From a virus: a stretch of 31,086 nucleotides of DNA. The notes below the pieces were generated by a model, which was not told the DNA's origin, did not search any database, and saw only the letters and a program-made list of their open reading frames with translations. The position numbers and the translations under genes are program-made. Positions 1 through 31,086 of the stretch are shown piece after piece (positions within the stretch are counted from its first letter, which is position 1; each line of letters begins with the position of its first letter). The DNA lies in IMG/VR virus record IMGVR_UViG_3300031576_000589, positions 1-31,086 of that record; one strand, written 5' to 3'.

Positions 1-186
1 TAAGAAAAATACACATTACTTTCTTTAAAGTCTCCACAGAATTATCAATATTTAATACTTTAGACCCTGTTATTTGTATCTAGCCTGCACAAGCTAGAAT
101 ATTAAAGCCCGTATAATTGTATATGTTTTAGTTAAATACTTTCTTTAAAGACTTAATAATATAATATATTCATGCTTGTTTAAAAC

Positions 187-200
187 TATAGAGGTCTATA
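187..200. promoter_or_regulatory. operator-like palindrome, centre GG
   Basis: Exact match to TATAGA-GG-TCTATA, one of 17 copies in the window. It sits in the non-coding left end. The sequence shows the repeat; the operator role is inferred from copy number and intergenic placement. Confidence 0.7.
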
Positions 201-328
201 GATTAACCACGCTTTTTCGTTCAGAAGTTACAAGCACTCTCAAACACCCATTCTGATCGGTTTTAACGCACTTTATTTTATACTTTATTTTAATTAAAAT
301 TATCTCCTACAATTTAATATTAATTAAA

Positions 329-368
329 TATAGAGGTCTATATTGTGTGAAATATATAGAGGTCTATA
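329..368. promoter_or_regulatory. pair of operator-like palindromes, centres GG
   Basis: Two exact copies of TATAGA-GG-TCTATA at 329-342 and 355-368, with 26 bp between start points. They lie just downstream of the stop of the last leftward gene. The tandem spacing of 26 bp recurs at 1117/1143 and 11310/11336, which is about two and a half helical turns and suggests cooperative binding of dimers. Confidence 0.7.
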
Positions 369-372
369 TATT

Positions 373-852
373 TTATTTTGTGTTTAAATATTTATTACAT
401 TTAAGCATGAATATTTCTGCTACGGTTTTTAAAGCGAGGTCGAAGTCTTGTGCCATATTAAATAATACTAATACATTATTAAGGCTTTCTAATTTTCTTT
501 TTGTTCTTAAACTAAAGGCGGTTTTCTTTTCGTCGGCTTCTATTTTATCCAAGTCGTTTTGAATACTGGCGCCGATATTAGCCAAGACTTTAGTAGCTTC
601 TTCTTTAGCTAGGGCTTCGACTTCTGCGGTAGAGGCGTTGTCTATTTTAATAAACTTAACTGTACAGATTGAATTATATTTAGCTTTTAATTGTTGGACT
701 TCTATGTCTATGTCTTTTTTAGTGGCGTAGTTAATTAAATAAACAGATCCGTCTAGCCTTAAACCATAGCGGGCTATTCTATTTAATACTGCCTGATACA
801 TTTTCGTATCTGAGGCCGGTATATAATAAAAGAACATTCCATAAGCTGTCAT
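373..852 (-). CDS. unknown 159-aa early protein
   Basis: Last gene of the leftward block. The ATG at 852 has an AAAGGAAAT SD about 6 nt upstream. The N-terminus (MTAYGMFFYYIPAS) leads into a mixed alpha/beta region of about 70 residues. A Glu/Lys/Ala-rich helical stretch follows (about 75-125), then a hydrophobic end. No signal peptide or membrane span is clear, and there are almost no Cys residues, unlike many neighbours. I do not recognise the family. Its place in a run of small leftward genes under shared operator repeats suggests an accessory early protein; this is inference. Confidence 0.75.
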   Translation of the reverse strand: MTAYGMFFYYIPASDTKMYQAVLNRIARYGLRLDGSVYLINYATKKDIDIEVQQLKAKYNSICTVKFIKIDNASTAEVEALAKEEATKVLANIGASIQNDLDKIEADEKKTAFSLRTKRKLESLNNVLVLFNMAQDFDLALKTVAEIFMLKCNKYLNTK

Positions 853-854
853 AA

Positions 855-1093
855 TTATTTCCTTTCTTTAATGCTTATTATTTTTTCTTTAACGTCTTCA
901 CTATAAGTCTCTCGTATTTCATATTGAGAATCGGCTGAATAACTTTTTTTAAATATGGCTTTAGCTTCTTTAAGCGAATGGGCGTTTAGCCTGTACCAAA
1001 CTCTTGAAGTTTGTGCGTCTCAATTTAATATTCTTTAGGCGGTGTTAAAGCGTTGAATACTTTTCGGTTTAATTCTTTATTTATTTTCTTCAT
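855..1093 (-). pseudogene. broken or mis-framed small gene
   Basis: A start ATG at 1093 with an AAAGGAG SD opens a 22-codon frame that stops at 1025 (TAA). In another frame, about 52 open codons continue from about 1020 to the stop at 855. They read like a real protein (WYRLNAHSLKEAKAIFKKSY, then a charged helix ending KEKIISIKERK) but have no usable ATG/GTG/TTG start of their own. A single frameshift near 1020-1030 would join the two parts into one protein of about 75 aa. It could be a decayed gene, a programmed frameshift, or a sequencing error. Confidence 0.35.
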
Positions 1094-1116
1094 GTGTATA
1101 AACTCCTTTCTAAATA

Positions 1117-1156
1117 TATAGAGGTCTATATATTATTTTGAGTATAGAGGTCTATA
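1117..1156. promoter_or_regulatory. pair of operator-like palindromes, centres GG
   Basis: Exact TATAGA-GG-TCTATA copies at 1117-1130 and 1143-1156. They overlap the last codons and stop of the 72-aa gene and precede the broken gene below it. The second copy is translated as part of that protein's C-terminus (NIDLY). Confidence 0.7.
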
Positions 1157-1344
1157 TTCTTTCGTATAGCTTTTACAAGCAGGTCTTCTACTAATGACAG
1201 ACAGTTGTTAGTATGAGTTTCTACAGACGGATGAGAGGCGTATTTGTATCTAACTCTATACATACCGTTAGATAATATTTCTATAATAACCCCTAGCGGC
1301 TCGGTGTTTGAAGAACATTGTACCTTATCATTTACTTGAAACAT
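1126..1344 (-). CDS. 72-aa small protein, SH3/KOW-like appearance
   Basis: The ATG at 1344 directly abuts an operator palindrome whose centre gives the SD (AGAGG, 5 nt upstream). The first 50 residues look like a small beta barrel (VNDKVQCSSN, GVIIEI, GMYRVRY), reminiscent of KOW/SH3-type folds but not assignable. The C-terminus, LVKAIRKNIDLY, resembles the C-termini of the next two upstream genes (LTAAIKDNI and LVRAIKDNI), so the three may share a partner or localisation signal. The function is unknown. Confidence 0.7.
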   Translation of the reverse strand: MFQVNDKVQCSSNTEPLGVIIEILSNGMYRVRYKYASHPSVETHTNNCLSLVEDLLVKAIRKNIDLYTQNNI

Positions 1345-1357
1345 ATAGACCTCTATA
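1344..1357. promoter_or_regulatory. operator-like palindrome that contains an RBS
   Basis: Plus-strand copy with centre CC. Read on the minus strand it is TATAGAGGTCTATATG, so the AGAGG in its centre serves as SD for the ATG of the 72-aa gene. Binding to DNA, or base pairing of the arms in the RNA, could both affect expression. Confidence 0.7.
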
Positions 1358-1625
1358 CTTTTCTACTGTTAATATTATCTTTAATAGCGGCGGTTAATAT
1401 GTCGCTTTTATTACTAGCTACGAATTGTTTTATTTCTTCTCTGATGGCGGCGTCGAGGGCGGTGAAGGGGGCTTCGTAATCCGTGTATTTTAATTCCTCA
1501 CATAGTTCTTTAAAGGCTTTATTAGACAGGCGTTCGCCTTCGCTTAAGAAGTCGTCTAGGAAAGCTTTAATATCCTCTTCGTTATACACTAAATGGAATT
1601 CATAAACTACCTTTGGTTTCTTCAT
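1353..1625 (-). CDS. unknown 90-aa acidic protein
   Basis: The ATG at 1625 has a GAAAGGAG SD and lies inside the 3' end of the preceding gene (26-bp overlap), so translation is probably coupled. The protein is strongly helical and acidic (NEEDIKAFLDDFLSEGERL, FKELCEELKY) and ends with ILTAAIKDNINSRKV. The AIKDNI motif is shared with both flanking genes. There is no metal-binding or catalytic motif. Family not recognised. Confidence 0.75.
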   Translation of the reverse strand: MKKPKVVYEFHLVYNEEDIKAFLDDFLSEGERLSNKAFKELCEELKYTDYEAPFTALDAAIREEIKQFVASNKSDILTAAIKDNINSRKV

Positions 1626-1965
1626 GTTGTTCTCCTTTCTTTATGTTGTCTTTAATTGCGCGGACTAATATATTATCACAGTCCTCGCAGAATGGTTTAT
1701 CGTCTGTGTATATTATATTACAGTCGTCGAAGGTCTTTAAGCAATGAGCGCAGTCTGCGGTTGAACAGCAATCACAGTCTAAACAATAAGGGTCTGTGCA
1801 GGTTTTTTCTTGAGGTTTCCGGTCTGTGCGTTTAGTTGTCTTATGACTGTGTTCAAAGTCGCCTTTACGGGAACAGCGGTCACAGCCTTGATAATACTTT
1901 TTGTTTTCGTCTGTAAGTTCAATACAAGTTACACAAAAGTCAGCCTGTGTTAGCGGTTTACTCAT
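1600..1965 (-). CDS. Cys-rich multi-zinc-ribbon protein, 121 aa
   Basis: Contains many Cys pairs in order: CVTC, CDRC, CTDPYC, CDCC, CAHC and CEDC, plus His residues in HSHK. This implies two to four zinc sites. The ATG at 1965 overlaps the stop of the 227-aa gene by 4 bp, which signals coupled translation. The C-terminal segment ILVRAIKDNIKKGE matches the C-terminal motif of the two following genes. Small zinc-ribbon proteins in phages often bind nucleic acid or host protein, but no specific role can be read here. Confidence 0.75.
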   Translation of the reverse strand: MSKPLTQADFCVTCIELTDENKKYYQGCDRCSRKGDFEHSHKTTKRTDRKPQEKTCTDPYCLDCDCCSTADCAHCLKTFDDCNIIYTDDKPFCEDCDNILVRAIKDNIKKGEQHEETKGSL

Positions 1966-2645
1966 TGGTTACCTCCTTCTGTTAAATTATATTCATATTC
2001 TATTGTTACTGTGTTAAGACCTGTTATTTTAAGCAGGCCTTTTTTATAATACATTTTATTCTCGAACTCTATTTCAGTTACTGTGTCTGAGAAGAAACTA
2101 GTCAAGCCTTCTGTTCTTATTGGCGTCCCTGATAGCTGACCGGTTAGTTTTTCTACACGTGGAGAAAATAAGCCTCCGTCATTACTATAATATAAATAAG
2201 ACCTATACTCTTGGGTATTAAATGTCATTACAGCTTCTGCGCCTTTTGGATTGGGCAGTATATTAATTACTGTGTTGTTTATAATATTAGTTAGTAACTC
2301 TTCGGCTTGCTTTAATAAGCTGTCATATAATTCATTAGAATATAGAAGTCTATATCTATTATTAAGCGTCAGCGGGAATTCAGTAAGGGCGTTCAGTATT
2401 AAATTAATATGTGAATATTGTGTAGTGAAGTACATTATTGAGCCTGTAAAGTAAGAATTTATGTCTATGCTTTTATTACCGACAGGGACACTACCGCGTT
2501 CTTTATATTTTTTTTGGTTCATTAATTTACGAAAGCACTTCTCATAAGACCTACTCTTATGAACTCTCTTACACATAATACATTTAATTCTAGGGAATGT
2601 ATTAGGTGCTATTGCTAACATGGTTTCTAAGTTTTCTAAAGACAT
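1962..2645 (-). CDS. unknown 227-aa protein with N-terminal Cys cluster
   Basis: The ATG at 2645 has a perfect GAAAGGAGG SD. An N-terminal segment carries CIMCKRVHKSRSYEKC (residues about 22-37), a possible single zinc site. The rest is a mixed alpha/beta protein with a helical centre (ELYDSLLKQAEELLTNII) and a beta-rich C-terminus. It is co-transcribed with the downstream small genes (4-bp overlap with the next). A variant operator-like palindrome (2341-2354, centre AG) lies inside its coding region. I do not recognise the family. Confidence 0.75.
   Translation of the reverse strand: MSLENLETMLAIAPNTFPRIKCIMCKRVHKSRSYEKCFRKLMNQKKYKERGSVPVGNKSIDINSYFTGSIMYFTTQYSHINLILNALTEFPLTLNNRYRLLYSNELYDSLLKQAEELLTNIINNTVINILPNPKGAEAVMTFNTQEYRSYLYYSNDGGLFSPRVEKLTGQLSGTPIRTEGLTSFFSDTVTEIEFENKMYYKKGLLKITGLNTVTIEYEYNLTEGGNQ
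2341..2354. promoter_or_regulatory. intragenic operator-like palindrome, centre AG
   Basis: TATAGA-AG-TCTATA with perfect arms, inside the 227-aa gene and encoding part of RLLYS. It may be a chance or coding-tolerated copy, or a roadblock site. Confidence 0.4.
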
Positions 2646-2665
2646 GTTGCCTCCTTTCTTAATGG

Positions 2666-2679
2666 TATAGACGTCTATA
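2666..2679. promoter_or_regulatory. operator-like palindrome, centre CG (fully symmetric)
   Basis: TATAGA-CG-TCTATA is a perfect 14-bp palindrome. It lies between the SD of the 227-aa gene and the end of the broken endonuclease-like gene, whose TAG stop is inside it. A half-copy, ACGTCTATAC, follows at 2691-2700. Confidence 0.65.
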
Positions 2680-3315
2680 CTTCATAAGGTACGTCTATAC
2701 CGAACGGAACTTCTTTAACTTCTCGTGCAGGATAGACTCTATACTTATCATATTTATTTCTAGCACGAGCATTATAATGTTTATTAATAGCTATGCACGA
2801 CGTATTAGAACTTTCTGTACTTGGTATTAACCACATTTTTTCAAGCCGTTTGTTTGTATTTAATCCGACCAATACAAAATAATCTACTATGTTTTTTCCT
2901 CGTAAAGAAAATCTCCAGAATAAATATGGGCGGTTAAAAGAATGCGGGAGACGTGTTCTAACTTCAACTTTTTTATTTCCAAGTCTGCCGTCATAAGCAT
3001 AATCCTCCTCTAAAAGAGTTAGCCCTTTTATGTATTTACAAGCGAGACGTTCGCCTATAGTGGCTATTTCTATGTTACCTTTAGCGCTATAAAGACACCG
3101 CGTGTGTTTTTTTATATAACTGTTGCCATATTTTCAAACAGTTTCTTTTTCATGGCGGCGCCGTTTTAAATAGTTACGCCATTTCTTCGTAAGCATAATT
3201 TAATGCCTTGGTGTGTGCGGTTTAGTTGTTTTGCTATGTAATGAGTTGCGTGGCAATTCTTATACATGGTTATTATTTTTTCTCCTTCTTCTATAGATAT
3301 TTTTTTATGTGTCAT
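2675..3315 (-). pseudogene. broken HTH plus nuclease-like gene (homing-endonuclease remnant)
   Basis: An ATG at 3315 (overlapping the end of the VWA gene by 11 bp) opens a 49-codon frame reading as a helix-turn-helix: EEGEKIITMYKN, HYIAKQL, IKLCLRRNGVTI, then TAA at 3166. Beyond it, a long open frame without its own start runs from about 3140 to the TAG at 2675. It contains YDGRLGNKKVEVRTRLP, SFNRPYLFWRFSLRG, KNIVDYFVLVGL and KMWLIPS. The order D, then VEVRT, then a hydrophobic Trp/Phe block resembles PD-(D/E)XK-type phage homing nucleases; this is recognition by eye only. One base inserted in the A-run near 3137 would join the second half to MKKKLFE. At least one stop and one frameshift break the gene. 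Confidence 0.5.
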
Positions 3316-5620
3316 AGTTTACTCCTATTCCAAAAGGAAGTGTATCTGTATCCGTGTCCCCCCACACCACCCATAAAGTTGGATAATCCGGTTCTTCTTC
3401 AGGCATAGTTCCATAAGTATCAGTAAAGAATACCAAGACGCTTGGCTTCTCGCCTTCTTCTAACGCTTTGAATATCGGTCTGAAGTCTGTACCGCCGCCG
3501 CCTCCAATCCTGAAGTCAGCAACGTCAAACTCTCTGGCGTTATATACTTGGTCTGAATGGACTTCGGCGTCACATACTATCAGCCTTATTTTACTTATGT
3601 TTCTGGCTTGGACTATGCTTAATGTTTCAGCTACGGCTTTGTTTAGTTCTTCGCCTGATATAGACCCCGAAGAGTCTATAGCTATTGCAATAGAAGCCTT
3701 TGGTATGCACAAGTCTTCGAAGTATAACTCCTGATCTATAAACCTCCTATCAAATTTATTGTCGTCATAGTCGTCTTGCACGGCTTCTTGAATAAACTTC
3801 TCAAGTATCTGTTCCCAATTTAGTTTAGGAGACAGTAAGTCTTGAAGCATTCTTTCTAAGTCTTCAGGCAAGTCGCCTTTACTTCTTGCGGCTTGGGCGG
3901 CTTGAGCTACCTTCTGCTTGAGTTGACCCATAGCTTTCTTAACTTGAGCGGCGGTCATAGGCTTACCGTTGCCGTCAACATTCTTCACGCCACTACAGCC
4001 GTTCCCGTCTTTTCCATTACCATTCTTGGGTTGCTGTTTGGCGTCCTTTATAAGCTGGGCGTAAATATACTCTGCATTCTGCCCGTCCCATTGCGGGAAC
4101 AAGACCCAGCCTTCTGGAATAAAGTTGCCAAGCCTCTTGAGTTTGTTATTAATTTCGCTGTCGCAATTATGGACAACAGCATTCGAGACGAGGTATGAAT
4201 GGTCTGTGGTTGTAATATTATAAACTGTGCCTGCGTACGGGTATTTAGTTATGTTAATTATTGGAGTTATTATATAGTTATCTAATTTTCGCCATCTATT
4301 TTGATACGACTTAATAGTTTTACCCATTAAATTCCTTTCTGTTATTTTAGGCGTACCCCAATCCACAGAATATAATATTTGTGGCGGTAATATAGCGGCT
4401 TTTAATTTTCTTTCTTTCCTGTGTTCAACTCTTAATTGTGCGAACTCCCCCAATCTTGCTATGAGAAGCTGCATTTGCATTGCTAAGATTTTACTTGACG
4501 TGCCGTAAATTAACCGTCCATTATGATCTACTGAACCGTCTCCAGCTATCATGCCATCTAAAACAGCTTTAATAATAGTTAAATCTGAATGTTCAAGTAT
4601 CCAGTCAGGCAACTTTTTATTTTTTGAGCCGCATCCGAACCAATCTGAAAAGGCAAACCCTAATACCGTAGAGGGTATACAAACTTTGGCAGTATTATCT
4701 TTGAAATAAACTTTAGCAGAGTAGCCTAAACTTCTGCCCCATTTTAGCACAGTACTAATTAAATATGTTTCGTTTTTATTTAAAGAGAATTGAAGTCCGC
4801 CAGCTTTATTAGACATACGACTACCTTCGGCTACATATAAGCCTATTATTTGTGCTGTCTCTTTTGTTACTTCTAAAGTATGCAGTTTAGTGTGGTGAGG
4901 TATTTGACCTTTCCAATTTGGATGTGTTAACCGTTTCGCATATGCGGTCAAGTCTAATTGTGTTATATTATTTGTCCCTTGCATTATAGGTACGCACATA
5001 TACATTGACTTTTCTTGCAGGTCTTTTGCAGGAATCCATTCTGGTGGTAAATATTGGCGTCCTTTAGATGTTACTTTTAACCGGCTAATTAAGATAGGGT
5101 GTTCTGGTGTAACTTCAACCGGTAACAATCCGCAACCTTTAATTGATAGCATATCTCCTTTGAAAACATTTTGGATCGGAGATACGACTTTTTCCGACGT
5201 TGTTTTGCCGAAAACATTATCACCTGCTTTAAGGTTAGCTATAGGTTTGTAGTCTCCTGCGATAATAGTGTCGCCTTTAACACAGGCTATATTAAACAAC
5301 ATATGGTCTCGTTCACGCCTTCGTCCCGCATGGTTAGCTATCAAGTGGTAAAGCTCATGCAGAATAGCAGACCTTATGCCTCTTAATTCCAAGCTACATA
5401 CAAAGCTTGGATTATAACCAATTAGGCAGGCAGGACTGGCATACATAGTAGGCTGAGACCAATCTACTTTACGCCTTGTATTTAAAAACAAGGCGGCAAA
5501 GAACGGCATGGAGGATATCAGAGTAGCCCCTACTCTTTGTATAAGCGTAGCGGCTTTCTGTTCCATAATAATCCTGTCTTTCTCAGACAAGACTTTACCT
5601 TCTTCATTCTTTATTTCCAT
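3305..5620 (-). CDS. VWA-domain putative metallopeptidase, intein-containing
   Basis: I choose the ATG at 5620 (SD AGGAGG, 7 nt upstream) over the longer frame from 5692, which overlaps the ATPase gene. The precursor is 771 aa and about 398 aa after splicing. The N-extein has a zinc-peptidase motif HELYHLIANH (residues 88-97). The C-extein has a Gly/Asn/Lys-rich linker, a coiled coil, then a VWA domain with MIDAS residues DSSGS (649-653), GGGGTDF and FTD. This order matches the DUF2201/COG3864 type (N-terminal putative metallopeptidase plus VWA). It lies 10 bp after a MoxR-type ATPase gene. MoxR/VWA pairs act together as chaperone-like remodelling machines in bacteria; the phage target is unknown. 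Confidence 0.85.
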   Translation of the reverse strand: MEIKNEEGKVLSEKDRIIMEQKAATLIQRVGATLISSMPFFAALFLNTRRKVDWSQPTMYASPACLIGYNPSFVCSLELRGIRSAILHELYHLIANHAGRRRERDHMLFNIACVKGDTIIAGDYKPIANLKAGDNVFGKTTSEKVVSPIQNVFKGDMLSIKGCGLLPVEVTPEHPILISRLKVTSKGRQYLPPEWIPAKDLQEKSMYMCVPIMQGTNNITQLDLTAYAKRLTHPNWKGQIPHHTKLHTLEVTKETAQIIGLYVAEGSRMSNKAGGLQFSLNKNETYLISTVLKWGRSLGYSAKVYFKDNTAKVCIPSTVLGFAFSDWFGCGSKNKKLPDWILEHSDLTIIKAVLDGMIAGDGSVDHNGRLIYGTSSKILAMQMQLLIARLGEFAQLRVEHRKERKLKAAILPPQILYSVDWGTPKITERNLMGKTIKSYQNRWRKLDNYIITPIINITKYPYAGTVYNITTTDHSYLVSNAVVHNCDSEINNKLKRLGNFIPEGWVLFPQWDGQNAEYIYAQLIKDAKQQPKNGNGKDGNGCSGVKNVDGNGKPMTAAQVKKAMGQLKQKVAQAAQAARSKGDLPEDLERMLQDLLSPKLNWEQILEKFIQEAVQDDYDDNKFDRRFIDQELYFEDLCIPKASIAIAIDSSGSISGEELNKAVAETLSIVQARNISKIRLIVCDAEVHSDQVYNAREFDVADFRIGGGGGTDFRPIFKALEEGEKPSVLVFFTDTYGTMPEEEPDYPTLWVVWGDTDTDTLPFGIGVNYDT
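4166..5284 (-). mobile_element. intein with LAGLIDADG endonuclease in the VWA protein
   Basis: This 373-aa intein starts at Cys1 (CVKGDTIIAGD) and ends VVHN before Cys+1. Block B is VEVTPEHPILIS (TxxH). Two LAGLIDADG-type helices are visible: IIGLYVAEGS and VLDGMIAGDGS, each with its acidic residue, so the endonuclease looks intact. The insertion splits LFNIA from CDSEINN, directly after the HExxH zinc motif in the most conserved part of the host protein, as is typical of inteins. Splicing residues (Cys1, block-B His, His-Asn at the end, Cys+1) are all present. Confidence 0.9.
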
Positions 5621-5630
5621 TAGTCGCCTC

Positions 5631-7901
5631 CTATTTAACTTTATTAATATCGGCAAGAGTCTGTACAAAGTCCTTGCCATAAGCTTTAACAAACTGAGTA
5701 AACTCTTTGGTGGTAATTATTTCTTCGTACTTATTCTTGAGTACTTCGTTTGATACCAGTTCATACGTAACCATAGTCGCAAACATTTCGTCTAGGTTTT
5801 TAGTTGCCCAGACGAAAGCTTTCAGGGCATTCTCATAAGGTTTACTTGACCTTAAGATATAAGTGTAAAGGCTTGTAGACAAGGCATAGTTAACCGACTC
5901 TTTTATTTCCGGATCCAATTTACGTTCCTTCCAGTCATTAACTTTGCCTGCTAATATGTCTTCCATTTTCGGCAATTGAGTATGAAGCTGTGAGTACGAT
6001 ACAAACTCACTGCCAACACCGTCTGAAACAAAGCCGCCTATTAACGGCGCATACCCGCTGATATTAGATTCGCCTACCGAATTAACCACGTCAGACACAA
6101 ATTTCCATGAGTTACCGCACCATATTGCTTGCCCGTCTCTGCGGACTAACAACGTGTGGTTTGGTACTTCGACGCAATATACCATTCCTGTATATTTTCG
6201 TTTCTGTATATGGTGAGGCTGAACAATAGGGCGCAAGTAGCGTTTTGTGAGAATAGCTACCGTCCAAACACCAGAGTCTTTGAATTTGGTTTTACCGTCT
6301 GCATAAGACGGACGGAAACTTAGGTTCGCTGAATACCCTAAGCGCATAGCAATTTCTTGTATGTCGTTTGCTAATTGCATAGATCCTACAGCAACAATGG
6401 TTTCTCCGTTTGTTGTCCATCCGTCACCTTTAATGAAAGTCTCTAATAGATACGCCAATAGTCTGGGTGAATAAGTTAAGAAGTCTCGAACCATTTTCTT
6501 ATCCCAGCCAGTTTTACTTGGTTCTAATAGCGTATACAATTCTTTTGAATTGAATGTTACTTGGCTGTGTTTATCGCTGTTGTTAGGTTTGAATCCCATT
6601 TCCGAAATAATATCTGCTATTTCTTTTCTGTTTGTTGCCGATACTTGCCGGATTCTAATAGAATAGGAACCTCTTTTTGCCAGAAGTTTATTTAAGTTTC
6701 CTTCGGAATAGAACCAACCTAAGAATTTAAAGAACGGTATAGCAGGTAGCTGAATTGTTTGGCCTTTATTTTTTGGAGTCGAGCCAATTAATTCTATATA
6801 CTCTGTATCTTTACCAGTCCAGATTGCGTCTTTTCTGAATCTGAATGACTTAGACCCAGAGTTTTTAATGATATCATAGATAGACTCCGCTGTTTGAAAA
6901 GCCCATTCTTCTGTTTCCCATTTTGTTCCTTTAACATTATTGTGGTCGAGATGACCACGACCGGCTAAAGAATGGGAAAGACCTTTGGCTTGGAAGGCGG
7001 GCTGAATTAGCTTGCTTATGCCTTTATGATAGGCTTTTTTCGCAAACATATTATGGTTAGGCGTTACTAACAAATTATATTGTGCGCCCCAAAACTCTAT
7101 CATGTCACCTTCATAAGGTGCTGTGAAATACTTTGTAGGAGTTACAAATTCTACAACACCGTCTTTATTTAACGAAGCTACTTTGTCTGTTGGTTTTAAA
7201 TCTCTAAACAATACAAAGCCACGTTCTGTCATAACTTCTGTTGCTGAGTCGTAACAGCGTGGGTTTGGGAAGGCGTCCGTATATTGTTTCCAATTTGCGT
7301 CATATAAGTAGTGTTGGAATTGTTTCAGGAACGACATGACTATAGGGTGAATGTTATTCTTAATTGCCCAAGTCATGAAGCTATCCAAATCCGCCCGTAC
7401 TTTGATAGTGCCGAACCTGCCCCTCAATGCTTTAGGCATTTCGTTCACTACAGATTTATCCGTGAGTCTATTACCCGCGCCACACGGATAAGTATTATCA
7501 GGCAGAGCATATTCACCTACCCGCCTGTCATGAATTAATTGGTAGCAAGCAGACTGAACTGGGGTTGGGGCTGAATTTAATTCGTCTAAGAATAGAATTC
7601 GTTTCTTATTGTCTCGAGGCAGGAATATAGGCGGATACCATGTAGTAGCTTTAAGATCACGGTCTACTACAGGAACGCCTCTTATTTCCTGTGGAGACAA
7701 CATAGACGCCCTAACGTCTATTAGTTCCATGCTTAATTCTTTAGCGGTAGTTCGGACACCTTCAGACTTTCCGATACCAATACCGCCTTGAATAAAGACA
7801 GGGCGGTTAGCGGCAATCGCCCCTTTTAGTTGAACGACAAGTTCAGTAATAGAAATGCCGTCGTCGATAACGGTCTTGTTAGTTCCCTCTTCTAGACTCA
7901 T
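5631..7901 (-). CDS. MoxR-type AAA+ ATPase, intein-containing
   Basis: The ATG at 7901 has SD TTGGAGGT. The precursor is 756 aa and about 374 aa after splicing. Walker A is GGIGIGKS (39-46), Walker B is ILFLDE (102-107), sensor 1 is GAGNR (141-145), and an arginine-finger-like LRGRFG is at 159-164. All lie in the N-extein and identify a MoxR-family AAA+ ATPase. The C-extein begins SWKFVSDVV, as in this family after the PR motif. The VWA/metallopeptidase gene starts 10 bp downstream, so the two form the usual ATPase-adaptor pair. Two operator-like palindromes and a -10 element lie about 35-75 bp upstream of the start. Confidence 0.9.
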   Translation of the reverse strand: MSLEEGTNKTVIDDGISITELVVQLKGAIAANRPVFIQGGIGIGKSEGVRTTAKELSMELIDVRASMLSPQEIRGVPVVDRDLKATTWYPPIFLPRDNKKRILFLDELNSAPTPVQSACYQLIHDRRVGEYALPDNTYPCGAGNRLTDKSVVNEMPKALRGRFGTIKVRADLDSFMTWAIKNNIHPIVMSFLKQFQHYLYDANWKQYTDAFPNPRCYDSATEVMTERGFVLFRDLKPTDKVASLNKDGVVEFVTPTKYFTAPYEGDMIEFWGAQYNLLVTPNHNMFAKKAYHKGISKLIQPAFQAKGLSHSLAGRGHLDHNNVKGTKWETEEWAFQTAESIYDIIKNSGSKSFRFRKDAIWTGKDTEYIELIGSTPKNKGQTIQLPAIPFFKFLGWFYSEGNLNKLLAKRGSYSIRIRQVSATNRKEIADIISEMGFKPNNSDKHSQVTFNSKELYTLLEPSKTGWDKKMVRDFLTYSPRLLAYLLETFIKGDGWTTNGETIVAVGSMQLANDIQEIAMRLGYSANLSFRPSYADGKTKFKDSGVWTVAILTKRYLRPIVQPHHIQKRKYTGMVYCVEVPNHTLLVRRDGQAIWCGNSWKFVSDVVNSVGESNISGYAPLIGGFVSDGVGSEFVSYSQLHTQLPKMEDILAGKVNDWKERKLDPEIKESVNYALSTSLYTYILRSSKPYENALKAFVWATKNLDEMFATMVTYELVSNEVLKNKYEEIITTKEFTQFVKAYGKDFVQTLADINKVK
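6111..7256 (-). mobile_element. intein with LAGLIDADG endonuclease in the MoxR ATPase
   Basis: This 382-aa intein starts at Cys1 (CYDSATEVMTERGF) and ends IWCGN before Ser+1. Block B is LLVTPNHNMF. LAGLIDADG-like helices are FKFLGWFYSEGN and LLETFIKGDGW. The penultimate residue is Gly instead of the usual His, a known but less common variant that can slow splicing. The extein join would read FPNPR-SWKFVS, which is a natural MoxR sequence. Confidence 0.9.
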
Positions 7902-7907
7902 AAGGTA

Positions 7908-7929
7908 ACCTCCAATTAAAAAAAATTAA
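7908..7929 (-). repeat. repeated RBS leader cassette (copy 1 of 4)
   Basis: On the minus strand this reads AATTTTTTTTAATTGGAGGT just before the ATPase start. Near-identical leaders stand before the genes starting at 9518 (9523-9542), 9727 (9732-9753) and, as TTTTTAATTGGGGGT, 10978 (10982-10996). The shared part goes beyond the SD itself, so the leader was probably duplicated with gene insertions or is kept for translation control. Confidence 0.6.
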
Positions 7930-7934
7930 ACCGC

Positions 7935-7975
7935 TATAGACCTCTATATAATATTATACAATATAGAGTTCTATA
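7935..7975 (-). promoter_or_regulatory. leftward promoter flanked by two operator-like palindromes
   Basis: Palindromes lie at 7962-7975 (centre GT) and 7935-7948 (centre CC). Between them, on the minus strand, is a perfect -10 TATAAT (7958-7953). A -35 hexamer 17 bp upstream is weak (TTAATA). One palindrome would cover the spacer and the other the start of transcription, the classic layout for repression. It would drive the ATPase, VWA and downstream genes. Confidence 0.5.
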
Positions 7976-7977
7976 TA

Positions 7978-8061
7978 TTAAACTTTATTTACTTTGTTAC
8001 TGGAAAGATCATGGTCTTTTTTACATTTCGTATTACCGCAAGCACAATAGTTTCGTTTCAT
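7978..8061 (-). CDS. 27-aa putative Cys-rich peptide
   Basis: The ATG at 8061 has a GGAAG SD 7 nt upstream and lies 2 bp after the ArdC-like gene. The peptide has three Cys and one His in metal-binding-like spacing (YCACGNTKCKKDHD). It ends immediately before the operator pair. The size makes it uncertain, but SD, spacing and the Cys pattern favour a real gene. Function unknown. Confidence 0.4.
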   Translation of the reverse strand: MKRNYCACGNTKCKKDHDLSSNKVNKV

Positions 8062-8062
8062 A

Positions 8063-8869
8063 TTAAGCTTCCTGTGTTTCTAAGTTCTCGAGTATTGCAT
8101 TCTCGAAAGCACTTCTGCCGCTTTTTATTATGCGATCGGCGCAACTGAATATACGCCTTGCAGAAGTTTCTTTAATCTCATTGCTTCCAATATAGTCTTG
8201 AATGTATCCTCTGCAAAGTTCTGCCCCTTCCATACCAAGAGTATCAAGACAGAGTAATGCAGAAGCTTCGGCTTCTACTTCCTGAATGGTTTTGACTTCA
8301 TGGTTTATATTCTCATGCTTTAAAAGGGCGTGAGACATTTCATGTAGTAAAGTCTTGAGTTTGAAAGGGCAGAGCGGATTAATAGCAATGTCCTTTTTGT
8401 TTTCAGTATAGCCTTGGACATTGCCGTTAGTTGAGGTGAAAGGTATTTCTGTAAACTCAAGAGTCTTTAATGCGGTTTCTTTATTCCAAGTTGGCGGTTC
8501 TTTGAACACAGGTTCTTGACCTTCAGTCTGTGAGAGTAAAAACCAATGGTATTGTAAAGAGAACCACATAATTTTCTTGAGTTTCTTTTCGCCTGTAGTT
8601 TTATTAACCTCTTCTATTTCTTTAAAGAAAGGCTGGATTAAACCAATGGCGTGTTCGCCTTTCTTTACATGGCGCCCCATAGCTTTCCATTGCTTGAAAC
8701 TATTAATAGGCGAAGGCTGAAGCTTCTTGCCAACAGCTTGACTCCAAGCCATTAATTGGTTACCTAGCGAATAGTTCCAGAATAGTTTATAGGCGTTACT
8801 TAAAACGCCCGCTTCTGTTACGGCTGACTTTAATAGTTCAGCCCATTTAACTTGTCTTTGCGGATTCAT
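8063..8869 (-). CDS. ArdC-like anti-restriction protein with zinc metallopeptidase domain
   Basis: This 268-aa protein starts at an ATG that overlaps the upstream small gene by 4 bp (ATGA). The N-terminal 110 residues (WAELLKSAVTEAG, YSLGNQLMAWSQA, FKQWKAMGRHVKKGEHAIG) match the ArdC N-terminal single-strand-DNA-binding domain type. The C-terminal half has HEMSHALLKH (176-185) and a downstream acidic helix EVEAEA (197-202) as a likely third zinc ligand. ArdC proteins protect incoming plasmid or phage DNA from restriction, which fits an early-expressed phage gene. Target specificity cannot be seen. Confidence 0.8.
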   Translation of the reverse strand: MNPQRQVKWAELLKSAVTEAGVLSNAYKLFWNYSLGNQLMAWSQAVGKKLQPSPINSFKQWKAMGRHVKKGEHAIGLIQPFFKEIEEVNKTTGEKKLKKIMWFSLQYHWFLLSQTEGQEPVFKEPPTWNKETALKTLEFTEIPFTSTNGNVQGYTENKKDIAINPLCPFKLKTLLHEMSHALLKHENINHEVKTIQEVEAEASALLCLDTLGMEGAELCRGYIQDYIGSNEIKETSARRIFSCADRIIKSGRSAFENAILENLETQEA

Positions 8870-9015
8870 AATTCATTCTCCCTTTTAATTTTGGTTTTAA
8901 GGTTCAGTTCCATTTCTTTAAATAAAATATCAAACATATCCTGTTGATATTTTAAAGCTTTTGCCTGAACGTGCTGGTCACACAGCCGTTCGGTGGTACA
9001 ATCTTTACAATCCAT
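8866..9015 (-). CDS. 49-aa Cys-containing small protein
   Basis: The ATG at 9015 has a strong AGAAAGGAG SD. The sequence starts MDCKDCTTERLCDQH, giving CxxC plus Cys/His spacing for one zinc ion, followed by a long amphipathic helix. Its TGA stop overlaps the ATG of the ArdC-like gene, so the two are translationally coupled and may act together. Family unknown. Confidence 0.65.
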   Translation of the reverse strand: MDCKDCTTERLCDQHVQAKALKYQQDMFDILFKEMELNLKTKIKRENEL

Positions 9016-9027
9016 AGAATCTCCTTT

Positions 9028-9213
9028 CTATTTATTAATAAACTCATAAGAGCCGCCGCCTAATTCTTTAATATAAAAGTAAATACCTAATAGTTTCTTC
9101 TGTTCTTCAGACATATTAGGTAAATAGGCAACAGCATGAGGCTTTTCAGCAGGGTAAACATACATTTTGTTTACCTTTATTCTATTACGAATAAAGTTTA
9201 CTAATTTATTCAT
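9028..9213 (-). CDS. unknown 61-aa protein
   Basis: I take the ATG at 9213 (MNKLVNFIRN) rather than an upstream TTG at 9231. An operator palindrome abuts this ATG and provides the AGAGG SD, the same arrangement as at 1344. The first half is basic (FIRNRIKVNKMYVYPAEK) and the second half acidic to neutral (LPNMSEEQKKLLGIYFYIKELGGG). No motif is recognised. Confidence 0.6.
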   Translation of the reverse strand: MNKLVNFIRNRIKVNKMYVYPAEKPHAVAYLPNMSEEQKKLLGIYFYIKELGGGSYEFINK

Positions 9214-9226
9214 ATAGACCTCTATA
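9213..9226. promoter_or_regulatory. operator-like palindrome that contains an RBS
   Basis: Plus-strand centre CC. On the minus strand it runs directly into the ATG of the 61-aa gene, with the central AGAGG as SD. It lies only 2 bp after the stop of the 96-aa gene (9228), so it separates two cistrons. Confidence 0.7.
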
Positions 9227-9227
9227 C

Positions 9228-9518
9228 TCAAAGAGTATTTATTTTGACATGAGTTTCGTCGTGTTCCTGCACGACGTATGTTCCTTTATGGACTATATTT
9301 GCGGTTATATGAAACCGCCCGACTTGTTTTTCCTTGACAGCCATTTTCTTGAATTCGTCTTTAATGGCTTCGTCGATTACTTTGAATTCTGCCGCCGCTT
9401 CTTTCGCGGCTTCGCGTTTCTCTAATAGAATTTCTAAAACATTCAGGTCAAGACGGCTATTATTCTTATAGCCTTCTGTATCAAGACCTGCTTTGGCTAA
9501 TACTTCAACTAGTTTCAT
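9228..9518 (-). CDS. unknown 96-aa protein
   Basis: The ATG at 9518 is chosen because the upstream TTG at 9530 lies within the SD (TTGGAGGT). The N-terminus is MKLVEVLAKAGLDTEGY. A helical Lys/Glu/Ala-rich centre follows (LEKREAAKEAAAEFKVIDEAIKDE), then a C-terminal beta part (FHITANIVHKGTYVVQEH). The leader is a copy of the AATT-polyT-GGAGGT cassette. Function unknown. Confidence 0.7.
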   Translation of the reverse strand: MKLVEVLAKAGLDTEGYKNNSRLDLNVLEILLEKREAAKEAAAEFKVIDEAIKDEFKKMAVKEKQVGRFHITANIVHKGTYVVQEHDETHVKINTL

Positions 9519-9565
9519 AGATACCTCCAATTAAAAATTAAATACGAATTTCTCCACGTGTGGAA

Positions 9566-9727
9566 TTAATCTTGGTCATTTGACATTGCTTTGAACCACG
9601 CCTTATGCCATTGTAACCAAACTCTGGAAGCACGTTCGCGGTCTTCAGCCGCCTTTTGTGCTTCAGCGTCTAAAAGTTCATGGTCTTTAGCTACTTCTTT
9701 AGCTAAAGTTACTTCTTTGTTACTCAT
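9566..9727 (-). CDS. unknown 53-aa helical protein
   Basis: The ATG at 9727 has SD TTGGAGGT within the repeated leader cassette. The protein is a single charged helix followed by a Trp-rich C-terminus (RVWLQWHKAWFKAM). It lies between the nucleotidyltransferase and the 96-aa gene in one leftward run. Confidence 0.65.
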   Translation of the reverse strand: MSNKEVTLAKEVAKDHELLDAEAQKAAEDRERASRVWLQWHKAWFKAMSNDQD

Positions 9728-9756
9728 AGAAACCTCCAATTAAAAAAATTAAACAA

Positions 9757-9770
9757 TATAGACCTCTATA
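9757..9770. promoter_or_regulatory. operator-like palindrome, centre CC
   Basis: Exact TATAGA-CC-TCTATA overlapping the stop codon of the nucleotidyltransferase gene and standing upstream of the 53-aa gene leader. Confidence 0.65.
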
Positions 9771-10251
9771 GTCCTCGAAGTTTAGGTTCTTTCCATTCTT
9801 TACCGAAGAGTGCATAAATACTTTCTTCGGTATTGCCTGCTAATTGTTGCCCGCTAGAATCAAATATTCCATTATCATTAAAAGTCCAGCCGTTATTCTT
9901 ACACTTAACGGCATAGCCTATAGAATATCCAGCCGATCCTGTTCGTCTTAATAGGCAAGCCCCCCAGCTTGTTTCATTAGTAAAGTAAAAGTCAAATTGA
10001 ATGCCGCCTATTTCGGCATTAATTTGTTTATCGCCATACTTAAGAACCTTGAAATTGCTATGAATGAATTGACGTGTTATTGCGTTTGGTATTATAACAA
10101 TATCCACATCTTTAAATCCAAGCTGTTTTCCACGTCGATAACTACCTGCTACGTCTATTTTAACACATGGGATTGCCTTTATATAAGCTGAAAGTATTTT
10201 ATCGACCTCAGATCTGGAAAGCTCTTTACCGTTTACTAATAGCCCGCCCAT
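9766..10251 (-). CDS. DNA polymerase X/beta-like nucleotidyltransferase, 161 aa
   Basis: The ATG at 10251 has an AGGTGG SD 3 nt upstream; the longer frame to 10275 has no better signal. Motifs in order: GSYRRGK (36-42), DVDIVI with the two catalytic Asp (48, 50), the third carboxylate in IQFDFYF (87), then RRTGSAGYSI (102-111) and a thumb-like C-terminus, FGKEWKEPKLRG. This matches the palm and thumb of family X polymerases but without the N-terminal 8-kDa or fingers modules. The role could be gap filling, end processing or nucleotide addition. It sits among early genes. Confidence 0.75.
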   Translation of the reverse strand: MGGLLVNGKELSRSEVDKILSAYIKAIPCVKIDVAGSYRRGKQLGFKDVDIVIIPNAITRQFIHSNFKVLKYGDKQINAEIGGIQFDFYFTNETSWGACLLRRTGSAGYSIGYAVKCKNNGWTFNDNGIFDSSGQQLAGNTEESIYALFGKEWKEPKLRGL

Positions 10252-10483
10252 AAGCCACCTCTTCGAGTTTAGCAACTCTAAAGCCTTGTCTATATATCAT
10301 ACGCCATATTAAATCCGAAGTCTTGTCTTGAGTAATTGAGCATAGACAAGTTAATTGTCTTAATGCTCCTTCACATAAAACCGCCCCTCTGTAGTTCTCT
10401 TCTTTAATAGCCATATAGAATTCCCGATAGGTCTTGAAAGCCTCTTTTATCAAGACCTCTGTATCTATTTTATTTCCCGACAT
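10226..10483 (-). CDS. unknown 85-aa helical protein
   Basis: Start taken at the ATG at 10483 (MSGNKIDTE), preceded by a GGGGGCG SD; an upstream ATG at 10495 adds four residues. It overlaps the upstream zinc-ribbon gene by 14 bp and the following nucleotidyltransferase start by 26 bp, so all three are likely translated as a coupled set. Mostly helical (FKTYREFYMAIKEENYRGAV) with two Cys in LTCLCS. Family unknown. Confidence 0.65.
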   Translation of the reverse strand: MSGNKIDTEVLIKEAFKTYREFYMAIKEENYRGAVLCEGALRQLTCLCSITQDKTSDLIWRMIYRQGFRVAKLEEVAYGRAISKR

Positions 10484-10634
10484 AGACGCCCCCATTCTCT
10501 TTAATTTCTTTAACAGTCTTAAGAATATCTAGTCTTAATTCTGTAAAAGCGCATAGAGTGCAAAAGTCCTGTTCATGAAATTTAATTGTCCTATGTTCGG
10601 ATATGTGAATACCACACTTATTGCAGTTATTCAT
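10470..10634 (-). CDS. 54-aa zinc-ribbon protein
   Basis: The ATG at 10634 has a GGGAGGT SD. The sequence has CNKC near the N-terminus and CTLC about 20 residues later, with His residues between, a small zinc-ribbon pattern. A helical C-terminus (LRLDILKTVKEIKE) follows. It overlaps the next gene. Confidence 0.65.
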   Translation of the reverse strand: MNNCNKCGIHISEHRTIKFHEQDFCTLCAFTELRLDILKTVKEIKENGGVYVGK

Positions 10635-10666
10635 AGAAACCTCCCTTACTTCTCTTTACAGAAAAC

Positions 10667-10978
10667 TTAATTTTTATTTAATACAATTTGCCTCTTTTGC
10701 GGCAGAACATAACCGTTAACCACTTCCATTTTACCATAGTTAGTAAACCCAAGAGTTATCTTGTCTTTATGATCATGGGCGTGGAAGTAGGTTTTAAGTT
10801 TACCTAAGTTTCGCCCAAGAATAGGCATAAGCGTTATGTTCCGTCCTTTGACGTCTATTAAGTCCTCGACTCTTTCAACGTCTTTAGGTTTTGCTTTAAT
10901 AGGCAAGACCGTTACTGAATAACCAAACGGTTTAAAGAAAGCCGCAAGGTCTTGAGAACCTGTTTGAAATTGCGCCAT
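10667..10978 (-). CDS. unknown 103-aa protein
   Basis: The ATG at 10978 has a GGGGG SD within a copy of the repeated leader. The sequence contains IDVKGRNITLMPILGRNLG, then TYFHAHDHKDKITLGF with a His/Asp cluster that could bind metal. The end is a basic strand (LPQKRQIVLNKN). No family recognised; a small DNA-binding or single-domain enzyme is possible. Confidence 0.65.
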   Translation of the reverse strand: MAQFQTGSQDLAAFFKPFGYSVTVLPIKAKPKDVERVEDLIDVKGRNITLMPILGRNLGKLKTYFHAHDHKDKITLGFTNYGKMEVVNGYVLPQKRQIVLNKN

Positions 10979-11000
10979 AAAACCCCCAATTAAAAAGCCG

Positions 11001-11234
11001 TTATTTAATAAGGCAAACGGCCGAAGCCTTTGGAAGAGCCAATTCGCTTTTAGCTATCGCTACTGCTATATCGAATCGGCAAGAGGCACAAACGTTTGTG
11101 CCGACTACTTGAACCTTACAAATTCGACAAGGTTCAATTCGCCTATAGCATTCAGGGTATCTAGCTAAATGAATGGCTAGATACTTGTATGCAATAGCCT
11201 TAAAATCGCATACAAGACAAGAATAAATATTCAT
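11001..11234 (-). CDS. 77-aa Cys/His zinc-finger protein
   Basis: First gene of the leftward block, with an AAGGGGGG SD. The N-terminus CLVCDFKAIAYKYLAIHLARYPEC resembles a C2H2-type finger (Cys-x2-Cys ... His ... Cys). It is followed by CRIC and CASC, a second zinc site. The first position in the block, beside the control region and two operator palindromes, makes it a candidate regulator, for instance the protein binding the TATAGA-NN-TCTATA sites. This is inference only. Confidence 0.7.
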   Translation of the reverse strand: MNIYSCLVCDFKAIAYKYLAIHLARYPECYRRIEPCRICKVQVVGTNVCASCRFDIAVAIAKSELALPKASAVCLIK

Positions 11235-11309
11235 AAAACCCCCCTTATAGAATAGCCTATTATTAAAATAGTATATATAAGGTATAGGCTTAAACCCTTA
11301 TATATAGAA

Positions 11310-11349
11310 TATAGACTTCTATATAAGTAAATGAATATAGACTTCTATA
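11310..11349. promoter_or_regulatory. pair of operator-like palindromes, centres CT
   Basis: Copies at 11310-11323 and 11336-11349, again with 26-bp spacing, upstream of the leftward block. A tentative minus-strand promoter lies beside them (TAGACA-like -35 at 11382-11377 and TTTATA-like -10 at 11358-11353); it is weak by consensus. Confidence 0.6.
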
Positions 11350-11372
11350 TAGTATAAATAAGAAGTTTAATT

Positions 11373-11428
11373 TAATTGTCTAAAATTAATTATCTAAAAT
11401 TAATTATCTAAAATTAATTATCTAAAAT
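11373..11428. repeat. four tandem 14-bp repeats (iteron-like)
   Basis: Units at 11373-11386, 11387-11400, 11401-11414 and 11415-11428 read TAATTATCTAAAAT; only the first differs, with G for A. Tandem short repeats beside an A/T-only tract are typical of replication-initiator or partition sites. Confidence 0.85.
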
Positions 11429-11567
11429 ATTAACAAGTAAAATTAAAAAATGTTTGAAAGAAAATAAAAATATTTTTATTTTATTTTTATTTTAGTTTTT
11501 GTTTTTGGCTTACATATTATTAACAAGTAAAAGTAAAAAATGTTTGAAAGAAAATAAAAATATTTTT
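11428..11567. repeat. 50-bp direct repeat in A/T-rich tract
   Basis: Copies at 11428-11477 and 11518-11567, 90 bp apart, with one mismatch (T at 11443 versus G at 11533). Each begins TATTAACAAGTAAAA and ends AATAAAAATATTTTT. The tract between is almost pure A/T and would melt easily. With the iterons this makes the best origin or initiator-binding candidate in the window. Confidence 0.8.
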
Positions 11568-11604
11568 GAAAATAATTTAGGAAAATTTTTAGACAGAAAA
11601 AGGA

Positions 11605-11651
11605 GTAGGGGGGCTGCTACAGTCCGCAGAGAATTTTTTCACTTCCCCTAC
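11605..11651. other. stem-loop between the repeats and the promoter
   Basis: GTAGGGG (11605-11611) pairs perfectly with CCCCTAC (11645-11651). An inner CTGC/GCAG pair (11614-11617 with 11626-11629) adds a second stem. It is GC-rich against an A/T-rich background. It could be part of an origin or a terminator-like structure; a T-run lies inside, not after it. Confidence 0.45.
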
Positions 11652-11661
11652 AATTTTATGT

Positions 11662-11690
11662 TTGACAAACACACTACAATATTGTATAAT
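11662..11690 (+). promoter_or_regulatory. consensus sigma70 promoter, probably leaderless
   Basis: TTGACA (11662-11667), 17-bp spacer, TATAAT (11685-11690): a perfect match. The ATG of the downstream gene is at 11697, so transcription should start at or next to the start codon and leave no room for an SD. Confidence 0.85.
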
Positions 11691-11696
11691 GTTATT

Positions 11697-11882
11697 ATGA
11701 AAAAAGAAAAGAAATGTAAGAAGCATAAATGGGTGGACGAATATGTTGGTGTGTCTAACGACACTAGAATATTGCTGCGCAGTTCTGCTATATGCGCAAA
11801 ATGCGGTAACTTTTATAGTTATGCGTCTGAACATTATAATTTAAAATACCTTAAACTTCGTAAACGTTTTCATGATTATTAG
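11697..11882 (+). CDS. 61-aa basic zinc-binding protein, leaderless
   Basis: The ATG at 11697 is the only Met in the frame; the open frame upstream to 11499 is A/T-rich non-coding sequence. The sequence has a Lys-rich start (MKKEKKCKKHKWVDEYVG), then CAKCGNFYSYASEHYN, so Cys/His ligands for one zinc ion, and a basic tail. It is the first rightward gene from the consensus promoter and should be expressed immediately by host RNA polymerase. A DNA-binding or host-takeover role is plausible but not shown. Confidence 0.7.
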   Translation: MKKEKKCKKHKWVDEYVGVSNDTRILLRSSAICAKCGNFYSYASEHYNLKYLKLRKRFHDY

Positions 11883-11884
11883 AA

Positions 11885-11898
11885 TATAGAGGTCTATA
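11885..11898. promoter_or_regulatory. operator-like palindrome containing an RBS
   Basis: Exact TATAGA-GG-TCTATA between two rightward genes; its AGAGG lies 9 nt before the ATG at 11902 and is the only SD there. Confidence 0.7.
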
Positions 11899-11901
11899 GT
11901 T

Positions 11902-12171
11902 ATGGAAAATTTATTTAACGTTCATATATGGAGTGACCGCATAACATTAAAAAGCAGAAACAAAGGGCGAAGCTTTGAGCTTCGTTTCAGAATAGCCACA
12001 AGCAGCAGGCAGCGGTGCGAGATTTGTAGAAAACCTTTAGATCAGAATAGTACATATATTACAAGTATTTATGGCTTAAGTTTTTCTTTTTCTAACACGT
12101 CTTCAACCATTTGCACTAATATAGGCGGGTCTAATACTTCAACTAGTTTGTCGTACGGCATATTTATATAA
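11902..12171 (+). CDS. small CxxC protein, C-terminus doubtful
   Basis: The ATG at 11902 follows an operator-embedded SD. The first 55 residues look real (FNVHIWSDRITLKSRN, RFRIATSSRQRCEICRKPLD), with one CxxC. The last 34 residues are Ser/Thr/Ile-rich and lie antisense to the 3' end of the minus-strand gene at 12069-12338. The original 3' end was therefore probably lost, and this is likely a truncated gene reading into its neighbour. Confidence 0.45.
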   Translation: MENLFNVHIWSDRITLKSRNKGRSFELRFRIATSSRQRCEICRKPLDQNSTYITSIYGLSFSFSNTSSTICTNIGGSNTSTSLSYGIFI

Positions 12172-12338
12172 TGAGTTGTCCCATTACTTAATGTTATATA
12201 CGAATATTTTCTGTCGGATTTAGGACTCACAGATACGATAGCGTCTTGAAGAATAAGAATGTCGTACATTATGTTATGTGGAGCGCAGAGTTGGTTGTCG
12301 TCTGATATGCTTATTTGTTGGAGCTGTAGTCTTTTCAC
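12069..12338 (-). CDS. unknown 89-aa protein, beta-rich
   Basis: GTG start at 12338, with no clear SD. The central part (AIVSVSPKSDRKYSYITLSNGTTHYINMPYDKLVEVLD) alternates strands and one helix and resembles small FlbD/LytTR-like beta folds, by impression only. An operator palindrome lies 59 bp upstream (12397-12410). It converges with the rightward gene at 11902. Confidence 0.55.
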   Translation of the reverse strand: MKRLQLQQISISDDNQLCAPHNIMYDILILQDAIVSVSPKSDRKYSYITLSNGTTHYINMPYDKLVEVLDPPILVQMVEDVLEKEKLKP

Positions 12339-12396
12339 GGCATGTATTATAATTATTTACTATATTTAAAGCAAATAAAAAACATATTTTGTAAAG

Positions 12397-12410
12397 TATA
12401 GAGGTCTATA
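12397..12410. promoter_or_regulatory. operator-like palindrome, centre GG
   Basis: Exact TATAGA-GG-TCTATA in the intergenic region upstream of the minus-strand 89-aa gene. Confidence 0.7.
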
Positions 12411-12421
12411 GTCTAGAAAAA

Positions 12422-12500
12422 AGGGCGGCATTTATGGGGGGAATTCTTTTCGACTCATGTTTTTTTAATTTAGGCTATAAGCCCAAGTCGGATTCGCCCT
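12422..12500. ncRNA. candidate nested stem-loop RNA
   Basis: Three nested pairings fit: AGGGCG/CGCCCT (12422-12427 with 12495-12500), TTCGACT/AGTCGGA (12449-12455 with 12486-12492, one G-T) and GGCT/AGCC (12473-12476 with 12480-12483). The region is non-coding and more GC-rich than its surroundings. It does not fold as a tRNA. Strand and function are unknown; the plus strand is used for pairing here. Confidence 0.3.
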
Positions 12501-12593
12501 AGCCACCCGAAATCAATTCTATTCTTTCTCCCTTAAATTACAAGCCTTTGAGTTTTCTTTTGTCATTATTTTTTAAATATTTTTCCTTACGTA

Positions 12594-12622
12594 TTGATTA
12601 ATGGAAAAAATAGGACTAAAAT
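12594..12622 (+). promoter_or_regulatory. sigma70-like promoter
   Basis: TTGATT (12594-12599), 17-bp spacer, TAAAAT (12617-12622). It would start transcription near 12629, about 32 nt before the GTG at 12661, and drive the zinc and membrane-protein genes. Confidence 0.5.
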
Positions 12623-12660
12623 AATATGCGGTTGGTGGGTTAAGAATAGGTGGTGGTTAG

Positions 12661-12852
12661 GTGAAAGGGGAACGGCCGTATAACTTATTTATGATCCGTA
12701 CGGCTTGCGGCGAAGTTCTGATTAAATACACGCATGTCGGAGACTGGACAGATCAGATTTTAGAACACGTCAATAAATGTATATTTTGCGGCAAAGACTT
12801 TGCTGCGAATATAATTCGGGAAGTATTTTCAGAAACAGACGACTTGAGGTGA
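12661..12852 (+). CDS. 63-aa small protein with CxxC
   Basis: GTG start at 12661 with AGGTGG upstream; an internal ATG (MIRTACGE) is a less likely alternative. Ligand-like residues are a lone Cys in TACGE, then His and CIFCGKDF. The TGA stop is 3 bp before the next ATG, so the genes are coupled. Similar in size and style to the other phage zinc-ribbon proteins in this window. Confidence 0.55.
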   Translation: MKGERPYNLFMIRTACGEVLIKYTHVGDWTDQILEHVNKCIFCGKDFAANIIREVFSETDDLR

Positions 12853-12855
12853 AGT

Positions 12856-13137
12856 ATGGAGACAGATTCGAACGGAATGTTAATGTTAGTTGCCGGGTTT
12901 ATGTCCGGGTATTTAGTAGGCTTTATTGCTGGTGTTCTAGCTAAGTTTCTTATTGACTGTATTTTAAAAACATTCCTCACTACAATCGATTGGTTTGGCA
13001 AAAATAAAATCAGCGGATTTTTTAGAGGTACTGGTCTGGACGAAATAAATAACGCTGTTAACGAAAAGAATAAAGTAATCAGCGAGAAGAATCGAATAAT
13101 TAGTGACAGGCATAAAGGCAATAAAAATGCGGGATAA
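12856..13137 (+). CDS. 93-aa membrane protein with coiled-coil tail
   Basis: SD GAGGTG. Residues about 9-40 are hydrophobic with Gly-rich helix-packing motifs (LVAGFMSGYLVGFIAGVLAKFLIDCIL). They are followed by an amphipathic segment and a charged C-terminal coiled coil (NEKNKVISEKNRIISDRHK). It is first of three consecutive small membrane proteins. A role at the host membrane, such as superinfection exclusion, is possible but unproven. Confidence 0.65.
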   Translation: METDSNGMLMLVAGFMSGYLVGFIAGVLAKFLIDCILKTFLTTIDWFGKNKISGFFRGTGLDEINNAVNEKNKVISEKNRIISDRHKGNKNAG

Positions 13138-13267
13138 GATAAAACCAATTTTATGTGTTGCCGGATTAGTAATAAGCGGTATAGCGCTTTTTGCCTGTGT
13201 GGTTTCGTTTAGTTACGGCTTTTATTTAAAAGCTCTTCGGTTATATACCGAACTGTCTATAAAGTAA
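13127..13267 (+). CDS. 46-aa single-pass membrane protein
   Basis: The ATG at 13127 overlaps the previous gene by 11 bp. A short basic N-terminus (MRDKIK) is followed by one membrane span (PILCVAGLVISGIALFACVV) and a short tail. No SD is obvious, so translation probably depends on coupling. Confidence 0.55.
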   Translation: MRDKIKPILCVAGLVISGIALFACVVSFSYGFYLKALRLYTELSIK

Positions 13268-13272
13268 ATTAT

Positions 13273-13455
13273 ATGGTTACTACTGATATAATTGCCTTAA
13301 TTGTTGTGTATTTGGTTATTCTATTTGTGTTTTTAGATATAACACTAACTAGCGCAAAATATATATTTATTTGTGTTATGCGAGGCGTTTATTGGTTTGA
13401 TCATAAAATGAGCGACTTTTATACACGTGGGGAAAAGCCGCCTAAAAACCAGTAA
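13273..13455 (+). CDS. 60-aa membrane protein
   Basis: Starts 5 bp after the previous stop. An N-terminal span (DIIALIVVYLVILFVFLDI) is followed by a second amphipathic hydrophobic stretch (YIFICVMRGVYWF) and a charged tail. Third of the small membrane-protein set. Its 3' end overlaps the convergent gene at 13442 by 14 bp. Confidence 0.55.
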   Translation: MVTTDIIALIVVYLVILFVFLDITLTSAKYIFICVMRGVYWFDHKMSDFYTRGEKPPKNQ

Positions 13456-13957
13456 TCATTTCTTGGTGTAACGCGCGTAATACCGCTTCAAGCGGTACAG
13501 CAATATTAGAGGTTTTATAAGTCTTATTCTGCGCAAACATTCTATTATAAGTACCTAACCAAATTTCTTTATTATTTAAATATGCTGTTTGTAATAAATG
13601 AAATGGAAATAAATAAGCTGTTTGTTTAGGCATAATTATGTAGCACAGATAGTGCGGGAATAAGTCTTTCTCAATCCAACCGGGGGTCTTCTTTTCAAAA
13701 CAGGAATACTCTTCAAACAATACGTCTGTATAACCTTTGGTGCGTTTCTTTTCTTCGATCGATATTTTATGCCCGCTGGTTAAATAAACTATTTTGTCGA
13801 TACCTAGCGCCTGCAAACCTAAGTCAACAACAGATTCAACTTTTGTAACGTTTCTAAATTTTTTGAAGTAAATTTGGTTTATTTGTTCTTCGTCTTTTAA
13901 CGAATAGGCCAATCTTTCATGGAAGTTGTTATAAGCCCCCTCCGGTCTTAGCCCCAT
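13442..13957 (-). CDS. 171-aa PD-(D/E)XK-like nuclease-fold protein (tentative)
   Basis: The ATG at 13957 lies immediately after a divergent promoter, with no SD. The sequence VESVVDLGLQALGIDKIVYL is followed by HKISIEEKKRTKGYTDVLFEEYS. The Asp-(x)n-Ile-Glu-Glu-Lys pattern and the strand order fit a PD-(D/E)XK core, as in phage resolvases or recombination nucleases. A Trp/Tyr-rich C-terminal half follows. It is the only leftward gene between 12340 and the late block. The match is by eye and may be wrong. Confidence 0.5.
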   Translation of the reverse strand: MGLRPEGAYNNFHERLAYSLKDEEQINQIYFKKFRNVTKVESVVDLGLQALGIDKIVYLTSGHKISIEEKKRTKGYTDVLFEEYSCFEKKTPGWIEKDLFPHYLCYIIMPKQTAYLFPFHLLQTAYLNNKEIWLGTYNRMFAQNKTYKTSNIAVPLEAVLRALHQEMITGF

Positions 13958-13966
13958 AAATGTTAT

Positions 13967-13994
13967 ATATTACTGATTATTATTAACTTGTCAA
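13967..13994 (-). promoter_or_regulatory. leftward promoter, near-leaderless
   Basis: On the minus strand: TTGACA (13994-13989), 16-bp spacer, TAATAT (13972-13967), then 9 nt to the ATG at 13957. There is no SD. It is back to back with a rightward promoter whose TTGACA begins at 14006. Confidence 0.6.
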
Positions 13995-14005
13995 CTGCAA
14001 GGGTA

Positions 14006-14034
14006 TTGACAAAACAGACACTTAAGAATATATT
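14006..14034 (+). promoter_or_regulatory. rightward promoter, near-leaderless
   Basis: TTGACA (14006-14011), 17-bp spacer, TATATT (14029-14034), then 8 nt to the ATG at 14043. No SD. An operator palindrome lies 35 bp downstream of the -10, inside the gene. Confidence 0.65.
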
Positions 14035-14042
14035 ATGTTTAT

Positions 14043-14219
14043 ATGGGAGAAAAAAGTACCTCTATGGATATAGAGGTCTATATTCGTTGCGTCTCTTGTA
14101 ATGCGTTTTTAGGGGCACGGCTTATAGTTACAGCCGAAGGTACCAGCGCTAAACATATTAGCATGTCTAAATTTTTGTGCGCTGCTTGTCTTGAGCTTTG
14201 TCGGTATAACATGTATTAA
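14043..14219 (+). CDS. 58-aa zinc-ribbon protein
   Basis: The frame is complete from the ATG at 14043 to the TAA at 14217. It has CVSC and CAAC separated by about 30 residues, a compact zinc ribbon, with a Cys also in LELC. Codons 9-13 (DIEVY) are encoded by an operator palindrome (14069-14082). It is expressed from a consensus-like promoter with no leader. Possible small regulator for the early-to-late switch because it stands at the start of the rightward block; inference. Confidence 0.6.
   Translation: MGEKSTSMDIEVYIRCVSCNAFLGARLIVTAEGTSAKHISMSKFLCAACLELCRYNMY
14069..14082. promoter_or_regulatory. operator-like palindrome inside the 5' coding region
   Basis: Last of the 17 copies (centre GG). 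About 25-40 bp downstream of the predicted transcription start of the zinc-ribbon gene, a suitable place for a roadblock repressor. None is found in the 17 kb beyond. Confidence 0.7.
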
Positions 14220-14224
14220 AAAAT

Positions 14225-14410
14225 ATGGAAAAGGAAATATGTTTTTGCGGCAGTTGTGGAGACAGGATCTGGGAAACAGGAAACCTGGAAGCGCTTCAAG
14301 AATTATTAACAGAGAATCTTGATTCGTTTAAGCTTGACATTCAATTCCTAAGCACTGACTTTTGCGCCTTGTGCATTAAAGACATGCTTGGTCTTGGATT
14401 TCGTCAGTAG
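14225..14410 (+). CDS. 61-aa Cys-rich small protein
   Basis: Starts 5 bp after the previous stop without its own SD, so translation is probably coupled. CFCGSCGDRIW at the N-terminus and CALC near the C-terminus give one or two zinc sites, similar in plan to the preceding protein. The two may be distant duplicates. Function unknown. Confidence 0.6.
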   Translation: MEKEICFCGSCGDRIWETGNLEALQELLTENLDSFKLDIQFLSTDFCALCIKDMLGLGFRQ

Positions 14411-14436
14411 CAGTCCGCTCTTGTAACTGTAGAACC

Positions 14437-14465
14437 TTGACATTTTAGCTCTTTCGATTTAGAAT
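14437..14465 (+). promoter_or_regulatory. sigma70-like promoter of the late block
   Basis: TTGACA (14437-14442), 17-bp spacer, TAGAAT (14460-14465). Start predicted near 14472, with GGGGAG SD and ATG at 14493. It would let host polymerase make the phage sigma factor. Confidence 0.75.
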
Positions 14466-14492
14466 CACTGTCAGTATTATTGGGGAGACTTT

Positions 14493-15677
14493 ATGGGGGA
14501 AGCAGTATCGACCGCGCTTAGAAATACTTTAATTTCTATTCTCGAAGACCTTGACACATTTTTATATGAACAGCCCGCAGACGAACCAAAGCAATTGCCG
14601 GCGCCGGCAACGGGAACTCGAACCACGCCAGTTGCTAAGCACCAACTAGAACCATATGCCCTTTCGCCAGGGCAAGAAAAAAAATTAAAGAAGCAACGTT
14701 TAGAACTTGAAAAAGAATGGAAAAAAATTAAGGCCGATATGGAACGCGAGATAGATAAGTTTAAACCAAAACTAGAAAAGCCTCTTAATACTAAAGAAGC
14801 CGAAGAAGCTGCGGCAGTGCTTAAAAAACATTTAACAGTTGACGACCAAGGAAACGTTAAAGTTATCGAAACGGCTTGGCAAAAAGATAAAGTAACAGGT
14901 CAGTGGGAACCTGTTATTGATCCGGATACTGGAGAAGAGGTAAAAAAACTAAAGAGCGTAAAAATAAGAAAATTAGAACATATGAAAGAGTTGTCGCCAG
15001 AGGCTAGAGACGCCGCCGCGAAACTTATGGATCTGGGGAAAGGCACTGTCTCGGCCGTTATAAATGTAATATGCGGGGCGAGTGGGAAGAGGGGGGATTG
15101 CAGCGCACCCGACAGAGACGACATGTCTCAAGAAGGGTTGGTACGCCTTATGACGGCAGCTGCGCAGCATAATCCCGCAAAAGGAAAGTTAGCGTCTTGG
15201 TTGTTCGGGCAATTAAAATTTCATTTATTAAATACCTATGAAGCTAAGAGGTCTTTAAAGAGGGTTGGCTTTGGCAAACTTTTAGAGCCTATGACAATGC
15301 CTACTAAAGAAATGGGTCTTAGAACAGTGGGCGGGAAGCGTGTAGGGGCCGAACCCTTGGGCGGGTACGAAAAAAGCGAATTTGAAAAAGAGTTGAAGCA
15401 AGAAATAGAGAAAGGATTAAGTGCGCTTTCTGCTAAGGAACAAGAAATAGTCAAAAAAGCATATGGAATTGATACTGACGAAATGTCTGTTACTGATATA
15501 GCAAAAGAAAAAGGGCTTACTAAAGGTACTATTTCATTTGAAATTTCAAAAGCTACGGACAAACTAAAACAAAAGAATCCAAAACTAAAAGACTTTTTAG
15601 ATTGGAAAGACTTACAAGACATATTACAAGAAATGAGAATTGTTGTTAAAGGTTTATTGGAATGGTCGAAGAAATAA
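14493..15677 (+). CDS. phage RNA polymerase sigma factor (sigma70 family), 394 aa
   Basis: A long charged N-terminal part (1-205) has no recognised domain. Region 2 follows (about 208-256): DDMSQEGLVRLMTAAAQH, then KGKLASWLFGQLKFHL, the usual region 2.1-2.4 pattern. Region 4 (303-362) has LSAKEQEIVKKAYGI, then the HTH SVTDIAKEKGLTKGTISFEI. No region 3 is evident. It is the first gene after a host-type promoter and precedes packaging genes, so it probably redirects host polymerase to late promoters. The N-terminal extension is long for the family. Confidence 0.8.
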   Translation: MGEAVSTALRNTLISILEDLDTFLYEQPADEPKQLPAPATGTRTTPVAKHQLEPYALSPGQEKKLKKQRLELEKEWKKIKADMEREIDKFKPKLEKPLNTKEAEEAAAVLKKHLTVDDQGNVKVIETAWQKDKVTGQWEPVIDPDTGEEVKKLKSVKIRKLEHMKELSPEARDAAAKLMDLGKGTVSAVINVICGASGKRGDCSAPDRDDMSQEGLVRLMTAAAQHNPAKGKLASWLFGQLKFHLLNTYEAKRSLKRVGFGKLLEPMTMPTKEMGLRTVGGKRVGAEPLGGYEKSEFEKELKQEIEKGLSALSAKEQEIVKKAYGIDTDEMSVTDIAKEKGLTKGTISFEISKATDKLKQKNPKLKDFLDWKDLQDILQEMRIVVKGLLEWSKK

Positions 15678-16345
15678 AAACCAAACAAGCCGAGCAGTTT
15701 AACAAGAAGCAGGAAAAGACAGCCGCAGAGCTTGAGAAGGTTAAGGCTGAAATAACCGAAGCACGAGATCACGGACTTAAGTTTGGCGGCAATGTCGGCC
15801 AATCTGCAACAGACAGACAAGCAATTGTTAAGCAATTAATTTTTACCGGTATGAGCGATTTAAACGAAATAGCCGCGTTATTTGACGTAAAGGTTCAAAT
15901 AATAAAAAACGACATTAAAAAAATAAAACATGAAATGGTTGAAACTCTTGTTGACGCTACCCCCGAAGAATACACAGCAGGAATTTTGGAAGAAATTGAT
16001 ATATTAAAGCAAGAGGCTTGGGCGCTTTTAAAGCGCGCTAAATCAGATACGATAAAACAAAAAGCAATAGAAAATATTAAAAATATAATAAGGGACAAAT
16101 ATAGTATTTTAAGTAATGCCGGATTGGTTGCAGTAGACAAAGCTTTACAAGTAAAGACAGGGGACACGGTTGATTTATCAAAACAATTTGACGGAAAGTT
16201 TGATAGTATTGTGAATGACCCGATAAAGCGTAAAAAAGTTTTAGATTCTTTTAATCAAATGGTTACAATGTTAAATAAAGAATCAGAAAATAAACCTGCG
16301 GAATTACCGCCGGTTAATACCGAAGGGGGACAGAATGGAATATAA
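15662..16345 (+). CDS. terminase small-subunit-like HTH protein, 227 aa
   Basis: The ATG overlaps the sigma gene by 16 bp. An N-terminal coiled coil is followed by an HTH (IVKQLIFTGMSDLNEIAALFDVK, then IIKNDIKKIK) and a long helical oligomerisation-like segment (about 90-150). This order (HTH, helical core, flexible C-terminus) is that of TerS proteins, and the large subunit is encoded 3.4 kb downstream in the same direction. A late transcription regulator is the main alternative. Confidence 0.5.
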   Translation: MVEEIKTKQAEQFNKKQEKTAAELEKVKAEITEARDHGLKFGGNVGQSATDRQAIVKQLIFTGMSDLNEIAALFDVKVQIIKNDIKKIKHEMVETLVDATPEEYTAGILEEIDILKQEAWALLKRAKSDTIKQKAIENIKNIIRDKYSILSNAGLVAVDKALQVKTGDTVDLSKQFDGKFDSIVNDPIKRKKVLDSFNQMVTMLNKESENKPAELPPVNTEGGQNGI

Positions 16346-18173
16346 AGAACAAGATTTCGGCAAAATTTTAGAAGAATCAAAACATTATAAAGGCAAGAAG
16401 AAAAAAACGGACGAGCAGACTACAACTGCCAATATAGCGACAATACCTATGCCTTTAGTTAAGACAGATAAAAAAAGAAAATCAGATATACCATATTTAT
16501 ATAAAACCTATTTTTTCCCCAGAGACCCGTATAAAGCGCAAGAGCTCCCGCCGTATGGGACTATGCGAAAAGTTTTTACAACGCTTGACGGAAGTAAAGA
16601 ATCAAAGAAAAAACAAGCGCCGTTACCTATGGGGTTTCCTGCGTGGATTAAGCACGGCTGGGTTCCTAAAGAATTAGTATTAAGTAAGAACTGGACTGAC
16701 GGGGAGAAAGCGTTTTTCTTAGAATGTACGCAAGTTGATTTATTACAAAGCGTTCAGAATTATTTAGGCGACGAAGAAAATATAAAAACATATTTACGAG
16801 AAGACAAGTTATTCTTTGAGCGTGAGAATATAAGTAAAATAGAAAAAATGCTTAAAGACTTAGGCTTTTTTACCCCTACAGAATTAAGGCACAAACAACC
16901 GCAAACAGCTACTGAAAGAGCTAAACGTACGCTAAAAAGTGCGAATCCGCTTAAGAAACTAAAAAGCGAATTTGGTGAGGAAGCAGAAGAGCCGATAGAC
17001 GAAAAAGACGGCGACTGGCGTTGGCAGAAAAGTCAAAGAGAATTAGAAAAAGAGACTGACATAAGACGGCAGGGAATTGAAAACGAAGCCACATACGACG
17101 CGATAGAAAAAGCAATACGGCGGGTTGCAAATAATAAAGTCGCTTTAGACGTTAGTGACTTATCAGCGGTAAAAAATTATGTTAAAGCAGACGAATTAAA
17201 TAAACTAGTTCGAGGTTATTACGGCTTAGGTCCTGGAGAGGCTATTGTCGGCGCTTGGTTTGGAACTAAAGAAGACCGAATGAAAGACTTAGACGTTAAT
17301 ATGTTTAACAAAGAAGTAGACGTTTTTGTTGACGGGCGCCTTAATCCGAAGTATAAAGAACCGAATGACGTTCGGGGTTTAATTAAACCCGATAAAGTTG
17401 TTAAGGGTTGGGATTTGGGTATGTTTAATATAAAGACAACTTTACAAATTCCGGTATATGAAGTAGTTGCAGCTGTTGCTACAGATCCGGAATATAAAGC
17501 ACATGAAGATATATTAGAACCGCTTATAAGCGAGAAATATGGAAATGGCGGCGATACTATTTCTGCGGACGTAGAAGGAGACGTAGATATATATTTTATG
17601 CCCGACGAAGCGCCAGCGCCTGTAAGTCCTGAACAGTACAAAGCGCGCGAAAAAGAGATAGCACAAAGAGAATTAGAAGACGAAAACAAACATTATTCAG
17701 AAGACCATTCAAAATGTTGCGATGGGAAGTTCGCTTCAAACGAAGAACGCATAGATTTTCTTAGAAACCTTTCAACTGCTATGGTTAAATATAGATCAGA
17801 GTCGCAAGCAGCGATTAAATACAGCATTCCGGATACAGCTCTTCGGTTAGAACAAAGCGAAATTTATGGCACAGGTAAGGTTTTAGTTCATACTAGATTC
17901 GGTAGTACTAATGCAATAAATGGCTGTATAGTAGAAGAACCTCTTGATTTTAGGGGTATGATAGCAACAAGCTATGGTAGTTCTATACATTTACACGAAG
18001 AACAAGTCGAGAGAGACACGACTGCTTTATCAATTTCTTTAGCAGCTCCGGCATTTTCTCAAACCGAAGTTGAAGAATTATTAGATATTGATTATCCAAG
18101 AGACATACACGGTGAAAATATCAGTGTAACAGTTTCTGGAAATTACAGTGTTTATTATAAACCAATGAAGTAA
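16335..18173 (+). CDS. unknown 612-aa late protein
   Basis: The ATG at 16335 has SD GGGGGA and overlaps the previous gene by 11 bp. The N-terminal 60 residues are basic and likely disordered. A Trp/Pro/Phe-rich segment follows (about 85-125), then a charged helical centre. The C-terminal 130 residues are beta-rich with repeated Gly/Ser strands. One Cys pair occurs in HSKCCDGKFAS. No catalytic motif or membrane span. Probably a virion or packaging-associated protein by position only; I cannot name the family. Confidence 0.65.
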   Translation: MEYKEQDFGKILEESKHYKGKKKKTDEQTTTANIATIPMPLVKTDKKRKSDIPYLYKTYFFPRDPYKAQELPPYGTMRKVFTTLDGSKESKKKQAPLPMGFPAWIKHGWVPKELVLSKNWTDGEKAFFLECTQVDLLQSVQNYLGDEENIKTYLREDKLFFERENISKIEKMLKDLGFFTPTELRHKQPQTATERAKRTLKSANPLKKLKSEFGEEAEEPIDEKDGDWRWQKSQRELEKETDIRRQGIENEATYDAIEKAIRRVANNKVALDVSDLSAVKNYVKADELNKLVRGYYGLGPGEAIVGAWFGTKEDRMKDLDVNMFNKEVDVFVDGRLNPKYKEPNDVRGLIKPDKVVKGWDLGMFNIKTTLQIPVYEVVAAVATDPEYKAHEDILEPLISEKYGNGGDTISADVEGDVDIYFMPDEAPAPVSPEQYKAREKEIAQRELEDENKHYSEDHSKCCDGKFASNEERIDFLRNLSTAMVKYRSESQAAIKYSIPDTALRLEQSEIYGTGKVLVHTRFGSTNAINGCIVEEPLDFRGMIATSYGSSIHLHEEQVERDTTALSISLAAPAFSQTEVEELLDIDYPRDIHGENISVTVSGNYSVYYKPMK

Positions 18174-18176
18174 TGT

Positions 18177-18322
18177 CAACTACCCTGCCGTAAAGGGCGG
18201 GGCTTGTAAGGAGTATGTTAGAGCGTATGCAGAAACAAACGGTTAAACGAGAGACTAGAGTGGCTATAATTTTTGGAGGATGCGACTCCTCCCCGTCCTT
18301 CAGGGCGGGGTCTCCGTCGCAT
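18177..18322 (-). mobile_element. 146-bp IS200/IS605-type non-autonomous element (MITE/PATE-like)
   Basis: The left side, on the minus strand, ends GGCAGGGTAGTTGACA, the familiar 3' end of tnpB-type elements, with hairpin CCCTGCC/GGCGGGG (18183-18189 with 18196-18202). The right side is a long imperfect hairpin: outer ATGCGAC/GTCGCAT (18280-18286 with 18316-18322), inner CCCCGTCC/GGGCGGGG (18291-18298 with 18303-18310). The GC content is far above that of the flanks. No transposase or TnpB is inside. The element stands directly before a gene that has no SD. Confidence 0.65.
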
Positions 18323-18329
18323 AATATAG

Positions 18330-19094
18330 ATGAGTGAGGAAGTAAAAGCCATTGACAATTTTTCTAAGCTTGTTCTAAAAAGGCAAGACGTTGTTAATGA
18401 GCTTACCAGTATAGACGAAGCTTTGAAGAAAGCAGACGAGCAGCTTGATAAGTTGACCGCATTAAAAAGCAAACTAACTGAGAAAAAACAACAAATGGCG
18501 GCCGATTTAAATAACATATATACGCAGATTCAAGAAGCGTGTACTACAATGGCGACCACGTTTACCGAAGGGGCGTCTTCTGATATTACTATACCTAAAG
18601 CCAATTTAGCGGCACAAACACCGCTTTCGGATATAAACGCTTTCGAGAAAATGGTAAATCATAAATCGGCCAAACAAATAGACCCAAACAAAGTTAGAGA
18701 GAGAACGGCCCCTGAAAGCGAGGACAAAATGAGCGCAGCTATTTTAAGTTTAGAAAATTTTAAACTTCGTGAAGCTGAATGGAAAAAAGCAGGGTGGGCT
18801 AGAATTAATTTTAATGAGATTGAAATTACGGGACAGGTTGTTTACCGCATGGCTATTTGGGACATTAAGGAAAACAATAAGATTAAAATATATCAAGGCG
18901 TGTTTATGGATATGGGTGGCGCTGCGGGGGAAAGAGAAATCGTGTTTGATGCCGGGTTAAATCAAGACGTTGAATTTGATCCAGCAGTGACTAAGCTTTA
19001 TGCAAAGGGCGCGGCTACCGAGCCGGACAAAGAGCCGTCAATGGCGCCTCCGGATCCAAATGCGCCGATCGACCCGAGTTTACTTAATTTATAA
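18330..19094 (+). CDS. 254-aa coiled-coil protein, probable virion component
   Basis: The ATG at 18330 has no SD; only the hairpin element precedes it, so the native leader may have been replaced. Residues about 10-75 form a coiled coil (VNELTSIDEALKKADEQL). A linker follows, then a globular beta-rich region (GWARINFNEIEITGQVVYRM, YQGVFMDMGG), and a Pro/Asp-rich C-terminus. Late-block position suggests a structural or assembly role. Family not recognised. Confidence 0.65.
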   Translation: MSEEVKAIDNFSKLVLKRQDVVNELTSIDEALKKADEQLDKLTALKSKLTEKKQQMAADLNNIYTQIQEACTTMATTFTEGASSDITIPKANLAAQTPLSDINAFEKMVNHKSAKQIDPNKVRERTAPESEDKMSAAILSLENFKLREAEWKKAGWARINFNEIEITGQVVYRMAIWDIKENNKIKIYQGVFMDMGGAAGEREIVFDAGLNQDVEFDPAVTKLYAKGAATEPDKEPSMAPPDPNAPIDPSLLNL

Positions 19095-19112
19095 TTATAG
19101 GGGGAATATTAT

Positions 19113-19475
19113 ATGGCATTAGGTGTAAAAATAGACAGCAATAATTTTATTATTGAAGACTTAGATACCAAAGTTAAATTGGTGCAAGAACCTCTTGCAG
19201 TTGCTACCGAAGTATTTTCAGTCAGCGAATTTACATATCAAGAAATAAAAGTAGCTGCGTCACAAACAGATTTTGCTATTAACTTTGGCGGCGTTAGCCC
19301 GAATGCGAAAAGAATATTTATGAAATCGAATAAAGAATTATCTGTTAAATTAAATTCTTCAGGTAACTCTTCGTTTAAACTTAACGGAACATTTTTTAGT
19401 TCGGGGGACATAGCGAGTATTTTTGTAACTACGGCTTTAGAAGAAGTGACGTTGAAAGTTATTGTAGCGGCTTAA
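19113..19475 (+). CDS. 120-aa beta-rich protein, possible virion decoration
   Basis: SD GGGGG at 19100-19104. The protein is Ser/Asn/Val/Phe-rich with alternating strands (FMKSNKELSVKLNSSGNSSF, IFVTTALEEVTLKVIVAA), as in small jelly-roll or decoration proteins. No Cys, no signal peptide. Assignment rests on composition and position. Confidence 0.6.
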   Translation: MALGVKIDSNNFIIEDLDTKVKLVQEPLAVATEVFSVSEFTYQEIKVAASQTDFAINFGGVSPNAKRIFMKSNKELSVKLNSSGNSSFKLNGTFFSSGDIASIFVTTALEEVTLKVIVAA

Positions 19476-19496
19476 CGGTTCTGGAGAGAAAATAAA

Positions 19497-19565
19497 ATGG
19501 GGAAAATAGGGTTGCGGGAAGAGGGTATAGGGGGAAGGTACACCGAAGGGGGAGCTTTTCGATAA
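19497..19565 (+). CDS. 22-aa leader peptide (putative)
   Basis: The ATG at 19497 has a GGAGAG SD 8 nt upstream; the TAA is at 19563-19565. The peptide is Gly/Arg-rich (MGKIGLREEGIGGRYTEGG). Its last third covers the 5' arm of the hairpin that masks the next RBS, and it stops just before the inner stem, as regulatory leader peptides do. Confidence 0.4.
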   Translation: MGKIGLREEGIGGRYTEGGAFR

Positions 19566-19605
19566 GTGGGGTGTCGATATTAATTATCGGTGCCCCAAGG
19601 TGTAC
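19538..19605 (+). promoter_or_regulatory. two-stem RNA structure masking the next RBS
   Basis: Outer stem GTACACC (19538-19544) with GGTGTAC (19599-19605). Inner stem GGGGTGTCGATA (19568-19579) with TATCGGTGCCCC (19585-19596), 12 pairs including three G-U, loop TTAAT. The SD AAGGTG (19597-19602) for the ATG at 19608 lies in the outer arm, so folding should block translation. Confidence 0.55.
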
Positions 19606-19607
19606 AT

Positions 19608-19763
19608 ATGCAGAAAACTTCAAAAAATAAACCGGATCAAACACATAAGCGAATTATCAAGTCTAGAGAATTTAGAAAACTAAAATGGTTAAAAAAACTG
19701 TTTGCGCGTAGGGTTCGTAAATGGTTTCGGTATATTCCTTTTTCGCACAAACGGCCGAAATAA
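19608..19763 (+). CDS. 51-aa highly basic protein
   Basis: The ATG at 19608 is preceded by AAGGTG that can be sequestered in a stem. The sequence is rich in Lys/Arg/Trp/Phe (REFRKLKWLKKLFARRVRKW), suggesting nucleic-acid or membrane binding. It ends 3 bp before the large terminase start. Possibly an accessory to packaging, or a peptide whose translation couples to terminase synthesis. Confidence 0.55.
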   Translation: MQKTSKNKPDQTHKRIIKSREFRKLKWLKKLFARRVRKWFRYIPFSHKRPK

Positions 19764-19766
19764 TTT

Positions 19767-20870
19767 ATGTTGCTTCAAGATAGAGGACACTGGAGACAAG
19801 TTGCTACTCGAGCAGAGAATACTAATCAACTACAGCAGCTTTTAACAAGTCATACAGCCGAAGAAAAAGAACTTATAAAATTACTGTTCGAGTCTTACAA
19901 AGCCAAAGACTCTAAAATAATAAGCGCTATACAAGCTCAAGAATATGACGAACTTCCTGTGTCTATGGCGCAGTGGATAGACGACGATAATTATTTTGGG
20001 CAGATTGGTAAAATGCTTTATCCGCGCGTTAAACAAATGTTGATGGATGTTTTTCACGGGAGTTACTATTTAACTGTGATTACGGGGAGCCAACGATACG
20101 GAAAAACCACACTTGCGCAATGTTGTATATTACGTATTTGTTATGAATTAATGTGCCAGAAAAACCCCCAAACTGCAATAGGTTTAGCTACAGGATCTCG
20201 AATAGATATGGTTAATTTCTCTGTACGAAAAGACGTGGCGCAGAGAGTCATATATGAAGGTATTGTTTCTAAGCTTGAACTAAGTCCGTGGTTTAAGAAA
20301 AAAGGTTTTGAAAAACGTATTAATGAAATTCGTTTACCTAAAAATATCCACGTACTTGGCGGCGAATCTTCAGATTTAGCTATGCTTGGAAGTAACGTTT
20401 GCGGTGCCATTATGGACGAATGTGTGACTGGCGATACAAATATCCAAACACCGCAAGGAAGCATAAGTGCGCAAGAACTGTGGAATAAATATCGAGACTC
20501 TGATTTCTCTATTTGTTCGTTTGATGGTAAAGCGGTAGGCAACTCGTTAGGCAAAATTAAGCTCAAACATGACGAAGAGGTTTATGAAATAATTTTAGAC
20601 GACGGTAAAATATTAAAAGCGTCCTGGAATCACCCGATATTAGTAAAAATTAATAAACAGAAATATATCTATAAGAAAATGATAGATTTGAAAGAAGGGG
20701 ATGACGTAGTTACAGAAGATACGATTGTAGCGCAGCCGACTAAATATCACAAGTTTGTTTGTAAAAATTGTGGGGTTGAGGGGTTTAACATAGAAAAAAA
20801 GACTTTGTATTGTTCTAATCAATGTCATCAGCAAACAAGAAAGAAAATAATTTTGTGTTTAAAGTTTTGA
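19767..20870 (+). CDS. terL: terminase large subunit, N-terminal part fused to split-intein N half
   Basis: This 367-aa protein begins with a helical region and then the ATPase domain: Walker A TGSQRYGKTT (106-115), coupling region GLATGSRIDMVNF, and Walker B CGAIMDE (212-218). The extein stops at Glu218; Cys219 starts an intein N half that runs to the TGA at 20868. The remaining terminase is encoded in the next frame, which is in register (20883 minus 19767 is divisible by 3). The active ATPase therefore needs joining to the second protein, most likely by trans-splicing. Terminase ATPase drives DNA packaging at the portal. Confidence 0.85.
   Translation: MLLQDRGHWRQVATRAENTNQLQQLLTSHTAEEKELIKLLFESYKAKDSKIISAIQAQEYDELPVSMAQWIDDDNYFGQIGKMLYPRVKQMLMDVFHGSYYLTVITGSQRYGKTTLAQCCILRICYELMCQKNPQTAIGLATGSRIDMVNFSVRKDVAQRVIYEGIVSKLELSPWFKKKGFEKRINEIRLPKNIHVLGGESSDLAMLGSNVCGAIMDECVTGDTNIQTPQGSISAQELWNKYRDSDFSICSFDGKAVGNSLGKIKLKHDEEVYEIILDDGKILKASWNHPILVKINKQKYIYKKMIDLKEGDDVVTEDTIVAQPTKYHKFVCKNCGVEGFNIEKKTLYCSNQCHQQTRKKIILCLKF
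20421..20867 (+). other. intein N-terminal half (149 aa) with zinc-finger tail
   Basis: Starts CVTGDTNIQTPQGSI (block A) and has block B LKASWNHPILV (Ser-x-x-His). The splicing core extends about 105 residues. A tail follows with CKNCGVEGF and CSNQC, a zinc-finger unit often found in homing nucleases, then basic residues and the stop. The tail may be a relic of an endonuclease that once linked the halves. Confidence 0.8.
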
Positions 20871-20882
20871 CGGAGAAGACAA

Positions 20883-20987
20883 TTGGCAAAAATTATATCC
20901 AAGAAGCACTTAGGTAAATTACCGGTTTTTGATGTTCAATCCAAGCCAAACGGCAACTTTATTGCAAACGGTTTGATTGTTCATAAT
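20883..20987 (+). other. intein C-terminal half (35 aa)
   Basis: MAKIISKKHLGKLPVFDV then NFIANGLIVHN before Thr+1. Length, start and the KIxxxxxLGKxxVxD pattern closely resemble known split-intein C halves such as DnaE IntC. Penultimate His and terminal Asn are present. Confidence 0.85.
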
Positions 20988-23579
20988 ACTAACTTCTTTG
21001 AAGACGTGAATGTTAATAAATCTAAGAACAGAAAATATTATGATACGTCTTTTTCTAAAGCAGATTTGCTTTATTCATCTATGCTAAAAAGAATGAAATA
21101 TTCTGTATCACAGGCAAAAATGCCCGGTATGTTATTATTGGTTTCGTCAAAACAAACACAAGAGGACTTCACTGATCGAGTTATAAAAGAAGAAAAAGAC
21201 AATCCAAATATTAAAGTGTATGATTTTCCGTTATGGGAAGTTAAACCTGGTTTTGAACATGACGCAACATTTAAGGTTTTAGTTGGTATTGATAATATTA
21301 AGAATAAAGTATTAAATTTAGAAAAGCCGGAAGACAGATTATTAGTACAACAGGCAGACGGAGGAGAACTTAATGGGTATATAATAGACGTCCCTGTTTC
21401 TTTTAAACGCGATTTTGAAAAAAATATTGACGAAGCATTACGAGATATTGCCGGTATATCTACTTCGGCGATCGTACCGTTTATGCCTGACGTAGAAAGA
21501 ATAAGTCAAATATTTGAAGACTCGCGAGAACACCCTTCGATTGATTTAGTTTGGCAAGCAGATAAGCCTTTTGCTATTGAATGGAATAAATTATCCAGGC
21601 GATTAGAAAACGGTGATTACGTTCCTATAGTAAATCCAGAAGCGCCTCGCGCCGCCCATATAGATCCTTCTCTAACACGTGATTGCACAGGTATCAGCAT
21701 TTGTCACGTAGCCGGAACTAAGGAAGTAATTCGAAGAGACCTCGAAGGAAAAGAATATAGAGAAAATGCGCCGATTATTTATGTTGATTTTATTTTGCGA
21801 ATTGCCCCCCCGGAAAACGGGGAAATACAATTAGGCGACGTAAGAACCTTACTCTATCAATTTTCAACTCATGGATTTAATATTAAGCATATCTCAATGG
21901 ATACATTTAATTCTGCAGACAGTCTTCAACAGTTTAGATTAAAAGGATACGACGCGAACATAATTAGTGTAGACCGCACATTAGAACCGTATGATATTTT
22001 TAAAGCCGCTATATATGAACATAGAATAATGTGTTATCCGTACGAACCGTTATTTGAAGAGCTTAAAGAATTGGAATTTTTAATTAAACGTAGAAAAGTT
22101 GATCACCGGCCCGGTCGTTGTTTTGTTGGAGAAACGAGAATTCCGTTATTAGACGGGACATGCCCCACTATTGCTGAGTTGGCGGAAAAGGAAGTTTGGG
22201 TTTATTCTTGTACACCAGACGGAAAAATGGTTCCAGGCAAAGCTAAAGGTAGGCTATCAGGGTATGTTATTGATTTGGTAGACATTGTTTTAGATTCGGG
22301 TGCAATCGCTCGGTGTACTCCTGAGCACAGGTGGTTATTACGAAACGGTACATATAAACAGGCTAAGGATTTGCGCCCAGGAGTAGATAGATTAATGCCG
22401 ATAAAAAGATATTATCCTGTTAGTGGGGGATATGAATCTTTAAGCGGTAAACTTGGTAGAAAAGGAGGCCCTGATTACGAGTTAACTCACCGAATGGTTA
22501 TTAAAAATATTAATGGCAATATTCCAGAAAATTGTATAGTCCACCATAAGAACGAAATAAAAACAGATAACAGACCAGAAAATTTGGAGGTACTTAATAA
22601 AAGCAATCATTCGTATAAACATACGTTAAAAAGGCATATGTTGGATAAAGAATATACAAAGGCATTATTACAAGGTGCGGCCCGATTTAATAATAGTTTA
22701 GAAGGTAAAAAAAAGCATTCGATTGCAATGAAAAAAACTGTGAGTAGTTTTACGGAAAATGATTTTTATCAAATGGCCAAAAAACGACCACAGTTTAGGC
22801 GGGATATTACAATAGAAAAACTGATAGAATTGGCAAATGATCCAAATATTGGTACTGCCTATACCGCAGCAAGAGTATTAAATTGTGGACGAAATGTTAT
22901 TATCCGAGTACTGAAGCGCAATAATTACAACTCGTGGGAAGATTTTGTTAATGATAAAGCAGGAGCAAATCATAGGGTTAGATATGTAATACCAATAAAA
23001 TTAGATACGCCAGTTCCGGTTTATGATTTAGAAGTCGATACGTGGCATAATTTTGCTTTATCTATCGGTATTTTTGTTCATAACAGCAAAGATACTGCAG
23101 ACAGTTTAGCCGCAGTTGTTTATAAATTAACAAAACTTTTTGCCGAAGGTTATGGGGTAGATTTTAATAGCGCTGAAATCGCTTTTAAAGGTATAAGCGA
23201 AAGCAGCGGTAATCAAGCTATAGCTACTTCTGTTCCTATAGGCGAGGGCGAAATTCTATGGCCTACATTAGGAAACGAAGAAACGTCGCCAGAAGAAGAA
23301 TACCCGTTTGCTACTTTAGCTAACGAAGCAGACGACAACAAGCAGACAAAAGTTACGGCTAAGGTTAAATTCAAAGCTCCGGACGGGTCTACTATACCCG
23401 CCAACTCAAAAGGTATTTTAGCTGAAGTTACAAAAAAGAATGGCGAAGTAGACGTCGCTGTTATATTTATGGATAGGGGTTTAGGCCGCGCTGTAGGTAA
23501 AAAATTAACAGACGTTGTCTATATTCCGAAGTTCTATACGAAAAACGATCCAGAAACTCTGGACAATTTCTATTTATAA
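20883..23579 (+). CDS. terL: terminase large subunit, C-terminal part with intein C half and a second intein
   Basis: TTG start at 20883 with GGAG SD 7 nt upstream and 12 nt after the previous TGA. Residues 1-35 are the intein C half. From Thr36 (TNFFEDV) the terminase continues: end of the ATPase domain, then the RNase-H-like nuclease with HIDPSLTRDCTGISICH (Asp, metal) and, split by the second intein, HRPGR / SKDTADSLAAVVYKL (third Asp). A C-terminal 100-residue extension, beta-rich, is unusual. After both splicing steps the terminase would have about 759 residues. Confidence 0.85.
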   Translation: MAKIISKKHLGKLPVFDVQSKPNGNFIANGLIVHNTNFFEDVNVNKSKNRKYYDTSFSKADLLYSSMLKRMKYSVSQAKMPGMLLLVSSKQTQEDFTDRVIKEEKDNPNIKVYDFPLWEVKPGFEHDATFKVLVGIDNIKNKVLNLEKPEDRLLVQQADGGELNGYIIDVPVSFKRDFEKNIDEALRDIAGISTSAIVPFMPDVERISQIFEDSREHPSIDLVWQADKPFAIEWNKLSRRLENGDYVPIVNPEAPRAAHIDPSLTRDCTGISICHVAGTKEVIRRDLEGKEYRENAPIIYVDFILRIAPPENGEIQLGDVRTLLYQFSTHGFNIKHISMDTFNSADSLQQFRLKGYDANIISVDRTLEPYDIFKAAIYEHRIMCYPYEPLFEELKELEFLIKRRKVDHRPGRCFVGETRIPLLDGTCPTIAELAEKEVWVYSCTPDGKMVPGKAKGRLSGYVIDLVDIVLDSGAIARCTPEHRWLLRNGTYKQAKDLRPGVDRLMPIKRYYPVSGGYESLSGKLGRKGGPDYELTHRMVIKNINGNIPENCIVHHKNEIKTDNRPENLEVLNKSNHSYKHTLKRHMLDKEYTKALLQGAARFNNSLEGKKKHSIAMKKTVSSFTENDFYQMAKKRPQFRRDITIEKLIELANDPNIGTAYTAARVLNCGRNVIIRVLKRNNYNSWEDFVNDKAGANHRVRYVIPIKLDTPVPVYDLEVDTWHNFALSIGIFVHNSKDTADSLAAVVYKLTKLFAEGYGVDFNSAEIAFKGISESSGNQAIATSVPIGEGEILWPTLGNEETSPEEEYPFATLANEADDNKQTKVTAKVKFKAPDGSTIPANSKGILAEVTKKNGEVDVAVIFMDRGLGRAVGKKLTDVVYIPKFYTKNDPETLDNFYL
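22119..23084 (+). mobile_element. second terminase intein with HNH endonuclease
   Basis: This 322-aa intein starts CFVGETRIPLLDGT and ends IGIFVHN before Ser+1. Block B is ARCTPEHRWLL. The endonuclease is HNH-type: LTHRMVIKN, then CIVHHKNEIKTDNRPENLEVL. An HTH-like segment (TAYTAARVLNCGRNVIIRVL) could aid DNA binding. It interrupts the terminase just before SKDTADSLA, part of the nuclease active site. Looks intact. Confidence 0.9.
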
Positions 23580-23609
23580 TGGTATAGTTATTTATATTAG
23601 GGGGATTGT

Positions 23610-23807
23610 ATGGATGACTTAATTACTCCTGAGGGGTGGTTAACTCGTATAACCAGCTGGTGGGGCAGTAAAAATCTAGAAGACAGAGAAGCGTGGCTTC
23701 TGAAATATCGGTTTAATAAAAAGCATGCGAAATTAGAATGGATTAAATTGCCGCCTTATTTAAAAGACAGAATTATAGAATATCTAACCGAAGTGAGGAA
23801 TGTATAA
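23610..23807 (+). CDS. unknown 65-aa protein
   Basis: SD GGGGG at 23600-23604. Trp-rich, basic, two helices (LTRITSWWGSKNLEDREAWL, PYLKDRIIEYLTEV). Stop and next start overlap (TAATG). No family recognised; small terminase-associated or connector roles are possible by position only. Confidence 0.65.
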   Translation: MDDLITPEGWLTRITSWWGSKNLEDREAWLLKYRFNKKHAKLEWIKLPPYLKDRIIEYLTEVRNV

Positions 23808-24139
23808 TGCCGTTATCAACAGCAATAGAGAATCTGCAAAACGTGCTTAAGCAGTGGGACGAAATGAAAAAAGAGAAGGCAGATTTATATAAAGCCCTTG
23901 AAGAATACTTAGACGAAATGCAACAGTTGTTAATAGTCGCTTTAGAAGAACTTACTAAGGTTAAAACAGCAACCGAAACTGAAGAAGACTTTTTACCGCC
24001 TACTATAATCAAAAGGCATTATCCCGAATTGTGGCCTCCTCAAGCAGCTATGAAAGGGCAGAAAGAAAAAGACCACGATAAATATTTTGCACCTTTGGAA
24101 AAAATATTAGGTATTACCAAACAGCTTAAAAAATTATAA
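23807..24139 (+). CDS. 110-aa coiled-coil protein
   Basis: Shares one base with the previous stop (TAATG), so translation is coupled. The first 60 residues form a coiled coil (LQNVLKQWDEMKKEKADLYK, LEEYLDEMQQLLIV). The second half has Pro/Trp motifs (RHYPELWPPQ). Unknown, probably assembly-related. Confidence 0.65.
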   Translation: MPLSTAIENLQNVLKQWDEMKKEKADLYKALEEYLDEMQQLLIVALEELTKVKTATETEEDFLPPTIIKRHYPELWPPQAAMKGQKEKDHDKYFAPLEKILGITKQLKKL

Positions 24140-24150
24140 AAGGAGACCAT

Positions 24151-24495
24151 ATGAATAAACAACTACTTCAAGCGCTAAACGAAATAGAAAAGAATTTAGT
24201 TGCCGAATGTAAGAGAGTTATTGCCGAAAACGATCTAGATCCTAGTTTAACAATTTCAGAAGACCAGCTTGCTGACGCGATTAAGTCTTATGGAGAATTT
24301 AAAAATTTTATGGAAATGGCTGAAGCTGATGCTGTCGATATGGGCGAAGCGGACGATAAGAGACCGCCGGAAAGCTTTATGGATCAGTGTATACTTGGAG
24401 TTAAAAAAAGCGGGGCTGCTGAGGAGCCGTCGGCTGTTTGTGGTAATATGTGGTTTAATAAAATGAGTGACGCAGATAAGGCGAAATGGAAATAG
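24151..24495 (+). CDS. 114-aa protein with phage PP-x-x-W/F-...-W-F-N/H-K-M-S domain
   Basis: SD AAAGGAG. After an acidic helical half comes RPPESFMDQCILGVKKSG then AVCGNMWFNKMSDADKAKW. This resembles the short domain found in many phage head-associated and protease-linked proteins (PPxxWW ... VCGxxWYxKMS); recognised by pattern, not by search. The two conserved Cys could form a metal or disulfide pair. Likely head assembly. Confidence 0.55.
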   Translation: MNKQLLQALNEIEKNLVAECKRVIAENDLDPSLTISEDQLADAIKSYGEFKNFMEMAEADAVDMGEADDKRPPESFMDQCILGVKKSGAAEEPSAVCGNMWFNKMSDADKAKWK

Positions 24496-24503
24496 TTTAA
24501 CTT

Positions 24504-25619
24504 ATGGATATATCTGAACGAACTCCGTCTTTTGCCGATCGGCGTAAAGGTTGGCGGCAAGAGCGTACTGTTGACAAAGAGATATTAAGCCAAATATATA
24601 GAGGTATGAAAGCCAGACAACTTATAGAAGTTTTTTATAATCGGCGAAGCGACGGCGAAGATAGTTATTATACTGTGGAGCCGTATTCTATTAGGTGGCG
24701 TCCGGCTCCGCCTTTTGGAGGTTTGGCGTTATATGCGTATGATCGTAGCGATCCAGTACGAAAACGCATAAAGGCGTTTTATATTGGGCGTATTTTTGAT
24801 ATAAATCAAACATTTAAAGTTTTTAGACCTAGGTGGACAATAGAGGATTATCGGGCGCAAGATTATGGAATTCGTCTGAAAAGGGCAAAGCCGCCTCCAG
24901 AAGAGGAAGGTTTAGAACAAATTCCGACAGAGCGGGCTATTCCTGCAGAAATAGAATTTAAGGAGGAAAATATGGAACACGCAAAAAACGAATTTTTAAC
25001 AAAATTCTACAAAGACGTAGCTCACTTAAATGAGCAAGAAGCCGAGAAGTTAGCGTCAGAAGAAATGTCTACATGGGAAGTATATTTCTCACCAGATAAA
25101 GTAGAACATCCAGATACTATGACTTCAATAGCCAGAGGGCTTGAAGGTGTAGCAAATGTAGAAGCTTATTTTATAATTAAGTTTAAAGCCGACGACGCTA
25201 CAAAAGAAAAAGTTCTTGCAGCGTTTAATGAAGAAGGCGCTGAAGTAATTAATGTAGAACAAGAAAAAGAAGAAATGGCTGAACCAGAAGAGCCTGAAAT
25301 GGAGGAACAGTTCGAACCAAAAAAAGAACTGAGGGGCAAGTCTGAAGAAGGCGACTTCGGGAAATTTGGTTATAACCGTGGACGCAAGGCGGCCCTTAAA
25401 TATAATTGGCAAGAAGGCCAAATGCTGAAAGCTTATGTTAAAGGTGAGCTTGATGCAATAGCTGATAGTATGTTAATGGATATGAGGACTAGGGCTGATT
25501 TAGTCTACGGCTGGGACGATACTACTGATTCAGACGCATTAGAGTTTGAAAGTGGTTTTAAGAGCGGTTTTAAAGAAGTTGTAGAAAAACAGTTGAAGAC
25601 GGCAGATCAAATTAAATAA
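24504..25619 (+). CDS. 371-aa protein: WYL-like domain plus acidic late-protein half, with internal start
   Basis: The N-terminal part (about 28-120) has LIEVFYNRRSDGEDSYY, TVEPYSIRW, ALYAYDRS, RIKAFYIGRIFDI and FRPRWTIEDY, which follows the WYL-domain pattern; there is no HTH. At codon 157 a perfect AAGGAGG SD stands 5 nt before an in-frame ATG (24972). A second product of 215 aa is therefore expected, containing a helical region, an acidic stretch (EEMAEPEEPEMEEQFEP) and a helical C-terminus. The two halves may be different proteins sharing an end, as in phage protease/scaffold nests. Confidence 0.6.
   Translation: MDISERTPSFADRRKGWRQERTVDKEILSQIYRGMKARQLIEVFYNRRSDGEDSYYTVEPYSIRWRPAPPFGGLALYAYDRSDPVRKRIKAFYIGRIFDINQTFKVFRPRWTIEDYRAQDYGIRLKRAKPPPEEEGLEQIPTERAIPAEIEFKEENMEHAKNEFLTKFYKDVAHLNEQEAEKLASEEMSTWEVYFSPDKVEHPDTMTSIARGLEGVANVEAYFIIKFKADDATKEKVLAAFNEEGAEVINVEQEKEEMAEPEEPEMEEQFEPKKELRGKSEEGDFGKFGYNRGRKAALKYNWQEGQMLKAYVKGELDAIADSMLMDMRTRADLVYGWDDTTDSDALEFESGFKSGFKEVVEKQLKTADQIK
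24960..24974 (+). promoter_or_regulatory. strong internal RBS and in-frame ATG
   Basis: AAGGAGG (24960-24966), 5-nt spacer, ATG (24972-24974), in frame with the gene that starts at 24504. This SD is stronger than that of the upstream start, which has none that is clear. Confidence 0.7.
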
Positions 25620-25647
25620 TTTCTATTATTATAGTATATGTGTAGTA

Positions 25648-25887
25648 ATGGACATTGTTTTCAAATTGTCGTTTAGTAAAAAAGAGTTTGATTCTATAAT
25701 GAAGAATCATGGAGAAGATACCAGTAAATATATTATTCAAGAAATTGTTCGGAATGCGCTTGCGGATTTCGGGCATACTTTAGTTACTGAAGGTCTCCCA
25801 GGGTACTTTGTCAGAGCTCTTTTTAAAGAAAAATACGGGATTGATTTAAATAAGTTTGACCCCGTTAAAAAACGCTTTACAAATTGA
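25648..25887 (+). CDS. unknown 79-aa protein
   Basis: The ATG at 25648 has no strong SD. Compact helical protein (KLSFSKKEFDSIMKNHG, YIIQEIVRNALADFG). The TGA stop is one base before the next ATG. No motif recognised. Confidence 0.6.
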   Translation: MDIVFKLSFSKKEFDSIMKNHGEDTSKYIIQEIVRNALADFGHTLVTEGLPGYFVRALFKEKYGIDLNKFDPVKKRFTN

Positions 25888-25888
25888 T

Positions 25889-26380
25889 ATGCCAAGTATA
25901 AAAGCATTACAGAATAAGTTTAAGGGCGAGTTTGGTAAAGAAATGCCAAGCGAGTTTAAATTTCGTTTAAGAAGCCCGTCTGAATTTGAGCCAAAGTCCT
26001 TTAGGCGTAAACAAGTCAAAAAAGATCCGAAAGTTGACGCTATATTCGGTAGGCTTAAAGATTCGGACGATTTTAAAATACAGGCGTTTCGTTTTCCAAA
26101 AAAAGCCGGTTGGGATATAGACAAAGCAAAAGCTTGGACAAGTAAACACTTAGAAATAGCTTTTGGCGAGGCTGGTTTTGAACCTATGTATCAAGTCTGG
26201 TCGTCGCCCGATTATAGCGGCTGGCGCAATCCTTATTCGCCAGTTAGCCCGGATACACAACTAAATCCTATGGCTGCATATATTACACAACCCGAGCCCC
26301 CACTACTTAAAGTAAAAAAAGCGTTAATAAGAATTTTTAACATAATTGACAAGGAGAATTTGTATGACAAAAAACATTAA
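25889..26380 (+). CDS. 163-aa protein with phage head-protease-linked domain (tentative)
   Basis: Start taken at the ATG at 25889, adjacent to the preceding TGA, instead of the upstream TTG. The segment FKFRLRSPSEFEPKSFRR, then KKDPKVDAIFGRLK, then FKIQAFRFPKKAGWDIDKAKAWTSKH follows a pattern common in tailed-phage head morphogenesis genes (R-(D/S)PxxF, then Q-x-F-x-F-x-K-x-x-W, then A-x-x-W-x-x-x-H). It probably belongs to head assembly or to a protease-fused module. The 3' end overlaps the tubulin start by 17 bp. Confidence 0.5.
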   Translation: MPSIKALQNKFKGEFGKEMPSEFKFRLRSPSEFEPKSFRRKQVKKDPKVDAIFGRLKDSDDFKIQAFRFPKKAGWDIDKAKAWTSKHLEIAFGEAGFEPMYQVWSSPDYSGWRNPYSPVSPDTQLNPMAAYITQPEPPLLKVKKALIRIFNIIDKENLYDKKH

Positions 26381-27515
26381 TGACATTCCAGACATTCCTC
26401 TTGAACAGTTTGAGCCAATAGTAGAAGACGTTAAAGAAATTGAAAACACCGTAATTGGTTCTCTCAATTTTGCTTTTATTGGGGTTGGGCAGTGTGGCTC
26501 CAGGCTTGCACACTCTTTTTTTTCATTAGGGTATAAAAAAGCTATTGCTATAAATACGGCGAGTCAAGATTTAGAAAGTATTGAAATGCCTAAAAATCAA
26601 AAACTTCTTGTACGAAAAGCCGGATTTGAAGAAGGTGTAGCAAAGAATATGGATCTTGCAACTTCTATTATGTTGGAGAATCAACAGACTATAATGGACT
26701 TAATGTCTAAAGTATTCGGCAATAAAGTTGACCATATTATGATTTGCGCTTCGTCGGGCGGGGGAACAGGCGCTGGGGGGGCAATGCCCTTATTATCCAT
26801 GTGTAGAAAATATTTGGAATATTTAGGCTTTAGTGACGCTGATAGCAGAGTCGGCGTCTTAATGGCTCTGCCTACACGAGGAGAAGCTAAACACGTAGCT
26901 GCTTCACGCAATACAATTAAAGTTGTTAATGACGTTTATAATAGCGGCGCATGTCCGTTTGTTATAATCGATAACGATAAAATAGAAAGTATGTATAGAA
27001 ATATTCCGCCCAAACAATTTTATCCTATGGTTAATTCTTCTGTTGCTATGTTGTTCGATGTGTTTAATAGATTAAGTATGGTTCATACCGAATATGTTTC
27101 TTTTGACCCAGCTAGTTATAAAGCGGTTATAAAAAGCAAGGGGTGCATGATTCTAGGTTTAGCAGGAATTAAAAAAGTCGAAGATTTAACGGACATATCG
27201 GCAGCTATAAAAGACAATATGTTTAAAACATTATTAGCAGAAGGGTTTGATTTAGCTTCTGCGAAATCAGGTGGTTGTATTATTGTTGGAAATAAAAAAC
27301 AAATGAACGAATCGACTACTTTGAAACCAGCGATAGATTATTCTATGGATATGCTTTCTAATATATGTAAGAATATATTTAGAGGTATATATGAAAGCGA
27401 TAAAGAGGGGTTGAAAGCGTATACTATTTTAGGCGGGCTTGCTTTACCTACAGACCGTTTAAATAAAATTATGCTAAATCTTAGCCGTGATTGGGCAAAA
27501 GACGGAACTAAATAG
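26364..27515 (+). CDS. phage tubulin/FtsZ-family GTPase (TubZ/PhuZ-like), 383 aa
   Basis: Start at the ATG at 26364, SD AAGGAG 8 nt upstream; the ATG at 26346 lacks one. GTP-binding motifs: GQCGS (42-46), AINTASQ (62-68) and the tubulin signature GGGTGAG (132-138). H7 helix and T7-like loop SFDPASYKAVI lie at about 246-256. The second Asp of the usual loop (NxDxxD) is replaced by Ser251 in my alignment. Phage tubulins make filaments that centre or move DNA or capsids, or partition plasmid-like prophages. The position among late genes fits capsid transport or positioning. Confidence 0.85.
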   Translation: MTKNINDIPDIPLEQFEPIVEDVKEIENTVIGSLNFAFIGVGQCGSRLAHSFFSLGYKKAIAINTASQDLESIEMPKNQKLLVRKAGFEEGVAKNMDLATSIMLENQQTIMDLMSKVFGNKVDHIMICASSGGGTGAGGAMPLLSMCRKYLEYLGFSDADSRVGVLMALPTRGEAKHVAASRNTIKVVNDVYNSGACPFVIIDNDKIESMYRNIPPKQFYPMVNSSVAMLFDVFNRLSMVHTEYVSFDPASYKAVIKSKGCMILGLAGIKKVEDLTDISAAIKDNMFKTLLAEGFDLASAKSGGCIIVGNKKQMNESTTLKPAIDYSMDMLSNICKNIFRGIYESDKEGLKAYTILGGLALPTDRLNKIMLNLSRDWAKDGTK

Positions 27516-27519
27516 TTGT

Positions 27520-27648
27520 ATGGAAAATCTGTATTATCCAATAATTCAAAGCCCTGAAGGACGGGGTCTTCTCGGCTTTTTAGATAAATTAGAGCGCGAC
27601 GCTAAGGGAACTATAATAGGCGCCAAAGCTTTGGCGAGAATTAAATAA
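27520..27648 (+). CDS. 42-aa putative small protein overlapping a hairpin
   Basis: The frame from ATG 27520 to TAA 27648 starts 4 bp after the tubulin stop and lacks a clear SD. It encodes QSPEGRGLLGFLDKLERD then IIGAKALARIK, which is plausible. Part of it coincides with a GC-rich palindrome that resembles the IS200/IS605-type element at 18177-18322, so it may be non-coding. Confidence 0.3.
   Translation: MENLYYPIIQSPEGRGLLGFLDKLERDAKGTIIGAKALARIK
27549..27581 (+). repeat. hairpin with 16-nt match to the IS605-like element
   Basis: GCCCTGAAGGACGGGG (27551-27566) is the exact reverse complement of 18291-18306. AAAGCC and GGCTTT flank it (27548-27553 and 27573-27578) and form a stem followed by a short T-run, so it may also act as a terminator after the tubulin gene. 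Confidence 0.5.
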
Positions 27649-27667
27649 TTTAGAAGGATCTGGGGGA

Positions 27668-28135
27668 ATGGCACAAGCAAACTTGTTATGTGTTTGGACA
27701 AAAAAAGAAGTAGCCCGACTAAAGGAACATTTAAATGAAGACCTAGACAAGTTGGTTAATGTACTGCCTAGTCACTCGCGCAGGTCAATTTATAGAAGGG
27801 CTATGCGATTAGGTCGGGAAGTAAATAAAAAACGTGGCCGCGGCTATAAAGATCCAAGTGGACGAGTACGTTATACATATAAGGGTAAACGATTTTATGA
27901 ACATAGACTCCTTATGGAATTATTCTTACGGCGTAAACTTAAAAAAGAGGAAGTTGTTCACCACATAGATATGGATCCAGAAAATAATGTTATAGAGAAT
28001 TTACATTTATTTAAGAACGGAGAAGCGCATTCAGAAGCCCACAGATCGCTAGAGCGGCTTATTAAGCATTTGCTTAAGCGTCGAATTATTAAATTTGCAA
28101 AATATAAAGGTATTTACGAAATGTATAGTATATAA
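27668..28135 (+). CDS. free-standing HNH endonuclease, 155 aa
   Basis: SD AAGGA 11 nt upstream, with a GGGGG run adjacent to the ATG. The N-terminus has a Trp-led HTH (VWTKKEVARLKEHL, SRRSIYRRAMRLGRE). The HNH motif follows: YEHRLLMELFL, VVHHIDMDPENNVIENLHLF, then AHSEAHR. This is the usual form of a phage homing HNH nuclease inserted between genes. It stands next to the tubulin gene and the palindrome. Confidence 0.8.
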   Translation: MAQANLLCVWTKKEVARLKEHLNEDLDKLVNVLPSHSRRSIYRRAMRLGREVNKKRGRGYKDPSGRVRYTYKGKRFYEHRLLMELFLRRKLKKEEVVHHIDMDPENNVIENLHLFKNGEAHSEAHRSLERLIKHLLKRRIIKFAKYKGIYEMYSI

Positions 28136-28149
28136 ACCGAGTAAAAAAT

Positions 28150-28566
28150 ATGTCTTTAGAAGATAGGCTTGTAGATTTATTAGGTAAACTTAATGCGATA
28201 ATGCCCGCATTTCAACAACTGAATAGTTTATCTGAAGAACAGGCTAGAATTAAACAAGAGATTTTAGAATTTCGTAAGCAATTAGAAAAAGATATAGAAA
28301 AAATCAAAGATCAGCTAGACGAAAACGGAAAACAGCTAATAGATTTACAACTGAATAAATTAGATAAAGTTACGTTTTTTCAAGACTTCGGAGTTCCTGA
28401 TTTAAAACGAGACTTAGAAGAACTGCAACAAGAGGTGCGAGATATGGCAAAAGAGTTTAAGAACAATGAGAAAGTCAAAGATAAGCGAATTTGGAAAATA
28501 ATTGAATTAGTTGTCGCCTCTGTTCTTGGATTAATAGGCGGCCTTATATCGACAAAATTATTATGA
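28150..28566 (+). CDS. 138-aa coiled-coil protein with C-terminal membrane anchor
   Basis: A long coiled coil (about 10-110) is followed by one span IIELVVASVLGLIGGLIS near the C-terminus. This is the layout of XhlA-like phage lysis or holin-associated proteins, but sequence identity cannot be checked. It overlaps the next gene by 4 bp (ATGA), so the two are coupled. Confidence 0.55.
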   Translation: MSLEDRLVDLLGKLNAIMPAFQQLNSLSEEQARIKQEILEFRKQLEKDIEKIKDQLDENGKQLIDLQLNKLDKVTFFQDFGVPDLKRDLEELQQEVRDMAKEFKNNEKVKDKRIWKIIELVVASVLGLIGGLISTKLL

Positions 28567-28973
28567 CTAAAAAAATATTGTTAGTTGATAATTCTGAATA
28601 TTTATTTCAGATGGTTAAAGAATTGCAATTAGATATAATAGCATATAAAGCCTCGTTAGACGAAGCATTGCATATACGATATGCCGCTGATTTAGTAATC
28701 ATAAACGACCACAAAGGTGCGCTTGTGGTAAATAAATTACGAAACGAGTGCGCTTATGTGCCTATAATATACATAGCTGAAAACTCTAAAAACAACGGGC
28801 TTAAATGTGAATTTGTTAAGTGTATATATAAGCCAACGACCCCAGACAAAATAAAAAACGCTGTGCAAGCGGCTTTAAACCTTTCGAGTAAATTAACCGA
28901 ATTAGATACGTCTATCCAAAAGCTTGATTCAGAAATTCGCACATGGGCTAAAAACCAAAGCAAAGCCGTTTAA
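28563..28973 (+). CDS. degenerate CheY-like receiver-domain protein, 136 aa
   Basis: The N-terminus MTKKILLVDNSEYLFQMV, ADLVIINDHKG and KCIYKPTTPDKI match the beta1, beta3 and beta5 edges of a response-regulator receiver. The phosphoacceptor position holds Asn48 (IIND) rather than Asp. The Thr/Ser switch position is Ile71, while Lys90-Pro91 is kept. A helical C-terminal tail (about 105-136) follows. It is therefore a pseudo-receiver, likely a protein-interaction module. Coupled to the preceding membrane-anchored coiled coil. Confidence 0.65.
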   Translation: MTKKILLVDNSEYLFQMVKELQLDIIAYKASLDEALHIRYAADLVIINDHKGALVVNKLRNECAYVPIIYIAENSKNNGLKCEFVKCIYKPTTPDKIKNAVQAALNLSSKLTELDTSIQKLDSEIRTWAKNQSKAV

Positions 28974-29026
28974 GCTTGCATTTTTTAGACTTTGTGCTTA
29001 AATAAGTAATATTTAAGGGAGACAGT

Positions 29027-29356
29027 ATGGAAAAATTAGTAGCATTAGCAGCGGCTGTTTTAGGTCTTATCGAAGTTCTTAAAGCATGGTTTCCTAACTT
29101 TATGAAAGGAAAAGAAGAACTGGTGGGTATGATTGCTGTTATGTGTTATGAAGTTATTAGCCAAGGTAAAGGCATAGCGTCATGGGACAAAGTTGGTATG
29201 GCTGGTATGTACTCAGTTGGCGCCGCAATAAGCGCCGGTGTTTTACACGACAAAGGCTATAATAAATTAATGCCTTTAGTTAAGAAAGTCTGGGCCAAAT
29301 TAATGGCTGTAAAGAACCGCATGCTGGAAGAAAAGAAAGCAGAAGAGAAGAAATAG
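29027..29356 (+). CDS. holin-like membrane protein, 109 aa
   Basis: SD AAGGGAG. Hydrophobic N-terminus (LVALAAAVLGLIEVLKAWF), a second hydrophobic segment (ELVGMIAVMCYEVI) and a Gly/Ala-rich third (GMAGMYSVGAAISAGVLHD), then a Lys/Glu tail. Two or three spans plus a charged C-terminus are typical of phage holins. Neighbouring lipoprotein and coiled-coil membrane protein support a lysis cluster, though no endolysin is seen here. Confidence 0.55.
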   Translation: MEKLVALAAAVLGLIEVLKAWFPNFMKGKEELVGMIAVMCYEVISQGKGIASWDKVGMAGMYSVGAAISAGVLHDKGYNKLMPLVKKVWAKLMAVKNRMLEEKKAEEKK

Positions 29357-29366
29357 TTTAGAGAAC

Positions 29367-29402
29367 TTAAGAGAGACTGCACTTTATAGCAGTTTCTCTT
29401 AA
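29367..29402 (+). other. 14-bp stem-loop upstream of the lipoprotein gene
   Basis: TTAAGAGAGACTGC (29367-29380) pairs with GCAGTTTCTCTTAA (29389-29402), one G-U, loop of 8. It ends just before the GGGGG SD at 29404. There is no T-run, so it is not a normal terminator; it may be an RNase or translation-control site. Confidence 0.6.
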
Positions 29403-29411
29403 TGGGGGAAA

Positions 29412-29951
29412 ATGAAATATTTTATAGTTTTGCTGGTGGTATTTACAGGGTGCGGCGTTACTAATTCAACCAGAAAATTAAACTACCAAAACTATGACGC
29501 CGCAATAAAAATTAATTCCAAAACTACAGACCCTGAAATTAAACAAGCATCTAAAGACATAGCAGAAAACAGCGCGGAAATATCCGAAGTTATAGGGTTA
29601 CCTGACCGCTTAGAACCCTATTCCCCAGAGACGTCTCATGCAGCTAGAGAAGAATCAAGACAAGAAAGAAATATATTGGATTCTATTGTTGGTTTTGTAT
29701 CTGACAACGCGGGGGCAACCGGCGGGGCCGGCGGCCTGTTATTCGGTGCCGCTATGTGGTTATTAAAACGGCGTTCAAAACAAAGACTTGTTTCTACTTA
29801 TCAAGGAGTAGAAAATATACTACCGCTAGTTCAAGACAAATCTAAAGCGTTTGATATATTAAGACAGACCCACTCAGCGTATAATGTTTATGCGGATATA
29901 AAACAAGAGTTGAAAACTCTTAAAGACAAAGGTATAGTATCGTCTAGATAA
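29412..29951 (+). CDS. lipoprotein with a second membrane segment, 179 aa
   Basis: SD GGGGGA. Signal peptide with lipobox: MKYFIVLLVVFTGCG, Cys14 as the lipidated residue. A polar helical region follows (about 20-95), then a Gly/Ala-rich hydrophobic segment (GGAGGLLFGAAMWLLKRR) and a charged C-terminal part. A lipoprotein after a holin-like gene is often a spanin or lysis accessory protein; the extra internal span makes this unusual. Confidence 0.65.
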   Translation: MKYFIVLLVVFTGCGVTNSTRKLNYQNYDAAIKINSKTTDPEIKQASKDIAENSAEISEVIGLPDRLEPYSPETSHAAREESRQERNILDSIVGFVSDNAGATGGAGGLLFGAAMWLLKRRSKQRLVSTYQGVENILPLVQDKSKAFDILRQTHSAYNVYADIKQELKTLKDKGIVSSR

Positions 29952-29971
29952 TAGTTTATAGGGGGAAAACA

Positions 29972-31086
29972 ATGATTTACAAAGACCAAATTCAAGATAT
30001 TTTAAATTTGTTAAGCGCAAATAAAACATATGGGAATAGTTTAAAAACCGAAGATAATGGTGATATTGATGTACCTCAAGATACGAGTAAAGAAAAACCA
30101 GCAAAATCTATGTATGTTCAAAAAGCTGATGCTTTATCCGAACTTGCGATGGTAACTATTTTAGACATTATTGGGACTGATGATAAGTTTGAGAATGTCG
30201 CTATTAAACAATTTAATCTAAACCGCGCAGATAATACAAAAACATTAATTAAGATTATAGAAAAAGGAGCGTCTGGTTTTTCGGACGAGCAAGATAAAAC
30301 AATAAGGGCTCACGCAATACTGTCTACTATAGATTTAAAACTTAAAGAAAAGGAAATTAGTAATGTTATTGCGTCTCTTCTTGAAAAAGCTCAACCTGCT
30401 TATATACATAAGATTGCTCTGTACACACTTGGAGAATTAGACGCAAAAAATAATATTAAAGAAATAGTAGCGATATTTTACCATTGGTCTATTTCTGATG
30501 CAGCTAAGCACAAAAATAATATAATAACAGCGCTTCGAGCATTAGGTAAACTAAAAGCAAAAAGCGCTCTTCCATATATAAAAAAAGCGGCCGAACATTT
30601 TGAAGATGATGTTGAATTACAAAAAGAAGCTAGTGAGACGTTATCTAAAATAGGCGGGGCGGCAAAAGAAGAACTAAAAGAACACAAAGACCGAATTCAA
30701 GATATTTTAAATTTGTTAAGCGAGGCGGACGACCAATACGAGGAATACCGGCTGGAAAATATAGCGGGTATGCATAAAGAACAAATGCTAGAGATATTTT
30801 CGTTAATTGATGAAACCAAAAAACAAAAGCAATATTCGCCTTACGCGATTTGTGACAAATTACGGCCTCCAAAAAGTTCCGAAGAAAACTATAAACGTTG
30901 TAAAGCAAAGGTAGCGGCACAATACGGCAAAAAAGAATCTATAGACGAAGCTCCTATATACGATGAAGCAGATTTAGAGTATGTGAAAACATTGTTGGGA
31001 AAAGGCACAGACCCAAAACGCATAATTAGTGTTATGCGAAAAGAAAAAGGGTGGGACGAAGCGTTTGCTTATGACTTATTACTTAC
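29972..31086 (+). CDS. HEAT-repeat-like protein, truncated by window end
   Basis: The ATG at 29972 has SD GGGGG (29961-29965); the frame is open to the last base (371 codons, no stop). Helical repeat pattern: ALYTLGELDAKNNIKEIV, ALRALGKLKAKSALPYIKKA, ASETLSKIGGAAKEEL, as in HEAT repeats. The first residues (KDQIQDILNLLS) reappear at codon 239 as KDRIQDILNLLS with matching DNA. HEAT proteins act as scaffolds for protein interaction. Probably a virion or assembly protein by position. Confidence 0.65.
   Translation, partial: MIYKDQIQDILNLLSANKTYGNSLKTEDNGDIDVPQDTSKEKPAKSMYVQKADALSELAMVTILDIIGTDDKFENVAIKQFNLNRADNTKTLIKIIEKGASGFSDEQDKTIRAHAILSTIDLKLKEKEISNVIASLLEKAQPAYIHKIALYTLGELDAKNNIKEIVAIFYHWSISDAAKHKNNIITALRALGKLKAKSALPYIKKAAEHFEDDVELQKEASETLSKIGGAAKEELKEHKDRIQDILNLLSEADDQYEEYRLENIAGMHKEQMLEIFSLIDETKKQKQYSPYAICDKLRPPKSSEENYKRCKAKVAAQYGKKESIDEAPIYDEADLEYVKTLLGKGTDPKRIISVMRKEKGWDEAFAYDLLL
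29981..30722 (+). repeat. 37-bp in-frame direct repeat inside the HEAT-like gene
   Basis: Copies at 29981-30017 and 30686-30722, one mismatch (A versus G), 705 bp apart and in the same reading frame. Recent internal duplication or recombination between modules. Confidence 0.8.

Follow-up and report, generated by a model that had tools for sequence, protein, structure and literature searches.

A repeat-rich non-coding region at the transcription divide of a tubulin-encoding virus fragment, read as a candidate divergent control region

Short repeated DNA sites are found in replication origins, in the centromeres of tubulin-based partition systems and in the operator systems of phages. In phage lambda, the O protein binds iterons, which are 19-bp inverted repeats located within the initiator gene O itself, and opens an adjoining 40-bp A+T-rich region, while the activating promoter of a lambda-type origin may lie downstream of the origin and point away from it (PMC5043065). 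The iterons of plasmids are described in the same source as being generally in helical phase (PMC5043065). In the TubZRC systems of the Bacillus-group plasmids, tubC is located upstream of the tubRZ operon (PMC5016525) and the long C-terminal tail of TubZ binds TubR (PMC5016525, PMC5322520). Two kinds of phage tubulins are distinguished in PMC7950403, the TubZ of a plasmid prophage and the PhuZ of the jumbo phages. With respect to phage operators, the stoperators of mycobacteriophages, e.g., L5, are described as asymmetric 13-mers oriented according to the direction of transcription (PMC9283540). The locus analysed here shares some features with each of these systems.

The window, i.e., the whole stretch of DNA analysed, corresponds to a single IMG/VR virus record, 31,086 bases long, of a kind classed as linear and often a fragment. 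According to Pfam searches of its 48 open reading frames (ORFs), the genes present include an intein-interrupted terminase, a sigma factor, a MoxR-like AAA protein, a VWA-like protein whose gene also carries a LAGLIDADG domain, and a tubulin; searches of Rfam and for tRNAs gave no matches. The terminase (19767-23579) is split over two adjacent ORFs by a break located inside an intein. The first ORF closes with an N-terminal splicing segment (Pfam Intein_splicing, E 1.3e-5), and a C-terminal splicing motif marks the end of the roughly 35 residues with which the second opens; this arrangement resembles a naturally split intein. Another intein, containing an HNH domain, follows. The minus-strand ORF 9766-10275 encodes a 169-aa protein that corresponds to a PolX-type DNA polymerase in its palm and thumb only (Pfam thumb, E 7e-11). 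As seen by eye in the translations, three neighbouring small ORFs on the minus strand (1126-1965) have in common a C-terminal stretch like ILxxAIKDNI. At the right end, a 39-nt repeat of 97% identity occurs at 29979-30017 and 30684-30722, within an ORF of the HEAT-repeat type.

The region under study, 11235-11696, is a non-coding stretch of 462 bp, the second largest ORF-free stretch in the gene list. The original prediction had placed a divide between leftward and rightward transcription here, which holds for all 16 of the kept ORFs to the left, on the minus strand, and for 30 of the 32 to the right, on the plus strand, but not for the ORFs 12069-12338 and 13442-13957, which read leftward on the right side. 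The features of the region and of the two genes which flank it are as follows.

11001-11234, minus strand: first leftward ORF, 77 aa, zinc-finger-like, with a weak Pfam zf_C2H2 match (E 0.0024, below the cut-off)
11310-11323, minus strand: palindrome TATAGA-AG-TCTATA, operator-like, exact copy, one of a pair
11336-11349, minus strand: second palindrome of the pair, exact copy, 26 bp from the 11310 site
11372-11427, plus strand: four tandem 14-bp repeats TTAATTATCTAAAA, the first copy with one mismatch
11428-11477, plus strand: 50-bp A/T-rich direct repeat, copy 1, abutting the 14-bp array
11466-11567, no strand assigned: A/T tract within the least stable DNA of the window; its T-rich spacer forms inverted repeats (I1, I3, I5, I6) with the A-rich tail of each 50-bp repeat
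11518-11567, plus strand: 50-bp A/T-rich direct repeat, copy 2, 98% identical to copy 1 at a spacing of 90
11605-11651, minus strand: GC-rich hairpin, arms GTAGGGG (11605-11611) and CCCCTAC (11645-11651)
11662-11690, plus strand: perfect sigma-70-type promoter TTGACA-17-TATAAT, rightward, the sole 12/12 match in the window
11697-11882, plus strand: first rightward ORF, 61 aa, Cys/His-containing

The 14-bp array and the 50-bp direct repeat in A/T-rich DNA, both part of the original prediction, are real and beyond chance. TRF reports 4.1 copies of the 14-bp unit at 11372-11428 with a score of 107, the top of the 19 rows obtained for the window, and the first iteron begins at 11372, a single base ahead of the start originally predicted. 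The longest exact self-matches observed in 11235-11696 measure 36 at lag 14 and 34 at lag 90, against 15 (lags 10-39) and 14 (lags 41-249) in 300 dinucleotide shuffles of the same region, which do not model duplication. At 50, 100, 200 and 300 bp, the region represents the most A/T-rich and the least stable DNA of the window. The predicted GC hairpin is present as well but is not stabler than shuffled sequences (z -1.5 as DNA, -1.7 and -1.66 as RNA of either strand, -1.29 with other ends). Read leftward, its stem is followed by the T-rich run TCCTTTTTCT, a terminator-like succession that could end leftward transcripts. Closer to the leftward genes, the leader 11228-11312 folds no better than shuffles, and the stretch 11300-11372, read leftward, folds better than shuffles (z -2.63), as expected because two palindromes sit close together in it.

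The consensus promoter proposed in the original prediction is borne out by the perfect match at 11662-11690, a 12/12 match of this kind being reached by chance in 9 of 200 shuffles of the window and in 10 of 5000 shuffles of the region. The ATG of 11697-11882 would lie at about the expected transcription start. No leftward promoter matching at least 9 of the 12 positions occurs between 11235 and 11460. A leftward match, TTAATA-17-TATAAT, is located at 7981, the single place where such a match is seen together with palindromic sites: its spacer and start region are covered by a pair of palindromes (7935/7962) belonging to a family absent from the original prediction. The palindrome TATAGA-NN-TCTATA occurs in 17 exact copies in the window, where 0.15 are expected from shuffles and none of 100 shuffles reaches 17; all copies lie inside 187-14082, with none to the right of 14,082 or in the right-hand half. 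Four pairs are spaced 26-27 bp, and the pair 11310/11336, located between the iterons and the first leftward gene, has a spacing of 26 bp, nearly equal to the 27 bp of the pair 7935/7962. Two leftward genes, starting at 7901 and near 9727, have a common leader (7901-7980 and 9727-9770) made of the palindrome, a T-rich run, AATTGGAGG and the ATG.

The 17-copy palindrome points to transcriptional control. Multiple near-identical symmetric sites near promoters and gene starts are what is found in phage operator regulons, and the palindromes, together with the leaders, likely represent the layout of a repressor regulon. The mycobacteriophage stoperators resemble them in that many copies of one short site are distributed across a phage gene block, whereas the site of the window differs from the L5 type in being a 14-bp palindrome, often paired 26-27 bp apart and found only in 187-14082. 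No copy of the palindrome occurs in the other viral loci fetched, and the only matches (L102-L119) come from a scan of bacterial genomes that used the same pattern, in which the palindrome pair matched 11 stretches. One of these loci, a contig of a Clostridia bacterium (L117, 7013-16673) that looks from its ORFs like a conjugative element, contains nine copies of TATAGACGTCTATA around a parA-type gene. The sites of this contig were considered as a related system and set aside, no protein of the window matching the contig, and are probably an independent look-alike.

Taken at a probability of roughly one half, 11235-11696 is a divergent control region of the left gene block of the phage, a block which, to judge from its layout, is probably early. 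Rightward transcription would start from the promoter 11662-11690, and leftward transcription would begin to the left of the iterons. A dimeric phage regulator would bind the pair 11310/11336 and the other 15 copies of the regulon, the 14-bp iterons, upstream of the leftward start, would form an additional array bound by protein, and the duplicated 50-bp A/T tract would serve as an easily melted spacer between the two diverging transcription units. Divergent transcription would leave the A/T tract negatively supercoiled, so that the tract may double as a replication start. The perfect rightward promoter, the 17 palindromes, the divergence of the genes and a GC-skew flip explained by coding direction (see below) argue for this reading, as does the pair lying over the promoter match at 7981, placed as the operators of a repressor would be. 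On the opposite side stand the lack of a leftward promoter match in 11235-11460 and the absence of a recognisable repressor gene in the window, among the 48 ORFs searched with Pfam and the 19 of these 48 searched with PHROGs. A guess, made from the sequence, that the ORF 25648-25887 (79 aa) encodes a ribbon-helix-helix protein was rejected as evidence, since its AlphaFold model was too poor (mean pLDDT 54) and Pfam and PHROGs gave nothing useful. Control alone also leaves unexplained why four iterons abut the least stable DNA, and why 50 bp are duplicated almost exactly. The searches, moreover, yielded no relative carrying the region.

The original prediction had proposed GC skew as a check on an origin at this place. 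The cumulative plain GC skew of the window does reach its minimum at 11,244, but coding bias could cause such a flip because the genes also diverge there. The counts of G and C were therefore restricted to four-fold degenerate positions that lie in no overlap. The genes to the left have, on their coding strand, 152 G and 244 C (skew -0.23, gene bootstrap -0.44 to -0.13); for the plus-strand genes to the right, the counts are 422 G and 293 C (+0.18, bootstrap 0.12 to 0.24). Since the left genes lie on the minus strand, the plus strand is G-rich at these sites on both sides, with no switch in GC skew; when the genes that carry inteins are left out, the coding-strand values are -0.36 on the left and +0.18 on the right. 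Codon positions 1 and 2, with a coding-strand GC skew of +0.13 on the left and +0.17 on the right, do reproduce the plain flip, which is thus accounted for by coding direction. The AT skew at four-fold sites does flip, with a coding-strand T excess of 0.08 on the left and 0.18 on the right. The non-coding sequence on the left, C-rich on the plus strand (238 G, 305 C), also agrees with the flip, against the four-fold GC result; the ribosome-binding sites of the leftward genes may be part of the cause. The evidence from skew is mixed and does not establish an origin at this region. Before a minimum of the plain GC skew at a divergent promoter is called an origin, the synonymous sites should be checked.

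An origin resembling ori-lambda, with an initiator encoded outside the fragment which would bind the four iterons, strain and open the adjoining A/T tract and have a helicase loaded, is possible, at distinctly lower odds, either as the main rival of the control reading or as a role added to it; negative supercoiling from the promoter pointing away would aid the opening. The anatomy is consistent with the general scheme given in PMC5043065, in which multiple initiator sites adjoin A/T DNA of low stability and a promoter faces away, and both the plain skew minimum and the flip of the four-fold AT skew count in favour of an origin, along with iterons abutting directly the least stable DNA of the window. 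Against this part of the original prediction stand the four-fold GC skew and a 14-bp period out of phase with the roughly 10.5 bp of a helical turn; the predicted curvature is not unusual either (71st percentile). Furthermore, the exact DnaA box TTATCCACA does not occur in the window, none of its four one-mismatch sites falls within 11235-11696, and Pfam recognises no initiator, helicase or primase family among the 48 ORFs of this 31-kb linear fragment. The lambda ori and early control region likewise combines repeated sites by an A/T-rich stretch with nearby operator-controlled promoters, but the window has direct repeats of 14 bp in a non-coding spacer and its fragment contains no recognised initiator gene. 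The origins of iteron plasmids such as P1, RK2 and R6K similarly have short direct repeats beside A/T-rich DNA, and differ from the window with its off-phase period, its lack of an exact DnaA box near the iterons and its lack of a recognised Rep family. The missing initiator and DnaA evidence and the 14-bp period weaken the case for an origin, for which the incompleteness of the fragment leaves room. It is less probable still, and rather unlikely, that the region is a mostly neutral A/T-rich spacer in which slippage and local duplication made the repeats, selection acting only on the promoter and the palindromes. Repeats of the 14-bp and 50-bp kind arise easily in A/T-rich DNA, the hairpin is unexceptional, and the searches turned up no relative showing the repeats conserved; yet these repeats far exceed their dinucleotide shuffles, duplication being outside what such shuffles model, and are located exactly at the transcription divide.

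The original prediction had also considered a partition centromere on which the tubulin could act, a reading not supported by the present analysis. A tubC-like centromere, at which an adaptor would bind the iterons and couple the DNA to the phage tubulin, is very improbable, even though the tubulin is TubZ-like by sequence, its best PDB match being the plasmid RepX/TubZ (E 3.1e-13), ahead of FtsZ (1.1e-8), and its 14 plasmid matches coming from Bacillus-like genera; its identity to plasmid proteins is about 25%. Apart from this likeness, the window departs from TubZRC in three respects. In the three plasmid relatives opened, of 14 records, a gene of 105-112 aa occupies the TubR position directly upstream of the tubulin, whereas the ORF upstream of the window tubulin has 174 aa, and none of 44 of the 48 window ORFs (the four above 400 aa omitted) resembles the plasmid proteins in that position, the best match reaching 1.4%. 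The 14-bp array lies 15 kb from the tubulin, and TRF gives no row between 20,658 and 30,668 that would place a tandem array nearer, beside or upstream of it. Finally, the tubulin ends about 20 residues past the GL-LP-R motif, well short of the long C-terminal tail of the plasmid proteins. Among the viral contigs, 25 loci (L068-L092, several of them near-duplicates) encode relatives of the tubulin at 23-39% identity, two of which also carry the terminase. For each, the longest ORF, or the two longest, on the same strand with an end no more than 700 bp upstream was compared with a profile built from just three plasmid proteins in the TubR position, of putative winged-helix fold. Leaving aside a locus devoid of upstream sequence (L068) and phage G (L092), the other 23 loci contain, by this measure, no TubR-like upstream gene, with a best match to the profile of 1.3%. 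Phage G may have a TubR-like gene, a 101-aa gene upstream of its tubulin giving a 9.7% match (E 0.0033). A scheme in which the 17 dispersed palindromes and the iteron/A-T region would together make up a combined regulator, origin and anchor system is likewise highly unlikely; in it, one small dimeric protein would read the palindromes in two roles, operator and scattered partition site, and hand the DNA to a tubulin of a TubR-less clade, with replication starting at the iteron region.

Searches of phage records and viral contigs revealed no close relative of the window. In viral_contigs, neither the palindrome pair nor the 50-bp repeat nor the doubled iteron had a match; blastn of 11000-12100 against phages was likewise empty, and neither the tubulin nor 16335-18173 retrieved a relative when scanned as a single protein. 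An alignment of the terminase comprises 57 loci at 22-45% identity, and none of these, nor of four other phage loci, shares another window protein at E 1e-5. A 160-kb record (G005) carrying relatives of both the tubulin and the terminase shares only those two genes; it lacks the palindrome as well as A/T iterons of the window kind, keeps a single skew sign throughout and is thus uninformative on the question of an origin.

What started as a guess at a centromere now consists of separable claims: a 17-site palindrome regulon, likely one of a repressor, which marks the left gene block, a compact repeat region which is a possible origin, and a family of phage tubulins accompanied by no recognisable TubR adaptor. 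Each of the components belongs to a known kind; the palindrome regulon and the tubulin family lacking a recognisable TubR are the more unusual leads.
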